Part shown: piece by piece, positions 1-64,000 of the stretch
Layout: every line of letters starts with the position of its first letter
Numbering within the stretch: the first letter of the stretch is position 1
Source of the DNA: Frigoriglobus tundricola
Lineage (GTDB): Bacteria > Planctomycetota > Planctomycetia > Gemmatales > Gemmataceae
DNA: 64,000 nt
Reading direction: 5' to 3'
Assembly (NCBI RefSeq): GCF_013128195.2
Contig: NZ_CP053452.2
Coordinates: 3,658,001 to 3,722,000 of the forward strand
Translations under genes and position numbers: made by a program
The notes under the pieces: generated by a model
The model's database searches: none
What the model was told of the DNA's origin: nothing
The model's input: only the letters and a program-made list of their open reading frames with translations

Positions 1-2160
1 ATCGTCGTCCTCGGCAGCCACGAAATCTTCCACAAGGATCTGCTCCCGCCCGGCGTGAAGGTGCAGACGCGCTCCAGCCGGCAGATCGAGTCGCGGGCCA
101 TCGACACGTTCCTCGACCTCAACGACGGCGACTACGTCGTTCACGTCGCGCACGGCATCGCCCGCTTCCGCGGGATGAAGATGCTGGAGAAAACGCGGGG
201 CCCGGAGCCCGGGGCGGGGAGCGAGGACGCGGCCCCCGAGTCCCCGGGCGGGTCCGCGTTCGAAGAGAACCTCATCCTCGAGTTCCGCGACGGCGTGTTC
301 CTGTACGTGCCGGCGACGCGGATCGACCTCGTTCAGAAGTACGTCGGCGGGTCGCAGACCGAGCCCGAGCTGTCGAAGCTCGGCGGCACCGCCTGGGCCC
401 GGAAGAAGGACCGCGTCTCCGAAGCCGTCCGCGACATGGCCGCGGACATGATCCAGATCCAGGCCGTGCGGCAGGCGGTGCCGGGGTTCCCGTTCCCGGC
501 GGACTCCGAGTGGCAGAAGGAGTTCGAGGCCGCGTTCCCGTACCAGGAGACGCCCGACCAGCTCTCCGCCATCAGCGAAGTGAAGGGCGATCTGGAAAAG
601 GCCAAGCCGATGGACCGGCTCATCTGCGGCGACGTGGGCTACGGCAAAACGGAGGTCGCCATCCGGGCGGCGTTCAAGGCGGTCGATAGCGGCAAGCAGG
701 TCGCGATCCTCGTGCCGACGACGGTCCTCGCGGAGCAGCACTACCGCACCTTCAGTCAGCGGTTCGCCGAGTACCCGTTCGTGGTCGATGTCGTGAACCG
801 GTTCAAGGGCGGGGCGAAGCAGAAAGAAACGCTCAAGAAGGTCGCGAGCGGCGAAATCGACGTGATCGTCGGCACGCACCGGCTGCTCTCGAAGGACGTG
901 AAGTTCAAAGACCTCGGGCTGGTGGTGATCGACGAGGAGCAGCGGTTCGGCGTGGAGCACAAGGAGCGGCTGAAGATGCTCCGCGCGATGGTGGACGTGC
1001 TCACCATGACGGCGACGCCGATCCCGCGCACGCTGCACGCGTCGCTGCTGGGCATCCGCGAGATCAGCAACCTCGAAACGCCGCCCGCGGACCGGCAGCC
1101 GGTGGAGACGCGCATCCACCGGTGGGACGACCAGCTCATCCGCGGCGCGATCCTGCGCGAGATGAACCGCGGCGGGCAGGTGTACTTCGTTCACAACCGG
1201 GTGCAGGACATTTACGACATCGCCACGAAGATCAAGATCCTCGTGCCGGAAGCGAAGGTGACCGTCGGGCACGGGCAGATGGACGCGCACGACCTGGAAA
1301 AGGCGATGGTGGCGTTTGTCCGCAAGGACGCCGACATTCTGGTGGCGACGACGATCATCGAGAGCGGACTGGACATACCGAACGCGAACACCATCTTCAT
1401 CGACGAGGCCGACATGTACGGCCTCGCCGACCTGCACCAGTTGCGGGGCCGCGTGGGCCGGTCGAAGAACCGCGCGTACGCGTACCTCATCGTGAACCCG
1501 CTGAAGCTCCTGAACCCGACCGCGCAGCGGCGGCTGAAGGCCATTGAGGAGTTCACCGAACTCGGGGCCGGGTTCAAGATCGCGATGCGGGACCTGGAGA
1601 TTCGCGGGGCGGGGAACATTCTCGGCGCGGAGCAGAGCGGGCACATCGCGGCCATCGGCTACGAACTCTACTGTCAGCTCCTGGAAAACGCGGTCCGGGC
1701 CCTGAAGCAGCAGCCGCCGAAGGTGCCGGTGGAGGTGAACGTCGATCTGCCGTGGCCGTCCTACCTGCCGCGCGACTATGTGCCGGGCCAGAAGCTCCGC
1801 ATCGAGGTGTACCGCCGCCTCGCCCGGCTCCGCGACCCGGCCAAGCTGGCGGACTTCCGGCAGGAACTCCGCGACCGCTACGGCCCGTACCCGGAGCCGG
1901 TGGAGTGGCTGCTCCGCACCACCGAGATCCGGCTGCTGTGCGTGAAGTGGCAGGTGTCGAGTGTTCACCGCGACAACCGCGATCTGATTTTCAATTACCG
2001 CAGCCGGGAGCGCGCGCAGCAACTCGTCGCAGCGAGCAAGGGCCGCATGAAGATCGTGGACGACAAGAGCATCTACATGCGCCTGCGCCCCGACGACAAG
2101 GACGACGCGGAGGGGTTGTACAAGCTGCTGGTGGGGACGCTGAAGACGAACGCGGTCTGA
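1..2160 (+). CDS. mfd: Transcription-repair coupling factor Mfd, C-terminal part
   Basis: The frame is open from the first base, so the gene starts upstream; 719 codons of the C-terminal part are present. Mfd is a cytoplasmic ATP-dependent DNA translocase that removes RNA polymerase stalled at lesions and recruits UvrA. Counting from the window edge, the RNA polymerase-interacting region (DGDYVVHVAHGIARF) lies near residues 40-60. The helicase core follows with Walker A GDVGYGKTE near 210, the DEEQRFG box near 311 and TATPIPRT near 337. The second RecA-like domain includes GLDIPNANT and QLRGRVGRS, and the TRCF C-terminal domain fills the last 170 residues. RecG shares the helicase motifs but lacks this N-terminal box and C-terminal domain. 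The stop TGA is at 2158-2160. Confidence 0.95.
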   Translation: MVVLGSHEIFHKDLLPPGVKVQTRSSRQIESRAIDTFLDLNDGDYVVHVAHGIARFRGMKMLEKTRGPEPGAGSEDAAPESPGGSAFEENLILEFRDGVFLYVPATRIDLVQKYVGGSQTEPELSKLGGTAWARKKDRVSEAVRDMAADMIQIQAVRQAVPGFPFPADSEWQKEFEAAFPYQETPDQLSAISEVKGDLEKAKPMDRLICGDVGYGKTEVAIRAAFKAVDSGKQVAILVPTTVLAEQHYRTFSQRFAEYPFVVDVVNRFKGGAKQKETLKKVASGEIDVIVGTHRLLSKDVKFKDLGLVVIDEEQRFGVEHKERLKMLRAMVDVLTMTATPIPRTLHASLLGIREISNLETPPADRQPVETRIHRWDDQLIRGAILREMNRGGQVYFVHNRVQDIYDIATKIKILVPEAKVTVGHGQMDAHDLEKAMVAFVRKDADILVATTIIESGLDIPNANTIFIDEADMYGLADLHQLRGRVGRSKNRAYAYLIVNPLKLLNPTAQRRLKAIEEFTELGAGFKIAMRDLEIRGAGNILGAEQSGHIAAIGYELYCQLLENAVRALKQQPPKVPVEVNVDLPWPSYLPRDYVPGQKLRIEVYRRLARLRDPAKLADFRQELRDRYGPYPEPVEWLLRTTEIRLLCVKWQVSSVHRDNRDLIFNYRSRERAQQLVAASKGRMKIVDDKSIYMRLRPDDKDDAEGLYKLLVGTLKTNAV

Positions 2161-2183
2161 ACGCAAGTCGATGGCGGGTCGCG

Positions 2184-2552
2184 ATGACGCGAACATTACA
2201 TTTCTGTGATGATGGCGAGCCGGTCCCAGGAGTCGTTACGCTCGATGGTCAAGAAGCCCCGCCCTGGGAGGTGGCCGAAGCCCGTCTTCTCGAAATGCGC
2301 GACGGCGAAAGTCTCTCGTTCGAGACGGAAGGCGATGCGTGGCTCATCGTGCTTCACATTGCCGAGTACGGGTACCTCATATCGGGCTGCGAACGAGGCG
2401 AGGTGAATTACTTCACCCTAGTTGAGCGGGCACGGGGCGATGAGCCCGTGACCGCTTTTGATGGGGGCGATACGCGAGTCTTCGTGCGGTACGCGTTCGT
2501 CACGCAATCACTTCTCCTGAAAGCACTCAAAACGGTAGCCGTTCACAGGTGA
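2184..2552 (+). pseudogene. Small protein of unknown function, 3' end replaced by IS66 element
   Basis: ATG at 2184, 24 nt after mfd. The frame gives 122 aa: a small acidic alpha/beta-type protein beginning MTRTLHFCDDGEPVPG. It has the size and composition of bacterial immunity-type or DUF proteins, but I do not recognise a family. The last five codons (VAVHR) and the stop are read from the terminal inverted repeat of the IS66 element that starts at 2535, so the native C-terminus is lost. Joining base 2534 to base 4133 across the element continues the frame for 23 codons (YYLTGKRDRECEWVPESD...), which looks like a natural ending. That supports insertional truncation, though the target duplication is imperfect. 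Calling it a truncated gene is an inference. Confidence 0.55.
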
Positions 2553-2554
2553 GA

Positions 2555-2586
2555 CGTCGGCATATCAGCGAATTGATATGCCGACG
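2555..2586 (-). terminator. Hairpin at 3' end of IS66 copy A1
   Basis: Perfect 13-bp stem CGTCGGCATATCA with a 6-nt loop, just inside the right end of the element and 18 bp beyond the transposase stop. It lacks a U-tract. It probably ends or insulates transposase transcription. The same hairpin is at 25968-25999 in the second copy. Confidence 0.5.
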
Positions 2587-2603
2587 CCGTGAGGGAATTC
2601 GGA

Positions 2604-4022
2604 TTAGGCCGGGAGCAGTGTCGGTGCCGGCTCGCCATTGCGGTGTGCGCGGATGGCGTCGGTGAGGAATGCCAATACGTTGCGGTTCTGCCGGCGGCAC
2701 GAGGCGAGGACCGTCAAGATGCGTTCCACGAATCGGCTCCCGCGTTCGCTGTCGGTCCCGAAGCTGGTTTTGCGCCAGCACACCGCGTGGCGCACCTCGC
2801 GCTCGGCCGCGTTGTTGGTCGGTTCCACACCGACGACCCGCGCGAACGTCCACAACGACGCCTCGACGGCCAACAGGTCGCCGCAGGTGGCGGCGGTCTT
2901 GGCGCAGCCGCACGCAGCCCCGGTCCGCAGGTGCTCGCCGATCTGGTGACGCAATTCGGGGACGTAGTTCGATCGGAATGTGGACCGCGCGAGGGTTCCG
3001 TCCCGGACCCGATACCAATGCTCGAACAAGGCGTCCGAACTCGCCAACAGAGCCGCACCGATCGCCGTCCCGGAACCGCCGCGGTCGATCATCGCCTGGA
3101 AATCGCGACGCAGGTGCGCCCAGCACAGCTGGCGCGTGTGCTTGGAAAGGTGCGTGTACACCGGATACCGGTCGGTCGTGTGGACGGCCGTCGAGCCCGC
3201 TCGCAGATCATCGAAGGCGCTTCGGCCCCGGGTCTTTCGGATCAGGAAGGCCACCACGAACGTGGTCACGGCCACCCACAACCAGGCCCGCTTGCGGCCT
3301 TGGGTCCAGCCGGTCTCGTCCACGTTGGCCGGTTGTCCGCGGGTGTAGATCAGGGCGTCCTCGGCCACCGGCTTCAACGCCTCCGCGGTTCGGTGCTGGA
3401 GCTTGCACACCATCGCCGGGCTCAGGGGCAGGCCGAACAGGTCGGCGAACAATTGGCTCGTGCCGCGCTTGCCCAGGCGGCACGAGCCGGTGAGCACCGC
3501 GGCCACCGCCTGAGCCCGGGGTCCGTATCCGGTCGCCGCCTCGGCCGGCACCGTCGCCGCGGTCGTCGTGCCGCAGTGCGGGCACCGGAGCCGGTGGCAC
3601 CGATACTCGGTGACGTGAGGCGTGATGACGGGGATCTCGTGGACCTGATGAACGGCCGGTTGTGGGTCGTCCCCGGTCAACGGGTGCGCACAGTCCCGGC
3701 ACGTGGACGGCTTAAGTGCCCGGATCTCATCGGGCGGCAGCAGGGTGCGTTCGGCTTTGGGGTGCCCCGGTTGCCCGCCTCGTCTCTTGCCCGAGGGCGG
3801 CTTGGGCGGGGCCGGTTTCACGTGCGGGGCGTCGGACGAAGGGGGCTTGGACGAGTTGGTGGAGTTCTGGTTGAGACGGGCCTCGAGTTCCGCGACGCGG
3901 GTGGTGAGCCCGGTGACCTGGGCGGTGAGTTCGGCAATCGTGGCCTCAAGAATGCGGATATACGCCACGACCTGTGGGGGCAGGTCGCTCGGGAGTTCCG
4001 GCGGTTGAGGGACAGGCGTCAT
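2604..4022 (-). CDS. IS66-family transposase (copy A1)
   Basis: 472 aa. The N-terminus has a proline-rich start and a coiled coil (about residues 20-55, IAELTAQVTGL...AELEARL). A basic GKRRGGQPGHP segment follows, then the IS66 zinc-binding region with CRDC near 107 and CPHCG near 145. The DDE catalytic domain shows NVDETGW near 235, TTDRYPVYTHL near 275 and PTNNAAEREVRHAV near 390, the three blocks that carry the IS66 acidic residues. Start ATG at 4020-4022. All motifs are intact, so it is probably functional. It is identical to the protein at 24532-25950, which points to recent transposition or duplication. Confidence 0.92.
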   Translation of the reverse strand: MTPVPQPPELPSDLPPQVVAYIRILEATIAELTAQVTGLTTRVAELEARLNQNSTNSSKPPSSDAPHVKPAPPKPPSGKRRGGQPGHPKAERTLLPPDEIRALKPSTCRDCAHPLTGDDPQPAVHQVHEIPVITPHVTEYRCHRLRCPHCGTTTAATVPAEAATGYGPRAQAVAAVLTGSCRLGKRGTSQLFADLFGLPLSPAMVCKLQHRTAEALKPVAEDALIYTRGQPANVDETGWTQGRKRAWLWVAVTTFVVAFLIRKTRGRSAFDDLRAGSTAVHTTDRYPVYTHLSKHTRQLCWAHLRRDFQAMIDRGGSGTAIGAALLASSDALFEHWYRVRDGTLARSTFRSNYVPELRHQIGEHLRTGAACGCAKTAATCGDLLAVEASLWTFARVVGVEPTNNAAEREVRHAVCWRKTSFGTDSERGSRFVERILTVLASCRRQNRNVLAFLTDAIRAHRNGEPAPTLLPA

Positions 4023-4125
4023 CGCGTCCGTTCAATTACGGAAGACGGGTATGTGAGGCAACCACTCACGGACCTCATGCAAAAAGCCCTGAAAAACGCA
4101 GGGCCAGTCTCCTGTGAACGGTTAC

Positions 4126-4682
4126 CGAAACGTATTACTTGACTGGCAAGCGGGATCGTGAGTGTGAATGGGTGCCTGAGAGCGATGCGGTATACGATTA
4201 AACAGAAGAGCTGTTCGTGTGGTCCGCTGGCCCGCGAGCGCTCGCGACACCCTGGCGTAGGTGCCGGGGGTGTTCCGTGGCGACACGTACCGCCAAGCCC
4301 CGCTCGCGGAGCGAGCGGGCCACACCCCGTGCCATGAGCCGGTTATAGATGCAATGGGGCTTCGGGAGAACGGGCCGGTTCGAGATGCCCCAGAGGACAG
4401 GTTTTCACACCCGGCGGCGCCGACCGCCGGTTCGTCCCGCCTTTGCGGCGGAGAGCCCCGACAAGGGAACCCAATAACCCAACGGCGCATGCCCGACCAC
4501 GCCGAATACAACATTACGTCATTCGGGTTACGATCTTGCCGAACCGCAGTAAAATTTGCCCTCTTGTTGGCACCGCGGACAGCAGTCGGGCGGAAGTCAC
4601 TCGTCGCTGTCGCCTGGCTTCTCGATCGCCTGCCCGAGCTTCACGCGAGCGAGTTACAAGACGATCCAACAAAATCAGCTTC
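4126..4682. other. 557-bp stretch without a convincing gene
   Basis: Between the IS66 right end and the FGE gene I see no reading frame with protein-like composition. The first 76 bases (4133-4208) continue the interrupted frame of the 2184 gene if the IS is removed. A perfect 9-bp hairpin (CCCGCTCGC, loop GGA) lies at 4299-4319 without a U-tract. The rest appears non-coding. Confidence 0.4.
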
Positions 4683-5639
4683 TCAGCCCAAGTGGATACA
4701 GACCCGAAAACCGATGTCGTAGAGGCGGGCCGACGCGCGCCGGAAGCGCGCCGCCGCACGGCAGCCGTCCGACGTGCCGAACCAGCTCCCGCCGCGCAGC
4801 ACGCGCTCACTTCGGTTCGATTCTTTTTGAGTGACACACGGGTCCGTCTGGTCGGCGCCCGAATAGGGTCCGTACCAGTCCGCACACCACTCACACACGT
4901 TCCCGTGCGTGTCGTGCAGCCCCCACGGGTTCGCCGGGAAGGAGCCCACGTCCGTCGTCCCGTCCCGGTACATCTCGAGCGGCGACCCGTTCCACAACAT
5001 GTACCCGTAATTCACCAGGTCCATGTTCACCGCGTCCCCGAAGTGGTACTCGGTCGTCGTCCCGGCGCGGCACGCGCACTCCCACTCGGCCTCCGTCGGC
5101 AACCGCACCGTCGCGCGCCCCTTCTGAGCCTTACTGAGCTTCGCGCAGAACTTCTGACAGTCGGCGTACGACACCTGCTCGACCGGCTTGTTCGGCCCCT
5201 TGAAGTGGCTCGGCTCGGTCCCCATTACTGCCTTCCACTGCGCCTGTGTTACGGGGGTAACACCCATGAACCAGCCGCGCGTCAGCGTCACCCGGTGAAC
5301 CGGCTTCTCGTTGTTCATAACCGAACCGCCCATCCGGAACGAGCCGGGCGGAACGAACGCCCCCGTCAGCGGCACCCCGCCGGGAAGGGCGAGCGTGTGC
5401 CGCGGCACGCATGGCACCACGCCCGCGCCCAGCAGCGCCACCACCCGCGCCTGCCAGTCGGCGCGCCCCGGGTGCGCGTCCGGTTCGCAGCAGGTGGCCA
5501 GGAGCTTCCGGTGCAGGCGCAGCAGCTCGGCCCGGCGCGGGTCGTCGTTCTCCTCTAACCAGTCCGCCAGCACGAGCCACCGCGCCTCTTCCAGCGGGTC
5601 GGCCACGATCCCCGCCAGCAGCGCGTCGAGCGTGTTCAT
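4683..5639 (-). CDS. TIGR02996 domain fused to a formylglycine-generating-enzyme (SUMF1) domain
   Basis: 318 aa, ATG at 5639. Residues 1-45 (DALLAGIVADPLEEARWLVL...EENDDPRRAELLRLH) match the TIGR02996 domain, common in Gemmata and myxobacterial paralogues. Residues about 90-318 form an FGE-sulfatase domain: GSFRMGG near the start, PVTQAQWKAVMG, RLPTEAEWECACRAGT, GLHDTHGNVCEWCADWYG and RVLRGGSW. True FGEs oxidise a sulfatase cysteine to formylglycine. Many bacterial members with this fold do something else, and the catalytic cysteine pair was not verified here, so enzyme activity is uncertain. No signal peptide is visible. It stands alone, reading away from the sigma gene at 5795. Confidence 0.85.
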   Translation of the reverse strand: MNTLDALLAGIVADPLEEARWLVLADWLEENDDPRRAELLRLHRKLLATCCEPDAHPGRADWQARVVALLGAGVVPCVPRHTLALPGGVPLTGAFVPPGSFRMGGSVMNNEKPVHRVTLTRGWFMGVTPVTQAQWKAVMGTEPSHFKGPNKPVEQVSYADCQKFCAKLSKAQKGRATVRLPTEAEWECACRAGTTTEYHFGDAVNMDLVNYGYMLWNGSPLEMYRDGTTDVGSFPANPWGLHDTHGNVCEWCADWYGPYSGADQTDPCVTQKESNRSERVLRGGSWFGTSDGCRAAARFRRASARLYDIGFRVCIHLG

Positions 5640-5794
5640 CGGCACCCCTCGGAACGTGCCCAGAGTAGCCGACCGACGGCGCCGTGTCACCGGCGCGCCG
5701 AGACCTCCTCCGGGGCGTGACCGAATTCTTGAATGCGGCGGGCCGTTTGCGGGATCATGATGGGTGAGCACGGCCGTTCGCCCGCGAGATCCCG

Positions 5795-6442
5795 ATGCCG
5801 CCCGACGAACTGATCCGGTTACTCCACGCCACCTATGCCGCCCCCTACGAAGGGGTGTCGGACGCCGACCTGCTCGGCCGGTGCGCGGCCGGGAAGGACG
5901 ATGCGGCGTTCGAGCTGCTGCTGCGGCGCCACGCGAACATGGTCTGGCGCGTGTGCCGGTCGGTGGTTCACGACGCCCACGCGGCGGAGGACGCGTTCCA
6001 GGCCACGTTTCTCGTTCTGGCCTGCAAGCCGGACGCACCGCGCCCGCCGGAGCAGGTCGGGGCGTGGCTCTACGGGGTCGCGTGTCGTATCGCGCGGCAG
6101 GCGCGACGGACCGACGGCCGGCGCGCGATGCGCGACGTCCGCGCCGGTTCGGCCCGACTCACCGGGTCGCCCGATCCAGTGCCGGACGATCTGCCGGCAC
6201 TCATCGATTCGGTTCTGCTCGGGTTGCCCGAACGCTACCGCGCCACGGTGGTGCTGTGCGACCTCGAAGGGCGCTCGCGCAGGGACGCGGCGGCCCAACT
6301 GGGCTGGTCGGAGGGGCTGCTCTCGGGCCGACTGGCCCGCGCCCGGAAGCTCCTGGCGGACCGGCTCGCGAGGGCAGGACACGGTTTGCAAGCCGGGAAG
6401 GCGTGCGGTATCAAGGAAGGAGGAAATCGCCTGTGGAGATAA
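5795..6442 (+). pseudogene. ECF-subfamily sigma factor, 3' end cut by ISKra4-like element
   Basis: The frame gives 215 aa from ATG 5795. Region 2 lies at about 25-105 (DAAFELLLRRHANMVWRVCR, AEDAFQATFLVLA, VGAWLYGVACRIARQ). Region 4 lies at about 145-195 (LPALIDSVLLGLPERYRATV, RSRRDAAAQLGWSEGLLSGRL). This is the planctomycete ECF type whose members often carry a long C-terminal extension with WD40 or other repeats. Homology stops at LLADRLARAG, exactly where the inverted repeat of the ISKra4-like element begins (about 6375). The last 20 residues are read from the IS. No remainder of the gene is seen beyond the element at 8152. Regions 2 and 4 are complete, so a truncated sigma factor could still be made. 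Confidence 0.8.
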
Positions 6443-8151
6443 CCGCAAGTGCAAGGCAGGACAAGCCATGGCGAAAATCAAACTGACGCCCCAATTTCTC
6501 CAAGAGGCCCGTGAGTTGGCGACCCGGTGGGGAACAATCGCGGGCGAACGCGCGGCACGGGAGGCGGGTTCCGACCAACCGATGGACTTCGCGGACATGG
6601 AACAGTTCGCGGCGGTGGTTGCCGCGGGTCTGATCGAAGGAAGCATCACCGCCCTCCTGAAGCAACAAGCCCAGGCTCTGGCCGACGAACAGCCCTGCCC
6701 GGAGTGCGGGACACGCTGCCCCGTTGAGTACCAGAACCGACCACTAACCATCGAAAGCGGACAAGCCCTCCCACTTCACGAACCGGTGTGCCATTGTCCC
6801 CGATGCCGACGGGACTTTTTCCCCCCTGCGCACGAGTCTGCGACTGGACAACCACAGCTACAGCCCCACCGTCCGGAAGATGGTCGCTGAGGCCATGGGG
6901 CAGTTGCGCTCCGCCGAGCAGGCCACCTTCGCACTCAAACTCGCCAAGATCCCGATCAGTTCCCGCCACGTGCAGCGGCTCGCCCAAGAGATCGGCAACG
7001 AAATGGCTCACCAGCGGGACGACCAGGTGATCCAACAGCGCCGTCGGGAATTGCCCGTGCGGGTGAGCGCCACACCCGAGGTCGTTGCCGTCGAGGTGGA
7101 TGGTGGACGTCTGCGGACCCGGGCGCAGGGGTGTGGGCCGGGCGTGCATGAGGTCCAAGGCAAAGAGGAGAAAGTGGCCGCCCTGATGACGCTCAAGAGC
7201 CCGACGTTCGAGCACGACCCACAATCCGAACCGCCGCCCTCATTTCTCCAACCGCGTCGCGTGCGTCGTCTGGTGACGCAGATGAAGGGATTGGCGGGGG
7301 AGAACACGCCGGATCGTCCGGAAGACGCACCGGATCTTCAGGAACACGCAGTCGAAGAAGAGGAACCGGCGCCCCAACCGCCACCGTCTCAACCGCCTCC
7401 GCCGTCGAAGGCGGTGGACTACTCCGGTCGTCCCCAGCGACTGGTGCGCACGTGCGTGGCGAGTATGTCGTGCAGTGACCAGTTCGGCCCGATGATGGCG
7501 GCGGAAGCCCAGGAGCGCGACTTTTACCGCGCCCCGCGGAAAGCGTTCGTGGGCGACGGAGCGGAGTATAACTGGAGCATTCACCGCGGGTACTTCGCGG
7601 ACTTCGAGCCGATCACGGACTTTTTACACGCGTTGTGTTACGTCTACTTGGCGGCGTGGGCGGAGAGTGACACGGAGGCGCAACAGTGGTCGCTCTACGA
7701 GACGTGGCTGCGGGCCTGTTGGCAGGGTCGTGTTTCTGACGTGATCGCGGAGTTGGAAGGCGTTCAGCAGCGTGTGGGAATGCCACCGGATGGTGAGGAG
7801 TTGGACAAGAAGGATCCACGGCGCTTGGTGTCGGAGGCGTTGAGCTACCTGGGCAACAACCAACGTCGGATGGACTATCCGCGTTATCGACGCGAGGGGT
7901 TGCCGATCACCAGCAGTTGGGTGGAGTCGTTGGTGGGCGACTTCAACGCGCGGGTCAAGAGCCGACAGCAGTTCTGGAACCGACCCAAGGGGCCCGAACC
8001 CATCCTCCAGTTGCGCGCCGCCGTCCTCAGTGAGGACGAACGTCTCGACCGCTTCTTCGCACAGCGACCGGGCAATCCCCGCCGCGGACGAAAAGCGGCA
8101 TGACCGTTCGTCAAATTGGGCAGACCAAACTATACAGCAAACCGTGTCCTG
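6375..8151 (+). mobile_element. ISKra4-like insertion sequence
   Basis: Bounded by a perfect 15-bp inverted repeat, CAGGACACGGTTTGC at 6375-6389 and its complement at 8137-8151; similarity extends a few bases outward (GAGG/CCTC), so the true ends may be up to 4 bp further out. The length is about 1.78 kb. I see no target-site duplication. It encodes one transposase in two overlapping frames. The family call rests on the protein and is tentative. Confidence 0.75.
6468..8103 (+). CDS. ISKra4-like transposase in two frames (frameshift at T5C6)
   Basis: The first frame starts at ATG 6468 (MAKIKLTPQFLQEAR) and contains a zinc ribbon (CPECGTRCPVEY...CHCPRCRRDFF). It stops at 6888-6890. The rest lies in the +1 frame: LRTSLRLDNHSYSPTVRKMV leads into the DDE domain with VAVEVDGGRL, AFVGDGAEYNW, DFLHALCYVYLAAWAE and SWVESLVGDFNARVKSR. 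The frames can be joined only near 6816-6826, where TTTTTCCCCCC occurs. A +1 (or -2) slip there gives the smooth junction CRRDFFPLRTSLRL. Either this is programmed frameshifting, as in some IS families, or a homopolymer indel has killed the gene. The fused product would be about 544 aa. Confidence 0.75.
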
Positions 8152-8226
8152 GCCTCTCCTTACCCCCAGTTTGTGTCGAAGCCTCCCTCCTTTAGAGCAC
8201 TGAGCCCGGGGGTGAAGTGAGTCTTC

Positions 8227-8289
8227 GAGCGCAACTCCGGGCGACCCACCCGATTTGAATGTCCGCATCGGATGCCCGGGGTTGCGCTC
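8227..8289. terminator. Long imperfect hairpin between ISKra4-like element and cysK
   Basis: Arms 8227-8242 (GAGCGCAACTCCGGGC) and 8274-8289 are complementary over 16 bp with one G-U pair; the 31-nt spacer holds a second small hairpin (CCGAT/ATCGG). It lies 60 bp beyond the cysK stop on the minus strand and is a plausible cysK terminator. No T-run is present. Confidence 0.4.
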
Positions 8290-8348
8290 CGCCCACGGGC
8301 TCACACCGATCGCCCTCTCCGAGGGCTCATGGACCCGAGAAGGCCGGC

Positions 8349-9341
8349 TCACTCCTGCGGGTACAGCGCCGTACTCAGGTAACGTTCGCCGAGGTCCGGC
8401 AGCACGACCACGATCACCTTGCCCGCGTTCTCGGGCCGGTGCGCGAGCTTCACCGCGGCGGTCGCGGCGGCGCCACAGGAGATGCCGCACAGCATCCCCT
8501 CTTCCTTCGCCAGCCGCCGGCCCATCTCGAACGCCTCGTCGTCGGTCACCTGAACGATTTCGTCGATGATCGCGCAGTTCAGCACGTCCGGGATGAAGCC
8601 CGCCCCGATGCCCTGGATCTTGTGCGGCCCGAGCGGCTTCACCTGGTCCCTCGGGACGCCCTGCACGATGTGCTGCGTCAGCACCGGGCTCTGCGTCGGT
8701 TCCACCGCCACGCACTTCACGGAGGGCTTGCGACTCTTGAGCACCTCGCCGCACCCGGTGATCGTCCCGCCGGTGCCCACGCCGCACACCAGAATGTCGA
8801 TGGTGCCGCCGGTCGCGCGCCAGATCTCCTCGGCCGTCGTCTTGCGGTGGATCTCGGGGTTGGCCGGGTTCTTGAACTGTTGCGGGATGAACGCGTGCGG
8901 CTCGCTGCCGTGCTCCTGATAGAGCTTCATCGCTTCCGAGACCGCGCCCTTCATGCCGAGTTCGCGCGGCGTGAGGATCAGTTTCGCGCCGAGCGCCTTC
9001 AACAGCCGCTGCCGCTCGAGCGACATGCTTTCGGGCATCGTCACGGTGAGCTTGTAGCCGCGGGCGGCGCAGGTGAACGCCAGCCCGATACCAGTGTTGC
9101 CGCTGGTCGGCTCGACGATCATCGTTTCCGGCTTGATCTTCCCGGCCCTTTCGGCCGCGTCGATCATGGCCACGCCGATGCGGTCCTTCACGGACCACAG
9201 CGGGTTGAAGTTCTCCAGTTTGCCGATGACGATGGCCCTGGCGTCGCCCACCACGCGGCGGAGCTTGATGCAGGGCGTGTTGCCGAAGGTCTGCGTGATA
9301 TCGTCGTAAACGTGCCCGCGGAAGGTGGTATCGGTGGTCAT
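8349..9341 (-). CDS. cysK: Cysteine synthase A (O-acetylserine sulfhydrylase)
   Basis: 330 aa. A cytoplasmic PLP enzyme of fold type II that makes L-cysteine from O-acetyl-L-serine and sulfide. The sequence shows [11 protein letters not shown] with the Schiff-base lysine at residue 52, the substrate loop [12 protein letters not shown], the phosphate-cup [16 protein letters not shown] and the C-terminal [15 protein letters not shown]. The start ATG at 9341 ([14 protein letters not shown]) gives the usual family length; the open frame upstream of it is not homologous. Cystathionine beta-synthase is excluded by length and lack of CBS domains. It is transcribed alone. CysK and CysM cannot be firmly separated by eye, but the SGNTG context and C-terminus fit CysK. 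Confidence 0.93.
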
Positions 9342-9585
9342 CACGAGCGCCCTTCTGGCCCGCCTTCGGTGAGTGCGGACGGTGAATGGAGGCAGAACAG
9401 ACAGTACCGCAAGTAGCTTACTCAGCAATGGCAACTGTAGCGAGGGCTTCATCGGTGAACTGCTCCGCGAAAATTGAACCGGACACCTCGAAATCGCGAA
9501 TATCCCGCTCCGAGTTTGACTTTCGTTGCGCCGCGCCGTCTGGTTGAGTGCGCGATCGCTTCGGGAGTTTGGAGGGAGGTTCGGC
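9342..9585. other. Divergent intergenic region, cysK and the 9586 gene
   Basis: 244 bp that must hold both promoters. A GGAGGGAGG ribosome-binding site at 9570-9578 precedes ATG 9586. On the minus strand a 27-codon tail ending [15 protein letters not shown] (stop at 9418) is protein-like and may be the remnant of a lost gene; too short to assign. Confidence 0.35.
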
Positions 9586-11472
9586 ATGATTCGCCCGCGT
9601 CACACCCGCCTTCTGTTGCTCGCTCTGAGCGGCCTCGTTCTGGCGAACGGTGGCCGGCTCCGGGCCGACCCGAAGCCCGGCGCGTACCCGTTTCCGCTCC
9701 CGCCGCTCGCGGTGTACGAGCAGCTCGGCAAGGCCGATCTCGGCAAGGTCGAACCGTTCGCGCCCGGGGACGCGAAACTTCTCGCCGAGGTCTGGGCCGC
9801 ACGCACGAAGAAGCCGCCCGCGGCCCTCGCTCCCGCCGACGACACCGCCGTTCGGTTGCACTTGCTCGCGTCCGGCGTGAGCGAGGGGAAGCGGGACGAG
9901 TACCTCAAGAAGTTTACCGCTCTTGTGGGAGCGGCCCGGGACGCGACCGCCGGCGCGAGGTCCGACCGCGAAAAAGCCGACCAGTTGCTCCGGTTCCTCC
10001 ATAAGGCCACTCTCACGAAGGGGTACGTCGCGGACGAGACCACGCTGGACGCGGTGTTCGACAAGAAGGCTTACAACTGCGTCTCGTCCTCGTGCCTGTA
10101 TTACCTGGTGGGCACCCGGCTCGGTCTGAAGCTCCAGCCCGTACTCATTCCCGGGAGCGGGTGGTCCGCAGGTCACGCCGCGGTCGATCTGATCGACGGC
10201 ACCACGCGGATCGAGATCGAACCGACGAACCCGGACGGTTACGACTGGCCGGCGAAGCTCAAACGGTCCGGCGTGATCGTCCTGGGCTTCCAGCCGGATC
10301 GGAAGAAGGCGTACGACAGTGACGGGTTCGGGTTGGCCGGATCAATTGCCAGTAACCTGGCCGCGGCGGCGCTCGCGCCCAAGCCGCCGAGGGCCCGCGA
10401 AGCGGTCCGCTGGCTCGCGATCAGCCTCACCCTCGCGCCGAACGACCCCAGCCCGAAGAACAACCTCCTGGCCACGTTCGGGAAGTGGGGCAACGATCAC
10501 GCCGACGCCGGCCGGTACGAGGAGGCGCTGAAGGTGTTCGCCTGCGCCCGGACCGCGCTCGACGACCGCGAACTCGAACGGAACCACAACGCGATCTGGG
10601 CGCGTTACCTCGACACCGTGTTCGGCGCGGGGAAGTTCGAGGACGGCCTGAAGCTGGTTCCGCGTGCCGCCGCGGCGTTCCCGAAGGAGAAGTCGTTTTC
10701 CTCGCCCGCCGAGTGGGTCACCCGCGCGGCCCGGCGCAAAAACGACAAGGACGGCCCGGCCGCGGGACTGACGTTCGCCGACGCCGCGCTCGAGTACCTC
10801 TCGGGGGACGCGGCCAAGAGCGTTCGCGACTGGAAGGTGACGGCCCGGCGGATGTGGTCGCAACAGTTGCTCGCGAAAAAGGACGCCGCGGGGTCGCTCC
10901 GCGTTCTCGCCGACGGGCTGGCCGAAAGTCCGGACGACAAGCAATTCTTCGACGCGCTCGGTTACCACACACAGGAGGCTCTGACCCAACTCGCGGCGAA
11001 GGATCGCGCCACGGCGGTCGCGTACTTCAAGGAACTGCGCGAGAAGTTCCCGAAAGTCTCCGCCATTCAGGACGCCGGATTGTCCCACGCGAACCGCGCC
11101 CTCGACGACCTGTGCAAGGCGAACAAGTTCGAGGACGCGATGAAGACCGCGACCGCTCTCGCTCCGCTGGCGGGAAAGGAAGGCGCGCTGAAGGGCCGCG
11201 CCCTCGACCACTGGGCGCGATCGCTGGCGACCGCGGGGAAGTGGCCGGAGGCGCTGGCGAAGTACACCGAGGCACTGGCGGCGTGCCCCGATGATGTCCG
11301 CCTGCGCAACAACGGCGCGGTGATGGTGGATCAGTGGGCGCGCAAGTCGATGGACAAGAAGGACTGGAAGGAAGCCGTTCGCATCTACGAGTTGGGGCTG
11401 AAGCCGTTCCCCGACAGCCGGGTGTTGAAGAACAACCGCGAGTACTGTCTCGCGCAGTTGAAGGAGAAGTGA
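9586..11472 (+). CDS. Secreted transglutaminase-like protein with TPR repeats
   Basis: 628 aa, ATG at 9586 behind a strong purine-rich RBS. Residues 1-27 are a signal peptide (basic start, [15 protein letters not shown]). At about 155-210 the segment [18 protein letters not shown] followed by [20 protein letters not shown] fits a transglutaminase/SirB1-like fold, with a candidate Cys in NCVSSS and His in GHAAVDL. From about 270 to the end the chain is helical and alanine-rich, with TPR-like units ([36 protein letters not shown]). The location is probably periplasmic or extracytoplasmic. The enzymatic activity is inferred from two motifs only. Its neighbours do not reveal a pathway. Confidence 0.7.
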
Positions 11473-11496
11473 GCGGCAGCCGGAGCGCGCCAGCCA

Positions 11497-12102
11497 TCAG
11501 GGCAACAGATCGGCGGCGGGAATGGCGGCCACGGTCGCACCGTCCAGAACGAGCGGAACGGTGTCGCCCGGCGCGAAGGTCTGTACAGACGCATAGGCGG
11601 GCGAATCACCCGGTCCGGACGGCTGCGTGTGAACCTCGATCCGCCGGTCCTCGAGGTTGACGATCCAGTAGCAGACGAGGCCCGCGCGGGCGTAGATGCG
11701 GGCCTTGTCGCGCTGGATCGACGTGTTTGCGATTTCGATGACAAGAGCCGTGTCGGTCGCCGTCGGGTGACGGGTCGTGTAATCAGACGGGTCTTCACGA
11801 ACGACGCTGAAATCCGGTTCGGGCCGGCTGTCCGATAGAGCGAGCGTTCCTTGCTCACGAATGTCCCACCCCGGCGACAGCGCCCGCGTGAGTCGCTTTC
11901 GGACGCGCAGCGCCGTACCGTCGTGGGCGGGGTTTTTGGACATCTTCAGCACCACGTAGTTTTCGAGCAACTCGACGTTGTCCTCGGGTGTGAGGAGGCC
12001 GGTTTCGACTATTCGGTCATAGCGCGCGGTGGAGAACTTCGCCATCGACGCCTCGTTGAGGAACGTCGGCATGTACGGTAGGGGGCGCGCGGCGGTAGAC
12101 AT
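11497..12102 (-). CDS. Uma2-family (DUF820) PD-(D/E)XK nuclease-like protein
   Basis: 201 aa, ATG at 12102. The motifs are those of Uma2/DUF820: LLENYVVLKMSKNPAHD near 45-60, EPDFSVVRE near 94, VIEIANTSIQRDKARIYARAGLVCYWIVN at about 120-150, and a C-terminal PLVLDG.TVAAIPAADLLP. These residues form a PD-(D/E)XK nuclease-like core (D of PDF, E.A of EIA, K of RDK). The family is very numerous in cyanobacteria and planctomycetes and its biological role is not established. It is convergent with the 9586 gene and reads as a single gene. Confidence 0.88.
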   Translation of the reverse strand: MSTAARPLPYMPTFLNEASMAKFSTARYDRIVETGLLTPEDNVELLENYVVLKMSKNPAHDGTALRVRKRLTRALSPGWDIREQGTLALSDSRPEPDFSVVREDPSDYTTRHPTATDTALVIEIANTSIQRDKARIYARAGLVCYWIVNLEDRRIEVHTQPSGPGDSPAYASVQTFAPGDTVPLVLDGATVAAIPAADLLP

Positions 12103-12164
12103 CGGAACCCTCCGAGAGCGACACCGCGGTTATACCGCGGGCGGGGCGTGGCGTTCCAGAGGGG

Positions 12165-12698
12165 TTACGAGACGCGGCGAACGAGCGCGTTCGGGTACTG
12201 GTCGAATACCGCGGCGTAAGCCGGCGTCGCGCCGAGTGCGGCACGCAACTCTTTGGGTGCAGCCAGCGTGTGATCGCAGGCTCCGCAGACGCGTACCGGG
12301 AGCACGAACGAGACGTCAGTTCCGTGCTGAACCGGCTTCTGGGACGACCGCATGATCAGCCACGCAATACCGAAGAAGAGACACCCCGCGAGGTCGGTAT
12401 TGGCCCCGCCGCTCGGGCCTGCGTTGATGACGCGCTCGCACACCACCGAAACGGGGATCAAGTGATCCGTGTTGCGGCCGCAGCAAGCACAGGCGCGCTC
12501 TCCGGGAAGCTCCCCCCGTTGCAACATCGCTTGGAGCTGCACAACGGGCGACACGCCGTACTCTCCGACCGAGGTCCGGAGCATGTGCAACGCCGGTACG
12601 TCCACGGTTCTGCTACAGCAGCAGCGGAGCGACGATCCGGCGTCGGCGGCGCCGACTGTGTGTGTTTTGCCGCACTCGCAACGAACTTCATACTTCAT
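12165..12698 (-). CDS. Hypothetical zinc-ribbon protein with one possible membrane segment
   Basis: 177 aa, ATG at 12698. It begins with CECGKTHTV...LRCCCSR, a zinc-ribbon-like CxC/CCC pair typical of planctomycete MKYEVRCECGK proteins. CACCGRNTDH follows near 92 and VCGACDHTL near 148, giving further cysteine pairs. TDLAGCLFFGIAWLIM near 122 is a short hydrophobic stretch that could be one membrane segment. I do not recognise a family beyond the N-terminal ribbon. It ends 62 bp beyond the Uma2 start. The DUF1501 gene stop lies only 6 bp upstream of its start, so the two may be cotranscribed. Confidence 0.7.
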   Translation of the reverse strand: MKYEVRCECGKTHTVGAADAGSSLRCCCSRTVDVPALHMLRTSVGEYGVSPVVQLQAMLQRGELPGERACACCGRNTDHLIPVSVVCERVINAGPSGGANTDLAGCLFFGIAWLIMRSSQKPVQHGTDVSFVLPVRVCGACDHTLAAPKELRAALGATPAYAAVFDQYPNALVRRVS

Positions 12699-12704
12699 GT
12701 GGCT

Positions 12705-14126
12705 TTACCCCACGGGCATGGGATCGGCGTGGTAGAGGTGGTGCGGGCGGTTCTCGGCGTCCACCCAGGCGGCCGTTTTGGACAACCCCAGCGCGGAGTA
12801 GATCGTAGCGGCGAAGTTCTCGGGCGTCTGCGGGTCGGTCGCGGGATGGCCGCCGGTCTTGTCCGATGAGCCGAGCACCCGCCCGCCCCTCACGCCGCCG
12901 CCGGCGAGCCACACGGACTGCACCGCGCCCCAGTGATCCCGGCCCGGTCCCTTGTAGAACTGCGACAGCGTGCTGATCCGCGGCGTGCGGCCGAACTCGC
13001 TCGCCATCACGATCAGCGTGTCGTCGAGCCGGCCGCGCTGCTCCAGATCGGTCAGGAGGGCACTGAGCGCCCGGTCGGTGGGGGGCAGCAGTTTGTCCTT
13101 GAGGTGCGGGAACGCGTTCCCGTGGGTGTCCCAGCTCTCGTTGTTGCCCAGGTTCACTTGCACGAGGTTCACCCCCGCTTCGACCAGCCGCGCGGCCGTC
13201 AGCACCGACCAGCCGAACGCGTTACGGCCGTAACGGTCGAGGTCGCGCGGGCTGGCCCGGTTCAGATCGAACGCGGCCCGCACCCGGGCGTCCGTGAGCA
13301 GGCTCACGGCGTCCGCGCGGGACCGGTCGAACGGTCCCGCGCTCGCGGCCATGTCGAGCGCCCGGCGCTGCGCGTCGAGGTGCTTCAGAACGTCGAGGCG
13401 CCCGCCGAAGCGGGCGCCGTCCACGCCCTGGGGCAGGCTCAGATCGGGGATCGTGAACGCCTTCCGTTTCGCGTCGAACGGCCGCTGCTGGTGGTCGAAC
13501 TCGTACTCCGGAAAGGCGCCGTACGCGTTCGGCTCGAACGCCGAGGCTTCGAGGACCCATGGGTCGTGAGCGCGCCCCATCGCCCCCGCGAACTGTCCCG
13601 GCAGCACGCGGCCGGTGTTGTGGACGATCTTGTCCGGCAGCACGATCGCCGGGGGCAGGTTGTTCCGCGACTGCGTTACCGCGCCGGCGACGGCCGCGAG
13701 GCTCGGGTGGTCGGTCGGTTGCGGCTTACTCGGGTTGAAGCCCACCGGGGCGTCGCCGCGCCCCGTCAACATGATGTGGTGGGCGAGCGAGTGGTCGTTC
13801 GACTTGTGGGTGAGCGACCGGACCACCGCCCATTTGTCGGAACAAGCTGCCAGTTTGGGAAGGTGTTCGGTGACGCGCAGGCCCGGGGTCCGCGTCGCGA
13901 TCGTCCCGAACTCGCCGCGGATCACGTCCGGCGCGTCCGGCTTCGGGTCGAAGCTCTCGTGCTGGGCCAGTCCGCCAGAGAGGAAAACGTAAATGACGGA
14001 TTTCGCCCTCGGGTTGCGCGCGGCGCGGAGGACGTTCAGCTCCCCGAGCCCCAGGCCGAGGAGCCCCACCGCCCCGGCCTGAACAGCGGTGCGGCGGGTG
14101 AAGGTCGGGTGCGTGAGGGCGGGCAT
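12705..14126 (-). CDS. DUF1501 family protein (Tat-exported sulfatase-like)
   Basis: 473 aa, ATG at 14126 (MPALTHPTFTRRTAVQAG). The N-terminus has a twin-arginine signal (FTRRTAVQAG...GLLGLGLGEL). Core DUF1501 features are IYVFLSGGLAQHESFDPKPD, VVRSLTHKSNDHSLAHHIMLTG, NLVQVNLGNNESWDTHGN, IVMASEFGRTPRIS and GRDHWGAVQSVWLAGGGVRGG. The family is related to the alkaline-phosphatase superfamily and is hugely expanded in planctomycetes, usually next to DUF1549/DUF1553 genes; here that partner is absent. The substrate is unknown, with suggested roles in degrading sulfated or complex polysaccharides. Confidence 0.9.
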   Translation of the reverse strand: MPALTHPTFTRRTAVQAGAVGLLGLGLGELNVLRAARNPRAKSVIYVFLSGGLAQHESFDPKPDAPDVIRGEFGTIATRTPGLRVTEHLPKLAACSDKWAVVRSLTHKSNDHSLAHHIMLTGRGDAPVGFNPSKPQPTDHPSLAAVAGAVTQSRNNLPPAIVLPDKIVHNTGRVLPGQFAGAMGRAHDPWVLEASAFEPNAYGAFPEYEFDHQQRPFDAKRKAFTIPDLSLPQGVDGARFGGRLDVLKHLDAQRRALDMAASAGPFDRSRADAVSLLTDARVRAAFDLNRASPRDLDRYGRNAFGWSVLTAARLVEAGVNLVQVNLGNNESWDTHGNAFPHLKDKLLPPTDRALSALLTDLEQRGRLDDTLIVMASEFGRTPRISTLSQFYKGPGRDHWGAVQSVWLAGGGVRGGRVLGSSDKTGGHPATDPQTPENFAATIYSALGLSKTAAWVDAENRPHHLYHADPMPVG

Positions 14127-14301
14127 GGCAGCACTCGCAAGGGTGGGATCGCTCGAATATCCCGGAAGGGCCGCTCGTTCGCAACTTCTTTTAGGAGCCC
14201 GCGCCACGCCAAATCAGGGCACGGGAACGGAAGCGGCTTCATCCCCGTCGGTCCTCGCCCATACAATCAACCGCGTTCGACCCACCCCACGGAGCCCTTC
14301 C

Positions 14302-15027
14302 ATGCGCTCGCTGCTCGCTCTCGCCCTGGCAGTCACTTCGTTCGGCGCCGTTGCCGCGGACGATCCCTGGAAGCTCGACGCCAAACTCAAAATCGCCAAG
14401 CCCGAAGACCTGAAGGACGCGGAGGGCACGAAACCGCCGCCCGGCGCGACCGTGCTGTTCGACGGCAAGGACTTCTCCCAGTGGGTGAAACGCGACGGCA
14501 AGAGCGAAGTGAAGTGGACGCTCAAGGACGGCGTGATGGAAGGCGTGAAGGGGCACGGCGACATCGTCACGAAGGAGACGTTCGGCGGGAAGTTCAAGCT
14601 TCACCTCGAGTTCCGGGTGCCGTACGAGCCGACCGGCAGCGGCCAGGGGCGCGGCAACTCCGGCGTGTACGTGCAGGGGCGCTACGAGGTGCAGATCCTC
14701 GACAGTTACGGGCTCAAGAGCGAGAAGAACGACTGCGGGGCCATTTACGGCGTCGCGGCACCGAAAGTGAATGCGTGCAAGGCGCCGACGGTGTGGCAGA
14801 CCTACGACATTGAGTTCGCGGCACCGAAGTTTGAAAATGGCAAGAAGACCGAACCCGCCCACATGACGGTGTATCAGAATGGAATCAAGATCCACGACAA
14901 CGTGCCCATTCCCGTGGACAACACGACGGCCGGGCTCGGCGGCAGCCCGGCCACGCCCGGCCCGATCCTCCTTCAGGATCACGGGCACCCGGTCCAGTTC
15001 CGCAGCGTGTGGCTCTTGAAACAGTGA
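14302..15027 (+). CDS. DUF1080 (3-keto-disaccharide hydrolase-like) secreted protein
   Basis: 241 aa, ATG at 14302, with a signal peptide MRSLLALALAVTSFGAVAA. The DUF1080 jelly-roll fold is indicated by LFDGKDFSQWVKRDG near 55, GVMEGVKGHGDIVTKETFG, FKLHLEFRVPY, GRGNSGVYVQGRYEVQILDSYG and DHGHPVQFRSVWLL at the C-terminus. The family belongs to the concanavalin A-like lectin/glucanase group; some members hydrolyse 3-keto-glycosides. It is divergent from the DUF1501 gene with 175 bp between them. Periplasmic or surface carbohydrate work is likely; the exact substrate is not visible. Confidence 0.88.
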   Translation: MRSLLALALAVTSFGAVAADDPWKLDAKLKIAKPEDLKDAEGTKPPPGATVLFDGKDFSQWVKRDGKSEVKWTLKDGVMEGVKGHGDIVTKETFGGKFKLHLEFRVPYEPTGSGQGRGNSGVYVQGRYEVQILDSYGLKSEKNDCGAIYGVAAPKVNACKAPTVWQTYDIEFAAPKFENGKKTEPAHMTVYQNGIKIHDNVPIPVDNTTAGLGGSPATPGPILLQDHGHPVQFRSVWLLKQ

Positions 15028-15061
15028 ACGGCGGACCGACAACCAGGAAGGCGAGGACCGA

Positions 15062-16513
15062 ATGGGCGAGCCGAACGCGATTGCTCCCGCGGCTGAAACA
15101 CTCCCGGCACCGAGTTCCGAACGGCCGCCCGTCCCCGCCCCGCCGCCCGCGTCCGTTCCGGGCGGCAGCCGCGAACTGCTGAAGCTCGCGCTGCCGCTGA
15201 TCGTCAGCCAGAGCTTCATGACGGTGCAGGTGTTCGTGGACACCGTGCTCCTGGCCTGGCACGACCCGCTGGAAATGGCCGCGTCGTTTCCGGCGGTGAT
15301 GTGGTACTGGCTGTTCTTCGGGCTGTTACAAGTGACGGCGGGCTACACGTCCACGTTCGTCGCGCAGTACACCGGCGCGAACCGGCCGCACCGCGTCGGA
15401 CCGGCGGTGTGGCAAGGCATTCACTTTTCGGTCGCCGCGGGGCTGGCGTTCATAGCGGTGGTGCCACTGGCCCCGTTCCTCATCTCCGTCGGCGGTCACA
15501 CGCCGGAAACGCAGGTCCTCGAAGTGACGTACCTGCGGTGCCTCGCGTTCGCGGCACTGCCGATGCTCGTAATGGGCGCGGTGAACGGGTTCTTCTCCGG
15601 CCGCGGCCAGACCTGGACGGTCCTCGGCATCGAGGCCTTCGGCACCGCGATCAACGTCGGGCTGGCCCTCGTGCTGATCTTCGGCCGGTTCGGGCTCCCG
15701 GAGATGGGCATCGCGGGGGCGGGGTGGGCCACAGTGGTCGGGTCGTGGGCGTCCGCCCTGTTGGCGCTCGCGCTCATGCTGCGCGCCCGGTACCGGGTCG
15801 CGTTCAACACCCTGACCGGGTGGCGGCCGGACCGCGACCTGTTCCGCCGACTGATGAAGTACGGCGGCCCGGCCGGGGTGCAGGTGTTTCTGGACGTACT
15901 GGTGTTCAACTTCTTCGTGCAGCTCGTCGGCCGGCTCGGCGACGCGGCGCTCGGCGCCACCACGCTGACGGTGCGGTTCAACATGATCGCGTTCCTGCCG
16001 ATGATGGGCCTGGGCATGGCGATCAGCATCCTCGTCGGCCAGCGGCTCGGCGAGAACCGCCCGGACCTCGCCGAGAAGAGCGCGTACACCGGGACCAAGT
16101 GGTCGTTCGGGTACATGGTGCTGGTGGCCAGTGTTTACGTCTTGGTGCCGTCGCTGCTCGTGTCCGTGTTCGAGGGCGACAAGGACCCGGAGCAGTTCGC
16201 GGCCATCGCGGCCATCGTGCCGAACCTGTTGCTGTGCGTCGCCGTGTACTCGCTGGCCGACGCGGTCAACCTGTCGCTGGCGTTCGCGCTACGCGGGGCG
16301 GGAGACACGAAGTTCGTGACGCTGCTGACGTTCGTACTCGCGTGGCCGCTGATGGTGATCCCGACCGCCGTGACGGTGTCCTTCGGCGGCAGCGTGTACT
16401 GGTGCTGGGTGTTCGCGACCGTTCACATCATCGGCATGAGTATCTGCTTCTGGTTCCGGTTCCGGAGCGGGAAGTGGAAGTCGATGCGCGTGATCGAACC
16501 GGAAGTGGTCTGA
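15062..16513 (+). CDS. MATE family efflux transporter
   Basis: 483 aa, ATG at 15062, 34 bp after the DUF1080 gene, possibly cotranscribed. A proline-rich cytoplasmic N-terminus of about 37 residues precedes twelve hydrophobic segments in two halves. The first carries LKLALPLIVSQSFMTVQVFVD; the matching second-half start is LMKYGGPAGVQVFLDVLVFN. GAVNGFFSGRGQTWTVLGIEA and FALRGAGDTKF are the paired MATE signature loops. Such proteins export cationic compounds using a Na+ or H+ gradient across the inner membrane; the substrate cannot be told from sequence. Start choice is supported by continuous frame and position. Confidence 0.9.
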   Translation: MGEPNAIAPAAETLPAPSSERPPVPAPPPASVPGGSRELLKLALPLIVSQSFMTVQVFVDTVLLAWHDPLEMAASFPAVMWYWLFFGLLQVTAGYTSTFVAQYTGANRPHRVGPAVWQGIHFSVAAGLAFIAVVPLAPFLISVGGHTPETQVLEVTYLRCLAFAALPMLVMGAVNGFFSGRGQTWTVLGIEAFGTAINVGLALVLIFGRFGLPEMGIAGAGWATVVGSWASALLALALMLRARYRVAFNTLTGWRPDRDLFRRLMKYGGPAGVQVFLDVLVFNFFVQLVGRLGDAALGATTLTVRFNMIAFLPMMGLGMAISILVGQRLGENRPDLAEKSAYTGTKWSFGYMVLVASVYVLVPSLLVSVFEGDKDPEQFAAIAAIVPNLLLCVAVYSLADAVNLSLAFALRGAGDTKFVTLLTFVLAWPLMVIPTAVTVSFGGSVYWCWVFATVHIIGMSICFWFRFRSGKWKSMRVIEPEVV

Positions 16514-16938
16514 TACATGACCGCCGCCGGCGGTGCCGCATTTCCCGGGAGGGCGCGGCCCCGGCCGAGCTGGAGCGCCGCGGCCGGAGCCTGGTGTTAC
16601 GAGGGTTACAGCTTTGCCTGCTCGATTGCATGGCCGAGCCGTGTCGCTCGGTCGGAGCCACCTTCTTCGTCTCTTGGACCCCGCGGCGCGAATCTTCAAC
16701 GGCCCGCAGAGTCTCCTAAGCGACCAAACCCGACGGGTCGGCCCCCGGCGGCTCCCGCCGCGATCCCTCAAAAGGGCTCAGCCGTCACCCGTGAAGGCCC
16801 GAGGCCCCGGCGGCTGTTGAGGGCCAACAGCCGCCGGGGCCTCGGATCAAGGGGGATCGGATGACGTCGGTGCCACGGCTCACGGGTCGAGCGTATGGTT
16901 TCGCACCGGACTGGAATTATGAGAAGCAACAACTGACG
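16514..16938. other. Gene-less stretch beginning the duplicated cassette
   Basis: 425 bp between the MATE stop and the small lipoprotein stop. From about 16737 it matches 22590-22820 closely (GGTCGGCCCCCGGCGGCTCC... to GAAGCAACAACTGACGTT) and contains the large hairpin at 16799-16845. No plausible gene. Confidence 0.6.
16799..16845. terminator. Very strong 21-bp hairpin (cassette copy 1)
   Basis: Perfect 21-bp stem beginning CCGAGGCCCCGGCGGCTGTT with a 5-nt loop. It lies about 95 bp beyond the lipoprotein stop on the minus strand and 285 bp beyond the MATE stop on the plus strand, so it can act as a bidirectional terminator. No U-tract. The matching hairpin of copy 2 is at 22651-22700. Confidence 0.6.
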
Positions 16939-17169
16939 TTACTTGGGCGGCGGCGGTGGCGGCGGCGGCGGCGTTTTCGGCCCCGGCTTCCCAGGTTTGC
17001 CTTTCGCACCGGCGTCCGGGCTCTGCGTACCACTACCACCCTTCGCGCCGCTCTCGGGGCTCTGTTCCGCGTTCGGCGGCGGTGCACTCGGAGTGGGTTT
17101 CGACTCGCTGCAGCCGCAGAGGAAAACAAACGACAAGGTCCAAATTGCCAAGGTCCGGTAGAGTTTCAT
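16939..17169 (-). CDS. Small proline/glycine-rich lipoprotein
   Basis: 76 aa, ATG at 17169. Residues 1-20 form a lipoprotein signal peptide with lipobox LCGC (FVFLCGCSES), so the mature chain begins at the second cysteine and is lipid-anchored. The remainder is low-complexity: PSAPPPNAEQSP, several KG/GAKG repeats and a C-terminal run of prolines. No domain is recognised. It starts 100 bp after the DUF1559 stop and probably shares its transcript. Its paralogue is at 22791-23006 in the second cassette. Small lipoproteins following DUF1559 genes are common in planctomycetes; the function is unknown. Confidence 0.8.
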   Translation of the reverse strand: MKLYRTLAIWTLSFVFLCGCSESKPTPSAPPPNAEQSPESGAKGGSGTQSPDAGAKGKPGKPGPKTPPPPPPPPPK

Positions 17170-17269
17170 GTCCTACTCAAGTGAGCTGATGATGAAAAAT
17201 ACGAGGCTGGGGCGGACGCGGGGTCCGCCCCAGCCTCCGATGCGTTTAGTGGTGAGACGCGGTCCGGGC

Positions 17270-18277
17270 TCACTGGCCCAGTTGCGAGAAGTCGATAACG
17301 TTCCCGTCATTCATGGCCGAGGCGTAGACGAACATCGTGTAGTTCGCGCTGAGCGTGATGGGGCGGACGGACCCGTCGCCGAAGGCGAAGTTGACGATGC
17401 CGGTGTGGCGGCTGCTGAACTGGTACCAGTCCGGGGAGGACGACAGGCCCCAGGCGGAGGGCATGGTACCGGCCCCGAACCAGGTACAAACGAAGTCCCG
17501 TGTTCCCTTCGCGGTGCCGAACAGCGACTCGCCGAACGCGATCGTGTTGGAGGTGCCGTCGGTGATCGCCACGATTTTGGTCTGGGAGTTGGCGTCGTAA
17601 ATGCCCTGGAAGCTCGATTGTGCGGCCCCGAGGTACCCGCCGCTCCCGATGTAGTTGGTGCGGCCCCACCCGCTGCCCCATTGGTTATTGAAGAAGCTGC
17701 CATCGTAGACGTAGTCGATCTCGATGTAGCCCGGGCCGGTCCAGTACGCGTCAACGATGCCGCTGCCGGGGGAGGTGGTTTGGGCGCTGTCCGACGGGCA
17801 CAGGTAGGTCTTGATCTGCGTGTAGGCCGGGACGAAGCCGTACCCGGTGTGGTTGCCGTCGCTCGAGTACGGCGGCGTGTTGTACGCCCAGGCCCCCTGC
17901 GTGGTGTTCAGGGTCATGTAGGACTGCGGGATCAGGTTGAAGGTGTTCTGCTGTTCCACGTAGGGCAGCAGGTACACCAGCACGCCCGTGTAGGGCCCCG
18001 CGTAGGGCGGGCCGGACACGTACCCGGCGTTGGCGCCGTTGGTGGCGTTCGGGCTCAGGTTGACGCCCGGCGGGAGTATACCGTAGCTGCTCTCGTAGTT
18101 CATCGCGGCCAGCCCGACCTGTTTCATGTTGTTGGTGCAGCTCATGCGCGCGGCGGCCTCGCGCACCTTCTGCACGGCGGGCAGGAGCAGGCCGATCAGG
18201 ATCGCGATGATGGCGATCACCACGAGCAGTTCGATCAGAGTGAACGCGAGTCGGGAACGAAACTGTGCGAGCCTCAT
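17270..18277 (-). CDS. DUF1559 protein with prepilin-type N-terminus (cassette copy 1)
   Basis: 335 aa, ATG at 18277 with RBS GGAGGA eight bases upstream. Residues 10-35 ([20 protein letters not shown]) are a type IV pilin-like/type II secretion pseudopilin N-terminal methylation motif and membrane helix. [20 protein letters not shown] follows, the DUF1559 (SBP_bac_10) signature, and the C-terminus has the H-X9-DG motif ([19 protein letters not shown]). The family is very numerous in planctomycetes and is thought to be exported and pseudopilin-like; the role is unknown. It is strongly similar to the protein at 23107-24117, mainly in the first 120 residues. Confidence 0.93.
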   Translation of the reverse strand: MRLAQFRSRLAFTLIELLVVIAIIAILIGLLLPAVQKVREAAARMSCTNNMKQVGLAAMNYESSYGILPPGVNLSPNATNGANAGYVSGPPYAGPYTGVLVYLLPYVEQQNTFNLIPQSYMTLNTTQGAWAYNTPPYSSDGNHTGYGFVPAYTQIKTYLCPSDSAQTTSPGSGIVDAYWTGPGYIEIDYVYDGSFFNNQWGSGWGRTNYIGSGGYLGAAQSSFQGIYDANSQTKIVAITDGTSNTIAFGESLFGTAKGTRDFVCTWFGAGTMPSAWGLSSSPDWYQFSSRHTGIVNFAFGDGSVRPITLSANYTMFVYASAMNDGNVIDFSQLGQ

Positions 18278-18883
18278 AACGAGATCCTCCGGCAATGAGA
18301 AATAAAACGAACCGTCCGGCCGCCCCGCAAAACATGCGCGGCCGGACTTCACCAAACAAGAAAACCCTGAAAATAGACAAACGCCCGTAATGTATACGGC
18401 CTGTGACGGTCTCGCGAGATTTTGGATCGGAGACTACCGACTATCGGAGAGAATATGCGAGAGGCCCAGGGCGCGAGAAACCCTGGGATGAGGTTAGTTC
18501 TAAGTCCTGTAGCGAGCGGCAGCAAGGGGGAAAAATTCAAGAAATGTGTACGTGGTGATTTTCATATTTCGCGCGCCCGACCAACTCCGGGTCGATTCGC
18601 GCCTCGTAACTCGTGCGTAATTCCTTCCTGAATATCATTTTGTGTGCGAAACGGTGCCCCCGCGCGGGCACCGATCATCGGTGCCCATTCAATGGGATCG
18701 AGTCCGCGCGTGGGCGTATTTGATTCGCCGCAACGGTTATACGGCACGACAGATGAAACAGACCGCGAGCCATGTCGCCGGCGTTGTATTTCCGGCTGTC
18801 GCTTTAGCTCGATCGATCATGTCTGTCGAAATCTATACAATCGCGTCGTGCCACATGTCAACAGTATGACATTGTCTATTTTG
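18278..18883. other. 606-bp upstream region of DUF1559 copy 1
   Basis: No gene is supported. A 10-bp hairpin (GTCCGGCCGC, 14-nt loop) at 18314-18347 lies about 37 bases upstream of the DUF1559 start on the minus strand, so it would be in the leader RNA or just upstream of it. The rest is AT-richer than its surroundings, as expected for a promoter region, and ends at the IS66 target site CTATTTTG (18876-18883). Confidence 0.45.
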
Positions 18884-20480
18884 GTAACCGTTCACAGGAG
18901 ACTGGCCCTACGTTTTTCAGGGCTTTTTGCATGAGGTCCGTGAGCGGTTGCCTCAAACACCCGTCTTCCTTAATTGAACGGACGCGATGACGCCGATCCC
19001 TCAACCGCCGGAACTCCCGAGCGACCTGCCCCCACAGGTCGTGGCGTATATCCGCATTCTTGAGGCCACGATTGCCGAGCTCACCGCCCAGGTCACCGGG
19101 CTCACCACCCGCGTCGCGGAACTCGAGGCCCGTCTCAACCAGAACTCCACCAACTCGTCCAAGCCCCCTTCGTCCGACGCCCCGCACGTGAAACCGGCCC
19201 CGCCCAAGCCGTCCTCGGGCAAGCGTCGCGGGGGCCAACCGGGGCACCCCAAAGCGGAACGCACCCTGCTGCCGCCGGATGAGATCCGGACCCTCAAGCC
19301 GGCCACGTGCCGGGGCTGCGCGCACCCGCTGACCGGGGACGACTCGAACCCGGCCGTTCATCAGGTCCACGAGGTCCCGGTCGTCACGCCCCACGTGACC
19401 GAGTACCGGTGCCACCGGCTCCGGTGCCCGCACTGCGGCACGACAACCGTGGCGGCGGTGCCGGCCGAGGCGGCGACCGGATACGGGCCCCGGGCTCAGG
19501 CGGTGGCCGCGCTGCTCACCGGCTCGTGCCGCCTGGGCAAGCGCGGCACGAGCCAATTGTTCGCCGACCTGTTCGGCCTGCCCCTGAGCCCGGCGATGGT
19601 GTGCAAGCTCCAGCACCGAACCGCGGAGGCGTTGAAGCCGGTGGCCGAAGAGGCCCTGATGTACACCTGCGGGCAACCGGCCAACGTGGACGAGACCAGC
19701 TGGAAGCAGGGCCAGAAGCGGGCCTGGCTGTGGGTGGCGGTGACCACGTTGGTTGTGGCGTTCCTGATCCGCAAGACCCGGGGCCGAAGCGCATTCGAGG
19801 ACCTACGGGATGGGTCGACGGCGGTCCACACGACCGACCGGTATCCGGTGTACACGCACCTCGACAAGCACAAGCGCCAGCTGTGCTGGGCGCACCTGCG
19901 GCGCGACTTCCAGGCGATGATCGACCGGGGCGGTTCCGGGACGGCGATCGGGGCGGCCCTACTGGCGTGTTCGGACGCCCTGTTCGAGAACTGGTATCGG
20001 GTCCGGGACGGAACCCTCACGCGGTCCACATTTCGCTCGGTCTACATCCCCGCGTTGCGTCGCCAGGTGGGCGAGTTCTTGCGGACCGGGGCCGCGTGCG
20101 GCTGCGCCAAGACGGCCGCCACGTGCGGCGAGCTGTTGCCGGTCGAGGCGTCGTTGTGGACGTTCGCGCGGGTCGTCGGCGTGGAACCGACCAACAACGC
20201 GGCCGAGCGCGAGGTGCGCCACGCCGTGTGCTGGCGCAAAACGAGCTTCGGGACCGACAGCGAACGCGGGAGCCGATTCGTGGAACGGATCCTCACGGTG
20301 ATCGCCTCGTGCCGCCGCCAGAAGCGCAACGTCCTGGCGTTCCTCATCGACGCCGTCACCGCACACCGGACCGGCGCGAAGGCACCGACGCTCGTTCCCG
20401 CTCAGGCCCAACAACAGAACGTTGTGAATCCGCTCTTCGCAAACTGTTGATACACTGCCGCATCACCTATGAACGCTTAC
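18884..20480 (+). mobile_element. IS66-family element, diverged copy B
   Basis: 1597 bp with left end GTAACCGTTCACAGG (18884) and right end complementary to GTAAGCGTTCATAGG (20466-20480). It is flanked by a perfect 8-bp duplication CTATTTTG at 18876-18883 and 20481-20488, the normal IS66 length. It is closely related to copies A1/A2 but has point differences throughout and a different 3' end. Confidence 0.93.
18987..20450 (+). CDS. IS66-family transposase (copy B)
   Basis: 487 aa, ATG at 18987. It has the same architecture as the copy A transposase: coiled coil, GKRRGGQPGHP, zinc-binding CRGC/CPHCG region, and DDE blocks NVDETSW, TTDRYPVYTHL and PTNNAAEREVRHAV. The second block is followed by DKHKRQLCWAHLRRDFQAM. 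One visible change is DETSW where copy A has DETGW. The C-terminus carries a 15-residue extension (QAQQQNVVNPLFANC) because the copy A stop is missing. All motifs are present, so it may be active. Confidence 0.9.
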   Translation: MTPIPQPPELPSDLPPQVVAYIRILEATIAELTAQVTGLTTRVAELEARLNQNSTNSSKPPSSDAPHVKPAPPKPSSGKRRGGQPGHPKAERTLLPPDEIRTLKPATCRGCAHPLTGDDSNPAVHQVHEVPVVTPHVTEYRCHRLRCPHCGTTTVAAVPAEAATGYGPRAQAVAALLTGSCRLGKRGTSQLFADLFGLPLSPAMVCKLQHRTAEALKPVAEEALMYTCGQPANVDETSWKQGQKRAWLWVAVTTLVVAFLIRKTRGRSAFEDLRDGSTAVHTTDRYPVYTHLDKHKRQLCWAHLRRDFQAMIDRGGSGTAIGAALLACSDALFENWYRVRDGTLTRSTFRSVYIPALRRQVGEFLRTGAACGCAKTAATCGELLPVEASLWTFARVVGVEPTNNAAEREVRHAVCWRKTSFGTDSERGSRFVERILTVIASCRRQKRNVLAFLIDAVTAHRTGAKAPTLVPAQAQQQNVVNPLFANC

Positions 20481-21200
20481 CTATTTTGATTAACCCGACG
20501 CCGGGCGGTGCGGTGCCGTGTGGCCAAAGATGAGGGGTAGTGACCGTATTATTACTAACCGTTGTATAACGCGCTAAACTACGACGACTCCGGCAGCCTG
20601 GTTTTTCAGGGAGTTGGCTGCCGATTGAGTTTAGTTTTATCCGCACCGGTTAGTAGCAACACCTTGGGCTCGGTCGCGGCCCCCGAACGCGCGGGGCACC
20701 GCTTATGGAGACTATCGGTACACACTGGCGCGCCGGCGTGTCCGGTGTGCCGCAGGTCATTGCGTCGCTGTCGGCTGTGAAATCGTACAGGCGTGAGGCG
20801 GCTCTCGATTTGTCAACGGTATGCGGTTCGGCAGCCGGGCGCCAGTTCGCGAGGGGCGCACTCCGGGTTGTCGGGGCGGGTGTCTCACCGTACGCCCGGC
20901 TCTCCGGTCGCGAGCGGCCCCCGCGTGTGCCACGGCCGGCCGAATATTTCTGGGCCGCCAACGGTGTTGACCGGTCGGTCCGTCTATCGGTCCGTAGGCC
21001 CGACGGGCGCGACCGCTGGGCGGCACGAGACCGGCCGGCCGCGGTCCACCCGCGGGCGACCGAACCGCTCGATCGCTTCGCAGAACGGGGCTGCCGATAC
21101 GACGGCGGACCGGGTGACGCGGTGCGGATGTTCCTGAGAGGTGCTGTCCGGGTGCGGTTCCCGGGACTCGCGAAGTGGGTGAGTGCGAGACCAGACACTA
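20481..21200. other. 720 bp between IS66 copy B and the IS630 element, no gene seen
   Basis: The open frames here have arginine/serine-rich, shadow-like composition and no recognisable domain. The only notable structure is the nested inverted repeat at 20553-20655. The stretch ends at the IS630 TA target (21199-21200). Confidence 0.5.
20553..20655. repeat. Three-tier nested inverted repeat (structured RNA or site)
   Basis: Outer arms TACTAACCG (20553-20561) and CGGTTAGTA (20647-20655), middle arms CTAAACT (20574-20580) and AGTTTAG (20628-20634), inner arms CGGCAGCC (20591-20598) and GGCTGCCG (20616-20623). The apical loop contains a further CCTG/CAGG pair. The outer spacers are both 12 nt. 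All arms are perfect. It could be a structured RNA, a recombination site or a small non-autonomous element. Confidence 0.6.
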
Positions 21201-22584
21201 GATCACGCTGGCTGAATTGGCCTTCCATCACGACGGGAATTTCGTCACCCTCGCGGGGTATCCCAGATTGACACCCGAGCGGAGCCGGTCATGCCAGGGA
21301 AGGCAGCCAAGGTGGTCATCACCGAGCGGCAGCAAGAGATCCTCCAACGGTGGGTTCGGTCTCGCTCCTGCCCGCGGGGGTTGGCCCAGCGAGCCGAGAT
21401 CATCTTGCTCGCCTTCGACCGCCTGCAGAACGGACCGATCGCCAACCACCTCGGGTGCGAGCGGCACGCCGTCGGGATTTGGCGACGACGTTGGGCGGCC
21501 GCCTTCGACACCCTGGTTCGCATCGAGTGCCTCGAAGGTCTCTCGACCCTGGAGAGGGCAATCGAAGATGTCCTGAGTGATAACCCCAGGTCCGGTTGTC
21601 CGGGGACTTTTGCTCCCGACCAGATCGCCCGGATCATCGCCGTCGCCTGTGAGCCGCCGGAGGATTCGGGCCGACCCGTGACGCACTGGACCCCGACCGC
21701 GTTGGCCGAGGAAGTGGTGGCACGCCGGATCGTCCCCTCGATCTCCGTCCGCCACGTCGGACGCCTTTTAAAAGTGCCGAACTCCAGCCCCATCGGAGTC
21801 GGTATTGGCTGAACGCGAACCCCAAGGATCCCGAGGCATTCGCCCAACAAGTCCGGGACGTGTGCGACTGCTACCAAGCTGCTCCAACGGGGTTGAAGAG
21901 CGGGGTTCACACGGTGTGCGTGGACGAGATGACGGGGGTCCAGGCGAAGGAGCGGATCGCCCCGACCAAGCCGATGCGGCCGGGTCAGGTCGAGAAAGTT
22001 GAGTTCGAGTACAAGCGGCATGGGACGCAGTGCTTGATCGGGAACTTCGAGGTCGCAACGGGTCAGGTGATCGCCCCGACGGTTCAGGCGACGCGGGGCG
22101 AGAAGGACTTCGCCACCCACATTGAGCGAACGGTGGCGACGGACCCGCAGGCGGGTTGGATCTTCGTGGCGGACAACCTGACGACGCACACCTCGGCGAC
22201 GTTGGTGCTGTGGGTGGCGTCGCTGTGCGGGGTGGCGGCCGAGTCGCTGGGCCAGAAGGGGAAGAGCGGGGTGCTGAAGTCGGTCGCGACGCGGAAGGCG
22301 TTCCTGACGGACCCCCGTCATCGGGTGCGGTTCGTGTATGTGCCCAAGCACACGTCGTGGCTGAACCAAGTGGAGATCTGGTTCAGCGTGTTGGCGAGGC
22401 GTGTGGTGCGCCGTGGGAACTTCCGATCGGTGGCGGACCTGCGGGAGAAGATCCTGGCGTACATCGCGTACCACAACCGGACGCGAGCCAAGCCCTACAA
22501 GTGGACGTACACCGGCCGCCCGCTCAACGTGTGACACCAGGAAACCCTCTGCCTTGGTGGCAGCCGAATTCAGCCAACGTGATC
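21201..22584 (+). mobile_element. IS630-family element 1
   Basis: 1384 bp between TA dinucleotides (21199-21200 and 22585-22586), the standard IS630 target duplication. Terminal inverted repeats are GATCACGCTGGCTGAATTGG on the left and GATCACGTTGGCTGAATTCG read inward from the right. It encodes one transposase in two frames. Confidence 0.92.
21291..22534 (+). CDS. IS630-family transposase made by -1 frameshifting
   Basis: The first frame (ATG 21291, 173 codons) holds the helix-turn-helix part: [65 protein letters not shown]. The DDE part is in the -1 frame: [61 protein letters not shown]. The frames meet at T TTA AAA (21767-21773), a canonical X XXY YYZ slippery heptamer in the correct phase. 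A -1 slip gives [16 protein letters not shown] with no gap. The product would be about 415 aa. Programmed frameshifting is known for IS630 members, and the intact heptamer argues against simple decay. Confidence 0.9.
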
Positions 22585-22650
22585 TAGGGGTCGGCCCCCG
22601 GCGGCTCCCGCCGCGCCCCCTCAAAAGGGCTCAGCCGTCACCCGTGAAGG

Positions 22651-22700
22651 CCCGAGGCCCCGGCGGCTGTTGAGGGGCTAACAGCCGCCGGGGCCTCGGG
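22651..22700. terminator. Very strong hairpin (cassette copy 2)
   Basis: 22-bp stem beginning CCCGAGGCCCCGGCGGCTGT with a 6-nt loop and one G-U pair at the loop end. It lies about 90 bp beyond the lipoprotein stop on the minus strand and is the counterpart of 16799-16845. Probable bidirectional terminator. Confidence 0.6.
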
Positions 22701-22790
22701 TCGGGAGATCGGATGACGCCGGTGCCACGGCTCATGGGTCGAGCGTATGGTTTCGCACCGGACTGGAATTATGAGAAGCAACAACTGACG

Positions 22791-23006
22791 TTACTTGGGC
22801 GGCGGCGGCAGTGGGGTCGGCGTTTTCGGCACGGGTTTACCGATTCTGCCTTTCGTACCCGCATCCGGACCCTGCTTGCCCTTGTCACCGCTATCCGGGC
22901 CCTGTTCGACGTTAGGGGCGGGAGGGCTTTGGGTGGGCTTCGAGTCGCCACAGCCACAAATAAATACGAACGTTAAGCTTAAAATAACTGACAATCTATA
23001 CAACAT
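22791..23006 (-). CDS. Small proline/glycine-rich lipoprotein (cassette copy 2)
   Basis: 71 aa, ATG at 23006. The signal peptide ends in FVFICGCGDS, a lipobox-type site, followed by low-complexity sequence rich in P, G, K and D (SPPAPNVEQGPDSGDKGKQ) and a proline-rich C-terminus. It is a clear paralogue of the protein at 16939-17169. It follows the DUF1559 gene by 100 bp on the same strand and is probably cotranscribed. Unknown function; lipid-anchored. Confidence 0.8.
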   Translation of the reverse strand: MLYRLSVILSLTFVFICGCGDSKPTQSPPAPNVEQGPDSGDKGKQGPDAGTKGRIGKPVPKTPTPLPPPPK

Positions 23007-23106
23007 TGCGACCTACACACGATGAGTTGAGATGGAAGCGGAAAGCTGGGGCGGACCGGCGGGTCCGCCCCAGACGCCAGTGTGCCCGGCGAGACACGGG
23101 GCGGCC

Positions 23107-24117
23107 TCACTGGCCCAGTTGAGAGAAGTCAACGACGTTCCCATCAGACATGGCTGAGGCATAGATGAACATCGTCTGGTTCGCACTGAGCGTGATGGGC
23201 CGGACGGACCCGTCACCGAAGGCGAAGTTGACGATGCCGGTGTGGCGGCTGCTAAAATTTACCCAGTCGGGTGTGGTAGACAGGCCAAAAGCGGTGGGCA
23301 GGGTACCGGCCCCGAACCAGGTGACGACGAAGTCCCGGGAACCCGTCGCCGTGCCGAACAGTGATTCACCGAACGCGATGGTGTTCGAGGTGCCGTCGGT
23401 GATCGCCACAATTTTTGTTTGCGAATTCGCGTCGTAAATGCCCTGAAACGCCGGATATGCGGACCCCCAATATCCCCCACAGCCAATGTAGTTGGAGCGG
23501 CCCCACTCGTTGCCGTACGAGTTGTTGAAGAAGCTGCCGTCGGGGCAGTAATCGATTGCCACGTAGTAGGTGGAGGGAGAATTGCCGCCCGCCCAGTACG
23601 CGTCAATGATGCCGGTACTGGGGGTGGCGTTCTGGGCGCTGTCCGACGGGCACAGGTAGGTCTTGATGCGCGTGTAGGCCGGGACGAAGCCGTACCCGGT
23701 GTGGTTGCCGTCGCTCGAGTACGGCGGCGTGTTGTAGGCCCAGGCCCCCTGCGTGGTGTTCAACGTCAGGTACGCCTGCGGGATCAGGTTGAACGTAGCG
23801 GTCTGTTCCACGTACGGCAACAGGTACACCAGGACGCCCGTGAAGGGGCCGCCGCCCACGTACGCGGAGTTGGCGCCGTTGTTGCTGTTCGGGCTATAGT
23901 TGATGCCGGGCGGGAGTATACCGTAGCTGCTCTCGTAGTTCATCGCGGCCAGCCCGACCTGTTTCAGGTTGTTGGTGCAGCTCATGCGCGCGGCCGCCTC
24001 GCGCACCTTCTGGACGGCGGGCAGGAGCAGGCCGATCAGGATCGCGATGATGGCGATCACCACCAAAAGCTCGATCAGCGTGAACGCGCGTCGGGAGCGA
24101 AACCGTGTGAGCCTCAT
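23107..24117 (-). CDS. DUF1559 protein with prepilin-type N-terminus (cassette copy 2)
   Basis: 336 aa, ATG at 24117. It has [21 protein letters not shown] at residues 9-30 (pseudopilin-type N-terminus), the DUF1559 signature [20 protein letters not shown] and the C-terminal [19 protein letters not shown] motif. Compared with the protein at 17270-18277, the first 150 residues and last 100 residues are nearly the same, while the stretch around residues 185-230 ([19 protein letters not shown]) has diverged and has a short insertion. Exported surface protein; role unknown. Confidence 0.93.
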
Positions 24118-24428
24118 AATGCAACCCTCGGACCGTGAAAATGAAATACCCCGGGTGCAACGACCTGGGGCGCGCCGGGACGCAGCAGCAACCGATCAGT
24201 TACTGCGACCAAAAAACTGTCGGCTAAATAGCCGATACTCTTGGGCAAAGTATCGTGTGGACGATAAACTGGAGAGATTCGGGGCGCGAGTGCCCTACAT
24301 GCAAATTCCGTTGTAACTGACACTACTTACAAGAGCAAGCACGGAAAAAATGAGATTTTTCGGCCTTAGCCGCCCAGCCGTACAACGCCTCTTATCTTTG
24401 ACCCGCGATTTCGAGAAAGGTTTCGCCG
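24118..24428. other. 311-bp upstream region of DUF1559 copy 2
   Basis: No gene. It contains a short palindrome CGGCTA-AA-TAGCCG at 24221-24234. It is not alignable by eye with the region upstream of copy 1, so the two genes may have different promoters. It ends in the IS66 target TTTCGCCG (24421-24428). Confidence 0.4.
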
Positions 24429-26019
24429 GTAACCGTTCACAGGAGACTGGCCCTGCGTTTTTCAGGGCTTTTTGCATGAGGTCCGTGAGTGGTTGCCTCA
24501 CATACCCGTCTTCCGTAATTGAACGGACGCGATGACGCCTGTCCCTCAACCGCCGGAACTCCCGAGCGACCTGCCCCCACAGGTCGTGGCGTATATCCGC
24601 ATTCTTGAGGCCACGATTGCCGAACTCACCGCCCAGGTCACCGGGCTCACCACCCGCGTCGCGGAACTCGAGGCCCGTCTCAACCAGAACTCCACCAACT
24701 CGTCCAAGCCCCCTTCGTCCGACGCCCCGCACGTGAAACCGGCCCCGCCCAAGCCGCCCTCGGGCAAGAGACGAGGCGGGCAACCGGGGCACCCCAAAGC
24801 CGAACGCACCCTGCTGCCGCCCGATGAGATCCGGGCACTTAAGCCGTCCACGTGCCGGGACTGTGCGCACCCGTTGACCGGGGACGACCCACAACCGGCC
24901 GTTCATCAGGTCCACGAGATCCCCGTCATCACGCCTCACGTCACCGAGTATCGGTGCCACCGGCTCCGGTGCCCGCACTGCGGCACGACGACCGCGGCGA
25001 CGGTGCCGGCCGAGGCGGCGACCGGATACGGACCCCGGGCTCAGGCGGTGGCCGCGGTGCTCACCGGCTCGTGCCGCCTGGGCAAGCGCGGCACGAGCCA
25101 ATTGTTCGCCGACCTGTTCGGCCTGCCCCTGAGCCCGGCGATGGTGTGCAAGCTCCAGCACCGAACCGCGGAGGCGTTGAAGCCGGTGGCCGAGGACGCC
25201 CTGATCTACACCCGCGGACAACCGGCCAACGTGGACGAGACCGGCTGGACCCAAGGCCGCAAGCGGGCCTGGTTGTGGGTGGCCGTGACCACGTTCGTGG
25301 TGGCCTTCCTGATCCGAAAGACCCGGGGCCGAAGCGCCTTCGATGATCTGCGAGCGGGCTCGACGGCCGTCCACACGACCGACCGGTATCCGGTGTACAC
25401 GCACCTTTCCAAGCACACGCGCCAGCTGTGCTGGGCGCACCTGCGTCGCGATTTCCAGGCGATGATCGACCGCGGCGGTTCCGGGACGGCGATCGGTGCG
25501 GCTCTGTTGGCGAGTTCGGACGCCTTGTTCGAGCATTGGTATCGGGTCCGGGACGGAACCCTCGCGCGGTCCACATTCCGATCGAACTACGTCCCCGAAT
25601 TGCGTCACCAGATCGGCGAGCACCTGCGGACCGGGGCTGCGTGCGGCTGCGCCAAGACCGCCGCCACCTGCGGCGACCTGTTGGCCGTCGAGGCGTCGTT
25701 GTGGACGTTCGCGCGGGTCGTCGGTGTGGAACCGACCAACAACGCGGCCGAGCGCGAGGTGCGCCACGCGGTGTGCTGGCGCAAAACCAGCTTCGGGACC
25801 GACAGCGAACGCGGGAGCCGATTCGTGGAACGCATCTTGACGGTCCTCGCCTCGTGCCGCCGGCAGAACCGCAACGTATTGGCATTCCTCACCGACGCCA
25901 TCCGCGCACACCGCAATGGCGAGCCGGCACCGACACTGCTCCCGGCCTAATCCGAATTCCCTCACGGCGTCGGCATATCAATTCGCTGATATGCCGACGT
26001 CTCACCTGTGAACGGCTAC
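24429..26019 (+). mobile_element. IS66-family element, copy A2
   Basis: 1591 bp, ends GTAACCGTTCACAGG (24429-24443) and the complement of GTAGCCGTTCACAGG (26005-26019). It is flanked by a perfect 8-bp duplication TTTCGCCG (24421-24428 and 26020-26027). Its transposase is identical to copy A1 in the opposite orientation at 2535-4125, so one is probably a recent copy of the other. The 3' hairpin is at 25968-25999. Confidence 0.95.
24532..25950 (+). CDS. IS66-family transposase (copy A2)
   Basis: 472 aa, ATG at 24532, identical in sequence to the transposase at 2604-4022: coiled coil, basic GKRRGGQPGHP, cysteine pairs CRDC and CPHCG, and the DDE blocks NVDETGW, TTDRYPVYTHL and PTNNAAEREVRHAV. 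No accessory tnpA/tnpB genes. It is intact and flanked by perfect ends and a perfect target duplication, so this copy is the best candidate for an active element in the window. Confidence 0.93.
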   Translation: MTPVPQPPELPSDLPPQVVAYIRILEATIAELTAQVTGLTTRVAELEARLNQNSTNSSKPPSSDAPHVKPAPPKPPSGKRRGGQPGHPKAERTLLPPDEIRALKPSTCRDCAHPLTGDDPQPAVHQVHEIPVITPHVTEYRCHRLRCPHCGTTTAATVPAEAATGYGPRAQAVAAVLTGSCRLGKRGTSQLFADLFGLPLSPAMVCKLQHRTAEALKPVAEDALIYTRGQPANVDETGWTQGRKRAWLWVAVTTFVVAFLIRKTRGRSAFDDLRAGSTAVHTTDRYPVYTHLSKHTRQLCWAHLRRDFQAMIDRGGSGTAIGAALLASSDALFEHWYRVRDGTLARSTFRSNYVPELRHQIGEHLRTGAACGCAKTAATCGDLLAVEASLWTFARVVGVEPTNNAAEREVRHAVCWRKTSFGTDSERGSRFVERILTVLASCRRQNRNVLAFLTDAIRAHRNGEPAPTLLPA

Positions 26020-26189
26020 TTTCGCCGAGGTGGCAGCTCCTGTTCTTACACAACGCGAACACGTTTCGTCCCTCCGGTGCCAGTCTCAAAACGTGCTCAC
26101 CAATCCGATTGTTTATCAAAAGAGATCGATCGCAATAGATTTTAACGGCTTGTTCCTCACCACCCCTGACCCGATTCGTCCGGGCGGGG

Positions 26190-27428
26190 TCACAACTGTT
26201 TCCCCGCGAGCAGGCCGGTGCTCCACGCGGATTGGAAGTTGTACCCGCCGATCCAGCCGTCCAGGTCGAGCACCTCGCCCGCGAAGTACAGCCCCGGCCG
26301 CCGCTTGCTCTGCATCGTGCGCGAGTCCACCTCGTCCAGGTCGACGCCGCCCGCGGTGACCTCGGCCTTCTCGAACCCGAGCGTGCCGCGGAGCGGGAGC
26401 CGGAGGCGCTTCACGGCCGCGACCAGCTTCAGGCGGTCGGGCTTCGCGAGGGCCGCGGCCCGGCGGTCCGCCGCCAGCCCGCACAGCGCGAGGAACTGAT
26501 CGGCGAGCCGCCGCGGGAGCTTCTCCGCCAGCACGCCGGCGAGCTGCTTCTTGCCGGACGCGAGCGACTCCGTGCGCAGGAACGCGTCGAACGTTTGCTC
26601 GGGGTCGGTCGGCAGGAAATCGGCTTCGAGCGTGAGCGCCGAGGGCCTCTCGTGGCCGCTCACCGCGCGGCTCACGTCCAGGGGCGCCGGGCCGGTTAAA
26701 CCGAAGTGCGCGAACAGGACCGAGCCGCGCCGGTGGGCGAGCGCCTTGCCTTCCGCGGGCAGCACTTTCAGGTTCACGTCGGGGATGGTGATGCCGCGGA
26801 GCTCGCCGATCCAGGCCGGCTGGACGGTGAGCGGCACCAGCGCGGGGCGCAGGGGCACGATCGTGTGCCCGAACTTCTGCGCGACGGCGTAGCCGTCCCC
26901 GGTCGTGCCGCACCCCGGGTACGATTTCCCGCCGGTCGTGACGAGCACGCGCTCCGCCGTGAGCGTGCGCGCCGGCGTGGACACGCGGAACCCGCCCTCG
27001 GGGTGCGGTTCGATGTCCTTGACGGGCTCGTTGAGCGCGAGGGCCGCGCCGCTCCGGGCGAGCCGCTTCAGGAGCGCGTCGAGGACGTCCAGGGCGCGGT
27101 CGCTGACCGGGAACACCTTGCCCGTGTCTTCGACCTTCGTTGCGACGCCCTCGCCGTTGAAGAACGCGACCGTCTCCCGCGGGCCGAGCCCGGCGAGTGC
27201 CGAGTGCAGGAACTTGCCGTTCGGGCCGAACGCCTGGACGATGCCGCGGGTGTCGCAGTCGTGCGTGATGTTGCACCGCGTGCCGCCGGACATGAGGATC
27301 TTCACGCCGGGCTTCTTGCCCTTCTCCAGGATCAGGACGCGGCGCCCGCGCTCGGCGGCGTGGATGGCCGCCATCAGGCCCGCCGCCCCCGCCCCGGCGA
27401 TGATCGCGTCGTAGTCGAATGAAGGCAT
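26190..27428 (-). CDS. NAD(P)/FAD-dependent oxidoreductase, HI0933/YhiN (BaiN-like) family
   Basis: 412 aa, ATG at 27428. The dinucleotide-binding motif GAGAAG is at residues 12-17, followed by LEKGKKPGVKILMSGGTRCN, the diagnostic HI0933-family box near 34-53. A second FAD contact GGKSYPGCGTTGDGY is near 170, and GEVLDLDGWIGGYNFQSAW near the C-terminus closes the FAD site. It is a soluble flavoprotein. Biochemically studied relatives include the gut bile-acid enzyme BaiN, but most members have no known substrate. Monocistronic and divergent from the Bat operon; the two genes start 66 bp apart. Confidence 0.9.
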   Translation of the reverse strand: MPSFDYDAIIAGAGAAGLMAAIHAAERGRRVLILEKGKKPGVKILMSGGTRCNITHDCDTRGIVQAFGPNGKFLHSALAGLGPRETVAFFNGEGVATKVEDTGKVFPVSDRALDVLDALLKRLARSGAALALNEPVKDIEPHPEGGFRVSTPARTLTAERVLVTTGGKSYPGCGTTGDGYAVAQKFGHTIVPLRPALVPLTVQPAWIGELRGITIPDVNLKVLPAEGKALAHRRGSVLFAHFGLTGPAPLDVSRAVSGHERPSALTLEADFLPTDPEQTFDAFLRTESLASGKKQLAGVLAEKLPRRLADQFLALCGLAADRRAAALAKPDRLKLVAAVKRLRLPLRGTLGFEKAEVTAGGVDLDEVDSRTMQSKRRPGLYFAGEVLDLDGWIGGYNFQSAWSTGLLAGKQL

Positions 27429-27493
27429 GGGGGGATTGTAGAAGTCGGGGATACCCTCTGGAACTTGCGGCCCGCGTCGCGCATCCTGAAGTC

Positions 27494-28561
27494 ATGCTCT
27501 GGTCGATCACGTTCGCGAACCCCGAGTTCCTCTGGCTCGCGCCGCTGCCGGTCGCACTCGCGCTTTGGTGGGCGCGGCGCCGCCGGCCCGCGATCCGGTT
27601 CAGCGACGTGACGCGGTTCGCGGGGCGCGCCGGCCCGCGGGCCGTGCTCGCGGCGCGGGGCGGCGCGGTACTCCGCGGCCTGGCGTGCCTCGCACTCGTG
27701 CTCGCGTGCGCCGGCCCGCGCCGCCCGGACGAGCGGACGCGCCTCCCGGCCGATGGCATCGCGATCATGATGGCGATCGACATCAGCGGGAGCATGGACA
27801 CGCCGGACGTGGCCTGGGCCGTCGGCGGCCCCCCGGTGGCGCGGCTCGAAGCGGCGCGCCGGGCGTTCAAACTGTTCGTGGGCGGCGGCGAGGCGCCGGA
27901 CGGCAGCGCCTTCCAGCCGCGCCCGGGCGACGCGATCGGCCTCGTCGCGTTCGCCGCCGTGCCGCAAACGCAGTGCCCGCTCACGCTCAACCACTCGGTC
28001 CTCTTCAAAGTGGTGGACGCGCTCCAGGCGCGGGGCGGGGCGGACGCGGGGACGAACATCGGCGACGCGCTCGCCGAGGGCGTGGAGCGGCTGGACGCGG
28101 TCCGGGTGCGCAAAACAAAGGTGCTGATCCTGCTGAGCGACGGCGAGCACAACGTCGTCAAGGAGGACGCGCCGGACGCGAAGCGGCCGGGCATCGACCG
28201 CACCATGAAGCCGCGGGAGGCGGCGCAACTCGCGGCCAACCTCGGCGTCCGCGTGTACACGATCGACACCGGCGGCGATCCGCCCGTCGGGGCGGCCCCG
28301 GACGCGGTGCAGCAGCGGCTCGAAGGCCGCGAGGTATTGAAGAGGGTCGCCGAGATGACCGGCGGCCGGTCGTTCGCCGCGACCAGCGGGGCCGAACTGC
28401 TCGCCGCGTACCGCGAGATCGGCGCGCTGGAGAAGATCGTCACGCCCGCCCCGATCTATCGGCGGTATTTCGAGTACTACGCGTGGTGCGCGGGCGCCGC
28501 GCTCGTCCTGGTGCTGACGGCCCACGCCCTCGACCGCACCCTCTGGCGCGTCGTGACGTGA
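27494..28561 (+). CDS. BatA-like protein with von Willebrand factor A domain
   Basis: 355 aa, ATG at 27494 (MLWSITFANPEFLWLAP). Two hydrophobic segments at about 8-26 and 57-73 precede a VWA domain. Its MIDAS motif DISGS lies at residues 96-100; a threonine near 175 (GGADAGTNIGDAL) and LLSDGEHN near 220 complete the metal site. A C-terminal membrane segment (WCAGAALVLVLTAHAL) places the VWA domain in the periplasm. In Bacteroides and other bacteria Bat proteins work with a MoxR ATPase in stress tolerance; no MoxR gene lies in this window. It is the first gene of a five-gene cluster of the same strand. Confidence 0.85.
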   Translation: MLWSITFANPEFLWLAPLPVALALWWARRRRPAIRFSDVTRFAGRAGPRAVLAARGGAVLRGLACLALVLACAGPRRPDERTRLPADGIAIMMAIDISGSMDTPDVAWAVGGPPVARLEAARRAFKLFVGGGEAPDGSAFQPRPGDAIGLVAFAAVPQTQCPLTLNHSVLFKVVDALQARGGADAGTNIGDALAEGVERLDAVRVRKTKVLILLSDGEHNVVKEDAPDAKRPGIDRTMKPREAAQLAANLGVRVYTIDTGGDPPVGAAPDAVQQRLEGREVLKRVAEMTGGRSFAATSGAELLAAYREIGALEKIVTPAPIYRRYFEYYAWCAGAALVLVLTAHALDRTLWRVVT

Positions 28562-28571
28562 AGAGCAGAAT

Positions 28572-28754
28572 GCTTCACCACAAAGAGGGTCCCCGCGCAG
28601 CGGGAGGAAAGTTCGCCCAAAGAGACACAAAGAGGCAGAAATAGAGAGTGAGGTCCGATTCCGATCTATAGCGTTCTTCTTTTCTCACAGACTTCGGGTT
28701 CCTGGTTTCTGTGTTCTTTGTGTCCCTTTGTGCGAGCTCTGTGCCTTTGTGGTG
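28572..28754. repeat. CACAAAG-type intergenic inverted repeat
   Basis: Between batA and batB. Arms: CACCACAAAG (28576-28585) with CTTTGTGGTG (28745-28754), and CAAAGAGACACAAAGA (28618-28633) with TCTTTGTGTCCCTTTG (28715-28730, one mismatch). A long stem could form around an AT-rich centre. This looks like a dispersed palindromic repeat inserted in the operon. Confidence 0.65.
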
Positions 28755-28763
28755 AGATGCCGA

Positions 28764-29840
28764 ATGCTTCTCTTCGCCGCATCCTCCGGGCTTACCGGGC
28801 TGCTGACCGACGCGCGCGAGTTCGTCGTCGCGGTGCGGCTGGCCCGCCCCGACGCGCTCTGGCTGCTGTTCCTGATTCCGGTCCTCGGCCTGCTGAACCG
28901 CTGGGCCGCGCGGCGGCGGAAGCGCGCGGTCGCGGCCATCGGTCGGCCGGCGGCGGTGGCCGGGCAGCTCACGCACCCGCGGCCCACGCGGCGGTGGCTC
29001 GGACTGGCCTACCCGGTCGCGTGGCTGCTGCTCGTCCTGGGCATCGCCGGGCCGCAGTGGGGGAAGGGCGACGAGGCGGGCGTCGCGGTCGGCCGCGATC
29101 TGGTCATCGTCATCGATCTGAGCCGCAGCATGCAGGCGGACGACATGAGCGACCCCGAGGCGAAGACCCGCTGGGAGGCCGCGCGCAAAGGCGCGCTCGA
29201 CCTGCTCCAAGCGGTCGCCCGGCGGGGCGGCCACCGCGTCGGCGTGGTGGTGTTCGCGGCGAAGCCGAAACTGATCTGCCCGCTCACGACCGATTATGAG
29301 CACGCCCTGGCGGTCCTGGAGGACGTGGACGGCAAGTTCCCGCCGCCGGAGATCCGCCAGGGCGCGGACCCGGGCGCCGCGTCCGGCACGCGCATCGGCG
29401 CCGGTCTGATCGCCGCGGTTCAGGCCCACGACAAGGAGTTCAGCGGGTCCCAGGACATCGTCCTCATCTCCGACGGCGACGACCCGGCCGACGACGGGGA
29501 ATGGGTCCACGGCTCGGACGCCGCCCGCGCCGCCGACGTCCCCGTTCACACGGTCGGGGTCGGCAGCACGCGGCCGACCGAGATGGTCCTCGGCGAGGAG
29601 CTGTTCCGCACGCAGTTGCTGGAGGAACCGCTGAAGCAGATCGCGGCGGAGACCCGCGGGCAGTACCTCGCGGCGCGGCGGGACGTGCCGAACCTGGGCG
29701 AGTTCTTCCGCACGCGCATCGAACCGAACCCCAGCCGCGTGTACAGCGGCGACCAGATCCCGCAGCCGCGCGAGCGCTACCCGTGGTTCCTCGCCCCGGC
29801 CCTGGCGCTGTTCTGCGTGGGGTGGGTCCGGGGGCGGTGA
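28764..29840 (+). CDS. BatB-like protein with von Willebrand factor A domain
   Basis: 358 aa from ATG 28764 (MLLFAASSGLTGLL). Other in-frame starts exist just upstream, but this one avoids the repeat region. Membrane segments are at about 28-45 and 82-96. The VWA domain has MIDAS DLSRS at 118-122, GAASGTRIGAGLIAAV near 210 and LISDGDDPADDGEW near 235. A hydrophobic C-terminus (FLAPALALFCVGWVRG) anchors the chain. It pairs with BatA: two VWA membrane proteins in tandem are the hallmark of Bat operons. Confidence 0.85.
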   Translation: MLLFAASSGLTGLLTDAREFVVAVRLARPDALWLLFLIPVLGLLNRWAARRRKRAVAAIGRPAAVAGQLTHPRPTRRWLGLAYPVAWLLLVLGIAGPQWGKGDEAGVAVGRDLVIVIDLSRSMQADDMSDPEAKTRWEAARKGALDLLQAVARRGGHRVGVVVFAAKPKLICPLTTDYEHALAVLEDVDGKFPPPEIRQGADPGAASGTRIGAGLIAAVQAHDKEFSGSQDIVLISDGDDPADDGEWVHGSDAARAADVPVHTVGVGSTRPTEMVLGEELFRTQLLEEPLKQIAAETRGQYLAARRDVPNLGEFFRTRIEPNPSRVYSGDQIPQPRERYPWFLAPALALFCVGWVRGR

Positions 29841-29877
29841 AAAGAAGGACAGGAAACGTGGGCCGGGCGGCGGTATC

Positions 29878-30000
29878 ATGGGAGTACGCACCGAGGTCCA
29901 GCCCGTGCCGGGGCCGCACGACGACGGTACCACGCCGCCCCCGCGCGGCGCGTGGCGGCCGGGCGATGTGGACTGGGCGAACTTGCTCGCCTGCGTGTGA
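29878..30000 (+). CDS. Possible 40-residue ORF between batB and the TPR gene
   Basis: ATG 29878 to TGA 30000 encodes 40 aa starting MGVRTEVQPVPGPHDDG and ending DVDWANLLACV. It sits tightly between batB (38 bp) and the next gene (9 bp). Composition is proline/glycine-rich and no domain is seen. It could be a real small protein, a remnant, or chance. Confidence 0.25.
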   Translation: MGVRTEVQPVPGPHDDGTTPPPRGAWRPGDVDWANLLACV

Positions 30001-30009
30001 GGTTCAACC

Positions 30010-30909
30010 GTGCGTCGCGCGTCACAATGGGTCCGATTCGCACTTTTCCTGTTCCCGGTCGCCGGGGGCTTCGTGGTGCTGTCCGGCGCCGCGCCGCCGC
30101 CGGGTGAGGCGCCGGACGACCTCGTCCGCCGGGCGAACGAACTGTTCCGCGCCGGCGACCCAGAAGCCGTAGAAGCCGCCGACAAGTTGTACGCCGCCGC
30201 GGAGGAGCGCACCGCCGATCCGGGGCTGGTCGCGTTCAACCGCGCCGCCGTCTTTTTCGAACGCGGTCAGTATCCCCAGGCCGAACGGCAGTACGACCGC
30301 GTTCTCGGCGACGCCGCCTGCCCCGCGGCCCGCGCCGCGCGGGCGTGGTACAACCGCGGCACCTGTCTGCTCCGCCGCGGCGGGTCGATGAGCGTGTACC
30401 GGTCCGCGGTCGCGTGCTTCGAGAACACGATCGAGAGCCCCGCGGCCGACGACCCGCTCAGGGCCGACGCGCGCCACAACCTCGAACTCGCCAAGCTGCT
30501 CTGGAACGAGGAGCGCAAGAAGGCCGCGAAGCCGGAGGACGAGTCACCGAACAAGAAAGTGCCGCCGGAGGAGGACCGGCAACCGCGGCCGGAACCGGAC
30601 CGGCCCGGCGGGTTCGAGCCCAATCCCGGCGACGAGACCCCCAACGGGGGCACCGCGCCGAAGGCGGGCACGCAACAGCAACCGGTCCCGCAACCGAGCG
30701 GCGGAAATAAGCCCACGCCGATCGATCAGCAGACGGCCGGGGCCAACGCGAACCTGCCGGCGCCCAAGGACGAGGACGAGGTGCAAAAGCTCAGCCCCGA
30801 GGACGCGCGGGCGTACATGAAGGAAGCGGCCAAGCGGCGGAAGCGCGAACTGCACTCGATGCTCGAAACGCTCTACGGCCCCGAGCGTTCGGGCGTGCGG
30901 GACTGGTAA
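30010..30909 (+). CDS. TPR-containing secreted protein of the Bat cluster (BatC-like)
   Basis: 299 aa from GTG 30010. Signal peptide in residues 1-27 (FALFLFPVAGGFVVLSGAA). TPR-type helices run from about 33 to 165 (ANELFRAGDPEAVEAADKLY, FNRAAVFFERGQYPQAERQY, ADARHNLELAKLLW). A low-complexity, charged and proline-rich region (about 170-255) follows, and the C-terminus (EDARAYMKEAAKRRKRELHS) is helical. Bat operons normally include such a TPR protein. The GTG start fits the 5' end of the signal peptide; no better ATG lies nearby. Confidence 0.7.
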   Translation: MRRASQWVRFALFLFPVAGGFVVLSGAAPPPGEAPDDLVRRANELFRAGDPEAVEAADKLYAAAEERTADPGLVAFNRAAVFFERGQYPQAERQYDRVLGDAACPAARAARAWYNRGTCLLRRGGSMSVYRSAVACFENTIESPAADDPLRADARHNLELAKLLWNEERKKAAKPEDESPNKKVPPEEDRQPRPEPDRPGGFEPNPGDETPNGGTAPKAGTQQQPVPQPSGGNKPTPIDQQTAGANANLPAPKDEDEVQKLSPEDARAYMKEAAKRRKRELHSMLETLYGPERSGVRDW

Positions 30910-30972
30910 CTCGAAGTGGGGCCGTGAAGAGTGGGCAGTGAGCCGAATACGGAATCGAGTCGCGGGAACCGC

Positions 30973-31986
30973 ATGAACACGGGTCGGCGATCCAGTCTCC
31001 GCTTATTTGCCTTGTGCTTTATCTGCACACTGCCCACCTTTCACCGCCCGCTAATGGCGCAACCGGCCTTCTTCGAGCCGAAGGAACATTTCTACAAGGC
31101 CAAAGGCGCCGGCTTAACGGTCAAGTGGCACGTCCCGAACACGGTCGTGGAGGACGGCGACGAGTTGCCCGCGACGCTCGTCATCGGCAGCACGCGGTAC
31201 CCGGTGCTGAACCCCACCGAGGTCATGAAGCCCGACCTGAAACTGCTTCCCGCGTTCGACCGGTTCACCGTGACCGACGTGCCCGACCCGCCGCGCGGAC
31301 CCGGTGACAAAGAGGTGCGGTTCGGGTACAAGCTCCGCCCGCGGAACCGCTCCGTTGAGCAGATCCCCGCGCTGGAGTTCTACTACCTCAATACCGCGGC
31401 CGCGCCGGGCAAATCGCAGTACCGAAAAACGCAAGCCGACTCCGTACCGATCACGGTCACGGAGCCCCGGCGCCCGGAGGCGCCGCGGGTTCCGATGGTC
31501 GAAGCCGAGCACCTGTTCCGTCTGACCACCGGGCCGGGGGTGCTGCACGCGCCGTTCGTGCCGTGTCGGTGGGCGTGGCTCGCGGCCGGATTATTCGGCC
31601 CGCTCGCGGCGGCTGCGTGGTTCCTGGCGTGGCGGCGCGTGTTTCCGGATGCTGTGCGGGCGGCCCGGCTGCGCCGGTCGCGGGTGGCCCGGCGTGCGAC
31701 AGAAGCGATTCGCAAGGCCGGGCGCACCCCGGACCCGGCCGCAACGGTTGCTGCCGCCGTACTGGCCTACCTCCGGGCACGGTTCCCGGTTCCCGAGAGC
31801 GCCGCCACGCCATCGGAGATCGCGGCCGTCCTGAAAGAAATGGACGTGCCGGGCGCGACTGCCGAAGCAACGGCCGACGTGTTCCGTGCGTGTGACCGCG
31901 CCCGGTTCGCGCCGCCCGGCGACAGCGGGGCGGCGCTCGCTGTCGATGCCGAAGCCGCCATCGCGCGACTGGAGGCACTCGCGTGA
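30973..31986 (+). CDS. BatD-like membrane protein
   Basis: 337 aa from ATG 30973. N-terminal signal region (LRLFALCFICTLPTF), then a beta-rich domain of about 150 residues (FFEPKEHFYKAKGAGLTVKW, GYKLRPRNRSVEQIPALEFYY). This resembles the immunoglobulin-like oxygen-tolerance domain of BatD. A membrane helix lies near 205-222 (WLAAGLFGPLAAAAWFLAW). The C-terminal cytoplasmic helical part (AVLAYLRARFPVPESAATPS) resembles the DUF4381-type tail. The family match is by layout and position more than by residues. It overlaps the next gene by 4 bp, so the two are translationally coupled. Confidence 0.7.
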   Translation: MNTGRRSSLRLFALCFICTLPTFHRPLMAQPAFFEPKEHFYKAKGAGLTVKWHVPNTVVEDGDELPATLVIGSTRYPVLNPTEVMKPDLKLLPAFDRFTVTDVPDPPRGPGDKEVRFGYKLRPRNRSVEQIPALEFYYLNTAAAPGKSQYRKTQADSVPITVTEPRRPEAPRVPMVEAEHLFRLTTGPGVLHAPFVPCRWAWLAAGLFGPLAAAAWFLAWRRVFPDAVRAARLRRSRVARRATEAIRKAGRTPDPAATVAAAVLAYLRARFPVPESAATPSEIAAVLKEMDVPGATAEATADVFRACDRARFAPPGDSGAALAVDAEAAIARLEALA

Positions 31987-32792
31987 TCCGTATGCCCCTC
32001 GGGTTCATAGCCGCGGTTGTGCTCCTCTTTCCCCCCTCCGCGTGCGCGTCTTCCCCCGCGGACACCCTCGCCGCCGCCGAGGCCGCGTTCGCCGAAGGCA
32101 CCGAACTGCGAAGCGATGAAGCAAAGGCCCGACCGGCGTTCGCCCGCGCGGCGGAGGGCTACGACGTGCTGTGGAACCAGGGGCACCGCACGCCGGACCT
32201 CGCGCTCAACCGCGCCCGCGCCCACCGCCTCGCCGGGAATTTGCCGCGGTGCATTGCGGCACTGCACGACGGGCTGGCACCTGCTCGGTTCGCCCGCCCG
32301 CTCCAGGCGGAACTGGCGGACGCGCGGGCGGCCGTGGCGTTCCCACTCGACGGCGAACTCGCCGCCCAGTGCCGGCCCAAGGCGCCCGGAACCGTGAGTG
32401 CCCGGATGTCCGGCGCGGAGGCGTGGGTCATCACCGGAGTCTTGTGGCTGCTCGCCTGCGCCGGTCTCGCGCGATTCGCGATGACCCGGAGCGTCACCTG
32501 GCTCGGCTTCGCGGCGGTGTGGCTGGTCGGGCTGGCGCTTCTGGGCGGGTTATGGCTTCAGGACGCGCGGGCGCGCGACCGCGACGAATCGCTGCCGCTG
32601 CGGGTCGTGGTCAGCGACACGGTCCTCCGCAAGGGGAACGCGGACGCGTACTTGCCGCGCGTGGAACCGGCGCTGCCGAGGGGAACCGAGGTGCGCGAAC
32701 TGGCGCGCCGCGGCGGCTGGGTTCAGGTGGAGTTGGCCGGCGGCGCGGTCGGCTGGCTGCCGGAGGCCGCGACCATTCTGTGCGGCGGGTAG
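31983..32792 (+). CDS. BatE-like TPR protein with SH3-type C-terminus
   Basis: 269 aa from GTG 31983, overlapping the BatD-like stop by GTGA. Signal peptide in residues 1-24 (VVLLFPPSACASS), a TPR-like helical region (25-115), two membrane segments near 143-160 and 168-187, and a C-terminal bacterial SH3-like domain (VVSDTVLRKGNADAYLPRVEPALPRGTEVRELAR...GWLPEAATI). TPR plus SH3 is the usual BatE layout. The last gene of the cluster; after its stop the sequence runs into a gene remnant at 32853. Confidence 0.75.
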   Translation: MIRMPLGFIAAVVLLFPPSACASSPADTLAAAEAAFAEGTELRSDEAKARPAFARAAEGYDVLWNQGHRTPDLALNRARAHRLAGNLPRCIAALHDGLAPARFARPLQAELADARAAVAFPLDGELAAQCRPKAPGTVSARMSGAEAWVITGVLWLLACAGLARFAMTRSVTWLGFAAVWLVGLALLGGLWLQDARARDRDESLPLRVVVSDTVLRKGNADAYLPRVEPALPRGTEVRELARRGGWVQVELAGGAVGWLPEAATILCGG

Positions 32793-32852
32793 TGCGAACC
32801 GAATCACCACCGCCTCGTCTTTTAGCGTGTCGCGAACGACGAGGGCACAACG

Positions 32853-33009
32853 GTGATTGAACGGCTCACAATCCGCGACGGCGGGCGACTCCTCTACGAT
32901 CCGGACTTCTGCACGCCGGGAGAGGCGACAGCCCTGCGCCGGCGGGTCATCGCGCGGGGCGTGGTGCCTACGGTACCAAGCCGCACAGCCATTGGCCGAG
33001 CGGAGCGCA
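32853..33009 (+). pseudogene. Possible N-terminal remnant of an AlkB-like dioxygenase
   Basis: From GTG 32853 the frame reads VIERLTIRDGGRLLYDPDFCTPGEATAL, similar to the start of AlkB-type 2-oxoglutarate/Fe(II) dioxygenases (LLYxPDFLxPxEAxxL). After about 38 residues the similarity ends and the frame becomes arginine/serine-rich, overlapping the CotH gene on the other strand. No HxD or other catalytic motif follows. If real, it is a short broken copy. Confidence 0.35.
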
Positions 33010-35124
33010 TCACTTCACGCGGACGCTCACCGGCGCGCTCCAGTGCCCGCAGCGCCCGGTGTCGTCGCGCCAGCGGGCGCGGACGCGGTACGCGCCCGGT
33101 TCCTTGAAAACCTCCGTCGGGATATCGACGGTGCGGCCCTCGCCCGCGTCCTTCCGCCAGTGATCGGCCAGTTCGTACCACCCGCGCTGGCCGACGCGCC
33201 CGACCCGCCATTCCAGCCCCGCCGCCTTGTGCCCGGCGGGTGAGGTGAACGCCGACGCCGCGAACCGGAACGTGTCATCGGGGCGGTCCACGGTCGGCTT
33301 CGCGGGAATCTTCTCGTCCTTGGCTTCGTGGGCGAGGTAGCCCCAGCCGTAGCCGCGCTGGTCGCCGTCGTTCGGGGCGTAGTTCTTGACCGGGCGCGCG
33401 TCGGTGCAGAAATCCACGAGGTACTTGCGGAAGCCCGCGAAGTCGGCGGTCGCCAGGGTTCGCTTGAACGGCCCGCCGAAATAGCCGCCCTCGGTCGGGT
33501 TGGCGAAATACGCGCCCTTCGGGTTGATCCGCGGGTGGAAGTTCCACCGCGCCTCGTCCAGCCGGGGCCAATCGACGTCGAACTTCTTGGGCGTCAGCGC
33601 CGCACCGAGGTCCGCTGTGAGTTGCCCCACCTGGCCGCCCCGGTCGCCGGCATCGGCGGCGAACAGGTCGAGGATCTCCCGCGCGCGGTTGCGGTATTCG
33701 AGGGCGATCGCCGGGTGTTGGAGACACCCGATCGCTTCAATGTGGCCGGGCTGGTGGTGGCGCGGGACGAAGGTCATGTCCATGTCCCAGGGGATCGGTG
33801 CCCAGCGGCCGTCGGGGTGGCGGTAGTAACCGTGGTTGCCGTCGGGCCGCAGATCGACGTTGCCCAGGAGCCGGTTCAGGGCGTGGAAGCTGTAGTACGC
33901 CGGCAGGTCGAGGTTCTTCCGCCACCACGCTTCCTTGGGGCCGGACCGCATCCCGTTGAGGAACGTCTCCCACTCCTTTTGGGCATCGGTCATTCCCTTG
34001 GGCGTGTGCTTGACTCCGCTTTGAATGCTCACCGTGAGCCCGTCCGGTAACTTGCGGTCGGCGAGCAGTTTCGGCTCCATCTCGCCGATCACCACGTACA
34101 GGCCCCAGAGGTCGCCCGCGTACTGGTCCTTGGCGGACACCTCTTCGGCGCTGGAAACGACCCGCCACTGAACCCACGTCGCCGGCGGGCTGGGAACGCC
34201 CGCGAGCCGGTACGCGCGCATGCACAGCACCTCATCCAGGCCCGAGATGCCGCGGAGGATCGGCAGGTACGGCGTGGAGCCGCCGGGGTTCAGGTTGAGG
34301 CTGTCGCACCCGGCGGGGAACGGGACGCCGTCGTGGTCGACAACGGGTACGTCGCGCCCGCGGCTGAACTTCAGCCCCCACTTGTTCTTGCCGGCGATGT
34401 GGGCGCTGCCTTGACCGCGGTTGCTGTACTGGATGTGGTCGTACACGACGCCCCGATAGACGAGTGCCCCCTGCTGCTTCTGCTTGTGGGCGTCGGGGTC
34501 CCATTGGCTCCTGGCGACGTCTTCGGCGCGTGCGAGGAGGTGCATGGATTGCAGCGTTCCCAGAAACGCGGCGGAGAAGGTGACTGCCGGGGCTTTGCCC
34601 GGTTCGCGGGAGCCGGTCCACGCGGCGGGGCCGGCGTCGCACCACCACGCGAAGTTGGGGCACGGGTCGTCGGCGGCGGGCAGTTGCGCGGCTTTGCCCG
34701 TGCCGTCGGTCGCCACGACGCGGTACCGCACCAGCCACCGGTGCTTCTGGTACGCCGCCGGGACGCGCACGCTGAACACCCCGTCGCCGGCCTTCGTGTC
34801 CCCCTCCTTGCCGTCGTCGCGCATCGGCAGATCGGTCCAGTCCTTCTCGTACTCTGGGTCGGACTTGCGAACGTACTTGCCGGGGGCGACGGCCTGCACC
34901 TTCAGCGTGGCCCGGGTGGTGCCCTCCGGCAGACGGGCGGTGACCAGCACGGGTCCGTCGGGCTTCGGGGCCAGCGGTTCGTGGCGGACGCTGGTGTTCG
35001 CTGCGGGTTTTGCGGGATCGGCCGGCTTCGGCGTGACGGGAGCCGGTTGTTGTGCGTATGCGGACGGTGCCGTGACGAGTGCGAGCGCAGCGAGAACCAG
35101 CCGGAGCCAGGAACAGACGGTCAT
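33010..35124 (-). CDS. CotH kinase family protein, secreted
   Basis: 704 aa, ATG at 35124. Signal peptide MTVCSWLRLVLAALALVTAPSAYA is cleaved near residue 25. A proline/lysine linker and a beta-sandwich-like domain (about 60-150, LVTARLPEGTTRATLKVQ) come before the CotH region: GVVYDHIQYSNRGQGS, NKWGLKFSRGRDV, SLNLNPGGSTPYLPILRG, WGLYVVIGEMEPKLL and YYRHPDGRWAPIPWDMDMTF. CotH proteins are atypical kinases that phosphorylate spore-coat or surface proteins. The WDMDMTF block corresponds to the metal-binding aspartates. The C-terminal 90 residues look like a fibronectin-type module. Large secreted CotH proteins are typical of planctomycetes. Monocistronic. Confidence 0.87.
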   Translation of the reverse strand: MTVCSWLRLVLAALALVTAPSAYAQQPAPVTPKPADPAKPAANTSVRHEPLAPKPDGPVLVTARLPEGTTRATLKVQAVAPGKYVRKSDPEYEKDWTDLPMRDDGKEGDTKAGDGVFSVRVPAAYQKHRWLVRYRVVATDGTGKAAQLPAADDPCPNFAWWCDAGPAAWTGSREPGKAPAVTFSAAFLGTLQSMHLLARAEDVARSQWDPDAHKQKQQGALVYRGVVYDHIQYSNRGQGSAHIAGKNKWGLKFSRGRDVPVVDHDGVPFPAGCDSLNLNPGGSTPYLPILRGISGLDEVLCMRAYRLAGVPSPPATWVQWRVVSSAEEVSAKDQYAGDLWGLYVVIGEMEPKLLADRKLPDGLTVSIQSGVKHTPKGMTDAQKEWETFLNGMRSGPKEAWWRKNLDLPAYYSFHALNRLLGNVDLRPDGNHGYYRHPDGRWAPIPWDMDMTFVPRHHQPGHIEAIGCLQHPAIALEYRNRAREILDLFAADAGDRGGQVGQLTADLGAALTPKKFDVDWPRLDEARWNFHPRINPKGAYFANPTEGGYFGGPFKRTLATADFAGFRKYLVDFCTDARPVKNYAPNDGDQRGYGWGYLAHEAKDEKIPAKPTVDRPDDTFRFAASAFTSPAGHKAAGLEWRVGRVGQRGWYELADHWRKDAGEGRTVDIPTEVFKEPGAYRVRARWRDDTGRCGHWSAPVSVRVK

Positions 35125-35171
35125 GTGTGATCCTCACGGCACGACGGAAGGCGGAGCGAGATGAGAAGCCG

Positions 35172-35970
35172 TCACTCCTTACCCATCAGCCAGTCTACGA
35201 CCCAACACCCGCGCACGTGTGGTTGGCTCGCATCGCGGCAGTGGCTCAGGACGTCGTCGTTGTCGCAGCCGGCGTCCTGAAGGGCGTCCGCCAGGATCGG
35301 CATCGCGGAGAAGTCGCGCGACACGTACATCTGCGAAGCGAGAACGAGAGCGGTGTGGGTACGCCATTCCGGGTTGAAGCCTACAGGGCGGAACGGGTTG
35401 CCGAAGATGTCGCAAATGAGACGGACTTGATCGGCTTCCTCGGTTCGTAGTGCGGATGCAAACTCCGCTAAACCTCGGACTGCGGCTTCGTCTCTGCGTA
35501 TGGCAACTTCGCCCAGCCACATCCTCGGCCTCCACGGGGCAGAGATCCGTTCCAGATCGGGATAACTTACTTCGGGCGAGGGCGTCATACGCGATAGCAT
35601 CGCTGGCGCGGTCGGCGAAATCCGGCCATCGGCCCCGGCCCACGCACTCCAAAGCGCCGGCTGCGGCATGAAGCGCGTAAAGCCTCGCTTCGCCGGGGTG
35701 ACAGATTGAAGCGCCAGTGTCAATCGCACCCCTTACCGCGTGGTACAATATGGTCCGAAGATCGCGTTCGCCCTCGGGCTTCTCGGCTACGTTTTCCAAG
35801 GCGACGACGGCCGCGCGACAGTCTTTCATGTCCTCGCCACTAAACAGATGCTGAATGCGTTGGCAGCAAGAGAGTGCAAACAGCCGTATCTTCCGCCCAT
35901 CTGCTCCGTCGCATACAGCTTTCAGCATCAAAAGTGGGTCGGTAGCTACCAGCCATTCCTCTTCAGTCAT
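35172..35970 (-). pseudogene. MTExEW/CWVVD paralogous family member, frameshifted
   Basis: ATG at 35970 starts MTEEEWLVATDPLLMLKAV, then GRKIRLFALSCCQRIQHL, the N-terminal signature of a family with three members in this window (46674, 49091). Near 35580 the frame breaks: the first frame runs into arginine/serine nonsense, while the other frame continues through EVSYPDLERISAPW to ICDIFGNPFRPVGF, RDFSAMPILADALQDAGC and HVRGCWVVDWLMGKE. A single-base indel explains this. With the indel repaired the protein would be about 265 aa. The family is abundant in Gemmata-type planctomycetes and of unknown function. A U32-peptidase fragment lies directly upstream on the same strand (36033-36150). Confidence 0.8.
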
Positions 35971-36032
35971 CGGTCGTCCCCGGAAACTGTCCAGCATGAC
36001 CGATCCGCCCCATGCGCAAGCCGTAGCCATTT

Positions 36033-36150
36033 CGGCGTCTCGCGGAGCAGATCGACTCGGAATGTGCTGAGCCGAGTTCTTGCATCCGGGCGACGTACTC
36101 GGCACCGTTGAACATTATGTTCCGGCCGGTGTCAGGAAGGACCGGGACGT
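36033..36150 (-). pseudogene. Degenerate U32 peptidase C-terminal fragment (d)
   Basis: On the minus strand, segments DVPVLPDTG, then FNGAEYVARMQELG, then FRVDLLRETP in another frame align with the U32 fragment at 57373-57768. They carry a 13-bp deletion and frame changes. It lacks both the beginning and the C-terminal end. It directly precedes the frameshifted MTEEEW gene. Confidence 0.65.
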
Positions 36151-36218
36151 CGGTCCATCGGGGTCATGCCGTTCGACCATGCCTGTCGCGTACGTGCGCC
36201 CAAAGCGGGGGCCAGTAA

Positions 36219-37490
36219 TCAGAAGTGCCGCAGGGCCTCGATCGGGTCGAGGCGCGCCGCCCGGCGGGCCGGGTACACCCCGCTGGCCAGGCCGACCAGG
36301 ACCGACACCCCGAAGGCCACGAGCGGCGCCCACAGGCGGATGATCGTCGGCAACCCGATCAGCCCGGACAGGGCGTACGCCAGTCCGATGCCCAGCGCCG
36401 TCCCGACCAACCCGCCGCAACACGAGAGCAGCAGGCTCTCGATGAGAAACTGGGCCGCGATGTTCCGCTGCTTGGCCCCCAGCGCCCGGCGGATGCCGAT
36501 TTCCCGCGTCCGCTCCGTCACCGTGGCCAGCATGATGTTGGCGATCCCGATCCCGCCCACCACCAACGACACCCCCGCGATCGAGCCCAGAATGAGGGTG
36601 AACAGGCGCTGCGTCTCCTCGGCCTTCCGCAGCAGATCGAGCGGGACGGTGACGACCACGTCCTTCCGCGGGTGGAACTGGTCGAGCACCGACTGGACGG
36701 CCTTCGCCGTCCGCGCCACGTCCGCCGTCTGACCGACCGACACCGTGAGCTGACTGATTTCGAGCCGCTCGACCGAGAACGAACCGGCCTTCAGGGTCAT
36801 GATCTCCCGCCCGAGCCGGGCGCGGTCGGTGGCGAACGGGATGAACACCACCCGGTTGAAATCGACGTCCCCGGCGTCGGTGGCGGCCAGCGTCTTCGGG
36901 GCGACCAGCCCGACCACGGTGAACGACCGCATCCGGTCCGGGCTGTCCAGCGCGACCGACCGGCCGGTCGGGTCCGATGTCGGGAACAGGGCCTCGGCCA
37001 CCGCCGAGCCGAGCACGCAGACGTTCGCGCACTCCTGCTCGTCGCGCGCGTCGATCCCCCGCCCCGTGATCACCCGGATGTTGTGCTGGCGCAGGAAGTC
37101 CGGTGTCACCCCGACGACGCGGGCCTCCAACTTCTTGTCCAGATGGCGGACGGTCTTACGGTACTCCCGCATCGGGGTGACGGCGGTGACCGTCGGGAGC
37201 CCCCGGAGGCGCTCGACGTCGGTGTACGTCAGCCCGTAGGCCAGGAGATCGACGCCCTGTTGTTGACTCGGTTCGTCGGTCGGCTTGACGCTCCGGATCA
37301 GGATCGTGGTCGCCCCGAGGTCTTCGAGCTGTTTGAGGGCCTGGTACCGGGCCGCCTCGCCGACCGCCAGCATGACGATCACCGACGCGACCCCGAGGAC
37401 GATGCCGAGCATGGTCAGGCCGGACCGGAGCCGGTGGGCGGCCAGGCTCCGCAGACCCAGGCGGACGGTGTGGGGCAAGCGTGACGTCAT
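36219..37490 (-). CDS. ABC transporter permease, MacB/FtsX type
   Basis: 423 aa, ATG at 37490. Typical MacB-permease layout: one N-terminal membrane helix (GLTMLGIVLGVASVIVMLAVG, near 25-45), a periplasmic MacB_PCD domain of about 240 residues, then three C-terminal membrane helices carrying the FtsX domain (ILGSIAGVSLVVGGIGIANIM, TVTERTREIGIRRALGA, LLSCCGGLVGTALGIGLAYAL, VAFGVSVLVGLASGVYPARRA). It acts with a HlyD-type adaptor and a TolC-type outer-membrane protein, both encoded just upstream on the same strand. The ATP-binding subunit is missing from this operon and must come from elsewhere, if the system works. Confidence 0.92.
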   Translation of the reverse strand: MTSRLPHTVRLGLRSLAAHRLRSGLTMLGIVLGVASVIVMLAVGEAARYQALKQLEDLGATTILIRSVKPTDEPSQQQGVDLLAYGLTYTDVERLRGLPTVTAVTPMREYRKTVRHLDKKLEARVVGVTPDFLRQHNIRVITGRGIDARDEQECANVCVLGSAVAEALFPTSDPTGRSVALDSPDRMRSFTVVGLVAPKTLAATDAGDVDFNRVVFIPFATDRARLGREIMTLKAGSFSVERLEISQLTVSVGQTADVARTAKAVQSVLDQFHPRKDVVVTVPLDLLRKAEETQRLFTLILGSIAGVSLVVGGIGIANIMLATVTERTREIGIRRALGAKQRNIAAQFLIESLLLSCCGGLVGTALGIGLAYALSGLIGLPTIIRLWAPLVAFGVSVLVGLASGVYPARRAARLDPIEALRHF

Positions 37491-37657
37491 GGGCTCGGCG
37501 CTGGGATGCGGGGCGGCGCTGCGGAGAGGAACCCGTCGGGCGTTTCAGAACCGCCCGTTGTGGTGACGCGGCGGGGGCCGTCCGCGGGCACGCGCGAAAC
37601 CCGGCGGCCCGATTGCTCCGCCGGTTCGTCTCCGGTCTCGGGGTCCCGGGTTGCCCG

Positions 37658-39316
37658 TTACGGACCGCCCGGCGCCGGGGCCGGTGGCACCCGCTCCTTC
37701 TCGTCCGGTTTCGTTCCCGGGTTCGCGGTGCCGAGTTCGGCGGCCGCGCGCGTCCGGGCGTCCAGGGCGACCTGTTCCCCCTCCGACAGGCCCGTAACGA
37801 TTTGAACGAGTTGATCGTTCCCGTCCCCGATCGTCACCGGCCGCCGCTCCACCGCGCCCCCGGTCACCACGTAGCACACGTGCTCGCCGCCGATCTCGGT
37901 GACGCCCTGGATCGGGACGGTCAGCGCCCCGGGGATCACCTTGATCAGGATCTTCACATCGGCGGACATGCCCGGCCGCAGCCCGCCGTCCGCGGGCAGG
38001 TCGTCGACCGACACGTAGGTCTCGTACTCCTTCACCCCGCCGCCCCGCCAGTCGTCGCCCTGGGCCAGCGCCGCGACGGAGAGCACCTTCCCGTGCAGCA
38101 CGCGGCCCGGCAGCGCGTCCACTTTCATCGTCGTCGCCAGCCCGACCTTCACCTTCTTGACCACCGACTCGTGGACCTTCATCTTCATCTTCATCTTGTT
38201 CAGGTCGGGCAGGCTGAAGATCGGCTGCTGGAAGAACACCTGGGCACCGGGCTTGATCCGGGACGACTCGTCCCACTGCCGTTTGAAGTAGATGACGATC
38301 CCGTCCCCGGGCGCCTTCAGCTCGCACTTGTCGAGCTGGGCCTTCAGCCGCTCCAACTGCTTCTTCTCGATGTCGGCCGTCTTTTCGGAGGCCGACACAT
38401 CGGTCCGGGCCTTATCGGTCGCCGCCTCCTGGCTCTTCTTGGTCCGCTCCAGGTCCCGCTCGGCGTCCTTGGCCTTCGCCTCCAGCTCGGTCTGCTTCCG
38501 CCGGCGGGTGAACTTTTCGAGGACCATCAGGTCGTCCTCGGCCTGCTTGACGGCCGAGCGCTTGCCGTCGACGAACAGCTCCTTGCTCCGCAGTTGCTCC
38601 TGCTGGGCGAACCCCTTCTTGACCATCCCGCGGCTGAACTCCAGGCCGTCCTCGGCCTCCTTCAGCTCTTTGCGGCCGAGCTCCAGGGCGCTCTTCTGCT
38701 TGTTCCAGGCCGCCTGGTACTCGCCGTTCGCGTAGGCCTCCTGGTCGAGCCGCGCCAGGGTCAGCGCCAGTTCGGCCTTGGCGATCTCGCTCTCGGCCTT
38801 GTTCTTCTGGACCTCCAGCTCGCTCCGGGCCGCCTTCAACTTGCCGACGGCCGTCTCCCACTTGACCTCCTGCTCGTTGATCCCTTTTTGGAGCACGTCG
38901 GTGTCGAACCGGGCCACCACGGTCCCCTTGGTGACCTGGGTGCCCTCGGGGAGGATCGTCACCAGTTTCCCGCCGCCCTCGATTTCGCACGCCACCTGGA
39001 CCGACTCGGCGCTCTCGAGTTCGGCCTTGTCCGAGACCAGGATGTGGAGGTCGCCCACGGTCGCCGGGGCGGTCAGCACGTCGTCCCCACCGCGCCGGGC
39101 GGTGCCCCGGCTGACGACCACGTACCCCAGCGCCGCGACGAGCGCGAGGGCGCCGGCCGCACGCGCGATGCGGGCCACGCGGTTACGGGCCGGGTTCGAC
39201 CGGCCGGGGCGGGCCGAGGGGACGGCCTTCGTGACCAGCGCCGGGATCTCCAGGACCGTTTCGGCCGCCGGGACCTCCGGCGGGGTCTGCGGGGGCGCGG
39301 GGTCGGGGGTCTGCAT
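37658..39316 (-). CDS. HlyD/MacA-type periplasmic adaptor subunit
   Basis: 552 aa, ATG at 39316. A cytoplasmic N-terminus of about 45 residues is followed by a membrane anchor (IARAAGALALVAALGYVVVS), a lipoyl-like half (LVSDKAELESAESVQVACEI, GTQVTKGTVVARFDTDVL) and a very long alpha-helical coiled coil of about 210 residues rich in K/E/A/Q. The second lipoyl half and beta-barrel come next (LKAPGDGIVIYF, VGLATTMKVDALPGRVLHGKV, GLRPGMSADVKILI), then the membrane-proximal domain (GEHVCYVVTGGAVERRPVTIG). It would link the inner-membrane permease with the TolC homologue. Its start lies inside the TolC gene (134-nt overlap). Confidence 0.92.
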   Translation of the reverse strand: MQTPDPAPPQTPPEVPAAETVLEIPALVTKAVPSARPGRSNPARNRVARIARAAGALALVAALGYVVVSRGTARRGGDDVLTAPATVGDLHILVSDKAELESAESVQVACEIEGGGKLVTILPEGTQVTKGTVVARFDTDVLQKGINEQEVKWETAVGKLKAARSELEVQKNKAESEIAKAELALTLARLDQEAYANGEYQAAWNKQKSALELGRKELKEAEDGLEFSRGMVKKGFAQQEQLRSKELFVDGKRSAVKQAEDDLMVLEKFTRRRKQTELEAKAKDAERDLERTKKSQEAATDKARTDVSASEKTADIEKKQLERLKAQLDKCELKAPGDGIVIYFKRQWDESSRIKPGAQVFFQQPIFSLPDLNKMKMKMKVHESVVKKVKVGLATTMKVDALPGRVLHGKVLSVAALAQGDDWRGGGVKEYETYVSVDDLPADGGLRPGMSADVKILIKVIPGALTVPIQGVTEIGGEHVCYVVTGGAVERRPVTIGDGNDQLVQIVTGLSEGEQVALDARTRAAAELGTANPGTKPDEKERVPPAPAPGGP

Positions 39317-41540
39317 TGATCGGGAACCCTCGGGGGTCGAGTTGGAGCGCCTCCAAGTCTAACAAAAGTTGCAGCCGCTGCTGCTCGAAATTGATGTACG
39401 CGGCGGCGAGCGCGTTGCGGGCGCTGAGCAGGTTGTTCAGGGCGGTCTGGAGCTGCAACGTGGCGGTGTCCGTTCCCCCGCCCCGCTGCGCGTCCTGCGG
39501 CCCGACCAGGGACAGCCGCGTGTTCTCGTACTGCCGGGCCGCGGACAGGAGCTGCTGGCGGGCGATCCCGAACGACGCCCGGAGCTGCCGCAACTGGCGC
39601 AGGTCGCGGCGGACCTCCTGCTCGATCTGGTCGGACAGGGCGACGACCGAGCGCTTGGCCTGCTGGTAGGTGATCAGGCTCAGCCGGTAGGCGTTGCGCT
39701 CGGCCTGTCGGTTGAGCGGGGTGTCGAGCTGGAGCCCGGCCGTGTACGTGTTGCCGTGGGCGTCGAACTTGAGCGGGTTCTGGTGGTTCGGGTCGGTCCC
39801 CAGGTTGACCGAGCCGTTGAAGGTCAGGCCCGCCTGGAGGGCGTTGGCGGCGACCGTCACCTTGCGCCAGGCGTCGGTCGCCTGCGCGAGCTGGTTCTGG
39901 AGGTCGAGCCGGTTGGTCTTGGCGAAGTCCAGGAGCGGGGCCTCCTCGCCGCCGGCCTCGGGCAGCTCGATCGTGTAGATCCGCGCCTGGATCTGGGCGG
40001 CAATGACGGTGTCGAGAACGGCCAGGAGCCGCTTGGCCGCCTGGGTCGCGGCCACCCAGTTCTCCTTCCGCTTCCCCTCGTCCACGGCCGCGGCGTCGGC
40101 GTCGATCCGGGCCACCAGCCGTTTCAGTTCTTCCGCCGCGTCGCCCATTGCGGCGACCAGGGACCGGTACGTTGCGGCGTCGCGGTCCCGTTGCTCGGGG
40201 TCGTCGTCCGGGCCGGGTGGGCGGGCGAGGAGCGCGCGGAAGGCGGTGAGGTCCGCGGCGGCCGAGTCCCCGACCGCCGGAACGCGGGCGGCCATGTCCC
40301 GAAGGGCGGCGAACGCCCGGCGGAGGACGACCGCCGGCGGCGGCGCGTCCAGCTCGCTCAGCCGCGCCCGCTGGAACGCCTCGACCTCGTCCCGCAGCTT
40401 GTCCGCCGCCGGGGCCGTCAGGACGAACCGGCCGAGCGGGCCGTCGTCCAGTTCGACCGGCAGCCGGGGCGGCATCCCGAGCTGGAGCTTGTAGGCGTCC
40501 AGGCCGTTTTCGAGGGAGAGCTTGGCGTTCAGGACCGCCAACCGGCTCCCCTGGAGCCCCTGGTAGATCACGTCCACGTCGACCACCGACGCGCGGCCGC
40601 CGCGGAACAGCTCGCTGTACAACCGGTACGTCTCCTCCTGCTGCTTCAGGATCGACTCGGCGTTCCGGAGCTGTTGGAGCTGGAGCAGCAGCCCGAGGTA
40701 CCCGCCGGTGCCGGCCGTCACCCCGACGTAGAAGCTCTTGCGGAACCGGGCGTAGGTCCGGACCGCGTACAGGACGTTCCGCTCGGCCTGGGTGAGTTCC
40801 TCGAGCCGCACCTGGCGCCCGAACCCCCGGATGAGCGGCTGGGTCAGGCCGACCAGGATGCTCGACCCGAACTGGCCGGTGCCGCCGGTGTACTGGTAGG
40901 TGAGGTTGTTGATGAACTCGGCCGTGAGCTGGCCGCCGGCGGCCAGGTTGCGGGTGAACCCGGCGGTGGTGGTGGACGTGAGGGTGTTCGTCTCGGTCGG
41001 GACGCCGCCGGTCCCAAAGTGGGTGTAAGTGGTCGCGTTCTGGCCGAGCCAGTGGAGGTCGAACTCGAACCGGTTGAGGGTGAGCGCGAGGGCCGCCTCG
41101 TAGACCGTTTCCAGGTTCGTCTGGTACTCCCGGCTGTTGACCAGGGCGATTTCGGCGGCCGAGCGGGTGTCGAGCTTGAGCACGCCGTCCGGACCGAGCG
41201 GCAGCGCCCGTTCCCAGTCCGGGGCCTCGATCGCGTTCGTGTACCCGTCCCTGCCCCAGTGGCTGTAGCCGCGGAACTTGTACGGGTGGTTCATCAGAAC
41301 GGCGGCGGCCGGGTCGTCCGGCGGCTTCGGCGGGCGGTCGGGGTTGAACGGGTCGGCCAGTCGGGAGACGGGGGCGGGCTCGAGGCGGAGCCGCCCGATG
41401 TCGTACCCCGGGGCGAGCGATTCGTTCGCGGCCAGGATCGGGTACGTCTCACGGTCGGCCGATTTGCGATAGTGCGCGCGGGAGCATCCGGCTACGGCCA
41501 GTGCGGCGGCGAAAAGGAACTTCGGCGCGCGCATGGGCAC
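39183..41540 (-). CDS. TolC-family outer membrane efflux lipoprotein
   Basis: 785 aa from ATG 41540; a second ATG at 41534 (MRAPKFLF) is equally plausible. A lipobox AVAGC near residue 18 predicts lipid anchoring, as in OprM-type proteins. TolC-like repeats are seen at about 125-360 (LDTRSAAEIALVNSREYQTN, YQGLQGSRLAVLNAKLSLEN) and 540-740 (LLDFAKTNRLDLQNQLAQAT, LTFNGSVNLGTDPNH, LLSARNALAAAYINFEQQRL). Large alanine-rich inserts in the middle make it longer than Gram-negative TolC (about 470 aa). Its C-terminal 44 codons overlap the adaptor gene in another frame. The tail (RPRAPADPAGGPGGRNG) may be non-functional extension. Confidence 0.88.
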   Translation of the reverse strand: MPMRAPKFLFAAALAVAGCSRAHYRKSADRETYPILAANESLAPGYDIGRLRLEPAPVSRLADPFNPDRPPKPPDDPAAAVLMNHPYKFRGYSHWGRDGYTNAIEAPDWERALPLGPDGVLKLDTRSAAEIALVNSREYQTNLETVYEAALALTLNRFEFDLHWLGQNATTYTHFGTGGVPTETNTLTSTTTAGFTRNLAAGGQLTAEFINNLTYQYTGGTGQFGSSILVGLTQPLIRGFGRQVRLEELTQAERNVLYAVRTYARFRKSFYVGVTAGTGGYLGLLLQLQQLRNAESILKQQEETYRLYSELFRGGRASVVDVDVIYQGLQGSRLAVLNAKLSLENGLDAYKLQLGMPPRLPVELDDGPLGRFVLTAPAADKLRDEVEAFQRARLSELDAPPPAVVLRRAFAALRDMAARVPAVGDSAAADLTAFRALLARPPGPDDDPEQRDRDAATYRSLVAAMGDAAEELKRLVARIDADAAAVDEGKRKENWVAATQAAKRLLAVLDTVIAAQIQARIYTIELPEAGGEEAPLLDFAKTNRLDLQNQLAQATDAWRKVTVAANALQAGLTFNGSVNLGTDPNHQNPLKFDAHGNTYTAGLQLDTPLNRQAERNAYRLSLITYQQAKRSVVALSDQIEQEVRRDLRQLRQLRASFGIARQQLLSAARQYENTRLSLVGPQDAQRGGGTDTATLQLQTALNNLLSARNALAAAYINFEQQRLQLLLDLEALQLDPRGFPINADPRPRAPADPAGGPGGRNGPGDPGAGHEGRPLGPPRPVEPGP

Positions 41541-41660
41541 CCGCGTCGGGGGAAGTTCGTGGCGTGTCGCGATGGAGGGCGGCGTTTACCGTTCTTCCCG
41601 ACAGAACGCAATGGGATTTTGGGCTCAAATACAGAACCGTGATAGTATGCGCAGGAGGAT

Positions 41661-41950
41661 TCAGATGCGTTGGAGCGTGCCCCGCGTCACACCAAGCTGA
41701 TTCAGCGCCCGCAGTTGCCGCCACGCTTCGCGGCCGCCGTCGCGCCCGGCGGTGATGCGGGCGTAGCGGTCCAAGAGCGGCCCGACCTGTGCCGGCGTTT
41801 CGCGGAGCAGATCGACGCGGAACGCGCGCAGCCCGAGTTCGGACATCCGGCCGACGTACTCGGCGCCGCTCTGAGGTACGCTGTTGAACACCGTGTTCCG
41901 GCACCCGGTATCCGGAAGGACCGGGAAGTTGGCCCCCACGCGGTCCCGCC
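41661..41950 (-). pseudogene. U32 peptidase C-terminal fragment (b)
   Basis: About 96 codons ending in a stop at 41661: RDRVGANFPVLPDTGCRNTV, FNSVPQSGAEYVGRMSELG, FRVDLLRETPAQVGPLLDRY, WRQLRALNQLGVTRGTL. This is the C-terminal part of the U32 collagenase-like peptidase family. Homology starts abruptly at 41950, two bases after the DUF1501 stop at 41953-41955. There is no start region, so it is a fragment. The reading frame is intact. Confidence 0.8.
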
Positions 41951-41952
41951 TG

Positions 41953-43401
41953 TCAGGCCAGGATCTCCTTCACGACGCGGGCCGGGCGGCCGTCGGTCAG
42001 GCGCTGGGCGCGCCCGCTGTGGTGGTACACGAGCTTGTTGTGGTCCAACCCGAGCAGGTGCAACACCGTGGCCTGGAAGTCGTTGGGCGTGACCACGTTC
42101 ACCGCGGCCTTGTGCCCGACCTCGTCCGTTTCGCCGTAGGTGATTCCCGGCCGGATCCCGCCGCCCGCGAGCCAGTTCGTGAAGCCCTGGCCGTTGTGGT
42201 CGCGGCCCGCCTTCGCGTCCAGCTCCCCCTCGCACGTGGGCAGCCGGCCGATCTCCCCGCCCCAGTGGACCAGCGTCGAATCGAGTAGCCCGCGCTGCTT
42301 CAGGTCCTTCACGAGCGCCGCGGCGGGCCGGTCGGTGCGCTTGCAGATAGCGGGCAGTCCGTCCCTGATGGTGTTGTGGTTGTCCCACGGCTGGCCGCCG
42401 AGGAAGATTTGCACGAAGCGCACGCCCCGCTCGACCAGCCGGCGGGCGATCAGGCACCGGGTGCCGTACTCGCGCGTTTCGGGACGATCGAGACCGTACA
42501 TGGCCCGGACGCGCTCCGGCTCGCGGGACACGTCGAGCGCCTCCTTCGCGGCGGTCTGCATCGCGGCGGCGAGTTCGTAGCTGGCGATGCGGGCCTCCAG
42601 GTCCCCCTCGCCGGGCCGCGCCGCGAGGTGCCGCCGGTTCAGTTCGGCGAGCAGGTCGAGGTTCTGGCGCTGCACCCCGCCCGCGGCGTCCGGCGGCGGG
42701 TCGAGGTTGAGGATCCGGGGCTCCTGGGGGCGCAGCACCGTGCCCTGGTAGAGCGGCGGCAGGAACCCGCAGTTCCAGTTGTGCGCCGCGTCCACCGGCG
42801 GCCCGCCCGGATCGGAGAGGACCATGTACGCGGGGAGGTTCTGCGCCTCGGTACCGAGCCCGTAGACGATCCAGCTCCCCATTGTGGGTCGGCCCGTCAC
42901 GCCCGCGATGCCGCCGTGGAAGTAGCGGATCGACACCTCGTGGCCGTTGAAGCCGGTGTGCATCGACCGGAGCACCGCGATGTCGTCCACGATGCCCGCC
43001 GTGTGCGGCAGCAGCTCGCTCACTTCGGTCCCGCACGTCCCGTGCTTGGCGAACGTCCACGGGCTGCCGAACAGCTTCTTGCTCGCGCGGTTCACGAAGC
43101 TGTACTGCACGTCGCCCGTGTAGTCCTTGCCGCTGTTTCTCGTCAGCTCCGGCTTCGGGTCGAACAAATCGACGTGGCTCGGCCCGCCGTGCATGAACAG
43201 CGAGATCATTGCCTTCGCTTTCGGCGCGAAGTGCGGCTTGCGCGGGTCGAGGCTCGACGGCAGGTTCTCGCCGGGCTTGGCCGGGCCGTCGGCCGCGAGA
43301 AGGCCGTCGCGGTGGAGCAGGTGCGCGAGCGCGTAGAACCCCACGCCCGCGCCGGTGTGCGCCAGGAACGAGCGGCGCGTGGCGGGGAACTCAATCGACA
43401 T
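41953..43401 (-). CDS. DUF1501 family protein (Tat-exported)
   Basis: 482 aa, ATG at 43401. Tat signal near the start (PATRRSFLAHTGAGVGFYAL). DUF1501 core: MISLFMHGGPSHVDLFDPKP, VLRSMHTGFNGHEVSIRYFH, VTGRPTMGSWIVYGLGTEAQ, VRFVQIFLGGQPWDNHN, LVHWGGEIGRLPTCEG, GRDHNGQGFTNWLAGGGIRP. It overlaps the upstream DUF1549/DUF1553 gene by 11 bp, and the two are certainly cotranscribed. The pair (cytochrome-type DUF1549 protein plus exported DUF1501) is a hallmark planctomycete gene couple believed to act on external polymers. Function not proven. Confidence 0.93.
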   Translation of the reverse strand: MSIEFPATRRSFLAHTGAGVGFYALAHLLHRDGLLAADGPAKPGENLPSSLDPRKPHFAPKAKAMISLFMHGGPSHVDLFDPKPELTRNSGKDYTGDVQYSFVNRASKKLFGSPWTFAKHGTCGTEVSELLPHTAGIVDDIAVLRSMHTGFNGHEVSIRYFHGGIAGVTGRPTMGSWIVYGLGTEAQNLPAYMVLSDPGGPPVDAAHNWNCGFLPPLYQGTVLRPQEPRILNLDPPPDAAGGVQRQNLDLLAELNRRHLAARPGEGDLEARIASYELAAAMQTAAKEALDVSREPERVRAMYGLDRPETREYGTRCLIARRLVERGVRFVQIFLGGQPWDNHNTIRDGLPAICKRTDRPAAALVKDLKQRGLLDSTLVHWGGEIGRLPTCEGELDAKAGRDHNGQGFTNWLAGGGIRPGITYGETDEVGHKAAVNVVTPNDFQATVLHLLGLDHNKLVYHHSGRAQRLTDGRPARVVKEILA

Positions 43402-45919
43402 AGAGGAACTCGTTGGAGGCGAGCAGTTGTTGGCAGAGGTTGGTGAGCGCGGCCCGTTCCGCGTCCTTTGCCCGGCCCTTGAGCGCGGTTGGGGTCGTGA
43501 GGAAGGCCGCCGCGAGCGCGCGTTCGTCGCCCGTGGGCGGGCGGAGGTACGCGAGCTGCCACGCGACTTCGGCGAGTCGCTCGGCGCTCGCGCCGGGCTT
43601 CGCCTCGGCCCCCACGCGGTCCGCGAGGTGGGCGGCTTGGGTGCGAACGAAGGCGCTGTTCAGCAGCATGAGCGCTTGTGGCGCGGTTGTGGTTACGTTG
43701 CGGCGGTCGCAGTTGGGTTCCAGCGCGGGCGCGTCGAACGCGGACAGGAACGCGACCGGCTTGCTGCGCCGCACCTGGAGGTAGACGCTGCGGCGCGGCT
43801 TGTCGTCCGGCGTCCCGATCTGTCCGGTCGCGTCCTCGACCACCGGGACCGACGGGCCGAACGGCGTGAGGTCGAGCCGCCCGGCGGCGGCGAGCATCCG
43901 GTCGCGCACGGCTTCGGCCTCGAGCCGCCGCACCGGGAAGCGCCCGTAGAGCGTGTTCGCGCGGTCGACCGCGTCCTTCGCCGGGTCGCGCTTCGACGAC
44001 TGGCGGTAGGTCGTCGAGGTCATGATGAGCTTGTGGAATTTCTTCAGGCTCCAGCCCTGTTTTGGAAGCTCCGCGGCGAGCCAGTCGAGCAGTTCCGGGT
44101 GCGTGGGGAGCTGCCCGAGCTTGCCGAACTCGCCCGGCGTGTCCACGATCCCGCGGCCGAAGTGGTTCAGCCAGATGCGGTTCACTGTCACGCGCCCGAA
44201 CAGCGGGTGGGTGCCATCGGTCAGGTGGGTGGCCCACGCGAGCCGGCGCCCCGTGGTGGGCGCGGCCGCGGCCGTCGCTGCGATATCGAACCGTTTGCCG
44301 TCGGGCGCGGTGACGGTCAGGTCGGCGGCCGTCAAATCGGCCCCTTTGGGCTGCCGCGCGTCGCCGCGGTGGTACAGCCGCGTGGCCGGCACGCGGCCCG
44401 GCACTTCGGTGGTCACCGCCACGAACCCCTCGGCGGGGCGTTCGGCCCGCTTCAACGTGATCTTCAGTTGCATCGCCTTCAGATCGTCCGCGGCCTTCGG
44501 GTTGTACTGATAGAGCACCCCGGGCGTGATGTTCAGCTTCGGGTTCGTTGCGACCAATTTCTTTTGCTCGGCGGTTCGTTTGGCGTCCGGGGTGTCGAAC
44601 GCCGCCTTGAGGGTGTCGCGTTGGCCCGCGGGGAACTTCTCGAGTTCCTTCTCGAACGCCTCCCGGACCGCGGCGGTTTGCTTCGGATTGAACTCCGCCT
44701 GCATCTTGCCGACCTCGGCCTCCACTGCGGCGGCCCTCGCGCGGTCGGCATCGGTGTACAGCGAAACGAGCCGCTCGGCGGGCTTGCGCCACTTGCCCGG
44801 GTCGAGGGCCGGCTCGAACACGGCGCGGAGCTGGTAATAGTCGCGCTGCGGGATCGGGTCGTAGCGGTGGTCGTGGCACTGCGCGCACCCGACCGACGAC
44901 CCGAGCAGGCTGGACGCGACCACCTTGATGGTGTCGGTCATCACCTGTTCGGCGTCCGTCGCACCGCTCGGGGTGCCGTCGGGCGCGGTGCGGAGGAACC
45001 CGGTCGCGGCGAGTAACTCCACCTGCTCCGTGTTCAAGTTCGCCCACGGGCGCGGCACGAGTTCGTCGCCGGCGAGCTGTTCGATCACGAACCGGTCCAG
45101 CGGCTTGTCGGCGTTGAGCGCGCGGATGACGTAGTCGCGGTAGCGCCACGCGAACGGGCGCACGGTGTCGGTGCTGCCGTCGCCGTCGCTGTCGGCGTAG
45201 CCCGCCGCGTCGAGCCAGTGGCGGCCCCACCGTTCGCCGTACCGGGGGCTCGCCAGCAACCGGTCGAGCACCTTTTCGTACGCGTCCGGTGACTCGTCTT
45301 TCAGGAAGGCGTCGATGTCCGGTTGCGACGGCGGGAGCCCGGTCAGATCGAACGTCGCGCGCCGGACGAGCGTTGCGCGGTCGGCCTCCGGGTTGAAGTC
45401 GAGGCCCTTTTCACGAAGTCTCGCGAGAACGAACGCGTCGATCGGGTTGCGGACGGGGTCCTTCGCGTTCGCGACGACGGGGACCGCGGGGCGCTTCAGC
45501 GGCTGGTAGAACCAGTAGGCGCGTTCCTCCGCGGTGATGCCGAGGCCGGGGGGCAGCGTGGCGGGTTCGTCGCGGAGCGTGAGCGCCCCGCCCTCGATCC
45601 ACCGCTCGATGATCGCGATCTGGTCCGCCGGCACCTTCTTCTCGCCCGGGGGCATCTCGCCGGCCTTCATGCGCTCGACGAGCGGGCTCCTGCCGGGCTG
45701 CTTCGCCACGAGCGCCGGTCCGCTCTTGCCGCCCGCGAGGGCGAACCGCTTCAGGCGCAGGTCCAGCCCGCCCGGCATCTTCTCGCCGGCCCCGTGGCAG
45801 TCGAGGCAGTAGGCCTTTAAGATCGGCCGAACGTGCTGTTCGAAGGTGACCGGTTCCGCGGCGGGCGCGCGCCCCGTGACGAGGAAAAGGCCGACCGCGA
45901 TGAGGGAACCGCAGCGCAT
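43391..45919 (-). CDS. DUF1549/DUF1553 protein with planctomycete cytochrome C domain
   Basis: 842 aa. The start ATG at 45919 (MRCGSLIAVGLFLVTGRAPA) gives a signal peptide; the longer open frame upstream reads through a U32 fragment and is not natural. The haem-binding motif CLDCH is at residues 38-42 (PSCyt1), followed by KAGEMPPGEK with a likely axial Met. DUF1549 is at about 170-375 (RRATFDLTGLPPSQPDIDAF, LASPRYGERWGRHWLDAAGY, GCAQCHDHRYDPIPQRDYYQ). DUF1553 fills the C-terminal part (FGRVTVNRIWLNHFGRGIVD, TPGEFGKLGQLPTHPELLDW, AFLSAFDAPALEPNCDRRN, LMLLNSAFV). It is exported and probably electron-transfer linked. Confidence 0.93.
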   Translation of the reverse strand: MRCGSLIAVGLFLVTGRAPAAEPVTFEQHVRPILKAYCLDCHGAGEKMPGGLDLRLKRFALAGGKSGPALVAKQPGRSPLVERMKAGEMPPGEKKVPADQIAIIERWIEGGALTLRDEPATLPPGLGITAEERAYWFYQPLKRPAVPVVANAKDPVRNPIDAFVLARLREKGLDFNPEADRATLVRRATFDLTGLPPSQPDIDAFLKDESPDAYEKVLDRLLASPRYGERWGRHWLDAAGYADSDGDGSTDTVRPFAWRYRDYVIRALNADKPLDRFVIEQLAGDELVPRPWANLNTEQVELLAATGFLRTAPDGTPSGATDAEQVMTDTIKVVASSLLGSSVGCAQCHDHRYDPIPQRDYYQLRAVFEPALDPGKWRKPAERLVSLYTDADRARAAAVEAEVGKMQAEFNPKQTAAVREAFEKELEKFPAGQRDTLKAAFDTPDAKRTAEQKKLVATNPKLNITPGVLYQYNPKAADDLKAMQLKITLKRAERPAEGFVAVTTEVPGRVPATRLYHRGDARQPKGADLTAADLTVTAPDGKRFDIAATAAAAPTTGRRLAWATHLTDGTHPLFGRVTVNRIWLNHFGRGIVDTPGEFGKLGQLPTHPELLDWLAAELPKQGWSLKKFHKLIMTSTTYRQSSKRDPAKDAVDRANTLYGRFPVRRLEAEAVRDRMLAAAGRLDLTPFGPSVPVVEDATGQIGTPDDKPRRSVYLQVRRSKPVAFLSAFDAPALEPNCDRRNVTTTAPQALMLLNSAFVRTQAAHLADRVGAEAKPGASAERLAEVAWQLAYLRPPTGDERALAAAFLTTPTALKGRAKDAERAALTNLCQQLLASNEFLYVD

Positions 45920-45992
45920 GGGATGGGTCGTGAGGCGGGGAGGGCGAGTCCGGCAGATAAGCAAGAGTACCACCCGCGGCGCGGCCCGTCCA

Positions 45993-46155
45993 GAGTGTGC
46001 CGCGAGTGACACCGAGTTGGTTGAGTGCGCGGAGCTGTCGCCACGTCTCGCGGCCGGCGTCGCGGCCGGCGATCACGCGGGCGTAGCGGTCCAAGAGCGG
46101 CCCGACCTGTGCGGGCGTCTCGCGCAGCAGATCGACGCGGAACGTGCGCGGCCCC
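45993..46155 (-). pseudogene. U32 peptidase C-terminal fragment (c)
   Basis: 54 codons on the minus strand: FRVDLLRETPAQVGPLLDRY, GRETWRQLRALNQLGVTRGT. Homology stops sharply at both ends (46155 and 45993). The usual stop after TRGTL is missing. It lies 74 bp upstream of the DUF1549 gene start and may have replaced part of its promoter region. Confidence 0.8.
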
Positions 46156-46289
46156 ATCGACCCGGCTCAAATTTCTGAGCCGCCCGAAGCGCTACGGTGT
46201 TTCTGTTTCCATCTTGTGGCGCGAATACATTCGTCGCGCGGAGAAGGGCGTGGGTACGATACGTGGTGCCCACCCGTTCGGAGCCGACG

Positions 46290-46580
46290 ATGCAACGCGA
46301 CTGTACCCGATGCCGACGCCCGTTCACACTCACTGACCTGAGTCGCGAGGAGACCAAGAACCTGGAGGCCCAGCGCAAGGAGACCGGGCTGGAGGGCGTC
46401 AACTTTTTGTACTTCCACTGCCCGGCGTGCGGGATGGACGACATCTTCGTGGCCATCCTCCCGCTGGCGACGGAGTTCGCCGAGGACTACGAGGCGCGGC
46501 GGGAGGCGATGGAAAAGGTCGTTCGGGGTTTGCACGCCGATGGCGTCGAAGCGGTCGTCGTCCCGCTCAAGGCGCCGTAG
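46290..46580 (+). CDS. Small zinc-ribbon protein of unknown function
   Basis: 96 aa from ATG 46290 (MQRDCTRCRRPFTLTDLSRE). Cysteine pairs CTRC (residues 5-8) and CPAC (about 51-54) form a probable zinc ribbon. Between them lies a charged helix (REETKNLEAQRKETGLEG), and after them a mixed region with FVAILPLATEFAEDYEARRE. The upstream in-frame ORF extension has no protein-like character. It stands alone between a U32 fragment and the split MTEPEW gene. Unknown function. Confidence 0.7.
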   Translation: MQRDCTRCRRPFTLTDLSREETKNLEAQRKETGLEGVNFLYFHCPACGMDDIFVAILPLATEFAEDYEARREAMEKVVRGLHADGVEAVVVPLKAP

Positions 46581-46673
46581 CGAGTCACCCCCGGCCGGTT
46601 TCACCTCCTCGACCTGACCACGGTTCATGAGTTTCGCGCGTCAAAATCTCGGCTCAGAAATCTGAGTCGAGGT

Positions 46674-47100
46674 TCACTCCTTGCCCAGCACCAAATCGAC
46701 CACCCAACATCCGCGAACGTGTGGCCCCGACCCGCGGCAGTGGTCGAGGATCGAGGCGCTGTCGCACCCGGTGTCCTGAAGGGCGTCGGCCAGAATGGGC
46801 ATCGCGGAGAAGTCGCGGGAGTCGTACATCTGCGAAGCGAGCGTGAGGGCGGTGCCGGTGCGCCACTCGGGGGAGAAGACGGCGGGACGGAACGGGTTGC
46901 CCACGAGGCAGCAGAGGAGTTGGACTTGCACAGCGGGAGTGGCTGCCCTGACGGTCCAGTTCCAGCCCCCATCCACCCCCGGCGACTTGTGACCGCTGAG
47001 GCAAGCCCCTGCAAAGGCTGCAAGTGCAGCCTTCCATTCCTTCGCGTCGAGTGTCCTCAACATCCTGTTCGGGTCGGCACACGCGAGCCATTCCGGTTCG
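46674..47100 (-). pseudogene. MTEPEW/CWVVD family gene, 3' exon, split by group II intron
   Basis: The 427-nt 3' exon of a gene whose first five bases (ATGAC) are at 57254-57250. Joined, the frame encodes 143 aa: MTEPEWLACADPNRML at the start, then LLCCLVGNPFRPAVFSPEW, SRDFSAMPILADALQDTGCD and HVRGCWVVDLVLGKE at the end. It belongs to the same family as 35172-35970 and 49091-49807, but is shorter in the middle. The exon junction was deduced from the intron ends (GTGCG...CCTACCTTAC) and the paralogue at 49091, whose ATGACCGAAGCGGAATGG matches. Expression would need splicing of a 10.1-kb interrupted intron, so the gene is probably silent. Confidence 0.9.
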
Positions 47101-47194
47101 GTAAGGTAGGAGCCGAGCGCCTTGCCTGTCTGGTCTGGGTGTCTCACGACAATACCTCCCGGCAGTTCGTGCAGGTTTCTCGACTCCCCCCTCC

Positions 47195-47228
47195 GAACCG
47201 TGCGTGCAACTTTCACTGCACACGGCTC
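47195..47228 (-). ncRNA. Group II intron domain V
   Basis: Minus-strand sequence GAGCCGTGTGCAGTGAAAGT followed by TGCACGCACGGTTC: the 34-nt catalytic hairpin with GNRA-type GAAA tetraloop, the dinucleotide bulge and closing GAGC/GGUUC. It is the most conserved ribozyme element and appears intact. The stop codon of the intron protein (47213-47215) lies inside it. Domain VI and the 3' splice site follow down to 47101. Confidence 0.93.
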
Positions 47229-47545
47229 TCCGCCTGTCGGTCCAGCTCGGTCTTCTTGTCATGGCACGCTGCGCATAACGTCTCGGTATTCTCCAAGAAG
47301 TTCGCGTTGATGGCTCGCTTGTACCGCCGCACCGGACGCTTGTGATCGACTTCGGCTGTGTCCGACGTAACCGGTGTGCCGCACCAGCAGCAACGGTAAC
47401 CGTCCCGCTCAAGTGCGGCATATCGGATGTCCGACCAGCCGGGTCTATTTTCGGCTCCGGTCCATGAGTGACTCTCGGGGAGTTCTTCCCGTTCGAGTGC
47501 CGTCAGGGTCGTGTATGGGTTTGGTTTCAGGTAGCGTTCCCTGTA
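47213..47545 (-). pseudogene. Group II intron protein, C-terminal segment with HNH endonuclease
   Basis: 111 codons including the stop, displaced from the rest of the protein by the IS66 at 47554. The segment begins YRERYLKPNPYTTL and contains the HNH domain: CCWCGTPVTSDTAEVDHKRP with the zinc cysteines and EVDH histidine, then NANFLENTETLCAACHDKKT with the second cysteine pair. Joined through the CTTCAGGG duplication to 49876-49929 it reads IRHGSFPSLKYRERYLKPN without a gap. The HNH nuclease would cut the bottom strand of the target DNA during retrohoming. Confidence 0.9.
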
Positions 47546-47610
47546 CTTCAGGGGTACTTGATTAGCGCGTCGTTCGGACTGCTCGACGCCCCGGTCACTA
47601 CGATGTCGTC

Positions 47611-48987
47611 ATGGCCGAACCCGCGTGTCCTGGCTGTCGGGATCTCCTCCAGCGTGTCGCCGAACTCGAAGCCCAGGTCGCCGAGTTGACCCGGCGGCTC
47701 GACGAGGCAGTGCGCGCCGGCAAGCGACAGGCCGCCCCGTTCCGCAAGGGTCCGCCCAAGCCCGACCCGAAGACACCCGGTCGCAAGTCGGGCGACGCCC
47801 ACGGCAAGCACGGGCGCCGCCCGCCCCCGCCTCACGATCAGGTTGCGGAGTGCCACGAGGCGCACCTCCCCGACTCCTGTCCGCACTGCCGGGGCCGGCT
47901 GGTCGAGACCGGCACGGCGGAGCAGTTCCAGACCGAGATCCCACGCACCCCGCTGCTCCGCAAGTTCCGCGTCCACATCGGTCACTGCGAGTCGTGCGGG
48001 AAGCGGACCCAGGGCCGGCATCCGCTCCAGACGTCCGACGCCCTTGGCGCGGCTGCCAGCCAGATCGGCCCTGACGCCCAGGCCGCGGCCGCGGTCCTGC
48101 ACACCCAGATGGGCCTGTCGCACGGCAAGGTCGCGTCGGTGTTCCGGACCCTGTTCGGCATCACCCTGACCCGCGGGGCCAGCGCCCAGATCGACCTCCG
48201 CACAGCGTCGCGACTGGAACCCGACTACCAACTGATCCTCGACGAGGTGCGGTCGTCCGAGCAGATCGCGGCCGACGAGACGGGGTGGCGGATCGGAGGG
48301 CATCCCGCCTGGCTCCATGCGTGGGTCGGTGACCGGGCCACCGCCTACGGTATCGACTCCCAACGCAGTGCCGCCGTCCTGGAGCGGGTGATCGGGGCGG
48401 ACTGGTCCGGCATCCTGAGCCACGACGGGTTCGCCTCGTACGACCGGTTCGAGGCGGCGATCCACCAGCAGTGCCTGGCCCACGTGCTCCGCCGCGCGCG
48501 GGAGTTGCTGGAGCGCGCCACCCGCGGGGCCGTGCGGTTCCCACGGCAGGTGATTGCGCTGCTCACCGAGGCGATCCACTGGCGGAACGGGTATGTGCCG
48601 GGGACGTGGACCGACGACCAACTCGACGCGCACCGGGGGCAGTTCGACGACCGCCTGCTGGAGTTGGTGACGCGACCGCGGGCGGTGCCGGAGTACGCGA
48701 CCCTGGCGAGGCACCTGTGGAACCACTTCGAGCAGTGGTTCGCGTTCGTGTTCGACCCGCGGATCGAGCCGACGAACTGGAAGGCCGAGCAGGCGATCCG
48801 CCCGGCGGTGGTAAATCGGAAGGTGTGGGGCGGCAACCGGACCGTCACGGGCGCGCGAGCGCAGGGCGTGTTGATGTCCGTGTTCGAGACGTGCCGCCGC
48901 CAGACGCTCTCGGTCGTGGATCACGTCAGCCGGACGTTGCGCTGGTTCGGTAACCGGCTCCTGCCGCGCCCGCTGCTGTTAGGGTGA
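47611..48987 (+). CDS. IS66-family transposase (TnpC type) of the passenger element
   Basis: 458 aa, ATG at 47611. N-terminal coiled coil (LLQRVAELEAQVAELTRRLD), proline-rich basic linker, zinc-binding CPHC near 92 and CESCGKRTQG near 126. DDE blocks are IAADETGWRIGGHPAWLHAW, ILSHDGFASYDRFEAAIHQQ and PRIEPTNWKAEQAIRPAVVN. It is only distantly related to the other three IS66 transposases in the window. Intact; likely able to move the element together with its passenger. Confidence 0.92.
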   Translation: MAEPACPGCRDLLQRVAELEAQVAELTRRLDEAVRAGKRQAAPFRKGPPKPDPKTPGRKSGDAHGKHGRRPPPPHDQVAECHEAHLPDSCPHCRGRLVETGTAEQFQTEIPRTPLLRKFRVHIGHCESCGKRTQGRHPLQTSDALGAAASQIGPDAQAAAAVLHTQMGLSHGKVASVFRTLFGITLTRGASAQIDLRTASRLEPDYQLILDEVRSSEQIAADETGWRIGGHPAWLHAWVGDRATAYGIDSQRSAAVLERVIGADWSGILSHDGFASYDRFEAAIHQQCLAHVLRRARELLERATRGAVRFPRQVIALLTEAIHWRNGYVPGTWTDDQLDAHRGQFDDRLLELVTRPRAVPEYATLARHLWNHFEQWFAFVFDPRIEPTNWKAEQAIRPAVVNRKVWGGNRTVTGARAQGVLMSVFETCRRQTLSVVDHVSRTLRWFGNRLLPRPLLLG

Positions 48988-49090
48988 TGAACGACTGCCG
49001 GAAAAGGAGGTCGGTCGGGGTGAGACCACCGGAGAAAGAATCCGATGAACGCCGGGGTTACTGTGGAAGGGAATGCCCGAGGGGTGACCG

Positions 49091-49807
49091 ATGACCGAAG
49101 CGGAATGGGAGACGTGCGTTGAACCACGCCAGATGTTAAGGTTCCTCGGTGATGGGGCGAGAGCGCGGAAGCTCCGACTGTTTGCTTGTTCTTGCTGCCG
49201 TCGCGTGTGGCCGCTTCTCACTGATGCGCGGAGTCGCACTGCGGTCGAAGTCGCTGAGCGCTACGCGGACGACCTCGCAACGGACCAAGAGCGGGAGGCT
49301 GCGCGTACCGCGACCATCGAACTCGACTGGCAGATTACGCGGGTGGATGGAGAGCGCGATTCAGCGCGCGAGATGAGCAACTGCGCTTCGATGTCGGCGG
49401 CGGATGATGATCGAGCATTTCTCCCACGCGAGAGTGACGAGGACGACTATCGAGCGGCTGAAGACAGTTCGCAGTGTGCAGCCCAGGCAACAGTTTACAA
49501 GCGGCTCAACAAGAAGTCCGAGCGAGCAGCCAGAGGCAAAGAGTTGGCAGCGCAGACGGGACTCATCCGCGACATCTTCGGGAACCCCTTCCGCCCGGTC
49601 GCCTTCTCTCCGTCGTGGCGGACTGACACCGCCGTTGCCCTCGCGCGACAGATGTACGAGTCACGCGACTTCGGCGCGATGCCGATCCTCGCCGACGCGC
49701 TACAGGACGCGGGCTGCGAGAACACGGACATTCTGGCCCACTGCCGCATCCCCGGCCTTCACGTCCGAGGATGCTGGGTGTTGGATGCCGTGCTCAACAA
49801 ACAGTGA
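49091..49807 (+). CDS. MTEAEW/CWVVD family protein, passenger of IS66 element
   Basis: 238 aa, ATG at 49091 preceded by GAGGGGTGACCG, nearly the same leader as the split paralogue (GAGGGCGACCG). N-terminal MTEAEWETCVEPRQMLRFLG, then RKLRLFACSCCRRVWPLLTD, a charged variable middle and the conserved C-terminal half: LIRDIFGNPFRPVAFSPSWR, SRDFGAMPILADALQDAGCE, HVRGCWVLDAVLNKQ. No signal peptide or membrane segment; probably cytoplasmic. This is the only undamaged member in the window. The family is common in Gemmata-type genomes and its function is unknown to me. It lies between transposase and right inverted repeat, so it moves with the element. Confidence 0.85.
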   Translation: MTEAEWETCVEPRQMLRFLGDGARARKLRLFACSCCRRVWPLLTDARSRTAVEVAERYADDLATDQEREAARTATIELDWQITRVDGERDSAREMSNCASMSAADDDRAFLPRESDEDDYRAAEDSSQCAAQATVYKRLNKKSERAARGKELAAQTGLIRDIFGNPFRPVAFSPSWRTDTAVALARQMYESRDFGAMPILADALQDAGCENTDILAHCRIPGLHVRGCWVLDAVLNKQ

Positions 49808-49875
49808 TCGGCGACTTAGCGGGTTAACGGCTTGGTGATCGAGGCGCGGCAGAGATCGACGCGCTAAACAAGTAC

Positions 49876-49929
49876 CTTCAGGGATGGGAAGCTCCCATGC
49901 CGAATGAGTCGGATCGATCCTACCCCCAG
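49876..49929 (-). pseudogene. Group II intron protein, middle segment
   Basis: 18 codons (LGVGSIRLIRHGSFPSLK) between the two insertions in the intron protein. The frame runs from NS at 55350 across the IS1634-like element, through these codons, and on into 47545. Without the join it hits a stop (49864) supplied by the IS66 inverted repeat. Confidence 0.88.
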
Positions 49930-49998
49930 GCTATTACAGGCGGTTCGCTCGTGTTTGGGGTGGTTATCGGGAATGGTGTTTGTGGGTAGTTTGTCGGG

Positions 49999-50597
49999 AT
50001 GACTCACATCAAACCCCGGTTGCTACGAGTGGAGGTCGTGGGCGACCTGCCCGTCCTCTGGGCGACCCTCCAACGTCTGAACCTCCCCGCCACACTCGAC
50101 TGCCATTACCCAGCACCGCTCCACTGGAAAGGTCCGCTCTCTCCCGGAGAGGTTCTGGCCGTCTGGTTACTCTTCATCGTCTCTCAAGGTGACCATTGCC
50201 TCAACCACGTCCAATCCTGGGTCGATCAGCACCAAACCACACTGGCCGCTCTCCTCGCTAAACCCGTCGTGCCCACCGACCTTCACGACGACCGCTTGGC
50301 CGACTGGCTGACACGACTCGGTGATGGTGACTCCTTCCACGCCGTCGAACGCGACCTCAATCAGCAGACCGTTCGGGTCTACGAACTGCCCACCGACCTT
50401 GTCCGCATCGACACCACCACCGCCAACTCCTACGCCGACGTCCTCTCCGAGCAGGGGCTCTTGCAGTTCGGTCACAGCAAGGACGATCCCAATCGACCCC
50501 AGTTCAAGATCGCCGCTGCGGTTCTCGACCCACTGGGCATGCCCCTGGCCACAGCCGTCGTGCCGGGCAACGCGACGGACGATCCGTTGTATGTGCC
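49999..50597 (+). pseudogene. IS1634-like transposase, N-terminal piece
   Basis: ATG 49999. A DUF4277-like N-terminal domain (LRVEVVGDLPVLWATLQRLN, GEVLAVWLLFIVSQGDHCLN) and the first DDE block VRIDTTTANSYADVL, then KIAAAVLDPLGMPLATAVVP and NATDDPLYV. It is cut by the IS66 at 50598 within the TATGTGCC duplication. Joined to 53039 it continues YVPAIVAVRQSLG in frame. Confidence 0.9.
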
Positions 50598-50665
50598 GTA
50601 CACACCCGGCCAAAGACGGTCGGTGAGCGACAGCCGGGATCGGCGGGGTTCGGTGTGGGATGGGC

Positions 50666-52222
50666 TTACGCGACGAGGAGTCGGGATTGTTGACGCTTCG
50701 CCCACACGTCGGGCAGAAGAGGTGCGAGTTGGTCCGCCGTCGGCTTCTCGCCCAACGCATGAAGGGCCGGAAGAACCTCACGCAGGTATGCCGTCGCATC
50801 GAGACCCAAGTGCCGACACGTGCCCACCACCGAGAAGTGAACCGCGGCGTGCGCACCGGCCTTCGCACTGCCCACGAACTTCCAATTGCTCCGACCCACG
50901 GCGATCAGCCGGAGCGTTCGCTCGCTCAGGTTATTATCGATCGAGAGTCGCCCGTCCTCGGTGTACCGGACGAACGCGGCCCAGTGATTCGCCACGTACC
51001 GGATCGCGGCCCCCAGGGCCGACTTGGGCAACGCCGTCCCGAGTGCCGCGTCGAGCCACGCCTTCAGGTCGTTCAGGATCGGGAGCGCCCTTGCTTGCCG
51101 CGTCGCGCGACGGGCGACGATGTGCTCCGGTGAGTCCGGCGCCGGAAGCGTGTGCTCGATGTGGTACAACCGGTTGATGCGTTCGACCGCCTTGGCCCCG
51201 GGGTCCCCGGCGCCGAGGAACTTGCGGCGCGCGTGGGACCAACAGGCGACGTGCTTGGCTCCGGCGGCGAACAGGCCGTTGTACTGTGCGAGGCAATCGG
51301 CATGCACGTGGCCCCGGAAGCCGCCTAAGAACTGGTCCGGTCCGCTCGCGGCGTCGTAACCGGTCGTGAAGTGGAACGCCGTGTACGGGGCCGTCGGATC
51401 TCCGATCCCCACCCAGAAGTGGCCGTGCGGCATCGTTCGCTCACCGGGCTGGGCGAACCGCGAGCGGGTGTCATCGGACCAGAGGACCGGACACGTGCGC
51501 ACCCGCTCGAGCATCAACTGGTACAGCGACGTCAGTAACACCGCGGACTGTTTCACCCAATCGCCCAAGGTACTCTCGGACACCGTCACCCCCGCGCGCC
51601 CGATCCGGGCGACTTGGCGGTGCAGCGGCAGGTGGTCGAGGAACTTCCCGACGAGAACCTCGGCCAACAAGCCCGGACCACACAGTCCCTTGTCGATCGG
51701 TCCGACGGTACTCGGCGTGGCGGTCCGGATCCGGTCCTCGGCCCGGACCGTCGGGGGGCACTGTTGGCACGCGTACGTCTTGCGGATCGTGCGCCGCACG
51801 AAGTACGGGGTCGGGTCGCAATCGAGTTGCTCGGTCTGGGTCTGGCCGATGCACACGCGGTCGCCACCACAGCCCGAGCAGCGGCGCTCGTCGGGGGTCA
51901 GATCGAGGACCGTGTCGCGGCGTTCGAGGTGCGCCGGGAGTGGCGAACGGCCGTGGTCGTGGCGCCGCTTCGCGGGTCCGTCGCCGGGGACCTTCGGTGG
52001 CTTCGGTGTGCGTTCGGACCGCCGGCCGAACCGGTGCGTCGTGGCCCGGTCCAACTTCGCCTTCAAGGCCGCGACCTCGGCACGCAGGTCGTCGATGGTC
52101 CGTTGGAACTGCTCGGCCTGGCGTTGGAGCTGCGTGCGGAGGTCGGCGTTTTCGGCCTGGAGGGCACGCACCATCCCTTGGAGGGTCAGCACGTCGGTCG
52201 GCAGCGGGGCGTCGGAGTCCAT
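50666..52222 (-). CDS. tnpC: IS66 transposase TnpC
   Basis: 518 aa, ATG at 52222. N-terminal leucine-zipper-like coiled coil (MVRALQAENADLRTQLQRQA, DLRAEVAALKAKLDRAT), zinc region CSGCGGDRVCIGQTQ and ACQQCPPTV. DDE blocks are CPVLWSDDTRSRFAQPGERT, HADCLAQYNGLFAAGAKHVA and LSIDNNLSERTLRLIAVGRS. C-terminal IS66 tail (HLGLDATAYLREVLPALHAL). Complete; starts 13 bp beyond the tnpB stop in the same transcript. Confidence 0.94.
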   Translation of the reverse strand: MDSDAPLPTDVLTLQGMVRALQAENADLRTQLQRQAEQFQRTIDDLRAEVAALKAKLDRATTHRFGRRSERTPKPPKVPGDGPAKRRHDHGRSPLPAHLERRDTVLDLTPDERRCSGCGGDRVCIGQTQTEQLDCDPTPYFVRRTIRKTYACQQCPPTVRAEDRIRTATPSTVGPIDKGLCGPGLLAEVLVGKFLDHLPLHRQVARIGRAGVTVSESTLGDWVKQSAVLLTSLYQLMLERVRTCPVLWSDDTRSRFAQPGERTMPHGHFWVGIGDPTAPYTAFHFTTGYDAASGPDQFLGGFRGHVHADCLAQYNGLFAAGAKHVACWSHARRKFLGAGDPGAKAVERINRLYHIEHTLPAPDSPEHIVARRATRQARALPILNDLKAWLDAALGTALPKSALGAAIRYVANHWAAFVRYTEDGRLSIDNNLSERTLRLIAVGRSNWKFVGSAKAGAHAAVHFSVVGTCRHLGLDATAYLREVLPALHALGEKPTADQLAPLLPDVWAKRQQSRLLVA

Positions 52223-52235
52223 GCCGAAAGATGGG

Positions 52236-52613
52236 TCAGGACGTGCGGGTGCGCAAGTCGGATTCGGACGCTTTCGGGCGACAATAACGGGTGAAACGTT
52301 TGGCCGACGAGTAGTCGATGCCGTCGAGGATCATGGCGAACTCGGTGGCGGTGAGTTCGAGTTTGCGGTCGGTCGGGGTGGGGAAGTGGTACCGCCCGCG
52401 CTCGAGTCGCTGGCACCACAAGCAGAGCCCGTGGCGGGTCCAGTACAGGGCCTTGAGCCGGTTGGCCGAGCGATTGGTGAAAATGAACAGATGCCCGCTC
52501 AAGGGATCGGCCTGAAGCGTGGATTGGACGTGGCGGTACAGGCCGTCGAACCCGAGGCGCAGATCGACGGCCCCGCCGTACCAGAGCTGGGTGGTGGGTG
52601 GAATGCTCAGCAC
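52236..52613 (-). CDS. tnpB: IS66 accessory protein TnpB
   Basis: 125 aa from GTG 52613 (VLSIPPTTQLWYGGAVDLRL), the natural start because TnpB proteins begin just before the conserved GxVDLRxGFDGL motif. LSGHLFIFTNRSANRLKALY and LCLWCQRLERGRYHFP are also conserved. It overlaps the tnpA stop by 7 bp, so it is translationally coupled. Its molecular role in IS66 transposition is not settled. Confidence 0.93.
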   Translation of the reverse strand: MLSIPPTTQLWYGGAVDLRLGFDGLYRHVQSTLQADPLSGHLFIFTNRSANRLKALYWTRHGLCLWCQRLERGRYHFPTPTDRKLELTATEFAMILDGIDYSSAKRFTRYCRPKASESDLRTRTS

Positions 52614-52954
52614 GGGCGCCCCTCCACCGCATGCACGAGGGCGGCGATGACCTCCGGTCGGGCATCGACCGGGAACCGCAGGACGGTTCCCGACGGGAAC
52701 ACCACCTCGATCGGCGGTCCGGCGGGCGACGGGGTCAGGCGGATGGGGACGAGCGTCGGAGTGACCGGTACGGGTGATGGGGCGTGGTCCGCGAGGGTTC
52801 GCCGCCACACATAAAAGGACGGCGGTGAGACGCCCTCGGCGGCACAGAACTGAGCGATCGTCTGCCCCGACCGGCGGAACCGTTCGAGTCGTTCGGCCCA
52901 CCGGCGACGGGTGGCGGCCGGGTCACGGCGAGAGGCAGCAGGGACAGCAGGCAC
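52607..52954 (-). CDS. tnpA: IS66 accessory protein TnpA (HTH)
   Basis: 115 aa, ATG at 52954. Helix-turn-helix region RRWAERLERFRRSGQTIAQF followed by CAAEGVSPPSFYVWRRTLAD, the typical IS66 TnpA/IS3-like DNA-binding domain; then a proline-rich linker and the short beta-rich IEVVFPSGTVLRFPVDARPE tail. First gene of the tnpABC operon of this element. Confidence 0.92.
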   Translation of the reverse strand: MPAVPAASRRDPAATRRRWAERLERFRRSGQTIAQFCAAEGVSPPSFYVWRRTLADHAPSPVPVTPTLVPIRLTPSPAGPPIEVVFPSGTVLRFPVDARPEVIAALVHAVEGRPC

Positions 52955-53030
52955 AGCGGCATCCTCCAGGGAAAACGGATGCCATCGAACTTACCTTACC
53001 TGTCAATGACGCCGTTCGCCGGTCGTGTAC

Positions 53031-53152
53031 TATGTGCCCGCCATCGTGGCCGTGCGACAGTCCCTCGGAGTGGGTGGTCGCACCTACGTGGGTGACTGCA
53101 AGATGGCAGCCCTGGCCACCCGAGCCTTCGTGGCTGCTGGCGGCGATTTCTA
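53031..53152 (+). pseudogene. IS1634-like transposase, middle piece
   Basis: The 122-bp segment (including the 8-bp duplication) between the nested IS66 and IS630 elements. In frame it reads YVPAIVAVRQSLGVGGRTYV, then GDCKMAALATRAFVAAGGDF, the second DDE block (V-GDCKMA). It ends at TA 53151-53152, the IS630 target. Removal of both ISs gives GGDFYLCPLSQ. Confidence 0.9.
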
Positions 53153-54317
53153 TTACCTCGGCAAGGAAGTTGCTCAAGGTGTAACATAAAAGGGGCCTCG
53201 TAGTGGCCCCGATCGGTCTCACCATCGTCCGCTGAGCGGCTGCGTCATGGCGATCACATTGCCGGATTCTCGTGGGCTGTCCGACGAAGTCCTGCAGGCG
53301 TTGCGCCTGCGCGCGTTGCACGGGATCGAGTCCGGGTTCTCGCAAGCCGATGTGGCCCGGTTGCTGGGTGTCGCGGGTGAAACCGTGTCGCGCTGGTGGA
53401 CGGCCTACACGGCGGGTGGGCTGCAGGCCCTGCCCCAGGAGCGCACCGGGCGACCGGTGGGAACCGGGCGCACCCTCTCCGACGAGCAAGGGGCCCACCT
53501 GCAACTACTGCTCGACACCAAGAGCCCGTCGGATCTGGGGATCGCCGCGCCCGTGTGGAACCGTCGCGCGGTTCGCGACCTGATCCTCAACGAGTACGGG
53601 CTCCGGGTGCCGATTCGCACCGTGGGGGAATACTTGCGGCGCTGGGGCTATACGGCCAAGAAGCCGTCCCGCCACGCCCGCAAGCAAGATCCCGACGAGG
53701 TGCGTGAGTGGCTCGAGCAGACGTATCCGGCCATTGAAAAGCTGGCTCGGGCGGAACGGGCCACCATGTTCTGGTGCGATGAGACCGGGACGGCCGCCGA
53801 CGCGTATCCCGGTTACGGGTACGCCCGCGAGGGCCAACGGGCGACGATCGAGGTTCCCGATCCGCACATCCGGATGAACATGGTCTCCGGGATCAGTAAC
53901 ACGGGCGATGTGCGGTTCCTGACGTATTCCGGCACGATGACGGCCGAGCGGTTCATCACGTTCCTGAAGCAGTTGCTGACGACCGTGCCGGGTACGATCT
54001 TCGTGATCGTGGACAACTTGCCCGCCCACGCCAAGGATGCGGTCGTCGCTTGGGTCCAACAGCATGAGGATCGGCTCGCCGTGTTTTATCTGCCCCGGTA
54101 CAGTCCCGAATTGAACCCCGACGAGTATCTCAACAACGACCTGAAGGGGCAGGTGCATGACGCCGGCTTGCCCGACACGAGCAAAACCCTGCGCTCGCGA
54201 ATCCAACGCTTCATGCACAAGCTCCTGATGCTACCCAAACATGTGATGAGCTACTTCCTCCATCCAAAAGTAAACTATTGCGCATCAGGTTAATGATAAA
54301 ATTATTTGCCGGGGTAA
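53153..54317 (+). mobile_element. IS630-family element 2
   Basis: 1165 bp between TA dinucleotides (53151-53152, 54318-54319). Inverted repeats TTACCTCGGCAA on the left and TTACCCCGGCAA inward from the right. It encodes a single-frame transposase different from that of IS630 element 1. Inserted in the IS1634-like transposase gene. Confidence 0.92.
53247..54293 (+). CDS. IS630-family transposase (single frame)
   Basis: 348 aa, ATG at 53247. N-terminal winged helix-turn-helix (IESGFSQADVARLLGVAGET, VSRWWTAYTAGGLQALPQER), second HTH near 115 (LNEYGLRVPIRTVGEYLRRW). DDE domain: MFWCDETGTAADAYPGYGYA, IFVIVDNLPAHAKDAVVAW, LPRYSPELNPDEYLNNDLKG, the DxE...DNxxxH...SPELNPxE pattern of the family. No frameshift needed. 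Complete and probably functional. Confidence 0.93.
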   Translation: MAITLPDSRGLSDEVLQALRLRALHGIESGFSQADVARLLGVAGETVSRWWTAYTAGGLQALPQERTGRPVGTGRTLSDEQGAHLQLLLDTKSPSDLGIAAPVWNRRAVRDLILNEYGLRVPIRTVGEYLRRWGYTAKKPSRHARKQDPDEVREWLEQTYPAIEKLARAERATMFWCDETGTAADAYPGYGYAREGQRATIEVPDPHIRMNMVSGISNTGDVRFLTYSGTMTAERFITFLKQLLTTVPGTIFVIVDNLPAHAKDAVVAWVQQHEDRLAVFYLPRYSPELNPDEYLNNDLKGQVHDAGLPDTSKTLRSRIQRFMHKLLMLPKHVMSYFLHPKVNYCASG

Positions 54318-54319
54318 TA

Positions 54320-55349
54320 CCTGTGCCCGCTGTCGCAAGCTCAACTCAGTTTGGCCCAGCGGCACGAGTTGTTGCTCCCGGTATGGTTGGGCACTCAGGT
54401 GTTGCAGAAGGTGTCACGCCCTGGTCCCCCAGGCCAGCCTGACGAACGGGTGGCCGAGGGGTTCTACGTGGATGTGGAGTTGACCGCCGAGGTCGAGTCC
54501 AAGGAGGTGCGTTGGACGGAACGCCGCTGGCTGGTCCGTTCGAAAGCCTACGCGGTGGCCCAACAGGAGGCATTGGAGCGTCGTCTCTCGACAGCCGAGA
54601 GGTGTTTGCGTGAGTTGCCCACACGCAAGCGGGGCAAGAAGCAGTTATTTCACACGGAACTGATGGCGGCAGCGGAAGTCATCATGAAGCGTGAACGAGT
54701 GGAGGACTTGCTCAGTTGCACGGCCCAAGCGGTAATGACGAGGCAGAAGAAGCGAGGGTATGGCGGTCGCCCACCAACCGAGAAGACGGACGTGTCGTTC
54801 GAGATCGAGGTGCGCCGCGACGACAAGGCGATCGAGGAGAAGAAACGCGAGATGGGCTGGCAGGTGTACGGCACCAATGGGGTGGGGATGAGCCTGACGC
54901 AGGTGGTATGGGCGTACCGGGGCCAGTATCGGATTGAGAACGACTGGTCGCGTCTGAAGGGACGGCCTCTGGGTCTGACGCCGTTGTATTTGCAGGACGA
55001 AGTTCGGATCGAGGGTTTGGTGTATTTGTTGAGTGTGGCGTTGCGCGTGTTGACGTTGTTGGACTGGCAGGTGCGTGAGGGTTTGAGGAAGGATGGGTCG
55101 AAGTTGGAAGGTGTGTATGCGGGTCAAGCGGGCCGCAAGACGGCGCGTCCGAGTGCGGAGTTGTTGCTGGGTGTGCTGAAGACGATCAGCCTGAGTGTCA
55201 TCGAGGTCAACGGCCAGACGCACACGCTGTTATCGCCGTTGACCAAGGTGCAAAAGCGACTCCTGAAACTCTGGGAGCTACCAACAGACCTGTATGGAAA
55301 GCTCACGCGAGGATTCCCAAAACCACCTCCGAAGACGAGCGAACCGTAA
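54320..55349 (+). pseudogene. IS1634-like transposase, C-terminal piece
   Basis: Continues after the IS630 as CPLSQAQLSLAQRHELLLP, through a beta-strand insertion region (about 100 residues), to the last DDE block VWAYRGQYRIENDWSRLKGR with PLYLQDEVRIEGLVYLLSVA, and ends KPPPKTSEP at TAA 55347-55349. With the N-terminal and middle pieces it makes a 580-aa transposase without frameshift, so the ISs hit an intact gene. Confidence 0.9.
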
Positions 55350-56645
55350 GCTATTACCCCGTTGGTAGAACTGTTTCAGGCACATTGGCATTGGCAGCCT
55401 GTGTTTGCGACACAGCCAGCGCGCCATGAGCCAGAAGGTTTCGTGTTCCAGGTTGTGAAACTGGGTACTCGCCTTGCTGGTGTACTGGTAGTACCGGCAC
55501 CATCCCTCAATGGCCTTGTTGAGCGCCACGATTTTCGCCACGATCGCATCTTTGTGGGTTGTAGGATTCGTCGCCGCCTTGATGAGATCAAGGTGACGGT
55601 CGTATCCCTTCTGCGAGATGAGGGTCTTCACCCCCATTTTCGTAGCCCCCATCGAACGCCGTAACGTAAAACCGAGGAAGTCGAACCCGTCGTTGAGGTG
55701 CGTGACTTTCGTTTTCTCCATCGAGAGCGTTAGTCGTAGCGAGTCCCGCAGGAAGTCGTGAACGTCCTGTCGGATTGCCACGGCGTCGGCTCGTCCACCA
55801 TTCGAGAGGATAACAAAGTCATCGGCGTACCTGACGTAGGTATAATTTGCCCCACCACTCTGCCGCTGCTTTCGCTTGTGTTGTTTGGAAAGAGCGGTCG
55901 TGCGTTCCGTCATGAACTTATCAAGCTCATGGAGGTACACATTTGCGAGTAGGGGACTCACGACCCCGCCTTGCGGGGTGCCGAGCGTTGTGTCCTTGAA
56001 CAGCTTCCGTTCCATGACCCCAGCCCGAAGGAATGCCCAGATCAAGTCGAGGAGTTCCCCATCCGCGATCCGATGCCCCAAGAGCTTCATCAACTTCTTG
56101 TGGTTGATCGTGTCGAAGTACGAGGAAATATCCCCTTCCACGACCCAGAACGCCTTCTTCCGCTCGGTGGAGCTATACGCGAGACAGCGGATAGCGTCCT
56201 TCGTGCAGCGGTTGGGGCGGAACCCGAACGAATACTGGCTGAAGTCCGCCTCGTAGATCGGTTCCAAGACCATTCGGATCGCTTCCTGAACAATCCGATC
56301 CCGAATGGAGGGGATGCCCAACGGGCGCATGTTCCCATTCGATTTCGGAATGTACACCCGCCTCACGGGGTACGGCGCAAACGTTCCCGCCAGCAGGTCT
56401 TCTCGGAGTTGCCGAAGGTTGCCCTCCAGGTTCTCGTCGAAGTCCTTCATGTTGATGCCGTCGCACCCGGCCGTCCTACTCCCGGAGTTGCGAGCGACAT
56501 GGTCATGGGCCAGCCGGAGCCAGTCCGCGTGACAAACAAGGGCATACAGGTCGTCGAACCGGTGGCTCTTCGACCGTTCCGCCTTCACACTGAGCAGCCT
56601 CTGCATTTCGCCGATATTCATGGGTACATTCCCCCACGTTGGCAC
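55350..56645 (-). pseudogene. ltrA: Group II intron protein, reverse transcriptase/maturase part
   Basis: 432 codons from ATG 56645 (a second ATG at 56621 is possible). RT blocks: GCDGINMKDFDENL, VRRVYIPKSNGNMRPLGIPS near 95-113, RIVQEAIRMVLEPIYEADFS, YSFGFRPNRCTKDAI, WVVEGDISSYFDTI (block A Asp), LGTPQGGVVSPLLANVYL, catalytic YADD at 273-276, and FDFLGFTLRR. The maturase (X) domain GWCRYYQYTSKASTQFHNLE follows. The chain is cut at NS (55350) by the IS1634-like element. Reconstructed with 49876-49929 and 47213-47545 it has 560 aa, normal for LtrA-type proteins. As it stands the C-terminus is read from antisense IS sequence. Confidence 0.92.
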
Positions 56646-57249
56646 TCGGTTACCTGTGCTTCGGCTTTCCCAACAAGCTGTGGCCCTTCGCCATGTGGAC
56701 GGCTTTCCCGCCCTCGGACTACTATGGCCACTCCGACGCTACCCCCGTTTCTCTCCCCGACTGCTGGGGACATCTGTTTCCGGGTAGCCTCCCACGTTCA
56801 CGTCGGTGGACTCTGCGGAGCGATTTAGGCGGCGGTTATCAAGACGACCCAATCCCCTCTTCGGGGAATCCCGGCTGTCGATGGCGTAGATCAGGTTGAG
56901 CCATCGCTGGCCCCCGACGGCAAGATACCGTCGGGGGCCGACGCAGCCGAGATGACCGTCCTGCTGCGTCACAGCCGACACCGGATCATGCAGGATTCGG
57001 TGTGGGGGCGATTTCCCGTAGGTCGAAACCCGCTTCGTTTGAACTCGCCTTGTCGCTCCTCCGTCAAGCCGGGCCTCTTGGCCGCCTGCATCGGGCCTCA
57101 CCCGTACCTTTCAGGGGCAGCTCTTTCACCACCGGAAGGCATCTCCGGCAGCTACGCCCCAACGACGCACCGATTGCCTGTACAACCGGTGGGACTACGA
57201 GGCGTCATGCCTCATTCGTCCATTCCACTTGACGCGCCTCGTGGCGCAC
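56646..57249 (-). ncRNA. Group II intron ribozyme, domains I-IV (5' part)
   Basis: 604 nt from the 5' splice site (GTGCGCCAC at 57249) to the intron protein start. No protein frame is supported. The stem GGCCCCCGACGG/CCGTCGGGGGCC with a 7-nt loop (56909-56939) is the strongest local structure. Exon-binding sites and individual subdomains were not assigned. Confidence 0.75.
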
Positions 57250-57254
57250 GTCAT
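57250..57254 (-). other. 5' exon coding start (ATGAC) of the split MTEPEW gene
   Basis: ATG at 57254-57252 plus AC, followed directly by the intron. It is preceded on the minus strand by GAGGGCGACCG, a ribosome-binding site that matches the leader of the paralogue at 49091 (GAGGGGTGACCG). It joins to CGAACCGGAATGG at 47100. Confidence 0.88.
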
Positions 57255-57372
57255 CGGTCGCCCTCTGGAACCGTCTCCAGCATGACCGATCACCCACCGT
57301 GTGCAACCCCTCACCATTTCGCGTCAGAGATCTGAGCCGCCCGAATCCCTCCCGGAGGCTCACCGCGTTGCG

Positions 57373-57768
57373 TTAGATGAGTTGCAGCGTCCCTCTCGTC
57401 ACACCAAGCTGATTCAGCGCCCGCAACTGTCGCCACGTCTCGTGGCCGTCGTCGCGGCCAGCGCTGACACGGGCGTAGCGGTCCAAGAGCGGCCCGACCT
57501 GTGCCGGCGTTTCGCGGAGCAGATCGACGCGGAACGCGCGCGGCCCGAGTTCGCGCATTCGGCCGACGTACTCAGCGGCGCTCTGGGCCACGCTGTTGAA
57601 CACCGTGTTCCGGCACCCGGTGTCCGGGAGGACCGGGAAACTGGCCCCCACGCGGTCCCGCAGTTCGACCTTGTGATCCTCGCACGGGCGCCCGCAGTCG
57701 CGGTGATCTTTGCCGCTGCTGAGGAACGCCGCGAACACGCAGTGCTCCATGTGGAACATGGGCATTAA
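57373..57768 (-). pseudogene. U32 peptidase C-terminal fragment (a), longest internal copy
   Basis: About 131 codons in one frame, stop at 57373: MPMFHMEHCVFAAFLSSGKD, CGRPCEDHKVELRDRVGASF, PDTGCRNTVFNSVAQSAAEY, FRVDLLRETPAQVGPLLDRY, WRQLRALNQLGVTRGTLQL. HxEHCVF and CGRPC are the cysteine-rich signature of the U32 C-terminal region, which in complete proteins follows a TIM-barrel of about 300 residues. No such barrel lies upstream, so this is a truncated gene. It lies 118 bp upstream of the split MTEPEW gene on the same strand. Confidence 0.85.
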
Positions 57769-57918
57769 TAAGTGGATCTCGACAGAATGAGGCATGTCTT
57801 TCATCGAGTCGCGAGTCCAGAAAGATGGAGCAATCGGCTCTCACGATTGGCACTGATTTTCATCAATCGAGCAGCAGACGACTGTGTCGCGCGGTTCGGT
57901 CGGGGCTCGAAGCGAACC

Positions 57919-57946
57919 CAGCCCGGTCGCTTCCGCGACCGGGCTG
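57919..57946 (-). terminator. Hairpin after the 57992 gene
   Basis: Perfect 12-bp stem CAGCCCGGTCGC with loop TTCC, 46 bp beyond the stop of the gene at 57992 on the minus strand. Probable terminator without a U-tract. Confidence 0.6.
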
Positions 57947-57991
57947 AGCGTCGGTGGCGTCACCGTCCGAGCGGGTCGGTCCGGCGTTTCC

Positions 57992-60175
57992 TCACCACGA
58001 AACAGTAATGTTGGCCCCGAGCAAGTCGAAGTAGAAATCGTCGTCGTTGAATCCGAGCGACAGCGAGCCCAGATCCTTGACCCAGAGCGTGCCGCTGCCG
58101 CTGACATCTACGTCGCCAGAGGAATCGACCGAGAAATTTAGGTCGGCGTTGAACGAGATGACCGACGTGCTCGCTGACAGCGCGGCGTCGAAGTAGAAAC
58201 CGGTGGTCGGGTTCCACCCGATGCTGAACGTCTCGATCAGTTGGAAACCGGGGATGCCGTGTCCGATGCTTTCATTGATCTGATCGGAATAAGTCAGGTT
58301 GAACGCTCCGTTCGACAGGTTGACCGAACCGTACAGGTACTCTTGCGTCAGGCCGAGTAAGCCCTGCATGTTCATGTTGACGGTCGCCGTCATGGTCGCG
58401 CTGTCGGCGTAGATGAACAGTGAGTCGCTGCTGAACCCGGCGAACGAGCTGGACTCGGCGATCGCGTAGAACTTCCAACTGGCGATCCCCTGGTCGTTCG
58501 CGCCGGTCGTGATGGAGCCACCGACCTCGGCCGTCAGTTTCGGGGCGAGGTTGTCCAGGACCGTGCCCGCGAACGGGTCGACGGTCTGGACGTCGAACGT
58601 TACCGTGCGGCCGCCGTCCGAGTTCGGCTTGTAAAACGCGCTCCCCGTGCCGGCGTTCACGTTCAGGCTGATCCCGTACGCGGCGGTACTCATCGACAGC
58701 GTACCGTTCAGCCCGACCTCGATGTCGTTCATCGCCCCCGGCAACTCATGGGCCAGGTTGTTCAACTGCTGGAATAGCGCTGCGGACTGGTTGCCGTCCT
58801 GTGTGCCCGTCAGCTGATCGAACAGGGTCCGGATCGCGGCCTGGTCCGAACTCAACATGGAGAGGAACTTCCCGTCGTGGTTGGCGTCCAGTCCCAGCAC
58901 CAGGCTGCCCGAGGCGGCCAGCGGGAGGTCGCCCAGGTTGATCCCGTTCGCGGACAGGTACACGTTCCCGTAGATGTCGGGGTCCGGGTACCCGCTGGGG
59001 AGGGCGTTCGGGGTGTACGGAATGGCCCCGTGGAGGGACACGGCCCCGGAGAAGGTACCGATCTGACTGTCTCCGCCCTGGACGTAGATGGCCGGGTCCG
59101 CCGGGTCGAACACGATCGCCCCGCTCGCCCCGTCGGTGGAGGCACTGATATTGCTGCCGAACGAGACCGATTCGCCGGTGTTGAACGACGCGTACAGGTA
59201 CGGGACGTCCGCGAGGAGCGGCATCCCCAGGGCCTGAAGGTCGGACCCGGACCCGAGCTCGATTCCCCATTGAACTCCGGACCCGCTGAACGACAGGCTG
59301 GTCATATTCAGTAGGTTGCCGAGCGTGTTGTTCCCCTGGGACAGGTTGTTCAGCGGGCTAAATCCCCCGAGTGAGATCCCGGCGTACTCGCCGACCTGAC
59401 TGGTGCCGAAGTTCGCCTCCGTCGTCACTCCGAACTGCCTGCCCATCGGGATCGGAATCGCCACCTGCTTGCCGTTGATTACTAGCCCGGTCTCCAGTTG
59501 GACTGTCCCCGAGGCAGTAAAGTAGTTGGTGTACTCACCGTAGCCCACGGCGGTCTGGGTGTCCGTCCAGTGCCCGACGAGTTGGAACCCGCCCCCGGTC
59601 GGGCCGGCGATAGTCAGGACGGTGTCCGTGGAGTTCAGGTACGCGGTGATCCCGCCGTTAACCGACTGGTTCATCTCCGACGGATACTTGTAAGCGTTTT
59701 GGGCCAGACCGTCGGTGATCGTCTGCCCCGGGGCGACGGTGTCGAACAGTTGGCTGCCGGAGTACATGGAGACGTCAATAGGCGTATCGTTGTTGAGCGA
59801 GTACGAGGAGGCGGGGTTGGCCCCAGTTTTGTAGACGATGCTCGTGATGCTGTTCAGGGAAACGCCGCCGCTGGAATCCCCGCCCTGGACGTTCTCTCGC
59901 CCCGCGTAGTTGTCCGCGACGTAAACGTCTTTATGGAGCGACAGGCTGTTCGGTATGTACTCGGCGACGACCGCGGCGGCGGTGTTGGCGGTGTTGGCCG
60001 TAATGGTCAGAACCCCGTTGCTGAAGGCGGCGGTGACCGACGGCAGGCAGCGGTCGTCCAGGGACTCGAGTCCGAGCCGGGTGGGCCGGTCGGGCCAGGT
60101 GGCTCGGGGGCGCGTGACAATCGGACGGCGGGAGCGGCCCGAGAACAGCTTGCGGGCCCAGTTTTTCAGCATCAT
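57992..60175 (-). CDS. Large secreted protein with LEPR-XLL-type N-terminal motif
   Basis: 727 aa from ATG 60175 (MMLKNWARKLFSGRSRR). Residues 36-45 (LESLDDRCLP) match the LEPR-XLL/LExLExRxLLS motif that marks many planctomycete surface proteins. The rest is serine-, glycine- and asparagine-rich beta-strand sequence with few Lys/Arg (ANTANTAAAVVAEYIPN, GGISLGGFSPLNN-type turns, ITTGANDQGIASWKFYAI, GSGTLWVKDLGSLSLGFNDD), without a recognised catalytic domain. Composition indicates a large extracellular or cell-surface protein. It lies next to an ECF sigma gene (60274) on the same strand and is separated from it by 98 bp, so it could be a target of that sigma factor. Confidence 0.8.
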   Translation of the reverse strand: MMLKNWARKLFSGRSRRPIVTRPRATWPDRPTRLGLESLDDRCLPSVTAAFSNGVLTITANTANTAAAVVAEYIPNSLSLHKDVYVADNYAGRENVQGGDSSGGVSLNSITSIVYKTGANPASSYSLNNDTPIDVSMYSGSQLFDTVAPGQTITDGLAQNAYKYPSEMNQSVNGGITAYLNSTDTVLTIAGPTGGGFQLVGHWTDTQTAVGYGEYTNYFTASGTVQLETGLVINGKQVAIPIPMGRQFGVTTEANFGTSQVGEYAGISLGGFSPLNNLSQGNNTLGNLLNMTSLSFSGSGVQWGIELGSGSDLQALGMPLLADVPYLYASFNTGESVSFGSNISASTDGASGAIVFDPADPAIYVQGGDSQIGTFSGAVSLHGAIPYTPNALPSGYPDPDIYGNVYLSANGINLGDLPLAASGSLVLGLDANHDGKFLSMLSSDQAAIRTLFDQLTGTQDGNQSAALFQQLNNLAHELPGAMNDIEVGLNGTLSMSTAAYGISLNVNAGTGSAFYKPNSDGGRTVTFDVQTVDPFAGTVLDNLAPKLTAEVGGSITTGANDQGIASWKFYAIAESSSFAGFSSDSLFIYADSATMTATVNMNMQGLLGLTQEYLYGSVNLSNGAFNLTYSDQINESIGHGIPGFQLIETFSIGWNPTTGFYFDAALSASTSVISFNADLNFSVDSSGDVDVSGSGTLWVKDLGSLSLGFNDDDFYFDLLGANITVSW

Positions 60176-60273
60176 GTTCGTTCTCCGCGTGGGCCCTTGA
60201 AAGGGCCGGATTTGTGCCCGGGGCGTCCCCGGTGCAGAAAGAACGCGGAGGTGTGACAGGCAAATTTTCGGCG

Positions 60274-60867
60274 CTATTCGATCAGGTCGCCGACCTCTTC
60301 CTTGAGCCGTCGGAGGACCCGGCTCTTGGCTTGCCGAACGGCGGCCACGCTGACGCCCTGTTCGACCGCCACCTCGGCCGGCGGACGGGCCTCGACGGTG
60401 CACGCCCAGAACATCTGCCAGGTCTTCGCTTCAAACTCCCCGCGGACCAGTTCCAGTGCCCGCCGGTAAAGTGCGTTCCGCTCGGCCGGTTCATCGTCTT
60501 CGTCACCGGCCGGTTCGGCGGCGTCCGGGAGGGCGTGCAGGTGTTCGAGGGCGTCCGTCCCGCCGGCCGCCCGCGGCTGCCGGCCGAGCGCCCGCCCGTG
60601 CCGTAACAGGGCGATCCGGGTGACCCCGCGGAGCCACCCGCGGAAGGTGTCTCCGGGGCGGTCCCGGCGGAACGCCGGTAGCGCCTGCGACACCTCTCGG
60701 AACACCTCCTGGACCAGGTCTTCCGCGTCGGCCGCGGTCACCCCGCCGCGTCCGAGCCAGTGGCGGACGAGCGGCCCGTACAGTGCGACCAGCCGGGTCC
60801 ACGCGTCGCCGTCGGCGGCCCGGAGCCGGCCCAGGAGGGTCAGTGAGGTCGCGCTTTCGGGGGGCAT
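60274..60867 (-). CDS. ECF-subfamily RNA polymerase sigma factor
   Basis: 197 aa from ATG 60867 (MPPESATSLTLLGRLRAAD); a TTG start 15 bp upstream is less likely. Region 2: WTRLVALYGPLVRHWLGRGG, AADAEDLVQEVFREVSQALP, FRGWLRGVTRIALLRHGR. Region 4: AEVAVEQGVSVAAVRQAKSR followed by VLRRLKEEVGDLIE. The DLVQEVF segment is typical of region 2.2. It is of the planctomycete ECF type usually paired with a protein kinase, and is divergent from the kinase at 60952 with an 84-bp shared control region. Confidence 0.9.
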   Translation of the reverse strand: MPPESATSLTLLGRLRAADGDAWTRLVALYGPLVRHWLGRGGVTAADAEDLVQEVFREVSQALPAFRRDRPGDTFRGWLRGVTRIALLRHGRALGRQPRAAGGTDALEHLHALPDAAEPAGDEDDEPAERNALYRRALELVRGEFEAKTWQMFWACTVEARPPAEVAVEQGVSVAAVRQAKSRVLRRLKEEVGDLIE

Positions 60868-60951
60868 CGGTGGGCTCCGCAAGACGTGTCACAAGCGAGC
60901 GTTCTGTGTTATAGTGCGGTCCCGTTTGGCCGCCTACGCCGGAGCCCGCGC

Positions 60952-63591
60952 ATGGCCACGACTCCCGACGGCTGCCCCGACCCGTCCGTCCTCGCCGCGT
61001 TCCACACCGGCGATCTGCCGCCGGCCGACATCGACCGGGTCACCGCCCACCTGGAGGGGTGCGCGGCGTGCGAGGCGGCGCTCGAGGTTCTGGACGGTCG
61101 GACCGGATCGATCGTGGACGCCGTCCGCGCCCCGTGGGCGGACGGCCCTGTGGCCGGGGCCGTTATCGGCGGCCGGTACACGCTCGTCGAGCCGGTCGGT
61201 GAGGGCGGGATGGGTTCGGTGTGGCGGGCCAAGCAGACCGAGCCGGTGAAGCGGTTCGTGGCCGTCAAGTTGATCAAGGCGGGGATGGACTCCAAGCAGG
61301 TGCTGGCCCGGTTCGAGGCCGAGCGCCAGGCGCTGGCGCTGATGGACCACCCGAACATCGCCAAGGTTCTCGACGGCGGCCTGCACGGTGGGCGTCCGTA
61401 TTTCGTGATGGAACTGGTCAAGGGGGTTCCGATCACCCGGTACTGCGACGCGCACCGGTTCACCCCGCGGCAGCGGCTGGGGCTGTTCACGAGCGTCTGC
61501 CAGGCGCTCCAGCACGCGCACCAGAAGGGGATCATCCACCGGGACATCAAGCCGTCGAACGTGCTCGTCGCCCCGTACGACGACCGGGCCGTGGTGAAGG
61601 TGATCGACTTCGGGGTGGCCAAAGCGGCCAGCGGGACGCTCACGGAACGCACGATCGATACCGGGTTCGGGGGGGTGGTGGGCACGCCGGAGTACATGTC
61701 TCCGGAGCAGGCGACGCTCAACAACCTGGACATCGACACCCGGTCGGATGTCTACGCCCTGGGGGTGCTCCTGTACGAGCTCTTGGCCGGCTCCACGCCG
61801 TTCTCGAAAAAGGAGCTGGAACAGAAGGGGCTGCTGGAGATCCTGCGGGTGGTGCGGGAGGAGGAGCCGCCGCGCCCGAGTACGAAGTTGAGTACGGCCG
61901 AGACCCTGCCGTCGATCTCGGCCGACCGCGGCACCGAGCCGAAGAAGTTAACCGGCCTGTTGCGGAACGAGCTGGACTGGATCGTGATGAAGGCGCTGGA
62001 GAAGGACCGCGCCCGGCGGTACGAGACGGCCAACGGGTTCGCGGCGGACGTGCTGCGGTACCTGGCCGGTGAGGCGGTGCAGGCCCATCCGCCGAGCACC
62101 GCATACCGCATGAAGAAATTCGTCCGCCGCAACCGCGGGTCGGTGGCGGCGGCGGTGGTACTGGTGCTGGCGCTGACGGTCGGGGCCGCCGGGACGACCG
62201 TCGGGTTGGTCCGGGCGGAGGCCCTGAGAGTCGTGGCGGTGGGCGAGCGGGACGAGAAGGACAAGGCCCGGCGCGCGGCGGAGGACGAGCGCGATGCGAA
62301 GGAGAAGGCCCGGCGCGCGGAAGAGGCTCAGCGGCTACTGAAAGAAGAGGAGAAGCGGCGGGCGGACGAGGAGCGCGAGGTCGCCGAGGCGGTGAGCCGG
62401 TTCCTCCGCGAGGACCTCCTAGGCTACGTGGGCGGGGCAGCAGCGGACGGCGCGTTCCCGGCGGAGGAGAACCTGACCGTCCGGGTCGCCCTGGACCGGG
62501 CCGCAATCCGCGTGGGCGAGCGATTCCGCGGCAAGCCGCGCGTCGAGGCGGCCATCCGCCGGACGATCGGCGAAGCGTACACTCGGGTCGGGCAGTCCAA
62601 ACAGGCGCTCGATCATCTCAAACGGGCCGTCGCCCTGCTCGTTCCGCCGGCCGACGCGGACCCGACGTCCAAGGCCGTCCAGGACTACGCCGACGCCTGC
62701 CGTGCCCTGGCAATCGCGTACCAAGCGGACCGCCAGCACAAGGTGGCGATCGGCGTGTTCAAAGAGGTACTGGCGGCGCGCGAGAAGGCGTTCGGCCCCG
62801 ACTCCGCCGAGACCCTCCGGGCCGTGCAAGAGCTGGCCGCGCCGTACGCCTCGCTCGCCGACGGGCAAACCCGGGACCGTCTCTTCCGGCGGGTCGCGGA
62901 GGCCCGCGCCCGGACCCTCGGCCCCGACCACCTCGACACCCTGCAGGCCCGATTCGATTGGGCCTGGGCGAACGCCGACTTCACCAAGGTCAAAGAACTG
63001 ATCCCCGCACTGGAGCGCATCCGCGACGAGCGGCTGAAGGCGGTCGACCCGTCCGACCGCCTCGACGACGCCACGCTGCAGGCGATCGTCCAACTTGGCG
63101 GGGCATACCAGGCCGTCGGGCGGATCGATGATGCCGTCGAGCAATTCGAGAGGCACTGGAACGAAACGAAGGTGCTGTACGGCCGGAATCACCGGCTCAC
63201 GCTGAAATCGTTGACGTATCTCGCAGGCGCGTACGACCAGGCCAGAAAGAGAAACAAGTGCATTGAGGCATGTGAAGAAGCGTGGAACGGGTACAAAACG
63301 GGGTTCGGAGAGGAGAGCGTTGAGGCCCTGGGAGCCGCGTTCAACTTGGCCCGGTCGTATTGGTCCGCGGGTCGACTCGCCAAGGGCAACAAGCTACTGG
63401 AGGAGACGCTGCCCTCGGTCCGCAAGGTGGAGGGGCCGCACTCGAGGGCCATGCGCACCCGGCTCGTCCAACTGATCCCGATGTTGAGACGAGAGGGGAA
63501 AGTCGCGCGCGCGGCCGAACTTCAGGTCGAACTCGATACCATTCTGGGCCGGGTTAACGCGGCCCCGGCACCACGGCCGGTCGAGCGCTGA
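60952..63591 (+). CDS. Membrane Ser/Thr protein kinase with N-terminal zinc-finger-like motif and TPR tail
   Basis: 879 aa from ATG 60952 (MATTPDGCPDPSVLAAFHTG). Residues 33-40 (HLEGCAAC, H-x3-C-x2-C) resemble the zinc motif of anti-sigma factors. The Hanks-type kinase domain follows: GEGGMGSVW near 83-91, AVKLIKAG with Lys106, HRDIKPSN at 196-203, DFG at 219-221, GTPEYMSPEQ, then RSDVYALGVLLYELLAG. One membrane helix (GSVAAAVVLVLALTVGAAGT) lies at about 405-425. A long charged coiled coil (KDKARRAAEDERDAKEKARR) precedes a periplasmic region of tetratricopeptide repeats to the end. The kinase faces the cytoplasm. Its divergent neighbour is an ECF sigma factor, suggesting phosphorylation-controlled transcription. 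Confidence 0.92.
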   Translation: MATTPDGCPDPSVLAAFHTGDLPPADIDRVTAHLEGCAACEAALEVLDGRTGSIVDAVRAPWADGPVAGAVIGGRYTLVEPVGEGGMGSVWRAKQTEPVKRFVAVKLIKAGMDSKQVLARFEAERQALALMDHPNIAKVLDGGLHGGRPYFVMELVKGVPITRYCDAHRFTPRQRLGLFTSVCQALQHAHQKGIIHRDIKPSNVLVAPYDDRAVVKVIDFGVAKAASGTLTERTIDTGFGGVVGTPEYMSPEQATLNNLDIDTRSDVYALGVLLYELLAGSTPFSKKELEQKGLLEILRVVREEEPPRPSTKLSTAETLPSISADRGTEPKKLTGLLRNELDWIVMKALEKDRARRYETANGFAADVLRYLAGEAVQAHPPSTAYRMKKFVRRNRGSVAAAVVLVLALTVGAAGTTVGLVRAEALRVVAVGERDEKDKARRAAEDERDAKEKARRAEEAQRLLKEEEKRRADEEREVAEAVSRFLREDLLGYVGGAAADGAFPAEENLTVRVALDRAAIRVGERFRGKPRVEAAIRRTIGEAYTRVGQSKQALDHLKRAVALLVPPADADPTSKAVQDYADACRALAIAYQADRQHKVAIGVFKEVLAAREKAFGPDSAETLRAVQELAAPYASLADGQTRDRLFRRVAEARARTLGPDHLDTLQARFDWAWANADFTKVKELIPALERIRDERLKAVDPSDRLDDATLQAIVQLGGAYQAVGRIDDAVEQFERHWNETKVLYGRNHRLTLKSLTYLAGAYDQARKRNKCIEACEEAWNGYKTGFGEESVEALGAAFNLARSYWSAGRLAKGNKLLEETLPSVRKVEGPHSRAMRTRLVQLIPMLRREGKVARAAELQVELDTILGRVNAAPAPRPVER

Positions 63592-63700
63592 CTCGGCCGC
63601 AGGTACCTTGATCTCCCGCGTCGACCGCTGCCGAGGTCTGGACCGCCAGATGGCGTGATATGACTACCCCAGATCAGCAGTATTGTTTATTGCGCACATA

Positions 63701-64000
63701 TTAGATCAATTGGAGTGTGCCTCTCGTCACTCCGAGTTGGTTGAGCGCACGGAGCTGCCTCCACGTCTCGCGGCCGTCGTCCAATCCGGCAATGACGCGC
63801 AAGTAGCACGTTAGGAGCCGCCCGATTTGGTCCGGTGTCTCTCGCAAGAGATCGATGCGAAAGCGACTAACGCCTAACTCTCGCATTCGGCCGACGTACT
63901 CGGCGCCACTCTGGGGAACCGAGTTGTAGACGGTGTTCCGGCATCCGGTGTCGGCGTGGACCGGGAACAGCACGCCCGTACGGTCCTTCAGTTCGACCCT
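63701..64000 (-). pseudogene. U32 peptidase C-terminal sequence (e), continuing past the window
   Basis: Stop at 63701; 100 codons open to the window end: RVELKDRTGVLFPVHADTGC, NSVPQSGAEYVGRMRELG, FRIDLLRETPDQIGRLLTCY, WRQLRALNQLGVTRGTL. It is more diverged from the other four fragments than they are from each other, and it may be the 3' end of a complete U32 peptidase gene or another fragment; the sequence beyond the window decides. Labelled as a pseudogene only because the other copies are fragments. Confidence 0.6.

What the first reader, a model, noticed from the sequence alone, without database searches (positions are those of the whole stretch)
35172..36150. Recurring pair: U32 fragment directly upstream of a MTExEW-family gene
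At 36150-35172 and at 57768-57250 the order on the minus strand is the same: U32 fragment, short gap, MTExEW gene. Two independent occurrences suggest that the two segments travel or are duplicated as one unit, or that the U32 fragment marks a preferred integration place.
Basis: seen in the sequence. Interest (0 to 1): 0.5.

Follow-up and report, generated by a model that had tools for sequence, protein, structure and literature searches.

The report
Gene fragments left by integrating islands
The repeated gene fragments here are most likely tail ends of one bacterial gene, pushed aside when mobile DNA islands inserted at one exact spot in that gene and brought a replacement tail; the gene beside them is probably an old neighbour left behind.

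Summary
The window lies in a 9.86-Mb planctomycete-like genome. Site A is a real "U32 piece, short gap, MTExEW gene". Site B has the U32 fragment, the shared leader and only the first five bases (ATGAC) of an MTExEW gene: a group II intron starts there, and the gene resumes 10 kb away at 47100, because the intron was itself split by an IS1634 and an IS66. U32 sequence was found only in one 30-kb stretch of this genome, so the pair is not a dispersed mobile unit.

U32 fragments begin at the same codon (about 787 of 919) in seven genomes. Large serine recombinase genes sit at the junction in five of them, with a remnant in an eighth genome. In G010 the intact gene is 94% identical to G008 just before that codon and 76% after it, while the displaced fragment is 94% identical. 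Islands therefore most likely integrate site-specifically in U32 and supply a new 3' end; the fragments are displaced native ends. An MTExEW start follows the U32 3' end by 9-22 nt in four of 16 same-genus relatives with U32, so it is probably a native neighbour (inferred). The window's genome has no such recombinase today. New member of a known kind; interest 0.45.

The parts
63701..64000 (-). 3' end of the intact U32 gene (919 codons, continues to window-equivalent 66460); chimaeric, with a foreign last ~131 codons
   Evidence: Open frame; Peptidase_U32 and DUF3656 on its first 820 codons; identity break at codon ~787
57778..63700 (.). Presumed island remnant between chimaeric U32 and displaced 3' end (protein kinase gene 60886-63591 +, 803-codon frame 57992-60403 -); no recombinase
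   Evidence: Position between the two U32 parts; Pkinase match; no Recombinase-domain match in the genome
57373..57777 (-). Displaced U32 3' end (codons 786-919), boundary at the shared codon
   Evidence: 91.6% identical to G008 U32 but 74.8% to the intact U32 of the same genome
57250..57290 (-). Leader hairpin and first five bases (ATGAC) of MTExEW gene B
   Evidence: Sequence; same 15-base leader motif at 35990-36004; hairpin z -2.6
55350..57249 (-). Group II intron, 5' part, with reverse transcriptase (frame 55278-56645, its end formed by the IS1634)
   Evidence: TIGR04416 362.7 bits, RVT_1 and GIIM; IS edge at the 8-bp repeat 55350
49884..49929 (-). Group II intron, middle scrap between the IS1634 and IS66 insertions
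   Evidence: Bounded by the two 8-bp target repeats
47101..47545 (-). Group II intron, 3' part: HNH-like tail of the reverse transcriptase (HNH by eye, recalled motif) and domains V-VI
   Evidence: RF00029, 64 bits, 47101-47230; frame
46674..47100 (-). 3' exon of MTExEW gene B
   Evidence: EPEWLACADP... open to the stop
49930..55357 (+). IS1634-family element inside the intron (transposase parts 49999-51177 and 54351-55349), itself interrupted by other DNA including a DDE transposase gene 53247-54293
   Evidence: two parts of NF033559; DDE_3, HTH; 8-bp repeat GTAATAGC on the minus strand; terminal inverted repeats
47554..49875 (+). IS66 element with an MTExEW passenger gene (49091-49807); 12 copies in the genome
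   Evidence: Transposase 47611-48987; 12 of 12 copies DNA-identical from 47585 to 49875, and inverted repeats; CTTCAGGG at 47546 and 49876
45993..46157 (-). U32 piece (codons 862-916), 5' boundary lost
41663..41949 (-). U32 piece (codons 825-919), directly after a DUF1501 gene
36033..36181 (-). Degenerate U32 piece (site A), directly after a MacB/FtsX-like permease gene
35172..35970 (-). MTExEW gene A (MTEEEW), frameshifted

Best explanation
The U32 gene of this genus is an integration site (attB) for islands that carry a large serine recombinase. Recombination occurs at codons ~787-788. The island carries its own U32 3' end beside its attachment site, so the target gene is rebuilt as a chimaera (native 5' part, foreign last ~131 codons), and the native 3' end is pushed to the island's far side as a fragment. 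Site B (57.4 kb) is such a displaced end. The 46.0-, 41.7- and 36.1-kb pieces are probably older, trimmed ends from earlier rounds or from local duplication. The MTExEW gene beside the fragment is most likely the native downstream neighbour of U32, displaced with it; this step is inferred. At site B that gene was later interrupted after ATGAC by a group II intron, itself split by IS1634 and IS66. Shown by sequence: the common boundary, recombinases at it in relatives, the chimaera pattern, the gene order in relatives and the nesting. Inferred: the reaction itself, its past action in this genome, and the origin of the second pair.
For: Fragments start at codons 786-789 in six same-genus genomes (G000, G001, G003, G006, G009, G010) and in G045 of another genus, with unrelated DNA before the boundary. 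Where both parts are on one contig (G000, G009, G010, G045) the intact U32 lies upstream on the same strand, 5.9, 17, 39 and 1.8 kb away. Large serine recombinase genes lie within about 150 bp of the junction in G001, G003, G006, G009 and G010; three of these were tested and have Resolvase and Recombinase domains. Chance expectation for 38 such genes within 300 bp of 24 U32 places in 141.8 Mb is about 0.004 (counts). Intact genes of G000, G010 and G009 fall 6.3-8.2 points below the expected identity after the boundary, their fragments 0.2-2.5 above. In the tree of the last 131 codons the intact ends of G000, G001 and G009 group together (with G005 and G007) and those of G010 and G045 group together, apart from six of the seven fragments. 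MTExEW starts 9-22 nt after U32 in G002, G006, G011 and G013.
Against: The window's genome has no such recombinase (0 matches), so the window's case rests on relatives. Its boundary DNA does not visibly match the others'. Three of its four pieces lack the boundary. Its 5' part and its fragment have different nearest references (G018, G008), and G001's mean residuals hardly differ (-2.2 and -1.3). One reference, G007, is itself 5.6 low and may be occupied. G003 and G006 show no intact U32 3' end in their assemblies, and G045's insert has no recombinase match. U32-adjacent MTExEW genes do not form one clade: 4 changes for 6 rows against 5.8 in shuffles, 9 of 500 as low, in a poorly resolved tree. 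In G011 the MTExEW is seen by its start only and gives no tblastn match. Only 4 of 16 same-genus relatives with U32 have the close pair.
Confidence: 0.8

Rival explanations
1. The U32 fragment and the MTExEW gene form one mobile or duplicating unit that spreads together.
For: Two copies of the order in 21 kb with a shared leader; G013 also has two such pairs, 15 kb apart.
Against: No U32 copy outside this stretch, against about 70 MTExEW loci. The leader also precedes MTExEW genes without U32. Most relatives' U32 3' ends have no close MTExEW. No target duplication or inverted repeat around the pair was seen (looked at the two sites only).
Confidence: 0.08
2. U32 was tandemly duplicated in an ancestor; the copies decayed to 3' pieces as other genes and insertion sequences came in.
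For: All pieces are on one strand downstream of the intact gene; three of four lack the common boundary.
Against: Does not explain the same start codon in seven genomes, the recombinases at it, or fragments that match relatives' genes better than the intact gene of the same genome. dN/dS of 0.21 between the 57.4- and 41.7-kb pieces suggests that they diverged largely while still in working genes.
Confidence: 0.1
3. The fragment is a working small gene, a free-standing cysteine-rich U32 tail.
For: No stop inside the fragment in 6 of 6 relatives with it; dN/dS 0.05-0.10 for four fragments against G008 U32 (57.4 kb, G003, G009, G010).
Against: Low dN/dS is expected if most divergence came before displacement. 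The upstream DNA differs in every species and the first codons vary. The window's other pieces are broken, and G013 and G015 keep only scraps.
Confidence: 0.05

Closest known systems
Large serine recombinase elements that share one conserved site inside a coding sequence (survey PMC10083194; passages seen)
   Same: Diverse recombinases of one family at one codon of one conserved gene, as described there for a prolyl isomerase gene.
   Different: The target is a U32 gene (not named in that paper's main text, 0 occurrences; supplements not seen) and the island restores the target with its own 3' end.
Prophage e14 / phage 21 at icd in E. coli, with the icdC remnant (recalled, not from a call)
   Same: The element supplies an alternative 3' end and the displaced native end remains as a remnant.
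   Different: As recalled, those use tyrosine recombinases and a shorter end; here the recombinases are serine-type and the end is about 131 codons.
IS66 elements with passenger genes
   Same: IS66 transposase, near-identical terminal repeats and an 8-bp target duplication.
   Different: The passenger is a member of the expanded MTExEW family; 12 identical copies in one genome.
Bacterial group II intron
   Same: Reverse transcriptase/maturase and Rfam domains V-VI.
   Different: Sits five bases into an MTExEW gene and is broken by two insertion sequences.

Membership tests
Large-serine-recombinase islands integrated at U32 (relatives) | A large serine recombinase gene at the junction | tested here: met
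   Five genomes (G001, G003, G006, G009, G010); domains shown for three; remnant in G015; none found in G045
Large-serine-recombinase islands integrated at U32 (relatives) | One fixed crossover point in the target | tested here: met
   Codons 786-789 in seven genomes
Large-serine-recombinase islands integrated at U32 (relatives) | Uninterrupted target in relatives | tested here: met
   Intact U32 with no displaced fragment found in G002, G008, G011, G014, G018 and others
Large-serine-recombinase islands integrated at U32 (relatives) | Target rebuilt with a foreign end, native end displaced | tested here: met
   Clear in G010 and G009, clear in mean for G000, weak in mean for G001; tree
Large-serine-recombinase islands integrated at U32 (relatives) | Recombinase joins attP to this attB | not testable with these tools
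   Needs a recombination assay
Large-serine-recombinase island in the window's own genome | Own recombinase gene | tested here: not met
   0 matches; filed as a scar of such an island, not as an active one
Mobile U32-MTExEW unit | Several dispersed copies with common ends | tested here: not met
   U32 found only in one 30-kb stretch
Group II intron | Intron reverse transcriptase and domains V-VI on one strand, with coding exons on both sides | tested here: met
   broken by insertions; splicing not testable
IS66 element | Transposase, terminal repeats, 8-bp duplication | tested here: met
DUF416-like fold (MTExEW proteins) | Same fold as DUF416 proteins | tested here: inconclusive
   Top three rows 3f7c, 2q9r, 7jtu_B at Z 11.9, 10.9, 10.3, next 5.7, but the tool warns of chance up to about Z 13 for helical folds; Foldseek E 0.5 or more; no DUF416 match by sequence at E <= 1 among 19 members

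The most novel reading that the evidence does not exclude
Serial island integration repeatedly swaps the conserved cysteine-rich tail of a U32 enzyme for divergent versions, so that a core gene's C-terminal part is exchanged horizontally by the islands, and the old tails stacked downstream with their neighbour are a record of past islands.
Probability: 0.3. Interest if true: 0.6.

Novelty: new member of a known kind. Interest (0 to 1): 0.45.

Why it matters
It points to a natural, defined integration site with several matching recombinases in a bacterial group with few genetic tools. It shows the conserved end of a core gene being replaced by mobile DNA in several species. It also explains a class of gene fragments that would otherwise be called random pseudogenes.

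Tried and rejected
MTExEW as the repeat-companion domain TIGR02996 (recalled): no NCBIfam or Pfam match at E <= 1 for P0005. Among 19 members in Pfam only single-member weak matches, including Imm5_like (E 0.05) and Imm5 (E 0.14).

Leader hairpin as a U32-linked signal: the site B hairpin is fairly stable (z -2.6), site A's stretch less so and folds otherwise (z -1.9). Similar leaders, by eye, stand before MTExEW genes elsewhere in the genome, so the leader goes with that gene family.

Intron homing to MTExEW starts in general: no close relative of this reverse transcriptase in the 19 genus genomes (best 39% identity outside the window's own copy), so one event only. The HNH tail piece gave no match at E <= 0.001 in 17 reverse-transcriptase loci, so that it belongs to the same intron rests on position, target repeats and frame.

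Single origin of U32-adjacent MTExEW genes: not shown.

Solved structures by sequence with the MTExEW profile: best is ribonuclease A at E 0.0064, judged chance. The recombinase has only distant phage relatives (best 34.8% identity over 72%).

Short U32 frames in G103, G098 and G047 lie at contig ends and were not counted as fragments.

Papers: no paper in the library held both 'large serine recombinase' and 'peptidase U32'. 'Gemmata, integrase, genomic island' gave 2 papers and 'Gemmata, group II intron' 10, none on this by title and abstract start. (0, 1, 32, 47 and 4 papers, at most 12 listed each) showed none on U32 as a target in the listings. Only PMC10083194 was opened, by term search. 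Nothing wider is claimed about what is in print. The organism was not identified by name; 'Gemmata-like' is my recall from gene content.

Full report
WHAT WAS CLAIMED. It suggested that the two travel as a unit or that U32 marks an integration place.

THE SEQUENCE. The window is G000:C1:3658001-3722000 of a 9.86-Mb genome in two contigs. Site A has a degenerate U32 stretch (36033-36181) and an MTExEW gene starting at 35970 (MTEEEW) whose conserved C-terminus is in another frame. Site B has an open U32 C-terminal frame (57373-57804) and a leader shared with site A, but only ATGAC of an MTExEW gene (57254-57250). A group II intron begins at 57249; its reverse transcriptase scores 362.7 bits against TIGR04416. 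Rfam's group II model ends at 47101, and the DNA from 47100 continues an MTExEW gene, open to its stop at 46674 (EPEWLACADP...). ATGAC plus this exon reads MTEPEW (by eye). The 10-kb gap holds an IS1634-family element in two transposase parts, with an 8-bp repeat at 49930 and 55350, and an IS66 with CTTCAGGG at 47546 and 49876. So site B is a U32 fragment before an MTExEW gene broken by an intron that was broken in turn.

COPY NUMBERS. The 143-aa U32 fragment matches four places in the whole genome, all between 41.7 and 64.1 kb of window numbering, plus the 36.1-kb remnant found by blastn. MTExEW gives 85 matches, merged to 70 loci. Twelve are 100% identical over the full length, and all 12 are DNA-identical from 47585 to 49875 in window numbering, that is across the IS66 transposase and its passenger. 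The chance of an MTExEW start within 500 bp downstream of a random point on the same strand is 0.0018; one of five U32 places passes outright, and site B only through the split gene. The pair is above chance, but it is one local cluster.

RELATIVES. Of 41 genomes (the window's and 40 relatives) 26 have a U32 match; most are single frames of about 830-900 codons. Of the 18 same-genus relatives 16 have U32. In G002, G011, G013 and G006 the U32 stop is followed 9, 13, 22 and 17 nt later by an MTExEW start on the same strand. In the first three the U32 is intact; in G006 it is a displaced fragment. G011's MTExEW is visible by its start only and gives no tblastn match. G007 and G009 have weak MTExEW-like matches further downstream, and G013 has a second, decayed pair 15 kb away. 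In the other loci no MTExEW follows closely. In G045 an MTExEW gene lies upstream of U32.

THE COMMON BOUNDARY. Against the 919-codon own U32 (Peptidase_U32 and DUF3656, tested on its first 820 codons), fragments in G000, G001, G003, G006, G009 and G010 start at codons 786-789 and run to the end. G045, of another genus, does the same. The DNA before the boundary is unrelated to U32 in each. Where an intact U32 is on the same contig it lies upstream on the same strand: G000 5.9 kb, G009 17 kb, G010 39 kb, G045 1.8 kb. G001 has its intact gene on another contig; G003 and G006 show no intact 3' end. G013 and G015 have U32 scraps 15 and 20 kb downstream of their genes.

THE RECOMBINASES. At the junction lie large serine recombinase genes: within 65-85 bp of the fragment in G003 (its N-terminal part in another frame), G006, G009 and G001 (cut by the contig end), and about 145 bp after the intact U32 in G010. 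Three were tested and have Resolvase and Recombinase domains. G015 has a recombinase remnant that abuts a U32 scrap. The 19 genus genomes hold 38 matches to this recombinase at E <= 1e-20, in 14 genomes. With 24 U32 places in these genomes about 0.004 would fall within 300 bp by chance; five intact or nearly intact ones do. The window's genome has none, and none was found at G045.

THE CHIMAERA TEST. With 11 genus references, identities just before (651-785) and after (789-919) the boundary were compared. G010: before 94.1% to G008 and the fragment 93.9% to G008, but the intact gene's own end at best 85.5%, to G016 (75.6% to G008). G009: 86.7% and 91.5% to G014; own end best 81.7% to G005. G001: 87.4% and 96.2% to G016; own end best 84.7% to G005. 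G000: before 88.1% to G018, fragment 91.6% to G008, own end best 81.7% to G005. Mean residuals from the reference fit are -8.2 (G000), -7.5 (G010), -6.3 (G009) and -2.2 (G001) for intact ends, and 0.2, 0.4, 2.5 and -1.3 for fragments; the fit's own residual spread is 4.2 per pair. References range from -5.6 (G007, perhaps itself occupied) to 3.2. In the 26-row tree of the last 131 codons the intact ends of G000, G001 and G009 group with G005 and G007 (96/97), and those of G010 and G045 group together (96/83); the second pair lies near G016 and G001's fragment, and G009's fragment lies beside the first group. Against the reading: G000's nearest references differ, and G001's means hardly do.

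MECHANISM. Shown by sequence: one boundary, recombinases at it, chimaeric genes, displaced ends. Inferred: the recombinase joins an island site to the U32 site at codons 787-788; the island brings a replacement 3' end, so the gene stays whole; the old end and its neighbour (in some species MTExEW) go to the far side. G009's insert carries tape-measure, sigma-factor, RusA-like and primase-like genes, and one gene in G010's insert has D5_N, so at least some islands look like phages or their satellites. In the window the 57.4-kb fragment keeps the boundary; the 46.0-, 41.7- and 36.1-kb pieces are trimmed. Pieces 57.4 and 41.7 differ with dN/dS 0.21 at dS 0.285, so much of their divergence probably arose in working genes. 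This suits serial displacement better than copying of a dead fragment, without proving it.

THE MTExEW FAMILY. It has a conserved start and C-terminal part, no confident Pfam match among 19 members, arrays of paralogues near 5.276 Mb and an IS66-borne form. A model (pLDDT 82.9) resembles two DUF416 structures and a chain of 7jtu, an entry titled as a type VI cytidine deaminase toxin (Z 11.9, 10.9, 10.3; next 5.7). I recall that the partner chain there is an immunity protein; this was not checked. An immunity-like role is a lead only: for helical folds the tool warns that such Z can be chance.

VERDICT. The best explanation is a recurrent integration site in U32 with displaced gene ends. It is a new member of a known kind of integration: PMC10083194 (passages) describes serine recombinases sharing one conserved coding site; the e14/icd parallel is recalled.

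Noticed in passing
47554-49875: IS66 element carrying an MTExEW passenger gene, 12 DNA-identical copies in the genome: a recent burst that spreads a gene of a family with about 70 loci.
   Followed up: partly
57249-47101: Group II intron five bases into an MTExEW gene, itself split by IS1634 (with further insertions inside) and IS66; both exons keep the MTExEW reading.
   Followed up: yes
2535-4126, 18882-20400, 24428-26019 and window-equivalent 66521-68112: A 1.6-kb repeat, three copies 100% identical and one 92%, probably another insertion sequence.
   Followed up: no
16735-18307 and 22588-24146: An 81% identical 1.6-kb direct repeat pair.
   Followed up: no
G000:C1:5275100-5278700 (L012-L014, L152): Tandem array of four MTExEW paralogues with similar leaders, beginning with an IS66-borne copy.
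   Followed up: partly
49091-49807 (protein P0005): Predicted MTExEW fold resembles DUF416 proteins and a chain of the toxin entry 7jtu (Z 10-12); single weak Imm5-type matches. A possible immunity-like family.
   Followed up: partly
L186 (G045), between intact U32 and fragment: Only 1.8 kb inserted at the same U32 codon, with an AT-rich 385-codon frame and no recombinase match: perhaps an island reduced to a remnant or moved by another's enzyme.
   Followed up: partly
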